A stretch of 64,000 nucleotides of DNA from Rhabdophis nuchalis (lineage: Eukaryota; Chordata; Lepidosauria; Squamata; Natricidae): the NCBI GenBank assembly GCA_039707465.1, contig CM077643.1:62746605-62810604 (forward strand), in the 5' to 3' direction. Below the pieces are notes generated by a model. It did no database searches, had not been told where the DNA came from, and saw nothing but the letters and a program-made list of their open reading frames with translations. Made by a program: the position numbers and the translations under genes. Below, piece after piece: positions 1 to 64,000 of the stretch (the first letter of the stretch is position 1; the number at the start of each line of letters is the position of its first letter).

Positions 1-262
1 TTATTAATACAGTATAACTTTTATCTGGATGTTTGTACACGACTGCCAGCATAGAATTTAGAATTTATGATGTATGCATTTATTTTCACCTTGTAGTATT
101 ATTGACAAATGTATTACCAATGTCTTATTAACTAGCCCTGGAGGGGCCAACGATCTCGACGTGAAAGTTCTCAAAATATTTTTGTACTTCACCTTACCCT
201 ACCCTACCTTTAAAAATTTGTAAAAACCAATAAAACTTTTGCAATAAACAAAAAACGAAACA
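1..262 (+). mobile_element. 3' end of an ORF1-only-type L1 element (copy a)
   Basis: The stretch ends with a segment much like the 3' UTR of the full-length copy at 50263-52253: a GAGG..CC.ACGA..T.GACGTGA motif, CTCAAAAT, an ACCTTACCCTACCCTACC run, then AATAAAACTTTTGCAAT and an A-rich tail. Only the 3' UTR lies in the window, so whether this copy had ORF1 alone cannot be seen here. It abuts the duplicated block that begins near 267. Confidence 0.65.
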
Positions 263-266
263 AAAA

Positions 267-1446
267 ACAAAGGGCGAACTTTGCCCTCACTAGCATGGAA
301 GACGTTACCTAATCGGGTAATGAAACATCTGCAGGCAAACAACCAAGCTCTTGGACCCTACAGTTCAACCCCAAGTTATAAATATTATCTTCTTTTGATA
401 AGAAATCTAGAATGAAAAACAAGGATGGTTGAAAACACGGCATATATTTATTATAGAGAAGATTTTGGGAGTCCAAATGTATGTCTTCGTTTATCTGAAT
501 AGTTGTAGTGTAGAAGCAAGGCAGAATCGTTCAGAGTTGCATCATAAGACATAAAAAGAAATAATAACTTTAAGCTATAAGAAATAGATTTCTGTTGGGC
601 ATAACAAATAATTCCTAAAGGTAATAATTATTCAATAATGGAACAGCTTGCCCTGGGAGATGATGGACTCTCCTTCACTAGACCTATTTCAACAGAACCG
701 AGATGGATATCAGTGAGTGCTCAGCACTGTAATTGTGAATTCTAGTACTGGGCAAGAGATTGGATTAGATGGTTTCTTGAAATGTCTCCTCCTTCAGAGT
801 CTTTCCTATCCTGCTCCCTTTGAGATGCATTTGGACTATCACTAATAGAACTTCTGATGATATAACCACATTATTTAGGATTAAGCCCTGCCATCTGTAA
901 ATCTTTCAGTGTTCTCTATCTTACTTGGAATTCTGTAACTCAGTTGCTAATTATTACTCAACTAAACAAATATCTATTGCTGGTTGAACTGGTAACGGTT
1001 CACAGTTATTTGTTCTGCTTTCAGTAAATAATCCAGCTGGTTTAAGTTCTTACGGTCATATGTCTTCCCAAATAATATTTTTAAATGCAGTTTCTTTATA
1101 ACATATGTGAAAGTGCCTCAAACGCTTCTATTATTTAGCTTTTCCAGTCTGTATTATATAAACTTTTCCAATATTTATAAGATTCTAATCGATTTAATTT
1201 CCCAATTGTATAATGTAGAATAATCGTGGCCCCAAGTCAGTTAAGCTAAGATATAGCAAATTGATCGACAACATAACCATAACTATTAATCATGATGCTA
1301 AATAATGTTTGTATGCACAGAGTCATCCTAATCTGATTAAGAAACAGGCACAAAATACTCATGCTGCGCTAAGGAACATCTGCACTTCCAATACATTACT
1401 GGTGTTGCTTCTGAAAAACAAAAAAGGACTACTATTCTTAAAAGGC
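267..1446 (+). repeat. Segmental duplication block A, first copy
   Basis: This block reappears in the same orientation at 53985-56032 with roughly one to two differences per 60 bases wherever I compared lines. The first copy keeps an uninterrupted stretch near 1060-1075 (CCAAATAATATTTTT) where the second copy carries an 886-bp L1-type insertion, so this copy shows the empty site. Similarity stops at about 1446, where CR1 sequence begins. No host coding exon is visible. The short motif at 300-345 (GACGTTACC...GTAATGAAAC) is one I associate with interspersed repeats rather than a gene. Confidence 0.85.
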
Positions 1447-2795
1447 CTATATAGCGCCCATGCTGACCTTAATGGGGACACTAAAGAGATAGGTCAAGGT
1501 AGTTGTGATAATGATGACTCAAATAAGCAGGGGATTGTGGTCCAAAATGAAGAACTTTCTTCGGAAAGGCGGAATGGGGAGCCAAGTATCACACATCAGT
1601 CGCACAAGAAGAGCAAGGTATGCAAAAAGAGAAGTCACCTTCTGGTTGATGATTCAATCATAAGGGATGTAAATTTAGGAAAGGATATGGAGGTTTATAA
1701 AGATGTCAGGTGTCTGCCAGGTGCTACTGCCAGCAGAGACAAGTGGCATATTGTTAAGATAGTCAAGAATGCAAGTAAGGACTGCAACGTTGATGCGATT
1801 ATACATCTTGGCACTAATGATCTGTCCCAAAAAGATGTACTTTCTGTGAAGAATGATTTCCAGAGCTTGGGGTATGAATTTAATAGTATAGGTTGTAGGC
1901 TTATCTTTTCAGAGGTTTTTCTGGTATATAAGGAACAAAAAGGGAAGGGCCAGCATGTAGCAGACTTTAATGTGTGGCTAAAGGAGTGGTGTAAAAGGGA
2001 AGGCTTTGGTTTTATTAGTCGCTAGCCATTCCCAGCCATGCGTTGCTGTGGCCCAGTCTGGTTAAATGGACTACTAATCTATGTGTAGATCTACACCTGC
2101 ACACACAAACACGTACACACAACCACCATATAACTCCCAACCTACCTACCTACTGTATTTCTCCCTCTCTCCCTCTACCTACCTACCTACCTACCTACCT
2201 ACCTACCTACCGTATTTCTCCCTCTCTATCCCTCTACCTACCTACCTATCCACCTACTGTATTTCTCCCTCTCTCCCTCTACCTACCTATCTACCTACCT
2301 ATCTATCTACCTACCTACCTACCTACTGTATTTCTCCCTCTCCCTTTCTTTTCCTCTATCTACCTACTGTATTTCTCCCTCTCTCTATCCCTCTACCTAC
2401 CTACCTACCTACTGTATTTCTCCCTCAGAGTATTTTATGTTATAAAGGATGACATAATACCTGTGGCCCACTGCTCTCTCTGTATCTACCTACCTACCTT
2501 TTTAACAATTTTTTACATTTCCATTGCATGTACCTGGCACAGTTGTGACATCTACACAATCTAAATATATCATTGATGCTGTATTTCAAAGGAACGTTGT
2601 GGGAAAATTTGGAAGCGATCAGCACAGTACTTTCTGAGATTAGCGGTTTTGAATAAACTCTTGTTACATTTTTATTTATATAGATGATGCCTGTATCTGG
2701 GCCAATGTAAAACTGTACAAAAGAGATGGTTTGCACCAATCCAAGAAAGGGACTGAGTTACTTGGCATTACATTCACAGATTTTCAGATAAACAT
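1447..2795 (+). pseudogene. CR1 LINE ORF1 remnant (SGNH/esterase-like domain)
   Basis: An open frame up to the stop at 2025 encodes a domain with the layout of a CR1 ORF1 esterase: DDSIIRDV (the usual GDS block with G changed to D), RCLPGA, IIHLGTNDL, and a C-terminal WLKEWCKREGFGF. After the stop, frame fragments continue (KRDGLHQSKKGTELLG near 2720-2770 resembles the CR1 ORF1 C-terminus). A compound tandem repeat interrupts at 2133-2435. In known CR1 elements ORF1 is an RNA-binding protein with an esterase domain. Here it is broken by stops and the repeat, and the first-block Ser motif is altered, so it is a fossil. ORF2 follows at about 3030. The reading frame that starts at 1309 runs through duplication-block sequence into this element, so that N-terminal part is not CR1. 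Confidence 0.7.
2133..2435 (+). repeat. Compound tandem repeat: CCTA arrays with a TGTATTTCTCCCTCTC spacer
   Basis: About five higher-order units alternate a (CCTA)n/(CCTACCTAT)n run with a conserved spacer of the form GTATTTCTCCCTCTCTxCCCTCTA. The tetranucleotide number varies from unit to unit while the spacer is kept. The overlapping frames (TYLPTYLP...) are repeat translation, not protein genes. Confidence 0.9.
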
Positions 2796-3029
2796 TTAAA
2801 CTGAACAGCGGGGACAGAGAATTAATAGATACAGAACATTTCTGTCCCCAGCAATCTAAAATTCATAGGGCTATGTGCATGTAGCATAGATGTTTGTGCA
2901 GATAAGATTATCACTCCTGCTGTCAAGCAAAACGAAGCATTTAATAGTGAATACCATACCATGTGCATGAATCACACAAGTGGCAAGAAAATAGGGGCAG
3001 TCAGGCACAACACAGGTTATGTAGACAGT

Positions 3030-5521
3030 AAACACAGGGTCAATTAAAAAGGACTCAAATGTCTATACATCAATGCACAGAGTATGAGGAATAAATAGGG
3101 TGAATTAGAAATTCAAGTAAATGAGGGCAGATATGATATTGTTGCCATTACAGAAACTTGGTGGGATGAAACCCACAAATGGAACATACAGCTAGAAGGA
3201 TATAAATTATTTAAAAGAAATAGACCAAATAAAAGAGGAGATGGAGTTGCACTATATATAATAAATAACTACATCTCTACAGAAATAGAGCACAACAATG
3301 ATGAGAACTATCTTGAATGCATTTGGGCCAATATTAAAGGTTGTGGGGGGGAATGACATTGCTATAGGTCTATAATACAAGCAACCCAACCAAGCAGAGG
3401 AAGTAGATGAACTTTTTGCTAGTCAGCTAACTAAGGTATGTAGGAAGCACACTACAACAGTAATGGGGGATTTTAACTATCCTGACATCAACTGGAAAGC
3501 AACTCTGCACCAAGTGGAAGATCCAACAGGTTCCTAACAAACCTAGCAGACAACTTTGTTTCCCAAAAAGTAGAGAAGGGAACAGGGGAATTAGCCATAT
3601 TGGACTTAATTCTCACTAACAGAGAGGAAATGATAGAAAGCATTGAAGCCACCGGAACCCTGGGGACAAGTGACCATGGAATATTGGAATTCAACATTAT
3701 GCAGATATAAATAGTAGAACAAAGCCAAACTAGAGTCTTGGACTTTAAGAGAGCTAATTTCAATAAACTTACAGAGAGCTTGAGAAAAATTCCATGGATG
3801 AGAATCCACAAAGGGAAAACAACTCAAGAAATTTTGAAAAATGAGATTATAAAAGCCCAGTCTAGCACAATACCGATGAAGAAGAAAAATAACAGCTCCC
3901 AAAAGAAACCAACATGGCTGTATAAAGAACTCTCTGACAAATTGAAAGACAAAAAAGATAGGTATAAAAAGTGGAAAGAGGGGGACATAACTAAGGCAGA
4001 ATATCAGCAAATAGCCAGAGCCTGTAAAGATGAAGTGAGGAAAGCTAAGGCTCACAATGAGGAAAGGCTTGCCGTAAAAGTAAAAATTAACAACAACAAA
4101 AAAAGCTTCTTCCAACATGTTAAAAACAAGAAAAAAGTTAAGGAAACAATTGGTCCATTGCTTGGAGAAAGTAGCAAGAAGGTGACAAGCAACAGGGAGA
4201 AAGCAGAACTATTTAACTCATTTTTTGCATCTGTCTTCACACAAAGGGATAAAACAGTCCAACCTATCAAAAATAGCACCACAAAAATCAGATTAGGAAC
4301 ACAAGTTGAAATTGGGAAGAAAATGGTAAGTGAGCACCTGTCTACCCTAGATGAGTTCAAATCACCAGGACCAGATCTCAGAACTACTGAGCTATATCTT
4401 TCAAAGATCCTGGAGCACTGGGAAACTTCCAGAGGACTGGAAAAGGGCTGATGTGGTTCCCATCTTCAAAAAAGGGAAAAAAATAGATCCAGGAAACTAC
4501 AGACCTATCAGCCTGACTTCAATACCAGGAAAGACTCTGGAAAAGATAATCAAGAAATGTATTAGTGAACACCTAGAAGTAAACAAAGTAATAGCCAAAA
4601 GCCAACATGGGTTTGTCAAAAACAGATCATGCCAGTCTAATCTTGGTGTTAAAAAGTTTTATTGGTTTTTACAAATTTTTGGATAGGAAAAGTATAAATG
4701 AGACATTTTGAGGACATCTGTGTCGGAGGTGTCGGCTCCCTCCCAGGCTTCATACAGAAAAAAAAACAATACAATATTTTTTTCATTTTCCTACAAAGTG
4801 GAAAGAGATACCTACATATATCATTTCACAACTTCATGCAATCAATCATTTATTTCTATAAACATCCAGATAAGGGTTACGCTGTATAATAGAAAGTCAT
4901 TTGTGAGATCTGAGTCTTTTAGCTATTGTATCCTCTTCTCTTGCCAGTCTAACCTTATTGCATTCTTTGACAAAGTGACTAAATTAGTGGACCAGAGGAA
5001 TGCTGTTGATATAATTTACTTGGACTTCAGTAAGGCATTTGATAAGGTAGACCATAACCTACTACTAGATAAAGTAGAAGAATGTGGATTAGACAGCATC
5101 ACAACCAGTTGGATTTGTAACTGGCTGACCAACAACACTCAATGTGTAGTCCTCAATGGAACTGCATCTACATGGAGGGAAGTATGCAGTGGAGTACCCC
5201 AAGACTCTGTTTCACTCTTCAACATCTTCATCAATGATTTGGATGAGGGAATAAATAGGAACTCATCAAATTTGCAGATGACACCAAGCTGGCAGGAATA
5301 GCCAACACTCCAAAAGATAGGCTTAAGATACAGAAGGATCTTGACAAACTTGAACATTGGGCACTATTTAACAAAATTAAATTCAATGGTGAAAAGAGTA
5401 AGGTTCTACATTTAGGCAAGAAAAACAAAATGCACATGTACAGTATAGATGGTAACTTGCTCAATAGTAGTAACTGTGAGAGGGATCTTGGAGTCCTAGT
5501 GGACAACCATTTAATATGAGC
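3030..5521 (+). pseudogene. CR1 LINE ORF2 (endonuclease plus RT), broken copy
   Basis: Sequence order matches CR1 ORF2. First comes an APE-like endonuclease start (YINAQSMRNK, then ITETWWDE near 3150), then a basic linker (3738-4330). Reverse transcriptase blocks follow: [16 protein letters not shown] and NYRPISLTS at 4435-4520, QHGFVKNRSC at 4600-4630, then [13 protein letters not shown] at 5020-5060 and SGVPQ at 5190. Frameshifts and stops are frequent (for example TAG near 3100, loss of frame near 4370). A 297-bp L1-type insertion with a TSD splits it at 4645-4941. The copy ends abruptly at about 5521 inside the RT C-terminal region (NHLI.ASQ), so its 3' third was lost by deletion, since target-primed insertion does not truncate 3' ends. 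It is not expected to be active. Confidence 0.85.
4645..4941 (-). mobile_element. 5'-truncated L1-type element (copy b) inside CR1
   Basis: The insert is the 3' end of the same family as 18487-20514 on the minus strand: its plus-strand start reads AAAAAGTTTTATTGGTTTTTAC and its far end encodes the basic C-terminal tail of ORF1 in reverse. Flanking direct repeats TGCCAGTCTAATCTT (4630-4644) and TGCCAGTCTAACCTT (4942-4956) differ by one base and duplicate CR1 sequence, which is a clear TSD. Confidence 0.9.
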
Positions 5522-5597
5522 CAGACACACATCTCCACGGACACCATTTTTGCCATTTATTGGCTATGTGGTTCATCCTTTATACCTAAGCAAGTCA

Positions 5598-5705
<108 letters not shown>

Positions 5706-6548
5706 TCTGATTTCTGTCTAATTGCTATGCCTGCCCATCTCAAGCAAGTAATCCTGGGCCACAAACAAACACAAAACAGTTAAAAAACAAGTACAGTATA
5801 ATAAACATTAAACATATATGGCTACTGAGAAAAAGCCATCACAGATATTAATTGTAGCCAGGAAAAACGACCGTTCACATCCTCAGGGCCCCAGAATGGG
5901 GAACAAAGCCAGATCTTCAAGGACTTACAAAAGGCTAACAGGATAGGGTGGTCCTGGTCCTAACTGTTTGACTAGCTATTAGAAAAAAGCATATGTATCT
6001 AATTTTTGAAAGCCATACCTATAACCAATCAACATTAAATGGGTTCCTGAACTTTTCATTTATTTCGATTGCTGAAAAAGCCTTTTTTTTGTTTGCCAAT
6101 CTTAAGGAATGTTTAAAATAAATATGCCTGTATACTTTTGGTTAATGCTTAAGTGAGTATTTCCACACAATTCTGTAATCTGATGTGTATAAATAGCAGA
6201 AGAAAAAGGGCAGAAGACCTATTTGAATGAATGAAAGTTCTCCGTATATACAGTGAGTAATCTCATGGAATGGAGGTGCGGGTTTAAAGTCACTGCATTA
6301 AGTCTGTTTGTCTTTTTATGTAGTTTACAAATTTATAAAGTTGAAGAGACTTCTAATGTTATTTGTAGTAATCATGCTTATAATTTCTAGTCCTATATTT
6401 AGAATTCTATAACATAGCATTTTAATTGCTTCACTACAATAAATACTTGTGCATGAAGTGAAAAGAAAATATTATTTAAAAAGAAGCAACAAAAAGAGTG
6501 AATAGATTTCAAATTTGCATAAATCATTGTATGGGGTATATGTGGAGT

Positions 6549-6593
6549 GTGAGGGAGGGAGGGAGGGGAAAGAGACAGAGAGAGAGAGAGAGA
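6549..6593 (+). repeat. GGGA/GA purine tract
   Basis: GAGG(GAGG)n followed by AGAGACAGAGAGAGAGA. A slightly shorter paralogous tract lies at 59097-59137 in the second duplication copy. Confidence 0.9.
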
Positions 6594-7019
6594 TCTCCCT
6601 ACTGGTCTCTCTTAGGATACAAAAAAACTGCAATGCTCATTGTAATGCAAATTGAAGCTCTGAACTGGGGTATGTAAAAGGAATTCAGATTACCCGATTA
6701 TTTACAAAGCAAAGTGGCAGAGAAAATTATTCTTCATTTAGTACATTTTACATCATAAGTCTACATTAAAAACAAAGAAGGGTAGAACTTTATATATTAA
6801 TCATTAATAAAGAGTAGATCAGATGCATTTACATATTAAAATGTTTTATATAAAACTTAAAATTATAGACAGGAGAGGAAAACTATTTTCATTTGGCAAA
6901 ATATACATACAGAATCTAAAGCAGGGGTAGACAACTATGGAAACTTTATGAGCTGTGGACTTCAACTCCCAGAATTCCCAAGCCATCATACCTATGCATG
7001 GTCTAAAGTACTCTGCAGC

Positions 7020-7219
7020 CAGTGGTGGGATTCAATTTTTTTCACTACCGGTTCTGTGGGTGAGGCTTGGTGGGCGTGGCAAGGGAAGGATACTGTACAA
7101 ACTCCATTTTCTCCCGATCAGCTGGGACTCCGGAGGCAGAGAATAGATGGGGGCGGGGCCAGTCAGAGGTGGTATTTACCGGTTTTCTGAACTACTCAAC
7201 ATTTCTGCTACCACCTCTG
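7020..7219 (+). mobile_element. 200-bp hAT-like MITE
   Basis: Termini are CAGTGGTGGGATTC and CTACCACCTCTG, with near-match 8-bp TSDs TCTGCAGC and TCTGCAAC (7 of 8). The 8-bp TSD and CAG..CTG ends fit non-autonomous hAT elements. Relatives lie at 30207-30481, 56072-56225 (reversed) and 59557-59756 (the paralogous copy). Confidence 0.8.
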
Positions 7220-7554
7220 TCTGCAACACATAAAGTTGAAATGAGGGGCAGACAACCAATGGCAGGTTTGTGTGGGCTTCCTCAGAGAGAACCAGTGCTA
7301 AAAATGATCCCCATTCCAACTCCAGCCTGCCATTAAGCTTTTGCATGAGCTGAGAGAAACTTGTAGTCCTAGCAATTTCGTAGAAAGCAAGGCAGTTTTT
7401 TTTAATTTCTTTTTTTTTTTGCAAGACAGGAAGTTTTGCTTTAAGTACAGTATAAGATTTTCTTTTCATGTCAGGTTTTCCACCTTCTCAGTTTTTGCAT
7501 TACCTAACTCAAAACTGTAGAAAATGACTCTTTATTTTCAGCAATCATGTATTT

Positions 7555-7740
7555 GTTTGTTTGTTTATTTATTTCATCAAGCATGGATTAGATAACAGAT
7601 ATAAGCATACCCATGTTTATGAATGCATGAAATGAACACGAATACAAAGGAATATTAGGACAGGGATGGTAGATGAGGTCTTTAAGGGGCTTATGCAGGC
7701 CTCTTAAAGACCTTGTAGGAATGGGGTGAGGTCAACAAAG
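7555..7740 (-). repeat. Degraded LINE 3' fragment, L3/CR1-like
   Basis: After an (ATTT)n-like run, the segment GACAGGGATGGTAG...AGACCT..TAGGAATGGGGTGAGGTCAA resembles the minus-strand LINE fragment at 48060-48180. Similarity is partial, so the assignment is tentative. Confidence 0.45.
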
Positions 7741-7949
7741 ACAGTCTGAGGTTAAAGTTTTTGGGGTTTGGGTCCCATGGTAAATTTTGGAGAAATCCCC
7801 AAGGGCTACAGAATAAAAGGATAGCAGCTCCAGGGTGTGAAACAGACTTTCACATCCTAGGGTAGCAGGAGAAGGCAAGATAATAAAAGTAAAATTCAGA
7901 AAGGTAATAGGGAGAACAGTTTTGCATACAGAATGGCAATTGTATAGGC

Positions 7950-8524
7950 CAGTGATGGCTAACCTTTTTCCCATTACGTGCCAAAAGTGGGGGGAGTGCA
8001 GGGGGGATAATGCGCAGGTGTGTCCACACCCATAATGCTATAAAGTGCATGACATCCCTGCATCCCCCTCGCTTTTGGTGCATAATGAACCCATTTTTCA
8101 CCCTCCCCACCCCCACCCCATCGGAGGCCCTCCGGAGGCTTCAGCAGGCTTCCTTGAAGCCTCCGGAGCGCAAAAAATTGCCCTACGGGCAACCCAGAAG
8201 TGATTTCCAGTTTGGCCATAGGCCAATTTTTCACCCTCTGGAGGCTTCAGGGAAGCCTCTTGAAGGCTCCAGAGGGCAAAAAACAGCTCTATAGACAACT
8301 AGGAAGTCCGTACCCGAACTTCTGGTTTGTGCATTGGGTTGTTTTTCACCCTCCTAAGCTTCAGGGAAGCCTCCAGAGGGTGAAAAACAGCCTTAAAAGA
8401 AGGCCATAGTCAGCTGGCCAGCGTGCGCATGTGCGCTGGAGCTGACAGGGCAAAGCCTTTCGTGTCCTAACAAATGGCTCCTCATGCCACCTGTGGCACG
8501 CATGCCATAGGTTCGCCATCACGG
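7950..8524 (+). mobile_element. 575-bp non-autonomous hAT-like element
   Basis: Termini CAGTGATGGCTAACC and GGTTCGCCATCACGG are inverted repeats, flanked by near-match 8-bp duplications GTATAGGC and GTATAAGC. The inside contains repeated modules of a GGAGGCTTCAGG...AAGCCTCC...GGGCAAAAAA type in both orientations, giving several internal fold-backs. It has no transposase frame. Rearranged relatives are at 60057-60360 and 62888-63590. Confidence 0.82.
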
Positions 8525-8874
8525 GTATAAGCCCTTTCATTTGGCGTTAAAGCTCAGGCTTTCTCTCTCCTGACCCATCTGTAAGGTACATAAGGGAACC
8601 AAAAATAGGTGTGGATTCAGCAGCTGTTAAGTTGTGAGATGCACTCCCAAAGCCTGGGTGTCCATATGCAGCTGTCATCAGAAAAGGTCAGAGCTTTGTC
8701 CAGGTGGCCAACTGCCATTTCTCTTGAATTGAATATGTGTTCTGATCACTGCTAACTAAGTGGTGCCTGGAATTTACCCTCATTGGTCTAAATGGCGCTT
8801 TCCCTCTAACTGTAATTGTTTTGTTTAGGAATAAAGTAAAAATTAAAAAAAACCTTGAATAAGCGTGCACTTTT

Positions 8875-10284
8875 TTTTAAACAATTTTTATTGGTTTTTA
8901 CAAATTTTGTAAAGAGGAAAAGGGTATATAGGATGTAGAAGAAATGTTTTAGGGCTTCCATGTCGGAAGTGGTGGCCGCCTCCAAGATTTCATACAAAAG
9001 TTTTTTCAGTATAAGGTGGAAAGAGATACATACATATCATATCATAAATTTCATGCATTCAATCATTTGTTCCTGTTGACATCCGTTTAGGAATTACAAT
9101 ATATAAAAGAAAAAAAATCATTTTTGTGATCTGAGTCTTTTGGCTTTTGTGTCTTCTTCCTTCCTGCCAGTGGGCGGAGCCATGGCCCCTCCCGCTCCCC
9201 CATTTTTGTCCTCCAGGATTGAGGAATGTTTTTTAAGAAAGGCTTCCGCCTCTTCAATTGTTTTAATTCTTACTCTCCCCCCCTCCCAGAACACCAACAT
9301 TCCTTCAGGCATTGACCACTTGAACCACACCCCTTTTTTATACAATTTTTTGGATAAGAAGGAATATTTCCTTCTTATCTCTCGAATCTTTTTCGGGATC
9401 TGCTTCAAAATAGAGATCTCTTTCTGCTGGTATATCAAAGGGCCATCTCGCTGTGCTCTCAGAATCTCATCCCTTGTTGACCTTCTTACAAATTTAATAT
9501 GTATCTCTCTGGGTACATTTATTCTGGCATATGCTGAATTAATTCTGTGAATCAGGTCTATGTCCCCCCAGATGTATTCTTTACTCTTTTTAGTATAATC
9601 TGCTAAAATTGTGCACATTAAATCTTTTAAATTTTCTGAATCTGATTCTGGAACATTTTGAAACCTTAAAAAGTAAGACATTCTTTCAAAATCCATTCTA
9701 AACATATGACCAGCAAGGTCCACAATTTCTTTTTGAGAATCCCTTATCTCGCCCCTCATCTCAACTGCCCCACCTCCAACTCATCAATTTTTGTTTATTT
9801 TCCATTAGTGCTCTCTGTGTCTCCAAAAGTTCCAATCTTGAACTTATCATGTCTTTCCGGATTTCTTTTATTTCTTTCATTATATTTTGAAGCGTTTCCT
9901 CTATTGATGGTTGTTGAGTGTCCTCTCCAGCTGCTTCTTTCTGTATCATTGAAGTAATTTTTGCTTGCTGTAGAGTTGGACTAGCTTTCACAGAAGCAGG
10001 GGCAGAAAGAGATTTCCCAGATGGAGGCTTTCTTGCTGCCATAGTAAAAGTTTTAAGTTCTTGTAGGTAAGATGGTGTCTGGTGGGTGAGCAGTCCGTGA
10101 GATCGGAGAAAAGGGAAAGTCTGTATCCGAATTTAAAATGTAATTTGCATAAAGTCCAGAGAGAATTTTTTTTACAATCCAATCCAGTAAAAAAAGAAGG
10201 CACACAAAGGGAGAAATCCCGAGAGTCACTTGAGTTGGCTTGTATGTAAATTTTACAGTCCTGTAAAATTGAAGGAATGCTCAC
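8875..10284 (-). mobile_element. L1-type ORF1-only element (copy c), 3' part
   Basis: This minus-strand element is cut by an L2/gypsy nest; its 5' remainder is 14835-15048. The outer 18-bp TSD GAATAAGCGTGCACTTTT occurs at 8857-8874 and again at 15049-15066, proving that 8875-15048 is one insertion with later guests. The second duplication copy shows the uninterrupted site near 63913-63930. ORF1 is followed directly by a short 3' UTR ending in AATAAAA.TTGTTTAAA, with no ORF2. Confidence 0.9.
9118..10042 (-). pseudogene. L1 ORF1 protein of copy c, one frameshift
   Basis: Read on the minus strand from the ATG at 10042, the protein begins MAARKPP, has a coiled-coil-like segment ([18 protein letters not shown]), then shifts frame near 9760. 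It continues with the RRM-like block ([19 protein letters not shown]), [19 protein letters not shown], a [16 protein letters not shown] block and the C-terminal domain ([18 protein letters not shown]). It ends in a Gly/Ala/Pro-rich basic tail. The domain order is that of L1 ORF1p, an RNA-binding chaperone. The frameshift makes this copy a pseudogene. One residue appears deleted in ARIN(E)VPREI compared with sister copies. Confidence 0.88.
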
Positions 10285-10285
10285 A

Positions 10286-11429
10286 TATCAAAATTTTATT
10301 ATTTATTATTATTTATTTTATTTTTCGAATTTATAAACCGCACCCATCTCACCACATAGGGACTCGGGGCGGCACACAGAGAATATAAAATATAAATATA
10401 CAAATATACAAAAATAAAACATTCTTAAAATTAAATTAAATTAACCCACCCTGTGCTAAAACCCATATTAAAACCCCTGAATTAAAACTTTGGTAACTAA
10501 AAGCAGTACGATGTTCAAGTAAGATCATGCCAGGCCGGCTTGTTGGAAAAAGTGCGTTTTTAAACTGCTGGTGGAAAAGGTGGAGGTCCGAGATGACACG
10601 GAGGTCGGGGGGAAGAGCATTCCAGAGGGTTGGGCCCATCACAGAGAAGGCTCTTCCCCTGGGCATCACCAACCGGCATTGCCCGGTTGACGGCACCCGG
10701 AGCAGACCCTCTCTGTGAGAGCGGATTGGTTGTAGGGACGTATGGGGCAGCAGACGGTCTCGTAGGTAGCTAGGCCCCATGCCATGGAGCACCTTGAAGA
10801 TGGTCATCAAAACCTTGTAACGTACCCGGAAGGTCACAGGCAGCCAGTGCAGCTCGCACAGGAGTGGTGTTATGTGGGATTGCCTTGAAGCACCCATAAT
10901 CACCCACGCGGCCGCATTCTGGACCAACTGAAACCTCCAAGTGTATCTCAAGGGGAGCCCCATGTAGAGAGCGTTATAGTAGTCCAGGCAAGAAGTCACG
11001 AGCGCTTGAGTGACTGTGCGAAGCGCCTCCCGGTCAAGTAAGGGGCGCAATTGGTGGACCAGGTGGACCTGGTAAAACGCCCCCCTGGCCATGGCCGCCA
11101 CCTGATTCTCCAGGGACAGCCGGGAATCCAGGAGGACTCCTAAATTGTGTGCCCTCTCCCCAGGGGCCAGTACTTCGCCCCCCATGGCCAGTGATGGAGT
11201 CAACTGGCTAAACCGGGAGGCCGGAAACCACAGCCACTCGGTCTTGGATGGGTTGAGTTTGAGTTTGTTGCTGCCCATCCAGATCCGTACGGCCTCCAAA
11301 CACCGGGACATCACCTCAATGGCATCGTTGGGGTGGTTTGGGGTAGAGATGTACAGCTGAGTGTCATCAGCATACAGATGGTATTCTACCCCAAAACCAC
11401 GGATGATCTTACCCAGCAGTTTCATATAC
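10286..11429 (-). pseudogene. L2-type LINE, 3' half of ORF2
   Basis: On the minus strand this encodes the end of an L2-clade reverse transcriptase: [12 protein letters not shown] (catalytic YADD present), [44 protein letters not shown] and LWNALPPDLR. The frame is open from about 11429 to the stop near 10436. The 3' UTR has the family signature GTGxxGCCCCGAGTCCC...GGTTTATAAAT followed by an ATTATT-rich tail (10286-10330). The 5' part of the same element is at 14485-14834 and about 300 bp between them is missing. It sits inside copy c of the L1-type element. Confidence 0.85.
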
Positions 11430-11746
11430 TGTGGAGTCCTTGACTTGCGACCGGTCCTCGACTTACGACTGGCTGCAGGTCTTCGACTCCCGCTCAAAAC
11501 ACCCGGCAACAGCCAGTCGTGCCTGATTGGCTAAGACGCAACTGGCTGAGCCGGGGTTTCTATGCGGCCTGATTGGCTCCCTGCCTGACAGCTCCAATAT
11601 AAATAGCTGTCAGGCAGGGAATGCCCTATCTACCGCACTTCATTCTCTTGTAAATACGTTCTGGTATTTTGCTCTATTGTAGCCAATAAACGGCAGTTAC
11701 TTTTTCAAATCCTACCGGTCTGGACTCCCTCTGTCTACACTTAACA
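11430..11746 (+). mobile_element. 5' LTR of a Ty3/gypsy element
   Basis: The 317-bp unit begins TGTGGAGTCC and ends TTAACA. It contains a TATAAATA box (about 11598) inside a GCTGTCAGGCAGGGA palindromic setting and an AATAAA signal near 11690. Immediately after it, CTGGCGCCGAGGG is a plausible tRNA primer-binding site. No 3' LTR is present. Confidence 0.8.
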
Positions 11747-11877
11747 CTGGCGCCGAGGGCTGGGGACCTGGTCTAGGATTACTTTCTTCCTTCAGACTCT
11801 TCTTCCTGCAAGAGAAACTCCGTGTCAAAGAATCTTTTTTTTTTCTTTTGCGGTACGATCTTACTTGTGCGAACGCT

Positions 11878-12543
11878 ATGGCCACCCTGCCGCCTTTTGC
11901 TCCATTCAACCCGGCAACGGAATCATGGGCATCGTTCCTCGCCCAATTTGAATGTTTTCTAATAGCGAGTGACTTCGGCGAGTTAACCCCGGCCCACAAG
12001 CCCAGTTATTTCTTGGGCTGCAGGGGCCCCGCCTTGTTTGCGACCGCAAGGAACATCGCGGCGCCAGCGGTGGTCTATGACTTGTCCTGGGACACCCTGC
12101 TCGGCCGCCTTCAAGCCCACTACGCTCCGACTCCGTCCCGCATCGCGAGGCGGTATGCCTTTCGCCAATGCCTGCAGCTGCGATCGCAAACCATCACGGA
12201 CTTCCTGCAGGCATTGCGTGCTGCCGCCATTCCCTGTGAGTTCCCCGCACCCTTTCTGGAAGACTCTTTAGTGGAACAATTTGTTTGCGGGGTGCAGGAC
12301 ATGAGGCTGAAACAGAGCCTCCTTGCCAAATCTGAAATCACCCTGGAGCAGGCGGTCGAGGAAGCCAGGGCGGCAGAGTTGTCTGAGATCTCCGCCACTG
12401 AAATGCTCCGCTGCCAGCCCTTCCAGGCACCGCCGTCCCCCCGCACTTGCCTCGCAGACGACTCGGCCCCCGAAGATGACCTGGACTTGGCTGACCGCAT
12501 GGACAGTCTGTGGGTCGCTGCCTGCAGACCCACAGGCTTTTGA
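11878..12543 (+). CDS. Ty3/gypsy Gag-like polyprotein fragment
   Basis: I chose the start MATLPPFAPF at 11878; the frame is open upstream to 11848 but the internal ATG opens the conserved gag-like region. The product (about 221 aa) has the PFNPATESWASFLAQFECF block followed by a helical capsid-like domain (LLGRLQAHYAPTPSRIARRYAFRQC, DFLQALRAAAIPCEF, QFVCGVQDMRLKQSLL). No CCHC zinc knuckle is visible, and the frame runs into a deletion near 12530 where protease and the catalytic half of RT are missing. It sits between the LTR and the RNase H region of the same remnant. In intact elements Gag forms the particle; here no complete element remains. Confidence 0.75.
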   Translation: MATLPPFAPFNPATESWASFLAQFECFLIASDFGELTPAHKPSYFLGCRGPALFATARNIAAPAVVYDLSWDTLLGRLQAHYAPTPSRIARRYAFRQCLQLRSQTITDFLQALRAAAIPCEFPAPFLEDSLVEQFVCGVQDMRLKQSLLAKSEITLEQAVEEARAAELSEISATEMLRCQPFQAPPSPRTCLADDSAPEDDLDLADRMDSLWVAACRPTGF

Positions 12544-13316
12544 ATTTTTACGCGCCATTCATCCCCCAAAAGGCATCGCTAGCCGAGCCGCTTCATCAGT
12601 TGCTCAACCGATCCGCGGCCTGGTGCTGGGGCAGCTGCGAAGCGCATGCGTTCGCGGCTGTCAAAGACATGCTGACGTCAGAGGCAGTGCTAGTTCAATA
12701 TTGTGACAGCCTGCCTTTGACTTTGGCATGCGATGCCTCCCCCTTCGGCCTGGGGGCAGTCCTAAGCCATGTCCTTCCCAATGGCTCGGAGGCCCCCATC
12801 GCTTTTTACTCCCGGACAATGTCTCCTACGGAGCACAACTACAGCCAGATTGACAAGGAGGCTCTGGCTGTAGTGTCCGGGATTAAAAAATTCCACGAGT
12901 ACCTGTACGGCCGGCCCTTTTCAGTCTTCACCGACCATAAGCCTCTCCTTGGGCTTTTGGCCAGTGACCGGCCCACCCCTTCCATTCTGTCCCCGAGAAT
13001 GACCAGGTGGACGGAGTTCTTGACAGCGTATGAGTATATGCTGTTCTACTGTCCGGGCAAACAGCTGGGGCACGCGGACGCCCTCAGCCATTGCCCCCTC
13101 CCCAAGACGGATCTGGAGCCGGTGCCGGCCCTGTCCGTCTTGTCTGTGGCCGAGTCAGACCTCCCCCTGGCCTCATCAGGCGTGGTTGCCCACACGAAGG
13201 CCAACCCTGTCCTGTCCCAGGTCTCCACCTGGGTCCTGCGAGGGTGGCCCCCGGGCACCCTGTCCGACGAGTTTCGGCCGTTCAAAGCCCGCCAGCTGGA
13301 GCTGTCGCTCCACTGA
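12530..13316 (+). pseudogene. Ty3/gypsy Pol remnant: RT thumb and RNase H
   Basis: The frame starts in the RT thumb region (LNFYAPFIPQKASLAEPLHQLL) with no upstream palm, so the YXDD catalytic block is gone. It then gives a tethered RNase H: LTLACDASPFGLGAVLSH, SRTMSPTEHNYSQIDKEALAVV, FTDHKPLLGLL, then a HADALSHCP segment. A stop lies at 13314-13316 before integrase. The junction with the gag frame around 12530 is an internal deletion that removes protease and RT core. Related to the gypsy lineage with a VDFAGPF integrase motif. Confidence 0.85.
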
Positions 13317-13371
13317 GGGTGTTTGCTGTGGGGGGACAAGGTCATCATCCCCCCCCCTCTGACACCAGGTA

Positions 13372-14220
13372 CTCCAGTCCCTCCATGCGAACCACCCCGG
13401 CATAGCTCGGATGAAGGCCCTTGGCCAGAGCTATGTGTGGTGGCCTCGCATGGACGAGGAGGTTGCCACCTGGGTGGGAGTGTGCTTGGCTTGCCAGTCC
13501 TCCTGCCCCGCACCTCCGTCGGTCCCACCTCGGAAATGGGATGTCCCCAAGGCCCCTTGGTCCCGGATTCACGTAGACTTCGCGGGTCCCTTTCATGGCC
13601 ACACCTTCCTGGTGGTGGTGGACGCTTATTCCTGCTGGGCGGAGGTCATCCTCATGGCCTCCATCATGGCGGAGAGTACCGTGCATGCACTTCGGCGCCT
13701 CTTTGCCATATACGGGTTGCTGGACACTCTGGTGTCCGACAACGGCCCACAGTTTCATTCCACCACCTTCCAGGAAATCCTGGCCTCCCAGGGGATCCGC
13801 CACGTGCCAACGACCCCTTACCATCCTGCCGGCAATGGACGGCCGGAACAGGCTGTCTGCTCGGCCAAGGAGGCCCTCGGCAGGATGGAGAGGGGGGATT
13901 GGCATACAAGGGTGGCTGCTTACCTTATGGGTCAGCATTCCACTCCTTGCCCCGCGACAGGGAAAAGTCTCGCTGAACTCCTGATGGGCTGCCGCCTACG
14001 AACCACCTTGGACAGGCTGCACCCCCTCTATAATGAGGTGCGGCCTTGCAACCTGGGGGCTCCCCCTCCGCGCCAGTTCCTAGTAGGGGACCTGGTTTTT
14101 GCTAGGAATTTTATGGGGGATCCATGGTGGGTCCCTGCTACTGTCCTAGCACTAACCGGCCCCTGCTCTTACAGGGTCGGACTGCCTGACGGATCCAAGT
14201 GGCGGCGCCATCTGGATTAG
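13372..14220 (+). pseudogene. Ty3/gypsy integrase
   Basis: An HHCC zinc-binding start (LHANHPGIARM...CLACQ) leads to the catalytic core: HVDFAGPF (first Asp), VSDNGPQFH (second Asp) and a PYHPAGNGRPEQAV block that retains the Glu. A GPY/F-like module (FLVGDLVFARNF...GPCSYRVGLPDGS) closes it. The domain itself is open from about 13372 to 14220, but it is cut off from RNase H by the stop at 13314 and a frame change. So integrase is nearly whole while RT is deleted. The element cannot move alone. Confidence 0.88.
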
Positions 14221-14484
14221 GTAAGGCGCCGCACTCCATCGCAGGCCTTCCCCGAGTCAGGCCTACCTACCGCTGACGCCGCCTTCCGGCATTCCCCCCC
14301 CCTCTGGAGTCAAACCAACACGCCTCCAGAGGCCTTCGCTTCTTCAGGCCTACCCTACCCAGTTACCGCCTGCCGGCAACCAATGAACACCTCAAGCCCG
14401 ATCGCCTCGCCCCCTCGCCCAGACTCACCATTGCCGAAGGCTTCCGCATCTGCTGCAGGCCCAGATGATGTCGCCCAGAGCTAC
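14221..14484 (+). other. 3' remainder of the gypsy element, no LTR
   Basis: GC-rich sequence follows integrase and has no long ORF. No copy of the 11430-11746 LTR is found before L2 sequence resumes at about 14485, so the 3' LTR and about 300 bp of the L2 host sequence were lost together. Confidence 0.6.
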
Positions 14485-14834
14485 ACCCCCATCAGGGAGG
14501 AGCTACAATGGGCACGTCCTCCCTCGATGAACTCCGTTTCGGTGCTGTGACCGGGTCGAAAGCCGGACTGGCACGGGTCTAGATAATCAATTTCCTCCAG
14601 GTGGCAAGGAAACTGCAGTGCCACCACACTCTCTACAACCTTCGCTAGAAAGTGAAGGTTGGAGACTGGACGGTAATTCTCCAATAATGCTGGGTCCAGG
14701 GAAGGCTTCTTGAGGAGAGGTCTCACCACCGCCTCCTTCAAGGCGGTAGGCGAAAAACCCTCACTTAAAGAAGAGTTCACTATGTCCTGGAGCCAGCCTC
14801 GTGTCACCTCCCAGGATGCCAGTACAAGCCAGTA
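14485..14834 (-). pseudogene. L2-type LINE, upstream RT fragment
   Basis: On the minus strand the frame reads [13 protein letters not shown] (shifted), [48 protein letters not shown] and [17 protein letters not shown], the L2 RT fingers. It is the other half of the element at 10286-11429. The outer edge at about 14834 is the 5' truncation point of this L2 inside copy c. Confidence 0.85.
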
Positions 14835-15048
14835 TGGAAAAGTTTCTTGCTGAGAACAAAGAAGCACCATTTTTCCGCCTCTTTGGCAGTCGTGAAGAAT
14901 TAATGAAAGTCCATTTCTACTGTAACAAGACTCAGATACAAAGTATTGACAGCAATTCCATATATGGTAAAACTTTCATTTTCAATTAGTTAAAAATCGG
15001 ATGTTGCTTTCTTTCTCTCCCTGAGCCCGGGGAGCATTTTAAAACGCC
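14835..15048 (-). mobile_element. L1-type ORF1-only element (copy c), 5' UTR part
   Basis: It matches the 5' UTR of copy d (19885-20095): TTTCTTGCTGAGAACAAAG, GAGATACAAAGTAT, GAGCATTTxAAAACGC. It completes the element started at 8875; the far TSD is 15049-15066. Relative to copy d it is truncated by about 420 bp at the 5' end. Confidence 0.85.
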
Positions 15049-15066
15049 GAATAAGCGTGCACTTTT

Positions 15067-15225
15067 AATGAAGCCCATTAAAAGAAAAAGAAAGGGGGTA
15101 TTTCCTTTTTAAAAAAAACAAACCATAGCTATGATAGCAGCTTGTAAAAAATCTATTTGTTGCCCAAATGTGCAGCAATGTGAATCCATTTGGTCCTGTG
15201 GTACTGAGCATTCCATATTGTATTG
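15067..15225 (+). other. Sequence continuing the duplication block toward the serpin
   Basis: CACTTTTAATGAAGCCCATTAAA at 15060 matches 63922-63945 in the second copy, showing that the duplicated sequence reaches at least here. No gene or repeat is recognised in the rest. Confidence 0.5.
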
Positions 15226-15331
15226 CAGGGATGTCCAAACTTGGGAACTTTAAGACTTGTGGACTTCAATTCCCAGAATTCTGTGAGTTGAAGTCCACAA
15301 GTCTTAAAGTTCCCAAGTTTGGACATCCCTG
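15226..15331. mobile_element. 106-bp palindromic hAT-like MITE
   Basis: The whole element is an almost perfect palindrome: CAGGGATGTCCAAACTTGGG at the left is the reverse complement of the right end, and the arms meet at CCCAGAATTC. It is flanked by a perfect 8-bp TSD, TTGTATTG at 15218-15225 and 15332-15339. A degraded half-copy is at 6922-6990 and its paralogue at 59464-59520. Confidence 0.93.
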
Positions 15332-15479
15332 TTGTATTGGCAACAAATCTTACAACAATAAAATATAAGGTTTACATTTTATTATCAGTAGAAGTTTTTT
15401 TTTTAATGAATGACAGGTTTTTAAAAACTCAGCCCAATCTAGAGTATTACAGCAAACTCAGCCCCTCCTAACCTAAAAT

Positions 15480-15745
15480 GAATGAATCGCAAAGGTCTTA
15501 CGGATGTCCAAAGGGTTCTTTTCAAAAGGCAACTGGCCTTTTTTGTTTTTTTATTGAAAATATTTTGCTGTGAAGAAGTCTCTTGGATGAGAAATGAAAG
15601 GTTTTCAAGGAAAAAAACAAGAAAGGTCAGTTGAAAAGCACCTTTGGGGACAACTAGGACCTGGATGATTGAGAATCTCCAGACATTTACCAAAGCTGTT
15701 GTATATGCATGTGATTGTGTAAGGAAGCTCTTATGATTGTTCTTA
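15480..15745. other. Possible unclassified repeat
   Basis: The motif TCTCTTGGATGAGAAATGAAAGGTTTTCAAGG followed by AGGACCTGGATGATTGAGAATCTCC looks like an interspersed repeat I associate with squamate genomes, but I cannot assign its class. No gene is seen in 15332-15745. Confidence 0.35.
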
Positions 15746-15749
15746 TGGA

Positions 15750-15931
15750 AGTATATATATATATGTTGCATTTTTGCTGATAAATAAATGAAGGGAGACT
15801 AGTATAGATTTATTTCAAGCTATTTAGCTCTCATCAGCTGTCCATACCATTACTGGGATTCAATCCTGGGCTGTTTTTACATGTGAGGCAGTTACATTAA
15901 CCTCTAAGCCACAAGCTCTCCTCCCTTATCA
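15750..15931 (-). mobile_element. tRNA-derived SINE
   Basis: On the minus strand, GTGGCTTAGAGGTTAATG (15895-15912) fits a Pol III A box, and GGATTGAATCC (15856-15866) fits a B box (GGTTCGANTCC). They are spaced as in a tRNA head, followed by an AGCTGATGAGAGCTAAATAGC body. The 5' end near 15931 is followed by a (TA)n at 15750-15765 on the 3' side. Confidence 0.7.
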
Positions 15932-15953
15932 GCTAAGCCAGGGGAATGATTAA

Positions 15954-16130
15954 GTGTTTTGTCAAAGCACCTGGTATGCTCAAATATATAAGGGAGCATA
16001 CTACTTCCCTTTTGCCCTTCAGCTCCACTTTTTTTGTGTCTGGAAGTCTCCTGGAGTGGGGCTGAAAGGCAAAAGGGAAGCAGTATGCTCTCTCCAATAT
16101 TTGGGCATACCAGGTGCTTTGACAAAACAC
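15954..16130. repeat. Long imperfect inverted repeat (76-bp arms)
   Basis: The left arm 15954-16029 (GTGTTTTGTCAAAGCACC...) pairs with 16055-16130 (...GGTGCTTTGACAAAACAC) around a 25-base loop, with scattered mismatches. The CTGAAAGGCAAAAGGGAAGC motif also resembles 22240-22265, so both may be Penelope-like terminal structures. It lies about 300 bp upstream of the first serpin coding exon. Confidence 0.85.
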
Positions 16131-16172
16131 AATACACGCACACACACGCACACACACAAATACACACACTAC
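16131..16172 (+). repeat. (CA)n microsatellite, imperfect
   Basis: CACGCACACACACGCACACACACAAATACACACAC-type run. Confidence 0.9.
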
Positions 16173-16422
16173 ACATAATTAGCTCAAAAATGTACCAAAA
16201 AAGTTCATGACTATGACATGACGTGGGTTTCAAATAAGTAGGGCATAAATTTATATTACCACATTCTTGACTTGAAAAAAAAACAAGTTATCATCAACAT
16301 CCTTTCATGCTGACCTTTAGCTAGAAACCAAAATACTGCAAGACTGTACAGAAAATGAATTTTACAAACCCAGTTTATAATAAAATAAAATCCCTCTTCT
16401 TTATCCCTATTTTCTTTTGCAG

Positions 16423-17052
16423 AATAAATTACCGGCAAGATGAACAGGATCATTCATCTGAGCTTGGCCTTGATAGTGTTTTCCCTTGTCAGCCACGGCC
16501 ACCATGATGTTGATCATCACCACGATCATCACGACCCCAAAGCTGCTATCAAGATCCAACATAATCTTGATCATTTTGCAATTGAACTCTACAAAATACT
16601 GGCTGCAAGATCAGATGGAGAGAACGTTGTTTTCTCACCCTACAGCATTTCTATACTGCTTTCAATCCTGTTATTAGGGACAAATTCAAACACGCATGCA
16701 GAGATTTTAAAGGGCCTTGGTTTTAACACGACAAACATTCAGGAAGACGAGATCCACCAGGGCTTTTATGAACTTCTCCATCTGATCACACATTCAGAGG
16801 AGGATTACAAGCTGGATATTGGACAGGGCCTGTTTTTAAGGGAAGGCATACAACCATTGCAGACATTTGTAGATAAGATTAAGGAATTCTATGAAGCAGA
16901 AATCCAATCCACAAAGTTTCAGGATCCAAAAGAAGCTGAAAAACAGATCAATGATTATATAAAGGAAAAAACACATGGGAAAATTGCAGAATTAGTCAAG
17001 GGTCTTACCTCAAAAACAGTCTTTGTTCTCACAAACTACATATTCTTTAAAG
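16423..17052 (+). CDS. Serpin coding exon 1 with 17 nt of 5' UTR
   Basis: The acceptor is a TTTTCTTTTGCAG tract ending at 16422. The ATG at 16440 has A at -3. The exon encodes residues 1-204 and ends AAAG before GTAAAC (phase 1). The acceptor implies at least one upstream non-coding exon, which I could not locate. Confidence 0.92.
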
Positions 17053-20000
17053 GTAAACTTCACAGAGGAAAGGGAAGATTCCTTCTCTAAAGAAAATATC
17101 CAAAGATGCTCTTTGAGACAAGAGTAAAACTTTTTGAGTTTGGTGAAAGAGGGGTGGAATTCCACAAATTCAGGGGGGGAAACCCCGTAATTTCTTATCA
17201 ATAAAAAGTACATGCACTGAAAAACTGGTCCAGGACAGAAATTTAAGTATATTCTTTACTTCTCGTATGACTACTTCACTGTTGGGGGTTGTATGAAACA
17301 GAAACTATGTATAGCGTAGCCCCCTAATCTGACTTTTAGATACTTTTTAAATTTGGGGATTTTAATCTGGTTTTAGCACAGGATCCATTGAATTAGTTTT
17401 TTAAATTTTATATGATGTTTTGTATGTATTTTTAATTTTCCTGTGCGCCGCCCTGGGTCCGTTTGGAGAAGGGCGGGGTATAAATGGAATAAATAATATA
17501 AATATATATATTTTATAACCAAATTACATGGTTTTTCACTTTTATGGAACTATTTTAGGAATGGCAGTTCCAGTTTTTAAAAGCACCTAAGAGGAAGCCC
17601 TCTTACCCAAAGTGGCATAACTGATATCTCAGACTAGTGGGCATTATTCCTGTTGTTCATAGAATTGGATTACAAATGCAACTAAAATGCATCCTTGTAG
17701 AGTTTAAAAACAAGGAAAAGAGAAATGGACTGACTCTTCTAAATAATTCCGCTTCGTATAAGATCACAGGCTGAACATCTCTCTATCTGAACAGAGTGTA
17801 AGTCCATAAGGCTGTGCAGAATTTAGAATGGGTATTTTCTCTTCAACCGAGATTGAAGTCAAATGTGTCATGAAAGAAGGTACATGGCCATTTTCTTCTG
17901 ACAGCAATACAGCAGCTGCATTGCTTCATGGCTAAGCAGCATTTGGTGCAGATGTGCAAAAACAGGTCCCAGCTTTGCAAGTGTTGGTCAGCATAAGAAA
18001 ATGAATCCAGAGCATCTTACTAGTTCATCTCTTTGCCTCAGTAAAGAAGATCACAGATCTTCCTGAGGGCAAATCTAATTCACCTCATGCAGGTTTGATA
18101 CTCTTATCCAAAAATTACTGTGGGTCTTTTTTGTTCTCTTTAGGAAACTGGAAGAATCCTTTTGATCCAGAGTTCACAAGAGAAGAGGACTTCTTTGTGG
18201 ATCACAACACAACTGTCAAAGTTCAAATGATGCACAGGACCGGATGGTTTTACTCCTATTTTGATAGGCAGCTGTCTTGCACAGTACTGCTGTTAGACTA
18301 CAATGGTACAGCCACCACATTTTTTGTTTTGCCTGATCCTAAAAAAGAGAAGTCATTGGATGAGATGCTGTCAATAGAAACTGTGAACAGATGGGCAAAA
18401 AATGCACACAGGTAACACTTCTTTTTACGCTTCTATATTTCTCCATATATATCTCCATATTTCTCCATATTTCTCCGTATATTCTTGGTTAAAAAAAGTT
18501 TTATTGGTTTTTACAAATTTTTTCAATCAGGAAAAGGGTATAAGGTATTAGTGAGACATTTTGAGGACATCTATGTCGGAGGCGTCGGCCCCCTCCGAGG
18601 CTTCATACAGAAAAAAAAAGGTGATACAATAAATTTTCCATTTCCCTACAAAGTGGAAAGAGATACATACATATATCATTTCATAACTTCATGCAATCAA
18701 TCATTTGTTTCTATAAACATCCAGATAAGGGTTACACTATATTGAAAAAAGTCATTTGTGAGATCTGAGTCTTTTAGCAATTGTATCCTCTTCTCCTTGA
18801 CCACCAGTGGGCGGGGCCGTGGCCCCTCCCATTCCCCCATTTTCATCCTCCAGGATTGAGGAATGTTTTTTAAGAAAGGCTTCCACCTCTGCAATTGTTT
18901 TAATTCTTACTCTCCCTCCCTCCCAGAACACTAACATTCCTTCGGGCATCGACCACTTGAACCACACCCTTTTTTGTATAATCTTTTTGATAAGAAGGAA
19001 TATTTCCTTCTTATTTCTCTAATCTTTTTCGGGATCTGTTTCAAAATGGCAATCTCAGTCTGTTGATATATCAAGGGACCATCTCTCTGTGCTCTCAGGA
19101 TCCCATCCCTCGTCGACCTTCTTACAAATTTAATATGTATCTCTCTGGGTACTTCATTTATTCTGGCATATGCTGAATTAATTCTATAAATCAAATCAAT
19201 GTCCCCCCAAATATCTTCTTTGCTCTTTTTAGTATAATCTGCTAACATCGTACACATTAAATCTTTTAAATCCCCAGAGTCAGCTTCAGGAACATTTTGA
19301 AACCTTAAAAAGTAAGACATCCTTTCTAAATCCATCCTAGACACATGACCAGCTAAATCCACTAATTCTTTTTGAGAATTACTTATCTCTCCCCTCATCT
19401 CAGCCTCCAGTCCATCAATTCTTTGTTTATTTTCCATTAGTGCTTTCTGTGTCTCCAAAAGTTCCAGTTTTGAACTAACATTGTCTTTCCTGATTTCTTT
19501 TATTTCTTTCATGATGTTTTGTAGAGTTTCCTCTATTGTTGATAACTGTGTAGCTTCCCCCTCCGTTTCTTTGGAAAACATTGAAGTAATCTTAGGTTGG
19601 TCTGGGTGCTTTTTTGAAGCCATAATGAAAGTGTTAAATTCTTGTCACTAATATGGTGTCTGTTGGAGAGGTAGTCCGTGAGGCGAGGAGAGAGTAAGAG
19701 TCAGAGTCCAAATTTAAAATGCACTTTGCTTAAAATCCAGAGAGAGAACAATTTTTTAAACAGCAATCAAATGGGAAAAAGAAGAAGGCACATCTGGGAG
19801 AAATCCTAAGAGTCCATTGCATTAATCCAATAGTAAAAGGTTCAGTCCCATAAAAATGAAGGAGTGTCAGCACTTTTCAAAGAGAAATATTTCTTGCTGA
19901 GAACAAAGGAACGCCATCTTCCCCGCCCCTCTGGCAGCCGCGGAGAACTAGTGAAAGTCCATATCAGTTGTTGCAAGACAGAGATACAAAGTATCATTAA

Positions 20001-23000
20001 CAGTCTTAAAGTGAAAGACTTTCATTTGCTGTTTAAAAATCAGATGTTAAGTTCTCCTCCTCCCCAAGCCTGGGGAGCATTTCAAAACGCTGCTTTTTTT
20101 TTCCTTCCAAGGAGGGGTTTTACAAACTCCCCCCTCCTTCTTCTTTAAAAATTAAAGTTGAAGGCATTAATTATTAAATCACTCACAGTCCACTCTGCTG
20201 CAATGACGGAGCCTCGGTGTTGCCTTCAGCTCCGGCTTTCAGCCCAACTTTAATTGCAGCTGTCCCAGCTCTCCATCGGCGAAGGGGATGAAAGGGAAAC
20301 TCCCCCCCCCGTGACTCGTTTTCCGGCGCCTGGGACAGGCGGGAGCCACCCCCCCGACTGCCGTCAGGGTGGGGGAATCCCCACGGGCCGTCCATGCAGT
20401 GGGGGCTCTTTAGCAAGAGCCCCCATGCCCCCGAAGGCGCCGCCGGAGCAACCAAGCAGCGGACGTGTCAAAGACCCATCCGTCGCCTCCGGAAGACCGG
20501 AAATGGAATCATTAGTATATTCTTAAAGGGTAACTAAAAACAATTTAGTGTCCTTGCATTCTGTGCTATGCTCTTCCATAAAGTTCCTCTCTTGATATTG
20601 TCCCCTGTGTATGAGAATAGAAGATTTGTTCACTAATTCTTAACCACCTTACTAATTATTCTTCCTTCCTGCTTGTTTTATGTTACTTCATCCTTTTGCA
20701 AAATATCTCAAGACATGCTATTCAGAGACTTATATGTTCCTGTGGAAAATTCTGCATCATTGTTCTAAGTCAGGGGTCAGCAATCTTAAACACTCAGAGA
20801 AACACAAAGGTCCTAAACGGAAGCCCCCTATTCAATTCTGGAGCCAACCAATTCTAGTTTCCCCCACCATAGAGTTTCATCCTAATGTGGCATCCTTTTT
20901 CCTACCTGTCCTAACCGAGAGCCCTATCGATTGTGGAGCCGACTGGTGACAGGGAGCTGCAGCACAGAGATGAAAGAGCCACATGTGGCTCCAGAGCCAC
21001 AGTTTGCTGACCCTTTTTCTAACTTGTGAAAGAGTATCCTAGAGGACTGAATGGTGGTAGAAGGGGGAGGGCTTTAGTGAGGAGATGCCAAATGCACCTC
21101 AGAAGCCTCATACCACCACGAACAAAGCAGACGGGAATGGCTTCCTAACCCCTCTACACAAAAAATAAAAAAATATTTTGCTCAAGTCCCATTTGGCCTT
21201 ACAATGTTGTATTTGATCCCTTCATAATACTTCAATACTCCGCTTATTTTTTGCAATATCTTCAGTTTTATTCCTGTATCTTAATTAATCTCAGGTATGC
21301 CAGCATCTGGGTCTGCCATAGAGGTAAAATTCTGCAAGATGGTGAGTGTGGCATCATGATAGAAAAGTGGTGGGGCTTTGACACTTGATGTGGTTACCAT
21401 CTTGTAGATTTTGATCTTCCATGCAGACACTGCAAATTAAATCCCTTTCCCAGATCAAATAGATCACCTGAAACTGGATTAAAATCAGTCTGAATCAAAT
21501 CAATAGTTCAAATTAGAGGCAGTACTCATTATGGATCATAGTTTGCACCAACAACTTTATTGTAAAGCAAAACATCAGACTTATAACATCAGTACATCAA
21601 TTCCAGCTGCAGCTATTAATCTAATTAGTTTATGACTATGACTTTTGACTTCCTGCCAGCTTCCCCACTGACTTTATTTTTTAAAAGCTGGCTGTGAAGG
21701 TTGCAAATGACAATCACACTACCATAGGACAATCACTGTAATTCACCTCCCCCTCTTTGCTTGTTCAAGCAATCTTTCTATACTGTGATGGAGAGAGAGG
21801 GATCACACAAGAAATCTCTTTAGGCCAGCTTTCTTTTTTTTCTTTTTTTAAGAATTTTACTTATTTTTTAATAAAAGAAAAATACAAAAAAGAAAAATCA
21901 TCATTCTACATTGTATCCTTTGGAAAATATGTCAACTGGTTACACATAACTCTTGTGCATTTCTAGAAATTATTACTCATGAATAATCTAGTTTTATAGA
22001 TTTTAAATCAAAAGATTCATTATATATCTTAATATTATTACACCCGAATTCTCCTCTAATATTCCATATTTGGTCTATCTTCTTCTTCAGACAAGTCTTA
22101 CTTAAACATAAACACATAATGGCATCCATTGTCTATTCCAAACATACATGAATATATACATACACCTATGTTGGCGGTCTCTGGTGATGAGCCAGAGGAG
22201 AAACACCTATCATACACCTATCTTGATGGTCTCTGGTGATGAGCTGAAAGGCAGGAAAGGAAACAGTATGTCTCCTCCCTTAATTGGGGCCTAATAACAG
22301 GTTGTTTTGAAACAATTACCTATACACACAGATATATATAGTCACAGTCACAGACAGAAGCCTGCCTGATGATGACAAGTGAGATCTTGTCGAAACGTTG
22401 CAATAACATCTCCATGTTATATACACGGGAAATATATATATTTCATAGATTTTCATGGGTGTAGGTATGCTGGCATTGCTTGCTTCGGGTATTTTCCCGT
22501 GTATAAGGCATGGAAATGTTATTGCAACGTTTCGACTAGATCTCACTTGTCATTGTCAGGCTTTGGTCTGTGACTGTGACTGCAAAGGCATGGCCCTTTT
22601 TAAAATCTTGGTGGGAGGTGTGGAGTGATGACTATTGTTGTGAGTGTGTTGATTAGCTTTGCAGCTGCATCATGACTGGTATATTGATGCTGATTGGTCT
22701 CATTTGTATGTTTCTCCTTATTTTGAATTTCAACGGCTTGGGTGGAGGGTGAGGCTCGTCTGCTGGTCAGTGCTGGTTTCCAGATGTCTGGTAGGCGGGA
22801 GGTGTCATCACGTTTGTTCATACTGTTAGATTGCTTCTCTATTTCAAGTATGAACAAACGTGATGACACCTCCCGCCTACCAGACATCTGGAAACCAGCA
22901 CTGACCAGCAGACGAGCCCCACCCTCCACATTTCGCATATTATTGCCCAGTGTAGCTCTCAGATAATACCGCATCCCAGTTTCTATCTTTACATGTTGTT

Positions 23001-26000
23001 TGTCTTTGGATTTCAGAGGTATTTCTGGAGAGGTTTCTCCTCTTACATCCATCTTCAATTCTTTCCCCCCCCCCTCTTTTCCTTGAAGACCAAAATGAGG
23101 CTCACGTTCCTCAAATTCTCTTTTTAGAGTTTCCTTCTCATTGGATCCATTAGTAAAGTTCTCTGTCATCATATCTTTATCTTCAACTAAAATGAATATC
23201 TCTTTATCTTCTTCTTTCTCTTTAGTTTTTGGAGCCTCCAACTGCTCAGGGTTTGATGTGACAGACAAAATTTTATCCAATTTTTTATCGATTCTTCTTC
23301 CATATTGTTTCAGAAAATTTAAGATTCCAGCCAAAGCCTCCTGATTTTCTAAAGTATCCTCTTCTAGATATGAAACCATATTAACAAATACAAAGAGTGA
23401 TGAAGTTTGGTTCTCACTGCCACCTGGTCTCAGGCCGATTTTATCTTTTGATTAGGTTACGTTGATACTGTTGTGTTGTGTCTTCCAAAAGAAAATATTA
23501 CTGTCAGTTATCAAAGAGCACCTGTTAAAAAAAATTCATGCTCTGAAAGTTTCAGTAAACAATTTCACCGCCTTCAAGCAGCTGCTTCAAATAAGAAAAA
23601 AAATAGAGTGTTTTATAAAGACCAGCCTCTGACCTCCCAGTGGCAGTGTTGCAGATTTTCATTTTTTAATATATCCTTCTTCTTTATTGTTAAAAAAAGT
23701 AAACTAAAGTAAAGTAAAGTAAAGACCTGTTATTACTGCGAGAGTCCCCGCTCTCGCAGGTCTGGCCCTCCGCTTTAACGAGGGCCCACCTTGATGAGGG
23801 ATTTATTAATCTGGAGAGGTGGGCGAAGCGCGGTCTCAGGGGTTTTTTAGTCAGGAATTTGTTGTTTATTTTAGGGAGTACCAGGGAGGGTGGAGGGTAT
23901 AGACAGGTTGAGACTAGCAAGAAGGGAATGGGCCGAGCCAGCAGACTGCGGAAGGAGGCGGATGGATCCACAAAGAGGGGGGATACATGGGTCGTTTCCA
24001 TGGAGGGCCTACCCTCGAGAGGGTGGCAGGGAGAGGCAGGTCCGATGGGAGACAGGTTCTATCCTCCCGGTTGGGGGCGCGTGGCCGATGGTTGCAAACG
24101 GTCAGGTGCCACAACCCCCGCAGGCTAGGTGGTCAGGGATTACAGTGCCAGGGCCTGCGGCTGATGTTTTGCAACGCCAGGTCCGTGGTCAACAAAGCCC
24201 TCATCCATGACCTTGTGTCAGAGGGGGAGCCGGACCTGGTGGGAATTGCGGAGACCTGGCTGGGCCACGAGAGAGGACTCCCCCTCGTTGAAATGTGCCC
24301 GCCAGGTTACCACGCTTTTCATCAGCCCCGGGCCCTAGGCAGGGGTGGAGGGGTAGCGGTTATTGTTAGGGAAGGTCTTGAGCCGAGAGAGACCATTGTG
24401 CCACAGACCACCGGCTGTGAGTCCCTCTGCGTGAAGTGGGGCCTAGGGAGGCAGTTGGGCTTGCTGGTTGTATACCTGGCTCCCCGCTATGTAACAGCAG
24501 CCCTGCCCGAGCTCCTTGAGGTGATCGCTTCGATGGCAGTTGAGACCCCCAGACTAGTAGTCATGGGGGACTTTAACCTGCCATCGGTGGGCGAATCATC
24601 AGAGGTAGCTCGGGAGTTCATGGCTTCCATTACGGCCATGGACCTGACCCAAGTAATTCAGGGCCCCACCCACGAGGGTGGACATACGCCGGATCTAATC
24701 TTCGTCTCTGGCCAATGGAAGAGTGATCTGGGTATAGGGGATATAGTCATTACACCCTTGTCATGGTCAGATCCCTCACTTCTCCGGCTCGACTTTCCAA
24801 TCACTACACCCCACCGCGGGGAGGCGGAACCTGAGTCATCTATATGGTTCCGCCCCAGGCACCTGATGGACCCTGATAGGTTCCAGACGGCGCTTGGGCC
24901 ACTTCCTGTATCCCTGACCCGCGCCCCGATGGAGGACCTCGTGGCCGCATGGAATACTGCGGCCACGGGAGCCTTGGATCGGGTCGCGCCCTTGCGACCT
25001 CTCTTGCGGCGATGAACCACCCTGGCTCCTTGGTTTACCGAGCAGCTAAGGGTGATGAAGCGCCACAAGAGATGCCTAGAGAGGAGATGGAGATCCACTC
25101 GGTCTGAATCTGACCGAACACAGGTGAGAGCCCATTTACGGACTTACCTTGTGGCACTGAGAGTGGCCAAACGTCATCATTGTGCCATTCTCATCGCATC
25201 CTCAGATAACCGCCTTGCCGCCCTGTTTAGGGTGACCCGCTCCCTCCTTCAACAGAGGGTGCAGGAAGCCCCTTTACAGGGTAGAGTAGAGGAATTTGGG
25301 ATTTATCTGCAGAATAAAATCGCTCAGATTCAGAGCGAGTTAGTCCCCATCAATAGTGGCCCAGTGGGATGCCCCGAGGCAGATCTTGAGACAGTTTTGT
25401 GGGAAGAGTTTGACTCTGCTACTTCCGAAGATATGGACAGGTTACGTGGGCGACTGCGAGCCACCACATGTTTATTGGACCCGTGTCCCTTCCTGGCTTG
25501 TACTGGCATCCTGGGAGGTTACACGAGGCTGGCTCCAGGAGGTTGTCAACGCTTCTCTTAGTGAGGGTTTCTTGCCTGCCTCCCTTAAAGAGGTGATGGT
25601 GAGACCCCTCCTGAAGAAGCCCTCTCTGGACCCAGCATTGTTGGTTAATTACTGTCCGGTCTCCAACCTTCACTTTTTGGCGAAGGTTGTAGAGAGTGTG
25701 GTGGCACAACAGTTTCCCCGTTATCTGGAGGAAGTTGATTATCTGGACCCGCGCCAGTCCGGCTTCCGGCCCGGGCACAGCACCGAGACAGCATTGGTCG
25801 CGTTGGTGGATGATCTCTGGAGGGACAGAGATGGGGGTTGCTCCTCCATCCTGGTCCTATTAGACCTCTCAGCGGCTTTTGATACCATCGACCATGGTAT
25901 CCTATTGCATCGGCTGGAGGGGTTGGGGTGAGGGGCACCGTATTACGGTGGTTCTCCTCCTACCTCTCCGGTCGATCGCAATTTGTGTTGGCAGGAGAGC

Positions 26001-29000
26001 AGAGGTCGACCTCGAGAGCCCTCACCTGTGGGGTGCCTCAGGGGTCGGTCCTCTCGCCTCTCCTGTTCAACACATATATGAAGCCGCTGGGCGAGATCAT
26101 CCGTGGTTTTGGGGTAGAGAACCACCTCTACGCTGATGATACGCAGCTGTATATATCTACCCCAAACCACCCCAACGATGCCGTAGCGGTGATGTGCCAG
26201 TGCCTGGAAGCCGTGCGGGCCTGGATGGGAAGTAACAGACTCAGACTCAACCCGTCCAAGACCGAGTGGCTGTGGTTCCCGGCATCCCGGTACAACCAGT
26301 TGACTCCATCACTGGCCATAGGGGACGAACCCCTTACCTCTGTGGATGGGGCACGCAACTTGGGCGTCCTCCTGGATACCCGGCTGTCCATGGAAGATCA
26401 AGTGACAGCCGTGGCCAGGAGGGCATTCTACCAGGTTCGCCTGGTACGCTAGTTGCGTCCCCTATTGGATCGGGATGCCCTCTGCATAGTCACTCATGCC
26501 CTCGTGACATCCCGACTGGACTACTGCAATTCTCTCTACATGGGGCTCCCCTTGAGGTGCACTCGAAGACTTCAGCTTGTTCAGAATGCAGCCGCGCGAG
26601 CAATTATGGGAACCTCGAGGTTTACCCATGTAACACTGCTCTTGCGCGAGCTGCATTGGCTGCCTGTCGTCTTTCGGGTGCGCTTCAAGGTGTTAGTTAT
26701 CATTTTTAAAGCGCTCCATGGCACGGGACCTAGCTATCTGCGGGATCGGATTCTGCCCCATACATCCCTGCGGCCGATCCGCTCCCACAGAGAGGGACTT
26801 CTCCGGGTACCATCCACTAGGCTATGCCAGCGGGCGACGCCCAGGGGAAGGGCCTTCTCTGTGGCGGGCCCAGCCCTCTGGAACGACCTTCCCCCCAAAA
26901 TTAGAACAACTACGGACCTCCGCTCCTTCTGTCCAAAATTGAAAACATACTTTTTCTGCTTGGCCGGCCTAGGTTAGTCTTCCGTTTTTAACTGGGTTTT
27001 TAGGGGGGTGTAGTTTAGTTTTAGTATAGTGGGTTTTAGCGCAGGGACAATTTGTTTAATCCTTATTTTAGCTATTTATGTATTTTATATTTGCTTTTTA
27101 ACTTCCCTGTGCACCGCTCCGAGTCCCTTTGGGGAGAGGAGGCGGTCTATAAATAAAATTTTTATTATTATTATTTATTAAAGTGTAATTCTTATTGGAT
27201 TTTAAAAATAAACAGTAAGTCATAGAAGGAATTTTAAAAATAATCCCAAATTCAAGATTTTAAGTAACAAAAAATAAAAGGAAAAGAAATAATCCAATCA
27301 CTTTCAAAGGGAAAAAAAACCTTGTTACTGACGCTTCAATCCACAATTACAGAAAAATAAGAAAAAAAAGGAAACCTCCCAGTTTAAAGCATATTACAAT
27401 GATTCGGCCGCTTATTTCATGATTAAAAGCTTTAGTTTTACTAAGAAAAAAAAAGATTCTTTAAGCAAAATGTTTCAAAAGAAAAAAAATACCTTCCTGG
27501 CCTCACACTTTCCCTTTCAGCTTCGTTCCTTCCACAGCTGCCCCATCTTTGTTAGCCCTGGGGGCTGCCTGTTTGCCGCCTTGCAGAAGTTCTTCCCTTG
27601 GGTCAAACAGGAGTTTTTGCAGTACCCCTGTGACCAGCAAGGCTTGGTCTTCCTCGTCCCCTATCTGCGGGATCGGATCCTGCCCCATACTTCCTCACGG
27701 CCGATTCGCTCCCACAGAGAGGGTCTTCTCCGGGTGCCGTCCACTAGACTTTGTCAGCGGGCGACGCCCAGGGGAAGGGCGCTCTCTGTGGTGGGCCCTG
27801 CCCTCTGGAACGACCTCCCCCCCGATATTAGAACAACCACGGACCTCCGTTCCTTCCGTCTGAAATTGAAAAGGCACTTTTTCTGCTTGGCCGGCCTAGG
27901 GTAGCCTCTCTTCTATAGTTTTATAGGGTTATATGATTTTAGTGTATTGGGGAATTTTAGCGCAGGGTTTGATGTTTAATTTGTTTTTATTGAATTATGT
28001 GTATTTCTATGTGTATTTATTGTTTTAACCTCCCTGTGCACCGCTCCGAGTCCCCTTGGGGAGAGGGAGCGGTCTAGAAATTAAATTATCTTATCTTATC
28101 TTATCTTATCTTATTACATTGAACTAAGCCAGTCATTTTGAAATAAAATACAATCACAGTCTTAAGCGCACAAATCTAGAATGTATTATTTCTATTTTTA
28201 CTTTATAGATACGTAATCATAGCAACCAAGGATTTAGCTGTTAAAAGTCTGGCTTCCTTATGACAATGATGGCTTTGTTATGTGTGTTCTGACTGTGTTT
28301 GTTTTACTGAGTTTAGTAAATACTAGTTGTTAATCCAGGTATTTATTTATAGGGAGAAACTGTCCAGACCAAATGTAATCTCTAATGTTGGATTTTCCCC
28401 CTTACCAGAGGGAGTGCCTTTGTTGAGTACTGTGAAGCTGTTACCATGACCACTCCACTGCACTGCACTGCACAGTAGAGGCCATTTTACAGCAATACAG
28501 TAGAAGCCATTTTAAGGCACAACAAGCTGTATCTTACCAGAATACACACCCCGAGGGGTTTTAGCGGTATCTTATCCCCACAATATTTTTTTCCAGAGAG
28601 TAAGTCATCTGTGTATCAGGTTTGGTTGAAATTGCTAGAGGTGTTTCAGAGTTATACTGGAAGGCGTGCGCATGCGCGCGCACACACACACACACACAGA
28701 GAGAGATTTTATTGGGTGTACTTCTTAACTTCATGATGTCTAGATTGAAAATGTCTTTCTGTCTTTCTGAAGGGGTACAGCAAATGTCCACATCCCCAAG
28801 TTTAGCATTTCAGCCACATACAGCTTAAAGGACCCCCTCTCTCAGCTCGGAATTACTGAAATCTTTACTGATCATGCTGATCTCACTGGAGTCACAGGGC
28901 AGCCTTTGAAACTGTGTAAAGTAAGTAAAACGTTTATATTGTTTGCATCATTTTAGCCAGGATTTCAGCAAAATGAATGCATATTTCACAGCAGCAAGGT

Positions 29001-30768
29001 TAATGATGGGGACCAAATGAAAAGTCTCATCCTTGCAAAAAAAGAACTTTCCCTTCAAATTACTGTTTTGTAAACAACATGTGTGTATCAGATTATCTTT
29101 CCAATTGTTCAGCGTTACAAAAAGGCTAAAGATTGAGATGGCAGCTTATCCATGCTCAGTTTTACTTCAAACTAACTCATCCAGAAAAGCACTGGCCAAC
29201 TTAGAAAGATGCAGATGTCTTTACCCAGAAAGTCACAGGAATATGACAGGAAAAGTGAAATTGAGTTTTTAAAAGATGTACAGAAAGTGTATAAAACAGG
29301 AATTGCAGCAACTGCAACATATCTAAGGGAAGAAATCCCGTGTATTTGGATGCATTCAATCTATTTCTCTTGTGGTTATCAAAAGGATTTGAAAGAAACT
29401 GAAGGGAAAAATGAATTACCATTTACATAAACAGCAAACTTGCCTGACCTATCCATATTTACAGAGAACTAAATTGATCAGGTTACTACAGAGTTCCAGT
29501 TGAGGAAATACATAGTTTTTCATAGCACAAAATACATCTAAAACTTTTATTTGAAAGGACGGAACACAGAACTGTGGAGATCCAATTTAACAATGCAAGA
29601 AACTCAGTTCTGGGTCTGAAAAGGCTCCTGGCAATATGATTTTGAAAGTTGGAAATGGTGTCTACAATGGCTATTTTCATCTTCTTCAGTTTGTCAGTGG
29701 CTGAATTAGAAGAGGCCTAATAGTAGCCCTGGACAACAATGGATCCAGGAATCCTGACCTGTACATGAGGATGCCAAGCTTCAAAGATGGCCATGTCAAA
29801 TTGGAAGATAGTGTTGAAAGTGATTTGATTAAAATATGCATTAGTTATAAACCCTACTTTGTTTAAGCCAAAATATTGGCGAACAATATTTACTTTTGGA
29901 ACCTTAAAAACTATTTAAAATTCTTCAATACTCTTTGGTTCCAATAACAAATTGGGTTTCTTTGATTCCTTCCCCTCCTTTTTAACTTGAGTGACTATAT
30001 TTTACCTCTTTCTTTTCATAATGGTTCAATCCAGCATTTTTTAAAGTTGGCAACTTTAAGATGTCTGGACTTCAACTTTCAGAAGTTGTTAGGTTTGAAG
30101 AACACTGGTTTAAAATCTTTCCTAACAAGAATCCAGTGAGCACTCACTTCATCAGTAAAAGGGCTAAAACTGGAACAATATAGAGAAAGTTAACATAGGC
30201 CTAGTACAGTGATGGAATTCGGAAAAAATTACTACTGGTTCTGTGGGCTTGACTTGGTGGGTGGGGCCTATCATGGCTTGGTAGACATGGCTTGGTGGGC
30301 GTGGCAGGGGAAGTTATTGCAAAAATCTCCATTTCCTCCTGATCAGCTGGGACTTGGGAGGCAAAGAATAGATTGGGAGGGGGAGGCAGTCAGAGGTGGT
30401 ATTTACCAGTTTTCCAAACTACTCAAAATTTCCGCTACCAGTTCTCCAGAACTGATCAGAACCTGCTGAAGACCACCTCTGTCCTAGTAGTGCAAACTCA
30501 CAGATCAGTGTAACAAGTTGTCATCATTTCTGAAATATTTTTCTCTACGCCAAACATTTTCTTCCTTTCTTCTCAGATTACCCATAAGGCTGTGTTGACT
30601 GTTGATGAAACTGGAGCTGAGGGAGCAGGAGCTACTGCTGCAGTAGCCATTCCTATGTCATTGCCCCCAACCTTTAGATTTAATCATCCTTTTCTAGTGA
30701 TCATTTATGAAAGAGCGCTCAATACTACATTATTTGTGGCCAAGATAAGAGACCCAACACAGCCGTAA
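16440..30768 (+). CDS. SERPINA1-like: Alpha-1-antitrypsin-like serpin (SERPINA family), four coding exons
   Basis: Secreted serine protease inhibitor. Coding exons: 16440-17052, 18144-18411, 28773-28920 and 30577-30768. All have AG/GT borders and the phases join, giving 1221 nt, 406 residues plus stop (human A1AT precursor is 418). Seen: signal peptide (1 to about 18-20, hydrophobic [11 protein letters not shown]), a His/Asp-rich segment at 19-32, serpin landmarks ([49 protein letters not shown]), and an inhibitory hinge ([10 protein letters not shown]). P1-P1' by alignment is Met370-Ser371 within AIPMSLPP, as in A1AT, so elastase-type proteases are the inferred targets. The C-terminus DPTQP resembles A1AT NPTQK. 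The 148-bp third coding exon equals the A1AT exon length as I recall it. N-glycosylation sequons occur (NTT, NGT). Intron 3 is 10.4 kb of mostly transposons. Another SERPINA paralogue name is possible. Confidence 0.93.
17365..17500 (+). repeat. L2 3' UTR fragment in serpin intron 2
   Basis: It has the L2 tail signature: TTTTAGCACAGGAT, CCTGTGCGCCGCCCTGGGTCC, GGAGAAGGGCGGGGTATAAAT, then an AATA-rich end. Confidence 0.8.
18144..18411 (+). CDS. Serpin coding exon 2
   Basis: The acceptor TTTTTTGTTCTCTTTAG ends at 18143 and the donor CACAG/GTAACA follows 18411. The 268-bp exon (human counterpart 271 as I recall) encodes [17 protein letters not shown] and the [15 protein letters not shown] stretch, residues 205-293 with two nucleotides left over. 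Confidence 0.93.
18487..20514 (-). mobile_element. Full-length ORF1-only L1-type element (copy d) in serpin intron 3
   Basis: It is flanked by a perfect 10-bp TSD GTATATTCTT (18477-18486 and 20515-20524), so the 2.03-kb unit inserted as such. On the minus strand it has a GC-rich 5' UTR of about 890 bp that starts TTTCCGGTCTTCCGG (homologous to copy e), ORF1 (19623 to 18752), then only about 265 bp of 3' UTR ending AATAAAACTTTTTTTAA. There is no ORF2. Confidence 0.93.
18752..19623 (-). pseudogene. L1 ORF1 protein of copy d, one frameshift
   Basis: From the ATG at 19623, [16 protein letters not shown] leads to a coiled coil ([34 protein letters not shown]), the RRM-like block ([19 protein letters not shown]), the conserved [21 protein letters not shown] core and the C-terminal domain. 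One frameshift near 18950 puts the last 71 residues ([18 protein letters not shown] onward, ending [11 protein letters not shown]) in another frame. Its N-terminus is like copy c and unlike copies e and g, which defines two subfamilies. Function by family: RNA binding and nucleic-acid chaperone activity. Confidence 0.88.
20771..21016 (+). mobile_element. hAT-like MITE in serpin intron 3
   Basis: The left end CAGGGGTCAGCAAT pairs with the right end GTTTGCTGACCC. Candidate 8-bp TSDs are TTCTAAGT (20763-20770) and TTCTAACT (21017-21024), 7 of 8. The inside includes GAGCCACATGTGGCTCCAGAGCCAC, a hallmark of such ends. Confidence 0.8.
21025..21824 (+). other. Intronic sequence, nothing recognised
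   Basis: Serpin intron 3. No ORF with recognisable homology and no clear repeat on either strand. Confidence 0.5.
21825..22165 (-). repeat. Probable L1 3' UTR remnant
   Basis: A T-rich start (TTTCTTTTTTTTCTTTTTTTAAG), read on the minus strand, looks like a 3' poly-A tail of an L1. The rest is AT-rich with no ORF. It probably belongs with the L1 ORF1 sequence at 22930-23379, the middle of the element being lost or replaced. Tentative. Confidence 0.45.
22170..22929. mobile_element. Penelope-like element remnant with two long inverted repeats
   Basis: Two fold-backs are visible. Outer-type arms are 22341-22431 and 22494-22580, containing AAGTGAGATCTTGTCGAAACG and GTTGCAATAACAT. A second pair, 22742-22823 and 22848-22929, is 82 bp with one mismatch that I can see and a 24-base loop. 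The GTGAGATC.TGTCGAAACGTTGCAATAAC motif and inverted partial copies are what I recall for reptile Penelope-like elements. No full RT/GIY-YIG ORF is present. Confidence 0.6.
22930..23379 (-). pseudogene. L1 ORF1 N-terminal fragment (third L1 type)
   Basis: On the minus strand the frame from ATG 23379 reads [20 protein letters not shown], then a charged Lys/Glu-rich region up to about 22930, where Penelope-like sequence takes over. The helical, charged composition and L1-like flanks suggest an L1 ORF1 N-terminus, but no RRM core survives to confirm it. The 5' flank continues to 23690 and, after an L2 insertion, at 27175-27660. Confidence 0.45.
23695..27172 (+). pseudogene. Near full-length L2 LINE in serpin intron 3
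   Basis: After a GTAAAGTAAAG repeat and 5' UTR, an endonuclease frame (about 24150-25015) shows [28 protein letters not shown] and a [10 protein letters not shown] block. The family SDH has His changed to Pro, so the endonuclease would be dead. The RT follows in several frames: 25356-25931 ([53 protein letters not shown]), 25928-26452 ([30 protein letters not shown]) and 26453-26977 ([10 protein letters not shown] to the C-terminus). At least four frame breaks make it inactive. The 3' UTR carries CCTGTGCACCGCTCCGAGTC and an ATTATT tail. It lies in the sense direction of the serpin intron. Confidence 0.9.
27175..27660 (-). repeat. Continuation of the L1-type 5' region
   Basis: AT-rich sequence grading into a GC-richer end (CTTCGTTCCTTCCACAGCTGCC...). 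I place it as the 5' UTR of the element whose ORF1 fragment is at 22930-23379, split by the L2. This is positional inference without an independent match. Confidence 0.35.
27662..28126 (+). repeat. 5'-truncated L2 with (TTATC)n tail
   Basis: An in-frame L2 C-terminus starts at [18 protein letters not shown] and runs to FFCLAGLG (stop near 27903), followed by the 3' UTR signature (CTGTGCACCGCTCCGAGTCCCC) and a (CTTAT)n array of about six units at 28087-28117. The coding part is close to the end of the L2 at 26730-26977. Confidence 0.9.
28127..28660 (+). other. Intronic sequence before serpin coding exon 3
   Basis: Nothing recognised except a small CTGCACTGCACTGCAC run near 28460. Confidence 0.5.
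28664..28708 (+). repeat. Alternating purine-pyrimidine tract (GC/CA)n
   Basis: GCGTGCGCATGCGCGCGCAC(AC)n followed by GAGAGAGA, about 34 bases of strict alternation, which is a candidate Z-DNA site. It ends about 75 bp before the acceptor of the 148-bp serpin exon. Confidence 0.85.
28773..28920 (+). CDS. Serpin coding exon 3 (148 bp)
   Basis: The acceptor must be CTTTCTGAAG/GGGT (AG at 28771-28772). The more CAG-like site at 28778-28780 would break the frame. The exon encodes [32 protein letters not shown] and KLCK, and ends before GTAAGT in phase 0. Confidence 0.9.
28921..30198 (+). other. Serpin intron 4, unannotated part
   Basis: Short frames at 29033-29430 are not recognisable. A degraded piece near 30045-30100 (GGCAACTTTAAGATGTCTGGACTTCAACT) resembles the palindromic MITE at 15226. 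Nothing else is supported. Confidence 0.5.
30207..30481 (+). mobile_element. hAT-like MITE in serpin intron 4
   Basis: CAGTGATGGAATTCGG at the left end and GACCACCTCTG at the right end, with near TSDs GCCTAGTA (30199-30206) and TCCTAGTA (30482-30489). Same family as 7020-7219 but 275 bp long, with an extra right-end segment (CTACCAGTTCTCCAGAAC). Confidence 0.8.
30577..30768 (+). CDS. Serpin coding exon 4 with reactive-centre loop
   Basis: The acceptor CTTCCTTTCTTCTCAG ends at 30576. The exon has 63 codons plus TAA. It encodes [16 protein letters not shown], then the loop (P15 Gly356, small residues at P12-P9, P1 Met370, P1' Ser371) and [17 protein letters not shown]. No frameshift or stop interrupts it. 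Confidence 0.94.
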   Translation: MTHKAVLTVDETGAEGAGATAAVAIPMSLPPTFRFNHPFLVIIYERALNTTLFVAKIRDPTQP

Positions 30769-30815
30769 ACAAAAACAAAACCCCAGAGTGTATTGGAGTT
30801 TGAATACAGTTCAGA

Positions 30816-30821
30816 AATAAA
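30816..30821 (+). promoter_or_regulatory. Serpin polyadenylation signal AATAAA
   Basis: The first AATAAA after the stop codon, 47 bases downstream, giving a short 3' UTR. Confidence 0.75.
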
Positions 30822-30949
30822 ATATCATTGGAACATGAATTTCAAAGAAAGAGGTGTTGTTTTGTTTTGTTTTTCAAAGGAAAGTTCACAAACTTATTTG
30901 GTTCTTTTGTGACTCCTCATATGAAATGAAATGGTTTTCAAATAAAAAA

Positions 30950-31425
30950 AGAAAATACTGTATTTTTCAAAGTATAAGACTCACATTTTCCCCTCAAAAA
31001 AAAGGCTAAAAATCTGGGTGCATCTTATACACTGAATACAGCAATTTTTTTGCCTCCCAAACCCCACCCTCTTCACCAAAATGATAGTGCAGAGCCTGTA
31101 GGAGGCTTTCAGAGTGCTCCTGGGGGCTGGGGAGGGCAGAAATGAATGAAAAATGAGGTGATTTTTGCTCACTTTTGTCCCCCACCCCCCAGGAGCACTC
31201 TATAAGCCTCCTAAAGGATATCCACACACACACACCTTTTTATTTTTACAAAAAATGGCCCATTTTCGTTAAAAAACAGGCCATTTTTGCTTGTTTTTGC
31301 TCCACCCCCCATCTCCTACGAGCCTCTGAAAGGCTATGCCTGCCCTTTTTTTTTTTTTTTTACAAAAAACGGCCCCCTTTTTGCAATACGCAATTTTTAA
31401 TGCAATTTTTTTTTGTTACATAATT
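30950..31425. repeat. Interspersed repeat of the AGTATAAGAC...CATCTTATAC type
   Basis: The segment starts TACTGTATTTTTCAAAGTAT and contains CTGGGTGCATCTTATACACTGAATAC and CCTCCxxGGAGGCT-like modules. It looks like a non-autonomous DNA element. A related short piece is at 62765-62820 (GTGTCTTATAGTTCGGTGCATCTTAT). The class is not certain. Confidence 0.5.
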
Positions 31426-31516
31426 AAAATTCCCTTGTGAACAGAGTGTTGTCTGGTATTCCCCTTTAACATTTTCACATATACATAATTCATTTTACAT
31501 TATATTTCCATTTCAT

Positions 31517-31764
31517 TACAATACAATACAATAGCAGAGTTGGAAAGGACCTTTGAGGTCTTCTAGTCCAACCCCCCCGCCTATGCAGGAACCTTATACC
31601 GTTTGAGACAAATGGCTATCCAACATCCTCTTAAAGACTTCCAGTTTTAGGGCATTCACAACTTCTGGAGGCAAGCTGTTCCACTGATTAATTGTTCTGT
31701 CAGGAAATTTCTCCTCAGTTCTAAGTTGCTCCTCTCCTTGATTAATTTCCACCCATTACTTCTT
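31517..31764 (-). repeat. CR1 3' end (continues at 36715)
   Basis: On the minus strand it gives the CR1 C-terminus and 3' UTR (GGTTGGACTAGAAGACCTC type) ending in (ATTGT)n. It is the distal part of the CR1 whose remainder is 36715-38605. The 13 bases 31752-31764 are the TSD of the intervening L1. Confidence 0.9.
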
Positions 31765-32132
31765 CTTTTTTTATTGAAAAAGTTTTATACAAACAAATTT
31801 TCCCCTTTTTACCCCCCCCCCCCCGACATATAATATAAATCACATACAAATACTGTACCCCCTCCCCTCCCTCCATCTTAAAATAAATTTCTCATTCAAA
31901 TATTGTGCCCCTCACCTCCCAACAATCATAATATAAATTTCTCTTAAAGTAACCATATCCCATTAATCCCATCTTCTCAATTAGTTATACATATATATTT
32001 CCCCACCCTCCACCCTAACTCTCCCCCACCTCCCAATCAAACCCACCCCCCTGACTTCCGCTATACACCACTCTAGTAATTCCAAACATCCCATATATTA
32101 TTTACTCTGTTCATCTGTCAATCTAAACATTC

Positions 32133-35100
32133 TTATCTAAAGGCTACATAGTACTTCCTAGTCTGGTATTTATTCTGTATATAATCAATCCATTCTACCC
32201 ATTCCTGTGTATAATTCTCCTGCTTCTGACCTTTTAAGAAAGCTGAAATTTTTGCCATTTCCACAAACCCCGCCACTTTCTGAATCCATTGATCAATTGT
32301 CGGTAAAAAATCTTTTTTCCAGTGTTGAGCAATCAGCAACCTAGCTGCTGTAACCATATACAAAACCAATTTTGTTTCCCCTTTAGTAAAATCCTTAATT
32401 ATACCCAATAAAAACATTTGCGGAATAAATTGTATTCTTGTCTTAAATACATTTTGCATAACCCACCATATTTTTATCCAAAAAGCTTTAACCTTATTGC
32501 AAGTCCACCATACATGAAAAAAAAGTAGCATCTAAACACCCGCATCTCCAGCATTTTGGTTGAACATTTGGGTACATACATGATAATTTCTTAGGATCTA
32601 AATACCATCTGTAAAACATTTTATAAAAATTCTCCCTTAAATTCTGTGACTGTGTAAATTTAACATTCTGAACCCATATTTTTTCCCACGTATCCAACAT
32701 AACCAATTCATCAAAATTCTGAGCCCATTTAATCATGCAATCCTTGACCAATTCACTTTCTGAGTCTCTTTCTAACAATACATTATATATTCTTTTGACA
32801 TGTTTTGGGCCAGTCTCCTTTATCTGCTTGATCAGTTCCACTTCTTTATCCATAAAACCAACCCTGCGATCTTCTTTCCATCTCTTCTGTAACTGTATAT
32901 AATGTAACCAATTTAGAATAATTCCTTCTTCCAACAGTTGTTCCAAAGTTTTCAACTGCCATTCGTCCCCATCAGCAATAAGCACGTCTTTATATAAACA
33001 CCCCCCGAGTGACTTAGTATTTGTAATCCACATGGTGTCTGCAAGATCCAACCAAAGCGGTATTTTATAATCCCAATTAGGCAGGTGCTTCTTCCATATT
33101 CTCATCAAGGCACTTCGGAGAACATGATTGTTAAACACTTTATCCACCCTATCTTCATAAAAAAGATATGCATGCCATCCCAGAACAAGGTCATGACCTT
33201 CTATATTCAACAGTTCAGTTTTTGTTTTCCCAAACCAATCTGCTACATGCGTCAATACCGCAGCTTCATAATACAATCGAAGGTTTGGGAGTCTGAGGCC
33301 ACCTCTTTCACAAGTATCTTGCATAATCTTCATCTTTACTCTCGTTTTTTTCTCCTTCCAAACAAATTTATTTAATGTTGCTTGCCATTCTAACAAGATT
33401 TATCTGATTTAAGCACCGTTATCATCTGGAATAAAAAAAATGAATCTAGGTAGAATGTTCATTTTAATTGCTGAAATCCTTCCAAGCAAAGATAGTTGTA
33501 ACTTTTTCCATACTTGAAGGTCTTTCTGTATCTTTTGCCACAACACTTCATAATTATTTGGAAAAAGTTTTGTATTTGATTCTGCAATTTGTATTCCTAA
33601 ATATTTGACCTTGGAAACTATTTCGAAACCTGCCAAACTTGCAAGTCTCTTTCTTTGAGTCTCTGTCATGTTTTTAACCATCATTTTCATTTTATTTTGA
33701 TTTAGTCTAAACCCAGACACCATGCCAAATTCCGCTATGATATTTTTCATCTGAATTATTGAATTCAAAGGATGTGAAAGGGTAACAACCAGATCATCGG
33801 CAAATGCTCTAGTTCTGTATTCCTTTTGCCTAATAGCTATGCCATTTAAGGAGTTTGAGTCCTGAATTGTATTCAACAAGACTTCCAAGGTTAAAATAAA
33901 TAACAATGGAGATAATGGGCAACCTTGTCTTGTATCTTTTTGTATCTCGAAGGTTGTAGACAAATTTCCATTAATAATAAGTTGTGCATTTTGTTGCTGA
34001 TAAATTGCTCCAATCGCCTGTCGAAATCGTGGTCCCATATCCATCTTTTCCAAAGTCTTGGTTAGAAAATTCCAATTCACTCGATTGAAGGCCTTCTCCG
34101 CATCCAAGAAAACCAGCACTGCAGAGATCTGCTTATTCTTATCAAGATAGTCAATTAAGTCTATGAGTTGCCTTACATTCTCCTTCATGTGTCTACCTTC
34201 AATAAATCCTGCTTGGTCATAATGGATAACCTCTTGGATAACTGGCATCAATCTGTTGGCTAGTACTTTAGCAAATATTTTATAATCTGTGTTCAGAAGA
34301 GATATCGGTCTGTAATCTTCTGGTTTCTTAGGGCCATCTTTGTCTTTGGGTGTCAATGATATAAAAGCCGCTTTCCATGAGAAAGGTATTTTACCTCCTT
34401 GCTGTATATTGCAAAATAGTTCTGTAAGATATTCAATCATTTCCAATTGTAAAGTTTTATAGTACATTGCAGTCAAACCATCAGTCCCTGGAGCCTTGGC
34501 TAGTTTAAGTTGGTTTATAGCTAAAATAATCTCATCAGCAGTTATCTGTCGTTCCAAATTTGCCTTTTGAAGCGCGGATATTTTGGTAACCCTTTTTCTT
34601 TCCAAAAAATCATCTACTGACTTGTTCTGTATATTGTCCTGTACATATAACTTAGCATAATAGTCCACAAATGATTTTTTAATCAGATCTTGTTGATATA
34701 CCGCTTTCCCTCCATACTCAATTCTATCAATAATTCTATTATTCGTATTCTTTCTCAAGGTGTAAGCCAACCACCTACCAGGTTTATTAGCATTAGCAAA
34801 GGTGTTATGTTTGGCAAATTGTAAGTTGATTGCTGTTTGTTCTGATATAAGCATTTGAAATTGATCTTTCAACAGCTTTATCGCCATCTGAAGTGCCTCA
34901 TCTTTTGGAGTTGCTATAAGTAACTGCTCCTTCTTTTTTATTTCATCTTCCAATTCCATTCTCTTTTTCTGTCTGCTTTGTTTATGTTTAAAATTCATAT
35001 GTATCAGGACCCCGCGCATATAAGCTTTACTTGCATCCCAAACTGTTTCAATGGGAGTACCCTTATTCATATTAAAACTAAAAAATTCCTTCATGTGTTT

Positions 35101-35870
35101 TTTAAGTTCATCAACATTTTTTTCATATCTAAATAAATTTTCATTTACTCTCCATGACCTTCTTGACCTCTTCCCTAGCTCAATCTCTAACCACACCGGG
35201 CTATGATCAGTTAGTGTCCTGGAAAATATCTTGGTTTTCTTAGCTTTAGGAAGTAAATCCGGTGTTAGCAAAAAAAAATCAATCCTTGAGAAGGATTTAT
35301 GTCTATCTGAATAAAAAGAAAAGTCCATCTCGTTTGGATGTTGTATCCTCCAAACATCTTTTAGTTCCAAGTCGTCTTGTAATTAAAAAAAAAACCTGTG
35401 GTAATTTGGTAGTAAATTTAGTCATTGTTCTCTTATCTATCCTTGGGGAAATCACTCCATTCCAATCTCCCATGATTAAAATACTCTTAAAATTCCAATC
35501 CAAAATTTTTAAGTGAAGCATCTTATAAAAGCTTTCTTCTTGTTGATTAGGTGCATATATTCCTACCACCAAAATAGGACCAAAATCTGTATCAAGTTCA
35601 ATTGCTATATATCTACCACTATCATCCGCCTAATTTTAGCTGAAAATCTTTTATTTATATATATCGCCACTCCATTTTTCTTTACCAAATTAGAGGCTGC
35701 ATAAAATGTTCCCAATCTTGGATTCGCTAAATACTTCTGATCTTGCAGCCTAATATGTGTTTCTTGAAGGCAAACAACATAATTATTAAATTGCTTCAAA
35801 TAATAAAATATTTTTTCCTTTTTTGTGGAGAATTCAATCCATTCACATTCCAAGATAATAATTTAAACAT
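32133..35870 (-). pseudogene. L1 ORF2 (endonuclease-RT) of L1-old
   Basis: It starts MFKLLSWNVNGLN near 35870, then breaks into frames at 35605-35853 and 35303-35572 (endonuclease: LQETHIR, IMGDWNGVI). A long open frame at 33409-35370 covers RIDFFLL, DHSPVW, GTDGLTAMYYK, YRPISLLNTDYKI, LDAEKAFNRV, GCPLSPLLF and AFADDLVV, so the catalytic Asp pair is present. C-terminal parts are at 32494-33396 and 32133-32531, with a CWRCGC zinc-like motif. At least four frame breaks are seen. In L1, ORF2p nicks DNA and reverse-transcribes the RNA; this copy is dead. Confidence 0.92.
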
Positions 35871-36684
35871 CTTTTGGCCTAACCTGAAGCGCTGAGAGCA
35901 TTTGCTGAAGATCTCTCTCCACAAGACTAATCTTCGGCCCTGCTCCTCCCATGGCTTCAATTTGCTTCTTGCCTTTGTCCCTCTTGGCACATTGTACTTG
36001 GGGCTTCCCCTGCTTCTGAGATTCTTGCATTTGTCTAGTCATAGATCTAGTAACACGTTGTTCCACTGGCTTAAGTAATGGCATTTCAATGAGGGTCTTG
36101 GACGGTTCCTCCAAGGAAGAACTTAAAAGAAATCCAGAAGGATCCACTTGGGATCCACCTACAGCACCCTGAGTTTCCTTCTCTTTTTGCGTCTGCTTTA
36201 TTTGTTCTTCTGTCTCTTTCTCAAACAGCCTCTGCTCTAAAACATCCAAATCTGCTGGTGTTGGTGTAGATGTGCGTGGGGGCGTTGCACTTGCCTTCAG
36301 TATTTCATAATAAAAATATCTTGCCTTGTCTATAGTATTCAAACGATACCTCACCCCTTCATATCTGAATATAACACCCATTGGAGCATCCCACCTATAC
36401 TGTATCTCTATTTTCTTCAGCTCCACTACCAAAAATCCAAAATCCCTTCTAAACTTTAACATCGCTGGTGGTAGCTCCTTGAAAACACCAATCATATTCC
36501 CGTCTATTTGAAGAGAAGAGTAAAAAGATTTCTGCAAAATATCATTTCTAAAGTTTCTCTCAGTAGAATATATCACATCTCTTGGTAATTGCCTTTGTAA
36601 TGCTATATGTGAATTTGCTCTGTAAATTTTATCAATCTTAGCAGAAATTTCATCAGGATCATCCACTTTTAATAACGTGGCCAA
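35863..36684 (-). pseudogene. L1 ORF1 C-terminal part of L1-old
   Basis: The frame gives ISAKIDKIYRANSHIALQRQ, LPRDVIYSTERNFRND and the C-terminal domain (YRWDAPMGVIFRYEGVRYRL), followed by a Lys/Gln-rich tail. It aligns in order with the ORF1 of the ORF1-only elements ([32 protein letters not shown]). The coiled coil and most of the RRM are missing because of the 5' truncation at 36701. Confidence 0.85.
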
Positions 36685-36714
36685 AGCATCGGCACTTTTT
36701 TCCCATTACTTCTT

Positions 36715-38605
36715 GTTCTACCCTCAGGTGCCTTGGTGAATAGCTTGACTGCCTGTTCTTTGTGGCAAACCCTGAGATATTGGAACACTGCTATCATGTC
36801 TCCCCTAGTTGTTTTTTTCATTAAACTACACATACCCAGTTCCTGCAACAGTTCTTCATATGTTTTAGTCTCTAGTCCCCTAATCATCTTTGTTGCTCTT
36901 CTCTGCACTCTTTCTAGACTCTCCACATCTTTTCTACATCATGGCGACCAAAACTGAATGCAGTGTTCCAAGTGTGGCCTTACCAAGGCATTATAAAGTG
37001 GTATTAACACTTCACGTGACCTGGATTCTATCCCTCTGTTTATGCAGCCTAGAACTGTGTTGGCTTTTTTGGCAGCTGCTGCACACTGCTGGCTCATATT
37101 TAAATGGTTGGCCACTAGGACTCCAAGATCCCTTTCACAGTTACTGCTATTGAACAAGTTACCATCTATACTGTACATGTGCATTTTATTTTTCTTGCCT
37201 AAATGTAGAACCTTACTCTTTTCACCATTGAATTTCATTTTATTTGATAGTGCCCAATGTTCAAGTTTGTCGAGATCCTTCTGTATCTTAAGCTTATCTT
37301 CTGGAGTGTTATCTATTCCTGCCAGCTTAGTGTCATCTGCAAATTTGATGAGTTCCTATTTATTCCCTCATCCAAATCATTGATGAAGATGTTGAAGAGT
37401 ACTGGGCCTAAAACAGAGCCTTGGGATACTCCACAGCATACTTCCCTCCATGTAGATGCAGTTCCATTGAGGACTACACCTTGAGTGTGGTTGGTCAGCC
37501 AGTTACGAATCCATCTGGTTGTGATGCTGTCTAACCCACATTTTTCTACTTTATCTAGTAGTAGGTTATGGTCTATCTTATCAAATGCCTTACTGAAGTC
37601 CAAGTAAACTATATCAATGGCATTCCTCTGGTCCACTAATTTTGTCACTTTGTCAAAGAATGCAATAAGATTAGTCTTGCATGATCTTTTTTTGACAAAC
37701 CTATGTTGGCTTTTGGCTATTACTTTGTTTACTTCTAGGTATTCGCTAATTCGTTTCTTGATTACCTTTTCCAGATTTTTTCCTGATATTGAAGTCAGGC
37801 TGATAGGTCTGTAGTTTCCTGGATCTAATTTTTCCCCCCTTTTTTGAAGATGGGAACCACATCAGCTCTTTTCTAGTCCTCTGGCAGTTCACCAGTGCTC
37901 CAGGATCTCTGAAAGATATAGTTCAGTGGTTCTGAGATCTCGTCTGCCAGTTCCTTCAGAACCCTGGGGTGTAATCCATCTGGTCCTGGTGATTTGAACT
38001 CATCTAGGGTAGACAGGTGCTCACTTACAACTTTCTTCCCAATTTCAACTTGTGTTCCTAATCTGATTTTTGTGGTGCTGTTTTTGATAGGTTGGACTGC
38101 TTAATCCCTTTGTGTAAAAACAGATGCAAAAAATGAGTTAAATAGTTCTGCTTTCTCCCTGTTACTTGTCACCTTCTTGCCACTTTCTCCCAACAATGGA
38201 CCAATTGTTTCCTTCACTTTTTTCTGGTTTTTAACATGTTGGAAGAAGGGTTTTTTTTTTGTTATTTTTTACTTTTGCGGCAAGCCTTTCTTCCTTGTGA
38301 GCCTTAGCTTTCCTCACTTCATCTTTACAGGCTTGGGCTATTTGCTGATATTCTGCCTTAGTTATGTCCCCCTCTTTCCACTTTTTATACTTATCTTTTT
38401 TGTCTTTCAATTTGTCAGAGAGTTCTTTATGCAGCCATGTTGGTTTCTTTTGGGAGCTGTTGCTTTTCTTCTTCATTGGTATTGTGCAAGACTGGGCTTT
38501 TATAATCTCATTTTTCAAAATTTCCCAAGCTTTTTGAGTTGTTTCCCCCTGAGGATTCTCATCCATGGAATATTTCCCAAGCTCTCTCTGAGTTTATTGA
38601 AATTT
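36715..38605 (-). pseudogene. CR1 LINE ORF2, main part
   Basis: Minus-strand CR1: linker (38231-38566), RT with [32 protein letters not shown] and [22 protein letters not shown] (37313-37648), then MKFNGEKSKVLHLGKKNKMH and the RREVLIPLYNALVRPHLEHC region (36939-37238). Frame breaks at several points, including loss of the FADD region frame near 37330. Closely related to the CR1 at 3030-5521 and at 46183-47148. It is interrupted by L1-old. Confidence 0.9.
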
Positions 38606-38667
38606 CCATATCAGTTTTAGCCATACTTTTTTTCTTCTCATATTTTTCAACTTTAAATTTTTATTAT

Positions 38668-40349
38668 ACTCGGATTCGGAATGAGCTGCCCTCCATCGAC
38701 AGTGGTCCGATGGGATTGTCCGAGGCTGGTCTTGAGGTACCATTCTGGGAGGCGTTTGACTTTGTTACTACCGAGGATATGGGATATGGACAGGTTGTCA
38801 AGGAGACTTAAGGCGACCACATGTTTATTGGACCCGTGTCCCTAATGGCTTGTACTGGCATCCTGGGAGACGACACGAGGCTGGCTCCAGGAGATTGTCA
38901 ACATCTCCTTGAGTGAGGGGTCCTTGCCTGCCGTCTTGAAAGAGGTGGTAGTGAGGCCCCTCCTCAAGAAGCCTTCCCTGGTCCCAGCATTATTAGAGAA
39001 CTATTGTCCGGTCTCCAACCTTCACTTTTTAGTGAAGGTTGTTGAGAGTGTGGTGGCCCAACAGTTTCCGTGACACCTGGAGGAAATTGATTATCTAGAC
39101 CCGCGCCAGTCCGGCTTCCGACCCGGTCACAGCACCGAGACGGCATTGGTCGCATTGGTTGATGATCTCTGGAGGGCCCGTTAGTCCTGTTAGACCTCTC
39201 AGCGGCTTTTGATACCATCGACCATGGTATCCTATTGCACCGACTGGGGAGGTTGGGGCTGGGAGGCACTGTTTTACGGTGGTTCTCGTCCTACCTCTCT
39301 GGTCGGTCGCAATATGTGTTGACAGGAGGGCAGAGGTCGACCTCGAGACCCCTCTTATGTGGGGTTCCTCAGGGGTCGGTCCTCTCTCCCCTCCTGTTCA
39401 ACACATATATGAAGCCACTGGGCGAGATCATCCGTGGTTTTGGGTGGGATACCATCTGTACGCTGATGACACCCAGCTGTACATCTCCACCCCAGACCAC
39501 CCCAACGATGCCGCCGAGGTGCTGTCCCGGTGTTTGGAGGCCGTACGGACCTGGATGGGTAATAACAAACTCAAGCTCAACCCGGCCAAGACTGAGTGGC
39601 TGTGGTTTCCGGCACCCCGGTTCAGCCAGATTACTCCAGCTCTGGCCATTGGGGGCGAAACACCGGCCCCCGTGGAGAGGGCACGCAATTTGGGTGTCCT
39701 CCTGGATTCCCGGCTGTCCATGGAGGACCATGTGGCGGCCGTGGCCAGGGGGGCATTCCATCAGGTACGCCTGATGCGCCAATTGCGCCCCTTACTGGAC
39801 TGGGCTGCCCTTCGCACAGTCACTCAAGCTCTTGTGACATCCCGACTCGACTACTGTAATGCTCTCTACATGGGGCTTCCCTTGAGGTGCACTCGAAAGC
39901 TACAGTTAGTCCAGAATGCAGCCGCGCAGGTGATTACGGGAGCCTCTAGAGGCTCCCATATAACACCCATCCTGCGCGAACTGCACTGGCTTCCTGTGGT
40001 CTTTCGGGTGCGCTTCAAGGTTCTGACGACCATCTTTAAAGCGCTCCATGGCTCGGGGCCTAGTTATATGCGAGACCGTCTCCTGCCCCATACATCCCTT
40101 CGGCCGATCCGCTCCCGCAGAGAGGGCCTTCTCAGGGTGCCGTCGGCCGGGCAATGCCGATTGGCGACACCCAGGGGAAGAGCCTTCTCTGTGGCGGGCC
40201 CTGCCCTTTGGAATGACCTACCCCCTGAATTGCGTACCATCTCGGATCTCCGCCTCTTCCACCAGTGTCTAAAGACACATCTTTTTCAACAAGCCGGCCT
40301 AGCCTAACCTCCCATTGGGGCTATTTTAATAGGTTTTAGCATAGGATTG
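38668..40349 (+). pseudogene. L2 LINE, RT part, split by the intact L1
   Basis: Plus-strand L2: an RT region with many breaks until 39235, then [37 protein letters not shown], a frame change, and a long clean frame 39460-40307 ([47 protein letters not shown], ending FQQAGLA). The 3' UTR starts at 40308 and is cut at 40349 by an L1; it resumes at 45895. The YADD box is present, but the upstream frame is broken, so it is inactive. Confidence 0.9.
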
Positions 40350-40491
40350 GTTTTTTTTTTATTATTATAATTTTACACAAGTTAGTTATACATATGAACA
40401 TAAAATTTACTTTTTTTTTTTTTTTTACAATAGTCCACCCAGTGCTATACAAAACGAAAGGAAGAGTTGGTTCTTCGGATATCTTCAATCT

Positions 40492-43400
40492 TTAAGATCT
40501 CCAAAATCCGCGTTCTCTGGGTACAGGTGTCGAGGCATCCAAAGTTTCAAGTGCATAGTCCACAAATGGGTTCCAAATCTTCCAGAAAATGTCTTTTTTA
40601 TAGACCCCCTCTCTAAATTTAATATCACATGTCATTTTATCATTTAAAGCTAGTTTCCACATTTCACAATACCACTCTTCTATTTTAATATTTACCTCTA
40701 TTTTCCAGTATCTTGCTATTATAATTCTACCCATTATAATCATAATTCTAATCAGTTCTTTCTCATATTTTGTTAATTCTAATTCCTTAATTATCAGTAA
40801 TAATATAGATTCTGATCTCAAAGTTATTCTTTTCTTCATCATTTCAAACATCATTTCCTCCAATTGTTGCCAAAACTTTTTAATTTTTCCACATTTATAC
40901 CACATGTGTTCATAAGTTCCCACTTCCATATTACATCTCCAACATTTATTACTGATTTTTTTATCCATCAATGATAACCTTAATGGAGTCCAATACCATT
41001 TCCAAACAACCTTAAAGTTGTGCTCTTTAATCCTTATAGACATAATCCTCATAATTCGACTTTTCCAATTCACATTCCAATCCAAGTCTAATATTTTAAT
41101 CTTAAGTTCTTCCTCCCAATTCGTCTTCATTACCATTTGTGGATTTCCATCAAAGTTTATAATCTTATATATCTTACTAACGAGTCCCTTTAACCCAATT
41201 TCATCCTTAATAATTTGAGATACTAAACTTTCAAATTCAGTTTTACTTCTGCCTATTTTACTTGTTCCCCTTACTTCCGTAGACCATTTTTCTACCTGTA
41301 TTTTCTCAAACCAATTCAGCTCCAATTTTTCAATTATTTCTTTTTTTCTGCTCTCAATTTCTAATGCTCTTAACCAATTTACTATACTTCCTATATTGTC
41401 ATCTTCAATTACTTTCTCTCGACTTATATTTGTTTTAATCGGCCAACTTCCAAGTGTCTTCCCCAAGAAGGATATATCCGGAATCAATATTTTAACAAAT
41501 TTATTCCAAATTTTGCTCAATCCCTTTAACCAATAACTATTAATTACCTTTTTTGTTTTATCTAAAAACCATGTAGGGCCAAATCTCTTAATATCCTTTA
41601 ACTCTAGATCTCCCCAATGACCGTCTCCTCCTTTAAGTATTTTTATTACAGTTCGAGTATTATAGGCCCAATAATAATTAAGTAGATTGGGAATTCCCAA
41701 TCCACCTTCCTTTTGATTTTGATACCACATTTTCTTCATTAATCTAGGTCTTTTCCCACCATTGCAAAATTTATCTAATTTCTTCTGATATCCTTCCATA
41801 TCCTTCTCTGTCAAATTTAATGGTAGCATCTCAAATAAAAAATTAAACTTTGGTAACAGCATCATCTTACACATTGCAATTCTGCCAAACCAAGACAACT
41901 TTATCTCTTTATATTTATCTATCTTCTTCTCTACTTCATCCAACATCACATCATAATTAATTTTTTTCAATTCTCTAACTTTAAGTGAAAGTGTTATTCC
42001 CAAATATTTCAATGTATTTTTAATTCTTATCCCAAATTGTTCTTGCATACTCTCCCACTCCTTATCATTTTTGTTCATTAATAATTCAGATTTTGACCAA
42101 TTTACCTTTAAACCTGTCATTTCTTCAAATTCTTTCAAATGTTTATTTATCCTCTTCAAATCTTTCTCTATATCTTTCAAAATAATCAAGGTATCATCCG
42201 CGTACAAATTTATCTTATATCCCTTGTACCCTTCCAATTCTTCATCTTTTTCTATCAATTTAGTCAAAACTTCCATAATTAATAAAAATAATGTTGGGGA
42301 CAAGGGACATCCCTGTCTCGTACCTGCTTCCAATTTAATCTCTCCCGTCATTATTCCATTCACCTTCACTTTTGCACTACTTTTTTGATACAATTTTGAA
42401 ATAACATGTATAAACCTATTACCGAAGCCTAATGCCTCAATAATTACTTGAATAGTTTCCGATTGTACAGAATCAAAGGCTTTAAAAATGTCTAGTGATA
42501 CTATGCCTATTTTATTACCATTACTCTCAGCTACATCTATAATATTTAATACTCTTCTAATTATATCACTCATATATCTGCCTTTAACAAAACCTACTTG
42601 ATTATAGCTTATATACTTGTCTATAAATCTATTTAACCTATTACTTATAATGGCAGTAAATATTTTTGTATCTTGGTTAATTAAAGAAATGGGTCGATAG
42701 GACTCGATCCTCTCCAAATCTTTATCAGGTTTAGGAATTATAGTTATTACCGTTCTGTTCCATGACATCGGGACTTCTCCACCGTGTAAAATTCCATTAA
42801 ATAATTTTTGCAATTTTGGTATTATTATTTCTTTAAAGTCTTTATAAAATTCAGCAGGTAATCCATCTTCACCTGGAGTCTTCCCTAATTTTATCTCTTG
42901 TATTATTTCGTTAATCTCATCATGTGTAATATCTCCTTCCATCAAGTCCTTATATGTTTGATCTATTTTCACAGCATATTTTTCAAGATGATTTTTCAAT
43001 TTTTCCAAATCAATTGATTTCTTTGAATATAATTTTTGAAAAAACTTCCTAACTACTTCACATTTCTCCAGTCTCTTATAACATCTTGTACCTTTTTCAT
43101 CTATCAGAGAGCCAATTTCTCTCTTTTCACTTTTATTTTTCGCCATCCTTGCTAATAACCTAGAGTTTTTATTACTAAATTCAAAGAAATCCCTATTTAA
43201 ATATCTTATATTTTTTTTAACCAATTCTATATCTTCTTCTATCAATTTAGTTTTTAGTGAATTCAATTCCTCCAAGCATTTTTTATCTTTTGTAAGTAAA
43301 AATTGGTTCTCCAATACCTTAATCTGTCTTGTATCCTGTTCCATTTTACTTCTATATTCTCTATATTTCCTGCTTGACAACTTAATGCTTTCTCCTCTAA

Positions 43401-44271
43401 ATACTGCTTTCATCGTGTCCCAAACAGTTTCAAATTTAACCTCTCCATTATCGTTGAATCTCCAACTTTCCTCCCATTTTTTAAGTATCCATGTTTTATC
43501 TTCCTCCTTTTTAAACAATTTTTCATCATATCTCCAACCTCTTTCTTTTTTTCTAAAATTAAAATCTATTTCCATCGTAACTTCTGCATGGTCGGAGTCC
43601 TTGAAAACTCCCACATCTATTCTATCTATATTATTCAACAGGTCTTTAGAGACAAAAATATAATCAATTCTTGAATATGTATTATGTACCTTAGAGCAAA
43701 AAGTATACACTCTTTCAGTACCTTTCAACTCCCTCCAGACATCTACCACACTATTTCGGAACATCCATTTATTTAAAATTTCCCCTTTATTTGTTTCTCT
43801 AAAGCGGGTGGGGTTAGTACTGTCTATTTTATCTCTAATCATATTAAAGTCCCCAGCCACAATCACTTTCCCTACACTTTCAGTTTCCAAAATCTTAGTT
43901 ATTTTATCAAGGAATCCCTTTTGTTTTTCATTTGGTAGATATAAATTAACCAGTGTCACTTTTTGCTCGTTAATATTCCCTATAATTATTAAATATCTTC
44001 CTTCATTGTCCCTAATTACTTGTTTTTTTTCAAAATATACCCTATTTGATATCAATGTTGCCACACCTCTGGCTTTGGAGGTTCCGAAAGATTTTTCATA
44101 AACTTGCATACCCTTTATATTCATTCTATTGAAATCCTCAGATTTTTGATGAGTTTCCTGCAAAAATAATATGTCTGGTAAGTCCCTTTTAATTTTAAGC
44201 TCCAATCTCCTCCTCTTTATTTGGTTCCCTGTGCCCTTCACGTTCCATGTCATTATTTTTATAAACCGCAT
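40492..44271 (-). CDS. L1 ORF2 protein: endonuclease and reverse transcriptase, 1259 aa, intact
   Basis: Target-primed retrotransposition enzyme. The APE-type endonuclease (about 1-235) keeps Asn10 (TWNVKG), Glu39 (LQETH), Asp141 and Asn143 (VAGDFNMI), Asp203 (SRIDYIF) and the Asp227-His228 pair (SDH). The RT (about 440-780) shows TPGEDGLPAEFYK, SYRPISLINQDTK, LDIFKAFD with Asp594, GTRQGCPLSPTLF, and YADDT at 690-694 with Asp692 and Asp693. A C-terminal cysteine cluster has C1110-x2-C1113-x8-H1122-x4-C1127. Length and order match L1 ORF2p of other vertebrates. No key catalytic residue is missing as far as I can see, which is unusual next to the broken LINEs around it. It lies 201 bp downstream of ORF1 on the same strand. 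Confidence 0.97.
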   Translation of the reverse strand: MRFIKIMTWNVKGTGNQIKRRRLELKIKRDLPDILFLQETHQKSEDFNRMNIKGMQVYEKSFGTSKARGVATLISNRVYFEKKQVIRDNEGRYLIIIGNINEQKVTLVNLYLPNEKQKGFLDKITKILETESVGKVIVAGDFNMIRDKIDSTNPTRFRETNKGEILNKWMFRNSVVDVWRELKGTERVYTFCSKVHNTYSRIDYIFVSKDLLNNIDRIDVGVFKDSDHAEVTMEIDFNFRKKERGWRYDEKLFKKEEDKTWILKKWEESWRFNDNGEVKFETVWDTMKAVFRGESIKLSSRKYREYRSKMEQDTRQIKVLENQFLLTKDKKCLEELNSLKTKLIEEDIELVKKNIRYLNRDFFEFSNKNSRLLARMAKNKSEKREIGSLIDEKGTRCYKRLEKCEVVRKFFQKLYSKKSIDLEKLKNHLEKYAVKIDQTYKDLMEGDITHDEINEIIQEIKLGKTPGEDGLPAEFYKDFKEIIIPKLQKLFNGILHGGEVPMSWNRTVITIIPKPDKDLERIESYRPISLINQDTKIFTAIISNRLNRFIDKYISYNQVGFVKGRYMSDIIRRVLNIIDVAESNGNKIGIVSLDIFKAFDSVQSETIQVIIEALGFGNRFIHVISKLYQKSSAKVKVNGIMTGEIKLEAGTRQGCPLSPTLFLLIMEVLTKLIEKDEELEGYKGYKINLYADDTLIILKDIEKDLKRINKHLKEFEEMTGLKVNWSKSELLMNKNDKEWESMQEQFGIRIKNTLKYLGITLSLKVRELKKINYDVMLDEVEKKIDKYKEIKLSWFGRIAMCKMMLLPKFNFLFEMLPLNLTEKDMEGYQKKLDKFCNGGKRPRLMKKMWYQNQKEGGLGIPNLLNYYWAYNTRTVIKILKGGDGHWGDLELKDIKRFGPTWFLDKTKKVINSYWLKGLSKIWNKFVKILIPDISFLGKTLGSWPIKTNISREKVIEDDNIGSIVNWLRALEIESRKKEIIEKLELNWFEKIQVEKWSTEVRGTSKIGRSKTEFESLVSQIIKDEIGLKGLVSKIYKIINFDGNPQMVMKTNWEEELKIKILDLDWNVNWKSRIMRIMSIRIKEHNFKVVWKWYWTPLRLSLMDKKISNKCWRCNMEVGTYEHMWYKCGKIKKFWQQLEEMMFEMMKKRITLRSESILLLIIKELELTKYEKELIRIMIIMGRIIIARYWKIEVNIKIEEWYCEMWKLALNDKMTCDIKFREGVYKKDIFWKIWNPFVDYALETLDASTPVPRERGFWRS

Positions 44272-44472
44272 TTACGCGGTAACTTTTTTAATCCTAGCCC
44301 CTCCTCTTCCTTTACGTGCCCACCCAACACCAAACGGAGATAACATACAAAAAAAACATAAGACACTACAAACAACATGTAACAAACTGTCTTCATCCCC
44401 CACCTCCTCAACCGGCACCGCCTCTGCATAGAGATTGTGGGGGAGGGGACGTGCCGATGGTCGGATCACTTC

Positions 44473-45531
44473 TCACGGGCTATCTTTTTTAGTTCCACTC
44501 TCAAAAAAGGAAGACAATGTTAACTTTTCCCCGCACTCAGCTTCTTGCTTTTTAAGATCCTTCTCTTTATCCGCTGCTTGCATTGTATCATCACGACTTT
44601 TCTTCTGCTCAGACATTGCCGGAGAAATTTCTTTCCGCTTTAAGCTTCTTGGATCTCCTGCAACAGCCCCTTTTTCTTCTAATGTTGGAGATCCTACTTG
44701 CATTCCACCCATCTTAAGCATTTGATTTCCAATTTCTGTTAATTCCTCATCTTTTTCAATCAGCCCAAGCTCTCGTACATATCCTATTGCATCCACTTGC
44801 GGAGTAATTGTCTGCATTTTACCCTTGTAAAAAAATTTCAGCTGCTGTGGTGGCCTCCAGTTGTATTTAATCTCTTTGTCTCTCAGAACCTTTGTAATTG
44901 GCTTCAGAAAATATCTCCATGCTCTTTCATCTCTTGAAATATCCGGAAAAACTTGAATGTCTTTCTCCTCTAATTTTGGAACTGCTCCTAACTCTCTTAT
45001 TCTCGCCATTACCTCTAATTTATCACCAAGATTTGCACATCTCACCCACACATTTCTATTTGCTCCATTTTGCCTTTTATAACCAACTCTAAAAACACTT
45101 ACTAAATCTGCAGCCGTATATGTAATTGATGCATCCAGGTCATTCAGCCATTTTAAAACCCTTTGTTTCAAATTATCCACTCTCTCTTCCTGAATTCCAC
45201 GAATAACAACATTATATTTTCTTGCATCCTCTTCCAAAAGGTTAATTCTCCTATCTTGCTGCTGATTTTTAAAAAGAATCCCTTCAATCTGACGATCTAT
45301 CTGAGCATCGTGTACATGAATTTGCTCAATTTCATCATTAACAAGTTTTATCTCCATGGCTTGCTTTGCAAAATTCATATTCATTTCACTTATTTCCTCT
45401 TTTGTCTTTTTAATTTCCAATGTCATGTTATCCAATCTGTCTGTCAATCCAGATAATTTTTCACCAATTATATTCAAACCCAAAATAACTTGTTGTAATT
45501 CTGAGGGCTGTTGAGACTGTTGAGTCGCCAT
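44473..45531 (-). CDS. L1 ORF1 protein, 352 aa, intact
   Basis: RNA-binding chaperone of the L1 particle. From MATQQSQQP, a coiled coil spans roughly residues 15-100 (heptad-like LNIIGEKLSGLTDRLDNM through DRRINLLEEDARK). The RRM-like domain follows (KYNVVIRGIQEE, VFRVGYKRQNGANRNVWVRC), then the C-terminal domain (YFLKPITKVLRDKEIKYNW, LKFFYKGKMQ) and a long acidic/basic tail (about 285-352). The sequence differs strongly from the ORF1 of the ORF1-only elements, so it is a separate L1 lineage. The start is the first ATG after the 352-bp 5' UTR. Confidence 0.93.
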   Translation of the reverse strand: MATQQSQQPSELQQVILGLNIIGEKLSGLTDRLDNMTLEIKKTKEEISEMNMNFAKQAMEIKLVNDEIEQIHVHDAQIDRQIEGILFKNQQQDRRINLLEEDARKYNVVIRGIQEERVDNLKQRVLKWLNDLDASITYTAADLVSVFRVGYKRQNGANRNVWVRCANLGDKLEVMARIRELGAVPKLEEKDIQVFPDISRDERAWRYFLKPITKVLRDKEIKYNWRPPQQLKFFYKGKMQTITPQVDAIGYVRELGLIEKDEELTEIGNQMLKMGGMQVGSPTLEEKGAVAGDPRSLKRKEISPAMSEQKKSRDDTMQAADKEKDLKKQEAECGEKLTLSSFFESGTKKDSP

Positions 45532-45894
45532 ATCTTTACAAAGAAAATTAATTCTTTTTTGCCAAGAGGGTCTTTTTAAGGAAGATTGAAGGGTAACCTC
45601 CCCAATGAAGCTGAGATGGCTTTATTGCATCCGAAGAGGCAAAAAAAAAAAGAAAGTTGTACTCCCCAGTTCAATTTAACTTAAGATCAGTCTCCTCAAT
45701 CACCCGTTTATGGGCGTTGTCCAGAGAGTTAAACTCACTGCATTCAGTGAGGCACCTCACACAAAAGGTTCGGAATTTCAAAGAGTTTACAATCCGCATA
45801 TAATCCACATGCCATCCAACCGGTCTTTCCACCTATTTCTTTGTAATCTGTGCCTCGCCTCACAGCAAGAATTGCAGATCGCGGCATAGGATTG

Positions 45895-46016
45895 TAATTT
45901 AATATGTTTTTAAATTTTGTATTGATCGTTTCGTATGTTTTATAAATTCCTGTGCGCCGCCCTGGGTCCTTCGTGGAGAATATGATTAAAATAAAAATAA
46001 AATAAAATATTATATA
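45895..46016 (+). repeat. L2 3' UTR, continuation after the L1
   Basis: TGTAATTTAATATG...CCTGTGCGCCGCCCTGGGTCC and an A/T-rich tail with (AAAAT)n, completing the L2 at 38668-40349. Confidence 0.9.
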
Positions 46017-46182
46017 CATAAACAATGTCATTTTTTCCTTCCCTTTAGAGATAAACCAAATTTATCATTTCTTTTCCATCTTTTTCTATAAATAACATGT
46101 ATCTTCAAATGCAATTCTTTATATAGTAAGCAATTAAAATAATGAATATGCCCACTTAAGAGTATTAATTTAGTTCACACAC

Positions 46183-47229
46183 AACTGGCTGACCAACCGC
46201 ACTCAACGTGTAGTCCTCAATGGAACTGCATCTACATGGAAGGAAGTATGCAGTGGAGTCCCCCAAGGCTCTGTTTTAGGCCCAGTACTCTTTAACATCT
46301 TCATCAACGATTTGGATGAGGGGATAAATGGGGAACTCATCAAATTCGCAGACGACACCAAGCTGGCAGGAATAGCCAACACTCCAGAAGATAGGCTTAA
46401 GATACAGAAGGATCTAGACAAACTTGAACATTGGGCACTGTCTAATAAAATGAAATTCAATTGTGAAAAAAGTAAGGTCCTACATATAGGTAAGAAAAAC
46501 CAAATGCACAAGTACAGTATAGGTGGTACCTTGCTCAATAGTAGCAACTGTGAGAGGGATCTTGGAATCCTAGTGGACAACCATTTAAATATGAGCCAGC
46601 AGTGTGCAGCAGCTACCAAAAAAGCCAACACAGTTCTAGGCTGCATCAACAGAGGGATAGAATCTAGATCACGTGAAGTGTTAATGCCACTGTATAGTGC
46701 CTTGGTAAGGCCACACTTGGAATACTGCATACAGTTTTGGTCGCCACGATGTAGAAAAGACGTGGAGACTCTGGAAAGAGTGCAGAGAAGAGCAACCAAG
46801 ATGATTAGAGGACTGGAGACTAAGACATATGAAGAACGGCTGCAGGAGCTGGGTATGTCTAGTTTGATGAAGAGAAGGACCAGGGGAGACATGATAGCAG
46901 TGTTCCGATATCTCAGAGGGTGCCACAAAGAAGAGGGAGTCAAACTTTTCTCCAAGGCACCTGGGGGCAGGACAAGAAGCAATGGGTGGAAACTAACCAA
47001 GGAGAGAAGCAACTTAGAATTAAGGAGAAATTTCCTGACAGTAAGAACAATTAACCTCTGGAACAGCTTGCCTCCAGCAGTTGTGAATGCCCCAACCCTG
47101 GAAGTCTTTAAAAAGATGTTAGACAGCCATTTGTCTGAAATGGTATAAGGTTCCTGCCCATGCAGGGGGTTGGACTAGAAGACCTACAAAGTCCCTTCCA
47201 ACTCTGCTATTGTATTGTATTGTATTGTA
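46183..47229 (+). mobile_element. 5'-truncated CR1 with open RT frame and (TTGTA)n tail
   Basis: From NWLTNRTQRVVLNG at 46183 the frame is uninterrupted to the stop at 47146-47148, about 321 residues. It contains [30 protein letters not shown] (catalytic Asp pair), KVLHIGKKNQMH, VLGCINRGIESRSREVL, HLEYCIQFWSPR and the C-terminus LEVFKKMLDSHLSEMV. The 3' UTR ends with TCCAACTCTGCTATTGTATTGTATTG. The absence of breaks suggests a recent insertion. Lacking the endonuclease, it cannot move by itself. Confidence 0.92.
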
Positions 47230-47562
47230 CATCTTAGTTACATACATACAATTGCCATGTTTACGATATTTCATTTCATTTTATGAATCCCCTGTTCCTA
47301 AATTTTCTTTTCTATTTTCTTCTTTTTATATGTCTTATATGTTTTCTTCTTAATCTTTTCTATCACTTTTTGATAGATTGTTTGAATGATTCTTCCCAAA
47401 GTTTTGTTTTCCCACTTCCCATTGTTTCTCTCTTTATTTTTGGCTAGTTTCTTTTTTGGATACCATTTTTCTTTTTTCCTCTCTACTCTTTCTGTGCTTT
47501 TATAAATTTCAGTAGTCTGCTGTCTCACCATTTGGATGTTTCAATGGTAGGTTTTATAGAAT
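47230..47562 (-). other. AT-rich segment with a Lys-rich minus-strand frame
   Basis: A 77-aa frame (47298-47531, minus) is mostly Lys, Glu and Tyr (YKTYKKKKIEKK). I recognise no domain. It may be an L1 fragment or chance translation of a T-rich strand. Confidence 0.35.
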
Positions 47563-47622
47563 AGAGTAGAGTAGAGTAGAGTAGAGTAGAGTAGAGTAGA
47601 GTAGAGTAGAGTAGAGTAGAAT
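47563..47622 (+). repeat. (GTAGA)n microsatellite at a LINE 3' tail
   Basis: About eleven GTAGA units. On the minus strand they directly follow AATAAAGAATTC of the LINE at 47622-48282, so they form its 3' tail. Confidence 0.95.
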
Positions 47623-48282
47623 TCTTTATTGCCCAAGTGTGATTGCACACACAAGGGATTTATGTTTGAGTCATATGTTCTCAGCGTACATAAAAAGATA
47701 AGATACATTAATCAAGAATCATTTATTTACTTATTTGTTAACAAGTACAAGGAAACAAGTATAAGTATAGACATAGACACATGAAAAAATGGCACAAATA
47801 AATGAATATAACTAAGCAAAGCATAACCATAAACTCTCTTTCTATGGGGTTTTAAACTTATTTATAGCCGCTGGGTATTTTAGTTTAACGGGTTTTAGCA
47901 CAGGAATAGATTTAATCTGTTTTTATATTATGTATTTATATTTGTATATTTATTGTTTTTACTTTCCCTGTGCACCGCCCCGAGTCCCTGTGGGGAGAGG
48001 GAGCGGTTCTACAAATTAAATTTGAATTTGAATAAAGTGAGTACATATAAATAGAGACAGTAAGACAGGGATGGTAGGCATGCTGGTGCACGTATGCATG
48101 TCCCCTGAGGGACCTCCTAAGAAACATGTAAGGTCCATGGTAGACAGTTTAAGGTAAAAGGCATGGGGGTTAGAGGAACTAATAACAGGATCAGGTAGAG
48201 TGTTCCAGACATTAACTATTCTATTGCTGAAGTTGTATTTTTTGCAGTCAAGATTAGAGCAGTGAATTTTATGTCCCTCAGA
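47622..48282 (-). pseudogene. L3/CR1-like LINE 3' fragment
   Basis: On the minus strand 48280-48030 encodes CSNLDCKKYNFSNRIVNVWNTLPDPV, a LINE C-terminus, then the 3' UTR and a (TCTAC)n tail. An L2 3' UTR (47835-48030) is inserted within it. The LTR fragment at 48290 cuts the 5' side. Confidence 0.7.
47835..48030 (+). repeat. L2 3' UTR fragment
   Basis: GTTTTAGCACAGGAAT, CCCTGTGCACCGCCCCGAGTCC, GGGAGAGGGAGCGGTTCTAC and an AATTTGAATTTGAAT tail. Confidence 0.85.
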
Positions 48283-48285
48283 AGG

Positions 48286-48600
48286 ATGACAGGACACTGG
48301 CTGTGCTAACAGGCAATGATTTATTAACCAGCTAAGAAGTAGCAACAGAACACAACAAATACCCGGCTGACAGCTATTTATACAAAGCCTGTCAGCCGGG
48401 GGAACCAATGAAAGGGCTGCAATTGTCCCGCCAGCCAGCAGGCATGTCGCAGCCAATCAACACACTCCCTGCAGGTCTGAATGCTGGCTGGTCTTGAGTC
48501 CGATGACTCTGCAATGAAAATGGTAGCTGCTTCCAGGAGGCATGCAGGGTCTCATTGGGGTGGGAAAGAGAGGTGGGGATGGGAGTGTACTGCAGCATCC
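48286..48600 (-). mobile_element. Probable solo LTR or LTR fragment
   Basis: On the minus strand a TATAAATA box lies in a GACAGGCTTTG..TATAAATAGCTGTCAGCC context like that of the LTR at 11430-11746. An AATAAA then follows before TGTTAGCACAGCCAGTGTCC. No internal coding sequence adjoins it. The exact ends are uncertain. Confidence 0.55.
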
Positions 48601-48699
48601 CTGTGGTTGGTCACTTTATGTGTTTATGGCTATGTTTTGCTTAGTTATATTCATTTATTTGTACCATCATGTGACAGCAGCAGGATGCTGTGAGTTTAC

Positions 48700-48790
48700 A
48701 CCTGTTATCTATATCATCTCTCATCTTTCGCTCACACTCTCTCTCCTCTCTCTCTCTCATCCCTCACATTTCTGAATCTCCCATCCCCCT
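48700..48790 (+). repeat. CT-rich low-complexity tract
   Basis: TCACACTCTCTCTCCTCTCTCTCTCTC and neighbours. Confidence 0.8.
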
Positions 48791-48904
48791 TAATTCAATA
48801 ATTATCAATCTATAATTTTATTTTCTTGTATCATTTTCTTCACCCACTTCCCTCCCATCTCCAATTCTAATTTTCAATTCTTCAATTCTAATCAATTCTT
48901 CACT

Positions 48905-49199
48905 GATTGAAGCATCTCTTGGTCTCATATTTGCAATTTGTGACCGTTCAAATTTATGATGGTCTGGGAAAGTGTGATTTACTGCCTATCCTTACACTTA
49001 CAACCATCATGCCACTGCCACAGTCATGTGAACAACATTCAGCTGCTTGGGAACCAGCTCACATTTACCACTGGTTGCAGCATCCCTTGGTCTCATATTT
49101 GCAATTTGTGACTTTCCCAGCAAGCAACTTCAATGAAGAAAGCTGGATTCACTTAATGGCCCTGTTATTTGCTTAATGAATGTGGTGATTCACTTAATG
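48905..49199 (+). repeat. Unclassified squamate-type repeat with a local direct duplication
   Basis: TTGGTCTCATATTTGCAATTTGTGAC occurs at about 48920 and again at about 49088, and CTTAATG units occur near the end. Parts of 52640-52985 (CTTTATGACCGCATTGACTTAC) belong to the same family. Confidence 0.5.
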
Positions 49200-50160
49200 C
49201 AGTGGTTGGCAAACCGCGGCTCGCAAGCCGCATGCGGCTCTTTGGCCCCTTGCATGTGGCTCTTCAGTCTCTCTGATTCCCTCCCTTCCTCCCTGTCTCT
49301 CTCTGTCTCTCTCTCGCTCTGTGCCTCTCTCTGTCTGTCTGTCACTGTCTGTCCACAGAATACCGCTTGAAGCAGCGGTGAGTTTCTGCGCTGCCAGCGG
49401 GGCCATCCGTGAGGTCCGCCTCGCGTTCCGCATCTTCCCCATGGTGTCTGGAGTGATCAGCGGCTGTGCAGAAACTCGCCGCTTTTCCACACCGTGGAAA
49501 AGATAGGCACGTGCACGTCCCGCGGAATTACAGCACAACTTCCCACCGGTACGAAGTCTCCGAGACTGTAATTGAGCGGAGCATGCGCGCACCTATCTTT
49601 TCCACAGAAAAGATAGGCGCGTGCATGTCCTGCGGAATTACAGTCTCGGAGACTTCATAGCGGTGGGAAGTTGCGCTGTAATTCCGCGGGACGTGCACGC
49701 ACCTATCTTTTCCTGGGTGTGGAAAAGTGGCGAGCTGCTTCACTGCTGCTGCTTCTGCTACCCCCGAGCCTTGCGATGCTCAGCTCCCGCCGCCCAGGTC
49801 ACCTGGCAGGTCGCCCGGCAGGGGCGTCGGGCAGGGAAGCCGGGCACATCTCCACCAGCTCCCTCTGACAGCCACCATGGCACACGTTCTGGGGCTGCGT
49901 GGCTGGGAGGGAGGTGGACACGCGGCCCCAGAACGTGCGCCGTGGTGCCTGTCGGAGGGAGCCGATGGAGACGCGACTGGCTTCCCTGCCCGACACCCCT
50001 GCAGGGCGATGTGCTGGGCGACAGCCTCAGTGGTGCTTAAGATGACGTTAGCCTTGGGTGCTTGCCCCGCCTGCTCGCTCGCCCGCTGCGGGAGGAGGCG
50101 TCCGTAACCTCCGGCATGCTGGCCCTTCCGCTGCTTCCCGGGGTGGGGGGGGAGGAGAGG
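49200..50160. mobile_element. GC-rich hAT-like fold-back element, truncated
   Basis: The left end CAGTGGTTGGCAAACCGCGG after ACTTAATG looks like a hAT terminus. Inside are two big inverted repeats: about 49496-49572 against 49635-49713, with a smaller palindrome in the loop (GCGCACCTATCTTTTC pairing with GAAAAGATAGGCGCG), and about 49812-49893 against 49929-50010. The GC content is far above the surroundings. The right terminus is not visible; the sequence passes into the GA tract. Apparent ORFs here are mirror translations of the arms. Confidence 0.6.
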
Positions 50161-50262
50161 GGAGAGAGGGAGTGACTGACAAGACACAGAGAGAGACAGA
50201 GGGGGAGGGAGGGAAAGACACAGAGAGAGAGAGACAGAGACAGAGAGAAAGAGAGGGAGGGA
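50161..50262 (+). repeat. GA-rich tract, left of the insertion
   Basis: (GAGA)n/(GACA)n mix; the last 17 bases AGAAAGAGAGGGAGGGA (50246-50262) are the TSD of copy e. Confidence 0.9.
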
Positions 50263-52253
50263 CTTCCGGTTCCGGCTCCGGCGGCGACGGGCGAACTTAG
50301 GGTTCGCTCGCCGCTTTGTTTCTTTTCCTGCCCCCCCACGGGGGCGAGAAGCCCCTTGTTTGGGGTTTCTCCCGTAAAGCCGGCTCGACAGGGAAGCCCC
50401 CCCCCACGGCAGTGGGGAAAGCGACCCCGATCCTCGGCTTAGGCGGAAGAGGACATGCTGCGGGGGGCTTTTCCTTCGCCAAAGGTTGGCGGCACCATTT
50501 AACTTTATGGAGAGAGACGATCGGAAGAGTCGGGAGGCTTTTCGGGAGCTCAGCTGCGAGCGGAGAGTGAGCTATTAAAACTTTTTTTTTGTACTGTCAG
50601 CCGGGCTGAAAGGGACAGGAGGGAGGTGTTTGTTCCCAAAAAACCCCCCTTGGACTAAAAGCGGCACTTGGAAATGCCTCGTTGCGAGGAATCGGAAACT
50701 TTTAATCCGGATGGTCTCTAACAAGGGAAAGTATTTTGCGGCTTGTTTGCAATTATGTCTCTAGGTCTGGCTGAAACAGTTTCTTTTTTGCTTTTTAACC
50801 GCTTTCTCCCTCGGGCTCTGAGTCTGGGCGGAAAATGGCTTCTCTTTGTCCCCGACTGACTACGACCTATGGAAAATTACCAGTGTCTCTTTGTGATTTG
50901 GACTTCCTCTAATTATTGATGAAGAATTTTCTTCTTTTGGATTTGTGTTTTCCTTTCTGGATTACCTTCGTTATTATACCTATGGAGTTGGAAAAGTGTT
51001 TCTCTACTGGTTTCTGAATTCTGCAGCTCTACAACTTTGAGAACTTTGGACTCCTGATCTGCCTCACCAGCCCCACCCTAAAAACGCCATTTTACTGGCA
51101 CGGATTTTAATAGCTAAACATGGCACAAGAAGCAACGCTGGCAAGCCTTGAACAAAGAATGACTGCCCTTGAATCTGTTATACAAAATTTGGTATTAGAA
51201 ATTAAGGCCCAGAGGGCAGAAAATGTCAATTTTAAAAAGGAATTATTGGACACTCGAAAACAAGTGCTTGAGAATACACAGAAGAATGAAGAATTGAAAG
51301 GGGGGCTGGAGGGGGCTAAGGGAGAGATTAAAAATGTTTCTAATGAGGTTGTGGAAATAAATGGGCATGTGACTAGGATAGATATGGAAAGGATGACATA
51401 TTTTTTGAGATTTCAGAATGTTTCTGAGATGGATGGTGAATGTCTCCCTGATCTTATGAGTACAATTATTGCAGACTATTTATATAAACCTAAAGATGAG
51501 ATCAGAGGGGACATTGACCTAGTCTACAGAATAAATTCTGCATATGCCAGGATGAATGAAGTACCCAGAGAGATACATGTAAAATTTCTTAGAAGGTCAA
51601 CCAGAGAGGAAATCTTGAAGGCGCAAAGAGGGAGTCCTATGATTTACCAACAAAAGGAGGTTACCATCTTGAAGCAGATTCCAAGAAAGATTAGAGAAGC
51701 TAGAAGGAAATTTTCCTTCTTGTCTAAAACATTGTTTGATCATGGGATCTGGTTCAAGTGGGTGATACCCGAAGGGATGCTGGTGTTCTGGGAAGGAGGT
51801 AGAGTGAAGATTAAAACAGTTGCTGAGGCGGAAGCCTTTCTTAAAAAACATTCCTCTGTCCTGGGAGAAGATCCAGGGGGGGGCAGGGGGAGCCATGGCC
51901 CCGCCCGCTGGGGGCCCGGGGGAGAAGGTGGAAGATACAATTGCCAAGAGACTTAGATCTAAAAAATAACTTTGCCCTGGGTTTTTTTTTGAGTAATATT
52001 GTATGATATTTGTAATCTGGATTTTTGTAATTGACTGACAGTATAAAACTGAAAAATTTAGGAATATGTACTTGCTCCCAGCTTGTAGTGTTATGTGAAA
52101 TGTTTCTTTTCTTTCTTTTTAATAATGTAACTTGAGGTACCGGAGGAGTCGACGACTTTGACGTGACCACTCTCAAAATTTCTATGTATCCCTTACCCTA
52201 CCCCATAAAAAATGTAAACTCAATAAAACTTTTTCAATTAAAAAAAAAAAAAA
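50263..52253 (+). mobile_element. Full-length ORF1-only L1-type element (copy e)
   Basis: A 17-bp TSD AGAAAGAGAGGGAGGGA flanks 1991 bp (low-complexity site, but the match is exact and abuts the poly-A). The 5' UTR is 857 bp, GC-rich at its start (CTTCCGGTTCCGGCTCCGG), like that of copy d. ORF1 (51120-51956) is followed by a 3' UTR of under 300 bp and AATAAAACTTTTTCAATT plus poly-A. No ORF2 is present. Confidence 0.94.
51120..51956 (+). CDS. L1-type ORF1 protein of copy e, 278 aa, open
   Basis: RNA-binding protein of an L1-derived element, here encoded alone. From MAQEATLASLEQRM a coiled coil runs to about residue 95 (LESVIQNLVLEIKAQRAENV, LLDTRKQVLENTQKNEEL). The RRM-like domain ([56 protein letters not shown]) and the C-terminal domain ([36 protein letters not shown]) follow. 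The final 25 or so residues differ from the sister copies because one extra G lies in the G-run near 51880; the sisters end in AKRxRSxK. The frame is otherwise intact, and the N-terminal part differs from copies c and d. Whether the protein is made is unknown. Confidence 0.9.
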   Translation: MAQEATLASLEQRMTALESVIQNLVLEIKAQRAENVNFKKELLDTRKQVLENTQKNEELKGGLEGAKGEIKNVSNEVVEINGHVTRIDMERMTYFLRFQNVSEMDGECLPDLMSTIIADYLYKPKDEIRGDIDLVYRINSAYARMNEVPREIHVKFLRRSTREEILKAQRGSPMIYQQKEVTILKQIPRKIREARRKFSFLSKTLFDHGIWFKWVIPEGMLVFWEGGRVKIKTVAEAEAFLKKHSSVLGEDPGGGRGSHGPARWGPGGEGGRYNCQET

Positions 52254-52537
52254 AGAAAGAGAGGGAGGGAGAGAGACGGAGAGAGACACAGATAGAGAAT
52301 GACACAGGGAGGGATTGAATCGGAGACAGACAGGGGGAAAGAGGGAGAAACAGACATACAGAGACAGAGAGAGAGAGGGAGGGAGGGAGAGAATCAGAGA
52401 GAATGACACACACAGACAGGGAGAGACAGAGAGAGGGAGGGAGAGACAGATAAGTGACTGAGAGACAGACAGACAGACACACACACAGAGTGACAGATGG
52501 GTGGAGGAAGGAGAGAGAGACAGATACAGAGAGAGAC

Positions 52538-52574
<37 letters not shown>

Positions 52575-52650
52575 AAGAAAAGAGAAGGAGAAAGAAAGAA
52601 AAAGGAAAGAAAAAGAAAGTGGGAGGGAGAGAGATAAAGAAAGAACTTAT
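52254..52650 (+). repeat. GA-rich tract, right of the insertion
   Basis: About 400 bp of GAGA/GACA/GGGA purine repeats with short interruptions; it begins with the second TSD copy (52254-52270). Overlapping Ser/Leu- or Arg/Glu-rich frames are repeat translation. Confidence 0.95.
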
Positions 52651-52654
52651 GACC

Positions 52655-52985
52655 ACAATTGAGCCCAAAATTTTGGTTGCTAACCAAGACCATCATTAAG
52701 TGAGTTTCACCACATTTTCCAAATTGGCCACGCCCACCTGGTCACATGACCACTGAGCCACTCCCACAAAACAGGCCACACCTTCTTTTGGCTCTCAAAA
52801 GAAATTTCAATCGTTGTACTGTTGATATTTGGCTCCCTTGACTAATGAGTTTGCCCACAACTGACTTAATGGCTACAGTAAAAATGGCTGTAAAATCAGG
52901 CCTAGTCACATGGTGACTTGCTTTATGACCGCATTGACTTACACTGGAAATTCTGATTCCAATTGTAGTTGTAAAATGAGAATTA
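52655..52985. repeat. Unclassified interspersed repeat
   Basis: It contains CATTAAGTGAG and, in the other orientation, TTTATGACCGCATTGACTTAC, suggesting a fold-back arrangement of one repeat family. No ORF. Confidence 0.45.
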
Positions 52986-53984
52986 CTTGCAAGGAAGATG
53001 AGTTTGATAGAAATATGCCGGGTCTGTTACCTAGGTAAAAGGAGTTGAAACATTGTTCAAACTCTGGGAAACAAGATAATACTCAGAGGTGACTCAGCCA
53101 AATATGATAAGGAACTTCCTCACCTTTTTCAGCCTCTCTTCTTGGATTGATGCCAAGTACACTATTTCAAGAGGAGGCTGACAAGCTGAGGCTTCCCAAG
53201 AGGAATTTCACATTAGAATTGGATTTCTGGCATTTGTTTCTGAGGAACATTGCATTCAGTAAATAATCCCAGTTCTTTTTCCTGGCTGCAGCTTCTCTTC
53301 CAGTTGGTGACTTTCCCCAGCTAGAAGATCTCACTGCTGTTGATACTCTCCTTCATCCTTAGTTTAACACATGAACAGGCACAACCATAGTTTCAGTGGG
53401 AAACTGTGAACATACTAGAACAAGCTAAATCCAAAAATTCTAGGGAATGCCTGTAAGCTTAGCACTCAGACAAATCAGCCATCACATAGAAATAAACCAA
53501 ATTTACTGATCATTCAAAAAAGACTATTAAAAAGGTTTTTAAAAAGGAAACAAAAAGATAAGAATACATCCTCTCCAGCAACAAAAACCCAGATAAGCAG
53601 GGATGAACTCCAGACAAACAATCAAGAAGAAAACAATACTTTAATCAAGGCACTACTGGAAAGAAAATCACATCCTCATCAACATTGCCAGGACAAGTTT
53701 ATAAAAAGGGGTGAACTCTGCCCTCACTACCACTGAAGACCTTATCTTTTTCAAATTGCAGGCCAGACAACGTCCTGGTTTATTTGCATTTTCAAAAAAG
53801 TTTTATTTTACTGATTTAATTTTGTTTGCCAACTTTTCATTTTCTATCATATTTGTTTTGTGGGTTTCTCTGCAGCTCCGCCTCCAAACTTTTGTATTCT
53901 AATTCCAACTTCTTTTGAGTTTGTCTATTCTGCCTATTTCTTTTCCCTAAGTATGTCATTGCAAGACCTCTGATATATGCACTG
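52986..53984 (+). other. Unannotated segment left of block A second copy
   Basis: No gene recognised. GGGGTGAACTCTGCCCTCACTACCACTGAAGAC at about 53710 partly matches the left edge of block A (about 270-305), so the duplication may begin here with an extra 240 bp between the two GAAGAC motifs in this copy. Confidence 0.5.
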
Positions 53985-54764
53985 AAGACGTTACCTAATC
54001 GGGTAATGAAACATCTGCAGGCAAACAACCAAGCTCTTGGACCCTACAGTTCAACCCTAAGTTATAAATATTATCTTCTTTTGATAAGAAATCTAGAATG
54101 AAAAACAAGGATGGTTGAAAACACGGCATATATTTATTATAGAGAAGATGTTGGGAGTCCAAATCTATGTCTTCGTTTATCTGAATAGTTGTAATGTAGA
54201 AGCAAGGCAGAATCGTTCAGAGTTGCATCATAAGACATAAAAAGAAATAATAACTTTAAGCTATAAGAAATAGATTTCTGTTGGGCATAACAAATAATTC
54301 CTAAAGGTAATAATTATTCAATAATGGAACAGCTTGCCCTGGGAGATGATGGACTCTCCTTCACTAGACCTATTTCAACAGAACCGAGATGGATATCAGT
54401 GAGTGCTCAGCACTGTAATTGTGAATTCTAGTACTGGGCAAGAGATTGGATTAGATGGTTTCTTGAAATGTCTCCTCCTTCAGAGTCTTTCCTATCCTGC
54501 TCCCTTTGAGATGCATTTGGACTATCACTAATAGAATTTCTGATGATATAACCACATTATTTAGGATTAAGCCCTGCCATCTGTAAATCTTTCAGTGTTC
54601 TCTATCTTACTTGGAATTCTGTAACTCAGTTGCTAATTATTACTCAACTAAACAAATATCTATTGCTGGTTGAACTGGTAACGGTTCACAGTTATTTGTT
54701 CTGCTTTCAGTAAATAATCCAGCTGGTTTAAGTTCTTACGGTCATATGTCTTACCAAATAATAT

Positions 54765-55650
54765 ATATATTTTTTTATATTGAAAAAGTTTTATTGGTTT
54801 TACATTTTTCTATAGGGTAGGGTAAGGGATACAAAGAAATTTTGAGAGCATTCACGTCAGAGTCGTCGGCCCTTCCGAGACCTCAAAATACACAATAAAA
54901 AGATAACAAAAAAAAAGCATTTTTCATAACACTACAAGGTAAAAGCAAGTACATATACCTAAATTCTCAATTCCATGCTGTCAGACATTTACAAAAAATC
55001 CAGATACAGATATTATACAAAATTGTTCAGAAAAATCAAGGCAAAGTTATTTTTTCGATCTAAGTCTCTTGGCTATTGTATCTTCTTTTTCTCCTCCCTG
55101 GCCCCGAGCGGGCGGGGCCGTGGCCCCCTCCGTCCCCCCTGGATCTTCCCCAGGGCAGAGGAATATTTTTTAAGAAAGGCTTCCGCCTCAGCAACTGTTT
55201 TAATCCTCACTCTTCCTCCTTCCCAGAACACCAGCATCCCTTCGGGTGTCACCCACTTGAACCAAATCCCATGATCAAATAAAATTTTAGACAATAAGGA
55301 AAATTTCCTCCTTGCTTCTTGAATCTTTCTAGGAATCTGCTTCAAGATAGTGACCGTTTTTTGTTGGTAAATTAAAGGGTTCTCTCTCTGCGCCCTCAGG
55401 ATTTCCTCTCTGGTTGACCTTCTAACAAATTTCACATGTATCTCTCTAGGCACTTCATTTATCCTGGCATATGCTGAGTTAATTCTATAGGCTAGGTCAA
55501 TGTTCCCCCTGATCTCATCTTTAGGTTTTTGTAAATAGTCTGCTAAAATTGTGCTCATAAGATCAGGGAGGCATTCACCAGATTCCTCAAGAACGTTCTG
55601 AAATCTCAAAAAATATGTCATTCTTTCCATATCAATCCTAGACACATGCC
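54765..55650 (-). mobile_element. 5'-truncated ORF1-only L1-type element (copy f)
   Basis: A TSD ACCAAATAATAT lies at 54753-54764 and 55651-55662; the empty site is in block A first copy near 1066. On the minus strand it contains ORF1 from the RRM onward, then a 3' UTR of about 300 bp and AATAAAACTTTTTCAATAT. No ORF2. Confidence 0.95.
55073..55648 (-). pseudogene. L1-type ORF1 C-terminal part of copy f
   Basis: The frame is open from the truncation point ([19 protein letters not shown]) through [36 protein letters not shown] and [14 protein letters not shown] to a basic end. The coiled coil is missing because of the 5' truncation. It is of the e/g subfamily in its core. The first residues of the open frame upstream of HVSRID are host sequence. 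Confidence 0.88.
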
Positions 55651-56071
55651 ACCAAATAATATTTTTAAATGCAGTTTCTTTATAATATATGTGAAAGTGC
55701 CTCAAACGCTTCTATTATTTAGCTTCTGCAGTCTGTATTATATAAACTTTTTCAATATTTATAAGGTTGTAACTGATTTAATTTCCCAATTGTATAATGT
55801 AGAATAATCGTGGCCCCAAGTCAGTTAAGCTAAGTCATAGCAAATTCATCGACAACATAACCATAACTATTAATCATGATGCTAAATAATGTTTGTATGC
55901 ACAGAGCCATCCTAATTTGATTAAGAAACAGGCACAAAATACTCATGCTGCACTAAGGAACATCTTCTGTACTTCCAATACATTACTGGTATTGCTAGTG
56001 AAAAACAAAAAAGGACTACTATTCTTAAAAGGCCTTGGTTTCATCCAACTGGAACATTCTTATTATTGAAT

Positions 56072-56225
56072 CAGAGGTGGTATTCAGCAGATTCTGATCA
56101 GTTCTGGAGAACCGGTAGCGGAAATTTTGAGTAGTTCGGAAAACTGGTAAATACTACCTCTGACTGGCTCCGCCCCCATCTATTCGCTGCCTCCTGAGTC
56201 CTAGCTGATCAGGAAGGAATTTTAC
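56072..56225 (-). mobile_element. hAT-like MITE, reversed, one end
   Basis: CAGAGGTGGTATTCAGCAGATTC then GAACCGGTAGCGGAAATTTTGAG: the reverse of the 30207-30481 family. The other terminus is missing. Confidence 0.7.
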
Positions 56226-56516
56226 AGTATCCTTCCTTAAGACATAAATTTGCTTTTTTTTTTTAAAAAAAATTAATTCATAAGTACAGGATTTTCTTCT
56301 TCAACTAAAGCTTTTTTAAAAAATCTTTAATAGGAATCTAATACTCTAATAGGATTATAAACGTTCCATTCTAAATCTTTAGGTTTGGTGTTGGGGCTAT
56401 AAATCTAAAAGGAATATTGTACAATGATTTCTATTCTATTCTCTGTACTAATTGTGATCTAGTGGAAGCATTCTAACTAGGGGGAAATGGAGCATGGAAT
56501 GTATTGAATTATTAAT

Positions 56517-57068
56517 GTGTTAATGCCACTGTATAGTGCCTTGGTAAGGCCACACTTGGAATACTGCATACAGTTTTGGTCGCCACGATGTAGAAAAGAC
56601 GTGGAGACTCTGGAAAGAGTGCAGAGAAGAGTAACCAAGATGATTAGGGGACTGGAGACTAAGACATATGAAGAACGGCTGCAGGAACTGGGTATGTCTA
56701 GTTTGATGAAGAGAAGGACCAGGGGAGACATGATAGCAGTGTTCCGATATCTCAGAGGGTGCCACAAAGAAGAGGGAGTCAAACTTTTCTCCAAGGCACC
56801 TGGGGGCAGGACAAGAAGCAATGGGTGGAAGCTAATCAAGGAGAGAAGCAACTTAGAACTAAGGAGAAATTTCCTGACAGTTAGAACAATTAACCTCTGG
56901 AACAGCTTGCCTCCAGAAGTTGTGAATGCCCCAACCCTGGAAGTCTTTAAGAAGATGTTAGATAGCCATTTGTCTGAAATGGTATAAGGTTCCTGCCCAC
57001 GCAGGGAGTTGGACTAGAAGACTACAAGGTCCCTTCCAACTCTGCTATTTTATTGTATTGTATTGTAT
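56517..57068 (+). pseudogene. 5'-truncated CR1 with ATTGT tail
   Basis: In-frame CR1 C-terminus (MPLYSALVRPHLEYC to LDSHLSEMV, stop at 56985-56987), 3' UTR, and TTTTATTGTATTGTATTGTATT. It is very close to 46678-47229, with a few substitutions per hundred bases. Confidence 0.92.
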
Positions 57069-57640
57069 TTATTTCTTTTCCATCCTGCCAAATGCTTGAC
57101 GGGTGAACTAAACTTTAAAAAAAATTGGATCTGTATTCACTTGCCAAGCAATCTGGCAACCATACAGGTAATTTTTCTGTGATGTGAAAGTACATGCAAA
57201 ATGTGTTTATGAGGACCCAGGATTCCTCTTCATTTGTAGGGATTGAGTTTGTTTACATCTATTAAACAAGCAATGATTACACATGCATTGTAGTACGTAG
57301 CATCACGTGCAACATGCATGAACAATTCAATTCTGAACATCCAACTATGTGGAGGTTCAGTTTGTATGAACATGGGCTGCAGGTTATGTCCAGTCCTGGG
57401 CAGGAAGTTAGGAGAACGATAGAAAATTTCCTCTTTCATTTAAAAACTATCAAGTCCAAGACAATTTGAAAAATAGAAAAATATTAAAAAGGGAGGAGAG
57501 GAAATGTTTCTTCCCTGTCAAAAGAACAGAGTAATGGTCAGACAGGTAGATTAACTGCATACTGTTTTACTAAACATAGTAAATCTAATGAATTTCCATA
57601 CCATTATTGTTATCATCATCATCATCATCATTGTCATCAT
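57069..57640 (+). other. Unannotated segment with an (ATC)n run
   Basis: No gene recognised. (ATC)n at about 57612-57642 lies right at the left edge of block B second copy. Confidence 0.5.
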
Positions 57641-57734
57641 CGTGTATCATGTCCATAACACACACATATCTCCACGGACACCATTTTTGCCATTTATTGG
57701 GTATGTGGTTAATCCTTTATACCTAAGCAAGTCA

Positions 57735-57735
<1 letters not shown>

Positions 57736-57774
<39 letters not shown>

Positions 57775-57775
57775 A
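57736..57775 (+). repeat. (TGTC)n(TATC)n microsatellite, short allele
   Basis: About six TGTC and three to four TATC units, paralogous to 5600-5705. Confidence 0.95.
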
Positions 57776-58014
57776 CCTGATTTCTGTCTAATTGCTATGC
57801 CTGTCCATCTCAAGCAAGTAATCCTGGGTCACAAACAAACACAAAACAGTTAAAAAACAATTACAGTATAATAAACATTAAACATATATGGCTGCTGAGA
57901 AAAAGCCATCACAAATATTAATTGTAGCCAGGAAAAATGACCCTTCACATCCTCAGGGCCCCAGAATGGGGATCAAAGCCAGATCTTCAAGGACTTACAA
58001 AAGGCTAACAGGAT

Positions 58015-58470
58015 TCTCTTCTCTGCACTCTGAAAAGAGTGCAGAGAAGAGCAACAAAGATGATTAGGTGACTGGAGGCTAAAACATATGAGGAACGGTT
58101 GCAGGAACTGGGTATGTCTAGTTTAATAAAAAGAAGGATTAGGAGAGACATGATAGCAGTCTTCCGATATCTCAGAGGCTGCCACAAAGAAGAGGGAGTC
58201 AAACTATTCTCCAAAGCACCTGAGGGTGAAAACTAATCAAGGAGAGAAGCAACTTAGAACTGAGGAGAAATTTCCTGACAGTTAGAACAATTAATCAGTG
58301 GAACAGCTTGTCTCCAGAAGTTGTGAATGCCCCAACACTGGAAGTCTTTAAGAAGGTGTTGGATAGCCATTTGTCTGAAATGGTATAGGGTTTCCTGCCT
58401 AGGCAGGGGGTTGGACTAGAAGACCTCCAAGGTCCCTTCCAACTCTGCTATTGTATTATTGTATTGTATT
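58015..58470 (+). mobile_element. CR1 3' fragment with a 5' inverted end
   Basis: The empty site at about 5960 defines the ends. CTCTTCTCTGCACTCT (58016-58031) is an exact inverted copy of 58036-58051, a 5' inversion or snap-back. No clear TSD is seen, as is usual for CR1. It ends (ATTGT)n. The protein frame is degraded. Confidence 0.88.
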
Positions 58471-59556
58471 ATAGGGTGATCCCTGGTCCTAACTGTTTGA
58501 CTAGCTATTAGAAAAAAAACATATGTATCTAATTTTTGAAAGCCATACCTATAACCAATCAACATTAAATGGGTTCCTGAACTTTTCATTTATTTTGATT
58601 GCTGAAAAAGCCTTTTTTTTGTTTGCCAATCTTTAGGCAATGTTTAAAATAAATATGACTGTATACATTTGGTTAATGCTTAAGTGATTATTTCCACACC
58701 ATTCTGCAATCTGATGTGTATAAATAGCAGAAGAAAAAGGGCAGGAGACCTATTTGAATGAATGAAAGTTCTCCATATATACAGTGAGTAATCTCATGGG
58801 ATGGAGGTGCGGGTTTAAAGTCACTGCATTAAGTTCGTTTGTCTTTTCATGTAGTTTACAAAGTTTATAAAGTTGAAGAGACTGCTAATATTATTTAATA
58901 ATAATATTATTATGCTTATAATTTCTAGTCCTATATTTAGAATTCTATAAAATAACATTTTAATTGCTTATACCATTTTATTACAATAAATACTTGTGCA
59001 TTAAGTGAAAAGAAAATATTATTTAAAAAGAAGCAACAAAAAGAGTGAATAGATTTCAAATTTGCATAAATCATTGTATGGGGTATATGTGGAGCGTGAG
59101 GGAGGGAGGGGAAAGAGACACAGAGAGAGAGAGAGATCTCCCTACTGGTCTCTCTTAGGATACAAAAAAACTGCAATGCTCATTGTAATGCAAATTGAAG
59201 CTCTGAACTGGGGTATGTAAAAGGAATTCAGATTACCTGATTATTTACAAAGCAAAGTGGCAGAGAAAATTATTCTTCATTTAGTACATTTTACATCATA
59301 AGTCTACATTAAAAACAAAGAAGGGTAGGACTTTATATATTAATCGTTAATAAAGAGTAGAGCAGATGCATTTACATATTAAAAGTTTTTATATAAAACT
59401 TAAAATTATAGACAGGAGAGGAAAACTATTTTCATTTGGCAAAATATACATACAGAATCTAAAGCAGGGGTAGACAACTATGGAAACTTTATGAGCTGTA
59501 GACTCCCAAAATTCCCAAGTCATCATACTTATGCATGGTCTAAAGTACTCTGCAGC

Positions 59557-59756
59557 CAGTGGTGGGATTCAATTTTTTTCACTACCGGTTCTGTGGGTGA
59601 GGCTTGGTGGGCGTGGCAAGGGAAGGATACTGTAAAAACTCCATTTTCTCCCGATCAGCTGGGACTCCGGAGGCAGAGAATAGATGGGGGCGGGGCCAGT
59701 CAGAGGTGGTATTTACCGGTTTTCTGAACTACTCAAAATTTCTGCTACCACCTCTG
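59557..59756 (+). mobile_element. hAT-like MITE, paralogue of 7020-7219
   Basis: Same ends, same 8-bp flanks and same length, carried by the duplication. Confidence 0.85.
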
Positions 59757-59815
59757 TCTGCAACACATAAAGTTGAAGTGAGGGGCAGAAAACCAATGGC
59801 AGGTTTGCATGCCCC

Positions 59816-60595
59816 TTAAAGACCTTGTAGGAATGGGGTGAGGTCAACAAAGACAGTCTCAGGTTAAAGTTTTCAGGGTTTGTGTCCCATGGTAAATTTG
59901 GGAGAAATCCCCAAGGGCTACAGAATAAAAAGGTAGCAGCTCAGGGGTGAAATAGACTTTCACACCCAAGGGTAGCAGGAGAAGGAAAGGTAATAAACGT
60001 AAAATACAGAAAAGTAATAGGGAGAACAGTTGCGCATAGAGAATGGCAATTGTATAGGCCAGTGATGACTAACCTTTTTCCCATCACATGCCAAAAGTGG
60101 GGGGAGCACAGGGGGGATCATGCGCAGGTGTGCCCACACCCATAATGCTATGCACCTGCATGACCCCCCCTCCCCGCATCAAACCCCCCCCAATTTTAGT
60201 GCACGATTGACCCATTTTTAACCACCACCACCCTCGGAGGCCCTCCGGAGGCTTCAGGAGGCTTCCTTGAAGCCTCTGAAGCGCAAAAAATGGCCCTACA
60301 GACAACCCAGAAGTGGCTTCCAGTTCACCCATAGGGCCGTTTTTCACCCTCTGGGAGAAAGCGCAAGAGAAAGACTTCAAAGTCAGTGGAGGAGATGTGT
60401 GGCTGGCATGCCTTGTTCCGACTTTCCCTAGGTGCAAAATGCTTTAAAAAATAAAGGTTTTTTTTAAAGGGTTAGGGGTACAGTTTTAAGATGTGTGCAC
60501 TTCAAGTACCAGTGTTGCAGGAAAAAGAGCACAAGATTTGGACTTCTCAAAATCAGGAAAAGTTTACTATGGCTGCCATGGTTCAGAAAGCTAGT
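59816..60595 (+). repeat. Block B second copy, rearranged section with hAT-like fragment
   Basis: It resembles 7690-8270: GACCTTGTAGGAATGGGGTG, then the MITE left end CAGTGATGACTAACC near 60060, truncated at about 60355. 60356-60584 is unrecognised; 60585-60595 is the TSD of copy g. Confidence 0.7.
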
Positions 60596-62274
60596 GAGCG
60601 GAGAGTGAGCGTTTAAAACTTTTTTTTCCTGTACTGTCAGCCGGGCTGAAAGGGACTGGAGGGGGGTGTTTGTTTCCAAAAAACCCCCCTTGGACTAAAA
60701 GCGGCACTCGGAAATGCCTCGTTGAGAGGAATCGGAAACTTTTAATCTGGATGGTCTTTAACAAGGGATAGTACTTTGCGGCTTGTTGCAATTATGTCTC
60801 TAGGTCTGGCTGAAACAGTTTCTTTTTTGCTTTTTAACCGCTTTCTCCCTCGGGCTCTGAGTTTGGGCGGAAAATGGCTTCTCTTTGTCCCCGACTGACT
60901 ATGACCTATGGAAAATTACCAGTGTCTCTTTGTGATTTGGACTTCCTCTAATTATTGATGAAGAATTTTCTTTTTTTGGATTTGTGTTTTCCTTTCTGGA
61001 TTGCCTTCGTTATTATACCTATGGAGTTGGAAAAGTGTTTCTCTACTGGTTTCTGAATTTTGCAGCTATACAACTTTAAGAACTTTGGACTCCTGATCTG
61101 CCTACCAGCCCCACCCTAAAAACGCCATTTTATTGGCACGGATTTTAACAGCTAAACATGGCACAAGAAGAAACGCTGGCACGCCTTGAACAAAGAATGA
61201 CTGCCCTTGAATCTGTTATACAAAATTTGGTATTAGAAATTAAGGCCCAGAGGGCAGAAAATGTCAACTTTAAAAAGGAATTATTGGACACTCGAAAACA
61301 AGTGCTTGACAATACACAGAAGAATGAAGAATTGAAAGGGGGGCTGGAGGGGGCTAAGGGAGAGATTAAAAATGTTTCTAATGAGGTTGTGGAAATAAAT
61401 GGGCATGTGACTAGAATAGATATGGAAAGGATGACATATTTTTTGAGATTTCAGAATGTTTCTGAGATGGATGGTGAATGTCTCCCTGATCTTATGAGTA
61501 CAATTATTGCAGACTATTTACATAAACCTAAAGATGAGATCAGAGGGGACATTGACCTAGTCTACAGAATAAATTCTGCATATGCCAGGATGAATGAAGT
61601 ACCCAGAGAGATACATTTGTTAGAAGGTCAACCAGAGAGGAGATCTTGAAGGCGCAAAGAGGGAGTCCTATGATTTACCAACAAAAGGAGGTTACCATCT
61701 TGAAGCAGATTCCAAGAAAGATTAGAGAAGCTAGAAGGAAATTTTCCTTCTTGTCTAAAACATTGTTTGATCATGGGATCTGGTTCAAGTGGGTGATACC
61801 CGAAGGGATGCTGGTGTTCTGGGAAGGAGGTAGAGTGAAGATTAAAACAGCTGCTGAGGCGGAAGCCTTTCTTAAAAAACATTCCTCTGTCCTGGGAGAA
61901 GATCCAGGGGGGGCAGGGGGAGCCATGGCCCCGTCCGCTGGGGGCCCGGGGGAGAAGGGGGAAGATACAATTGCCAAGAGACATAGATCTAAAAAATAAC
62001 TTTGCCCTTGTTTTTTTTTGAGTAATATTGTATGATATTTGTAATCTGGATTTTTGTAATTGACTGACAGTATATAATTGAAAAATTTAGGAATATGTAC
62101 TTGCTCCCAGCTTGTAGTGTTATGTGAAATGTTTTTTTTCTTTCTTTTTAATAATGTAACTTGAGGTACCGGAGGAGCCGACGACTTTGACGTGACTACT
62201 CTCAAAATTTCTATGTAACCCTTACCCTACCCCACAAAAAATGTAAACTCAATAAAACTTTTTCAATATAAAAA
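60596..62274 (+). mobile_element. ORF1-only L1-type element (copy g), 5'-truncated
   Basis: A perfect 11-bp TSD AGAAAGCTAGT at 60585-60595 and 62275-62285. It is nearly identical to 50575-52245 but lacks the first 310 bp or so. ORF1 is followed directly by the 3' UTR and AATAAAACTTTTTCAATATA. No ORF2. Confidence 0.95.
61158..61999 (+). pseudogene. L1-type ORF1 protein of copy g, one frameshift
   Basis: MAQEETLARLEQRM through the coiled coil and RRM core matches copy e. A small deletion near 61617 (after PREIH) shifts the frame; the C-terminal half continues at 61646-61999 with LFDHGIWFKWVIPEG and ends in the family tail AKRHRSKK. Confidence 0.9.
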
Positions 62275-62285
62275 AGAAAGCTAGT

Positions 62286-62803
62286 CAAAGGCTAGCATGC
62301 AATATTCTGAACTCCCTGTCCAAAAGGAATACAGACTTTTATACTTCACTAAAAGCAACTTTCATCATGGCTATTTTCTTATTGGTTACATGATTGTCAT
62401 CAAAAAAGAAAACCATAAACACATCCTGTTATTTTCTAAGATGAACTTCTAACCTTTGTGGCTAAGCCCCTTGTCTGCCTGTAAGGGGCCTTCCAATCTA
62501 ACTCGACCTATTTACAAGCAGGTGTTTGCGGTTTGGCGCATCCTGTTGCAGCTCAGAAAATTCAGAAATATCGTTACAATGCAGAGCTAAATAGGGACCC
62601 CCCTGGGTCATCCAGTCCAACCCCACATCATTTCACGCTTAACAACCAGGTCTCACTTTATGCCCTGCCTCACCAGAGTTGAAGAATTGCAAAAGGTATA
62701 TGTGATTGTAAACATTATTCTGATATACTGATATTTTAGTAAATACTTTTTTCCTTGTTTTCCTCCTCTAAAATCTAGGTGTGTCTTATAGTTCGGTGCA
62801 TCT
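62286..62803 (+). other. Unannotated segment
   Basis: No gene recognised. A GTGTCTTATAGTTCGGTGC piece near 62780 resembles the repeat at 30950-31425. Confidence 0.45.
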
Positions 62804-62999
62804 TATAAATTTTGGAGAAATCCCCAAGGGCTACAAAATAAAAGGGAAGCAGCTCAGACTTTCACACTCTAGGGTAGCAGGAGAAGGCTAACCTTTTTCC
62901 CATCACATGCCAAATGTGGGGGAAGCACAGGGGGAATCATGTTCAGGTGTGCCCACACCCATAATGCTATGCATGCGCATGACCCCCTCATTTCATTCA
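62804..62999 (+). repeat. Second partial repeat of the 7785-8000 segment
   Basis: TTTTGGAGAAATCCCCAAGGGCTAC and CTAACCTTTTTCCCATCACATGCC are present again, after already occurring at about 59890-60090, so part of block B is itself duplicated here. Confidence 0.75.
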
Positions 63000-63319
63000 T
63001 TTCATTTCATTTATTCGACTTATTAACCGCCCCCTCTCCCTGAAGGGACTCGGGGCGGTGCACAGGAAAATATAAAAATACAATACATCACAATAAATAC
63101 ATAAATACATTAAAACTATATTAAATTACACCCTGTGCTAAAAAACTATCCCATTAAAATCCCTAAAGCCCAATTTAAAATTTCTCTACTAAACAACTGA
63201 GGCTGAAAACGGTAGGTTAGGCCAGGCCAGCCTGTTGGAAAAAGTAGGTTTTTAGTTGCTGGCGGAAGGAGCAGAGGTCTGGGATAGATCTAAGTTCGGG
63301 GGGTAGGTCGTTCCGCATC
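63000..63319 (-). repeat. L2 3' fragment inside the hAT-like repeat
   Basis: On the minus strand it encodes NDLPPELRSIPDLCSFRQQL...QAGLA and the L2 3' UTR (CTGTGCACCGCCCCGAGTCCC), with an (ATTTC)n-type tail at 62995-63020. Confidence 0.88.
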
Positions 63320-63950
63320 TCCCCCCCCCGCACCCTCCCCCTGCTATTGGTGCACGATTGATCCATTTTTCCCCACAACCACCCTCGGAGGCCCTCCGAA
63401 AGCTTCAGGAGACTTCCTTGAAGCCTCCAGAGCGAAAAAAATGGCCCTACAGACAACGCAGAAGTGACTTCCAGTTCACCCATAGGCCCGTTTTTCACCC
63501 TCTGGGGGCCTCAGGGAATCCTCCTGAAGGCTCCAGAGGGCAAAAAAGGGCCCTACAGACAACCTGGAAGTCTGTTCCCGAACTTGGAGTTCATTTGGAG
63601 TTAAAGCTCAGGCTTTCTCTCTCCTCACCCATCTGTAGGGTACATAAGGGAAGCAAAAATAGGTGTGGATTCAGCAGCTGATAAGTTGTGAGATTCACTC
63701 CCAAAGCCTGGGTGTCCATATGCAGCATTCATCAGAAAAGGTCAGAGCTTTGTCCAGGTGGCCAACTGCCATTTCTCTTGAATTGAATATGTGTTCTGAT
63801 CACTGCTAACTAAGTGGTGCCTGGAATTTACCCTCATTGGTCTAAATGGTGCTTTTCTTCTAACTGTAATTGTTCTGTTTAGGATTAAAATAAAAATTTA
63901 AAAAACCCTTGAATAAGCGTGCACTTTTAAAGAAGCCCATTAAATAAGGT
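63320..63950 (+). repeat. Block B second copy, last section
   Basis: hAT-like internal modules up to about 63590, then a close match to 8540-8874 and on to 15049-15080 (GAATAAGCGTGCACTTTTAAAGAAGCCCATTAAA), here without the 6.2-kb nested insertion of the first copy. Confidence 0.85.
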
Positions 63951-64000
63951 GACCAGATTTTAATATTGGTAAAGAGGGACACCATTGACGGGGAGAGGTG

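Follow-up and report, generated by a model that had tools for sequence, protein, structure and literature searches.

A young, high-copy lineage of HAL1-like, ORF1-only LINE-1 elements in the squamate Rhabdophis nuchalis

Mammalian HAL1 elements are described as encoding only an L1-type ORF1p, as having a poly-A end and target-site repeats, and as relying on the reverse transcriptase and endonuclease of full-length LINEs (PMC5753468, PMC5322556, PMC4859970). They are reported to have arisen from L1 several times (PMC5753468), such that a separate origin in squamates would be no surprise; and, given a reported gain of HAL1 activity by the rat genome (PMC8535693), youth alone does not make a HAL1 novel. 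A second class of described systems is that of the SINE/LINE tail pairs, in which the 3′ end of a non-autonomous element resembles that of an autonomous LINE with which it shares a genome. For the L1 clade, the sharing of tails has been reported in plants and in a green alga (PMC3747384). No squamate HAL1 appeared in the open-access titles and abstract openings among the matches listed in our literature search, and a term search of a squamate repeat survey (PMC6050309) returned no instance of HAL1, non-autonomous, ORF1 or ORF2.

The elements that we describe here from R. nuchalis are, with a probability of about 0.9, a non-autonomous, ORF1-only LINE-1 lineage (i.e., HAL1-like) that consists of a 5′ UTR of about 857 nt, a 282-codon ORF1p and a 3′ UTR of about 270 nt followed by poly-A, and whose RNA would be copied by the ORF2p of an autonomous L1. 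The basis of this reading is the anatomy of the copies, the direct repeats at their ends, their recent expansion, the purifying selection on ORF1, and the absence of ORF2 at the sites examined. As in mammalian HAL1, the family codes for ORF1p without ORF2, ends in a poly-A tail, and is bounded by target-site repeats. It is unlike mammalian HAL1 in its squamate host and in having an ORF1 from a squamate L1 clade, in its high copy number and the integrity of its ORF1 (19 of the 20 e-type copies read), and in a 3′ tail that ends like that of a different L1 family. As far as the literature search shows, the new features are the squamate host, the several ORF1-only subfamilies with a selected ORF1, and the L1b-like tail. 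At the sites examined, the family lacks the ORF2, with endonuclease and reverse transcriptase, that an autonomous L1 would have; and whereas a SINE is short, non-coding and transcribed from a pol III promoter, these elements are 2 kb long and protein-coding.

Within the window (i.e., the whole 64-kb stretch of DNA that was analysed), the features are as follows:

50263..51119, plus strand: 5′ UTR of copy e (857 nt), with the full-length start CTTCCGGTTCCGG
51120..51969, plus strand: ORF1 of copy e, with a G-run frameshift near the C-terminus
51970..52239, plus strand: 3′ UTR of copy e, abutting the ORF1 stop, without ORF2
52222..52238, plus strand: 3′ terminal tail of copy e, AATAAAACTTTTTCAAT, the last 14 to 17 nt of which are common to L1b copies
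52240..52253, plus strand: poly-A of copy e, then the target-site repeat GAAAGAGAGGGAGGGA
60596..62279, plus strand: copy g, 5′-truncated, 96.8% identity to e, with the 11-bp target-site repeat AGAAAGCTAGT
54765..55650, minus strand: copy f, 5′-truncated within ORF1, with an empty site at 1068-1078
18489..20512, minus strand: copy d, full length, of the c/d subfamily
8876..10280, minus strand: 3′ part of copy c, comprising ORF1 and 3′ UTR
14837..15047, minus strand: 5′ part of copy c, cut off by a nested insertion; 18-bp target-site repeat
4645..4938, minus strand: short c/d-type copy, comprising the ORF1 end and 3′ UTR; heavily 5′-truncated, with an empty site at 37667-37684
1..252, plus strand: 3′ UTR of copy h, whose ORF1 and part of the 5′ UTR precede the window (L009 6356-8158)
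31763..36690, minus strand: copy of L1b, an autonomous L1 family; ORF1 and ORF2 broken here, 3′ tail similar to the tails of e, f and h; the family is a possible partner

A preliminary description of the window had listed five copies (c to g), each with ORF1 running directly into the 3′ UTR, and self-comparison and reading bear this out: the copies lie near the places given, and in each of them a homologous 3′ UTR, about 270 nt long, follows ORF1 with no ORF2 in between. That inventory holds but was incomplete, in that two further 3′ ends, those of copy h (1-252) and of the short copy at 4645-4938, were picked up by a profile search of the window; in the sequence upstream of the window, it is ORF1, not ORF2, that precedes the 3′ UTR of copy h. 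Copy c, which had been given as a single element at 8875-15048, is present but is 5′-truncated and divided in two by a nested insertion (about 10281-14836), in which CR1/L2-like and LTR-retrotransposon-like frames were recognised by eye in the list of open reading frames. Copies d and e are both full length, as had been stated, but the homology claimed for their 5′ ends is weak in direct comparison: BLASTN alignments between e and d are confined to ORF1 and its vicinity, the best alignment between the e/f/g and c/d groups lies within ORF1, and the two types are bridged by copy h, with a p-distance of 0.26 to the e-type copy L010 and of 0.34 to d. In self-comparison, identity is 96.8% between e and g, about 86% between f and either of these, and 77% between c and d.

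The position at which copy e starts, beside its direct repeat, recurs in the majority of the 20 e-type copies that were read; L017 and L025 are among the few that begin further in. The open frame of copy e (51120-51956) has 278 codons, and that of other copies has 282 and ends KRLRSKK-stop; the ORF1 of c, d, f and g is likewise broken or truncated. Also present in the window are a 216-aa frame (16440-17090, plus strand) that by eye resembles the start of an alpha-1-antitrypsin-like serpin and, upstream of copy e, an inverted repeat (49458-49751) with 145-nt arms that are 86% complementary and separated by a 4-nt spacer.

The lack of ORF2 in these copies had been attributed to a single ORF1-only lineage in preference to independent deletions, and the junction between ORF1 and the 3′ UTR, which is identical among lineages that differ at about 38% of aligned bases, favours the same choice. 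When the 3′ tails were compared with the ORF2 proteins of the two further L1s in the window, no ORF2 remains scored better than E 0.37.

Each of the copies c to g was said to have its own target-site duplication, and a direct repeat does bound every one of them: as read from the sequence, it measures 18 bp in c, 10 bp in d, 16-17 bp in e (where it sits in a GA-rich tract), 10-11 bp in f, and 11 bp in g. Near the ends of the 21 full-length copies read (20 e-type copies plus d), a script looked for exact direct repeats of 9 bp or more: it obtained one in 20 copies, L017 being the exception; in L020 the repeat given is not the one that adjoins the element. For copy f, a segmental duplicate supplies a natural empty site (1068-1078), and that of the 4645-4938 copy, at 37667-37684, comes from a related repeat. 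The insertion sites of c and d are TT/AA-rich, which is what the L1 endonuclease, with its preference for TT/AA-rich sites, would give.

These signatures bear on the question of whether segmental duplication, and not retrotransposition, multiplied the copies. A genuine segmental duplication is indeed present in the window (298-8874 versus 53984-63928); its pieces are mostly 94.5-99% identical, with some stretches at 83-86%, and it is interrupted by other insertions, f among them. However, the 40 scored copies described below are spread over nine contigs, and the poly-A and individual direct repeats of the copies, together with the empty sites of f and of the 4645 fragment, rule out this mode of spread, to which we assign virtually no probability.

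To gauge the extent of the family, the 1.92-Gb host genome was searched with copy e. The 40 matches scored (of 6133 first-look candidates) are 98-100% identical to e over 1928-1996 bp, as anticipated for full-length copies of about 2 kb, and wherever copies were examined, they share the same 3′ UTR end without ORF2, also as anticipated. A 22-mer close to the ORF1 end has exactly 6781 occurrences in the genome (0 for its reversed control), and the terminal pattern GTAAA-(1 to 4 nt)-CAATAAAACTTTTTCAAT has 10,656 (control, 0). The 282-codon ORF1 is intact in all of the 20 e-type copies except the window's own copy e, with its frameshift; the mean pairwise distance among these copies is 0.95%, and their mean distance from the majority sequence is 0.52%, although, because they were picked by DNA score, they lean towards young and intact ones. 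The HAL1-like, ORF1-only L1 lineage is high-copy, young and diversified and, as is characteristic of a HAL1, has multiplied as a lineage of its own. Five copies of the c/d subfamily were encountered (c, d, the 4645 fragment, and the hosts of nested insertions at L012 and L020), none with ORF2, and with so few the absence of ORF2 is less firmly supported for this subfamily. Family copies nested in fellow family copies occur at L012, L020, L023 and L070, and three of the 19 fetched e-type copies sit inside another family copy.

If the copies were by-products of an autonomous 6-kb L1, generated by internal deletion, splicing or early polyadenylation, ORF1 would have been selected in the parent and not in the copies themselves. 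It has been suggested that 3′-truncated L1 RNAs with ORF1 might be retrotransposed (PMC4859970), and autonomous L1s with a related ORF1 (31-42% identity) are present in this genome. In a less biased sample, we asked what follows ORF1 at other sites, using the first 100 places, in order, of the 22-mer, an ORF1-end pattern of the e/h type, and of the terminal pattern; because both sets were taken in order, the interval C1:1.74-12.92 Mb should be covered by both, and the analysis concerns the 48 ORF1 ends within it (the other 52 lie beyond). ORF2 follows the ORF1 end at none of these 48 sites. An exact tail lies 222-282 nt downstream on the same strand at 40 sites and at 419 nt at one more, and these 41, which were judged by distance, leave no room for ORF2. 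The seven remaining sites, which have no exact tail of their own, were all read: at six of them the same 3′ UTR ends in a mutated tail, and at the last a further family copy intervenes, so that 47 of the 48 reach the element's own 3′ end (six as read, 41 by distance).

Approached from the other end, a query with the 5′ UTR alone gave 4838 candidates, and 36 of the best 40, which were scored, fit an ORF1-only element: 26 were already among the 40 matches to e, and in 10 of the other 14 the 3′ UTR lies at the distance expected without ORF2, the last four being broken. Neither a sense ORF2 behind the 5′ UTR nor a parent L1 with a matching 5′ UTR occurs among these 40 best matches. The four broken matches are L048 (a repeat 89% identical to window positions 26231-26591 and L2/CR1-like by eye; 361 nt read), L049 (a simple repeat; 361 nt read), L050/L062 (L1b inserted antisense in ORF1), and L056/L063 (which breaks into unrelated DNA). 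At L064 a family member is followed by L1b ORF2 sequence, and at L062 L1b lies in the ORF1 of a family member; the HAL1-like family and L1b have apparently each landed in the other.

The absence of a sense ORF2 from all 48 ORF1-end sites of one interval and from all 40 of the 5′-UTR matches, and the constancy of the junction and the 3′ UTR across subfamilies whose ORF1 dS exceeds 1, make it very improbable that the copies are by-products of an autonomous element. A 6-kb family internally deleted at differing breakpoints, the outcome that the preliminary description had set down as contrary to its proposal, was not seen at the sites examined. The ORF1 of the lineage groups with those of autonomous L1s, but no autonomous parent that has the same UTRs was found, so that an origin by loss of ORF2 is one that we infer.

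The pattern of substitution in ORF1 points to purifying selection. In 17 pairs between copies of different lineages (dS 0.15-1.5), dN/dS is 0.15-0.29, so that the check proposed in the preliminary description comes out in favour of selection. Changes from the majority sequence in the 20 e-type copies comprise 30 synonymous, 23 nonsynonymous and no stop, against a neutral expectation of 79% nonsynonymous (p = 2e-8, in a test without CpG effects). As none of the subfamilies seen has an ORF2, the most economical view is that ORF1 was selected in elements that had no ORF2.

The ORF1 of e had no Pfam match at E 0.01, and that of c had a weak match to Transposase_22, under the curated cut-off. A fold predicted from a single sequence was poor (pLDDT 46), and the model based on a 17-row alignment reached a pLDDT of 83.5, with a long coiled coil, an RRM-like domain and a C-terminal domain. 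All 12 solved structures that matched this model at E < 0.001 are of human LINE-1 ORF1p, and the predicted fold matches that of the human protein.

Among database proteins, the closest to the family ORF1 are P0001 and P0002, which come from short contigs and are 80-83% identical; the next have 23-44% identity and include four from snakes and two from lizards. In the ORF1 tree, the family and P0001 group together (support 100/100) as sister to P0003-P0005 (100/99). P0003, P0004 (Ahaetulla prasina) and P0005 are like the family ORF1 in being short (270-291 aa) and in having a similar basic C-terminal end, but they differ from it in sequence, with 36-42% identity. Two of the database proteins, P0004 (Ahaetulla prasina LOC131191674) and P0006 (Crotalus tigris), are annotated as 'uncharacterized proteins' and resemble L1-type ORF1s.

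Autonomous squamate L1s of the same genome also have a homologous ORF1, with 31-42% identity for L1c/d/e and about 27-30%, over longer stretches, for L1b. Unlike the family, L1b, L044/L045 (= L1c), L046 and L047 carry ORF2, which is open in L045 and broken in the others read, and the ORF1 frames of the autonomous L1s are longer (347-411 codons from stop to stop, where read whole). With both of its frames open, L045 is an L1 with a possibly working ORF2 in the same genome. Within the window, L1a (40492-45531, minus strand) has an open ORF1 (352 aa) and an open ORF2 (1259 aa), and its 3′ end is unlike that of the HAL1-like family. L045, L046 and L047 join the ORF1 tree further out, and the L1b ORF1 falls outside the clade of the family ORF1 and L1c/d/e (support 98/99), in a tree in which long branches were flagged for L1a, P0011 and L1b.

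Because ORF1 groups with L1c/d/e and the tail, ending in ACTTTTTCAAT, resembles that of L1b, the two parts of the element point to different L1 families. L1b is abundant (4712 candidates, 36 scored), and its copies end in AAAACTTTTTCAAT before poly-A in 10 of the 10 cases with a readable 3′ end (nine of ten fetched stretches, that of L034 being without the end, plus the window copy), as do e and f. Copies e, f and h resemble L1b over 14-17 nt (with one mismatch in h). A count of the 16-mer ATAAAACTTTTTCAAT over 298 kb, allowing at most one mismatch, came to 26, of which 25 are in the HAL1-like family and one is in L1b; copy h enters twice, through the overlap of L009 with the window, and the sample is made up mostly of loci chosen for holding a family copy. 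When the tails were compared with L1b, the score was reached by 2 of 1000 shuffles for e, 0 for f, 8 for h and 69 for d; scores against the L1a, L1c and L1e ends were reached by 91 or more of 1000.

A possible explanation for this resemblance, which would refine the main reading, is that the element captured the 3′ tail of L1b and that L1b ORF2p recognises its RNA in the way that stringent LINEs recognise SINEs. The uniform ends of L1b, the position of its ORF1 outside the clade to which the family belongs, the confinement of the 16-mer to the family and L1b within the 298 kb, and the poor scores of the L1a, L1c and L1e ends would all be accounted for in this manner. However, the common stretch is short and includes part of a poly-A signal, the c/d-type tails are without the CAAT end (and the score of d against L1b is reached by shuffles more often than those of e, f and h), the tail could have been retained by common descent, and mammalian L1 is described as needing just poly-A (PMC3747384). 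Given the short match and the possibility of common descent, capture of the tail is attractive but unproven, and we consider it somewhat doubtful. The family is reminiscent of SINE/LINE pairs in that the 3′ ends of the non-autonomous copies e, f and h, though not clearly that of d, resemble the end of an autonomous LINE from their own genome; it differs in being 2 kb long and protein-coding and in its short tail match. A hairpin in the 3′ UTR (seven pairs, three with compensatory change) is, at -3.1 kcal/mol, too weak to be claimed as a structure, and Rfam had no match in 50200-52300.

For a HAL1-like, ORF1-only lineage, the path to a new copy would begin with translation of the element's RNA into ORF1p, which probably coats, in cis, the RNA that encodes it. 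The ORF2p of an autonomous L1 would then copy this RNA in trans, by target-primed reverse transcription at a nicked target. In view of the common 3′ tail end, L1b is a candidate for the source of the reverse transcriptase. It can further be conceived that the family is a chimeric and long-lived L1 parasite, with the ORF1 of one clade, selected in the absence of ORF2 through several subfamilies, and a 3′ tail that enables copying by an L1b-type ORF2p; we consider this combination unlikely. If it were true, it would imply recognition of the tail by a vertebrate L1 and a stable division of ORF1p and ORF2p between elements, possibly also in snakes (P0003-P0005).

For genome annotation, the relevance of these findings is that some uncharacterised reptile proteins of about 280 aa (e.g., LOC131191674) may be the ORF1s of such parasites. 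More broadly, an abundant and young squamate case, with an ORF1 that is intact and selected, offers a natural test of the role of ORF1p, i.e., of what the ORF1p of an L1 does for its own encoding RNA when ORF2p comes from elsewhere.
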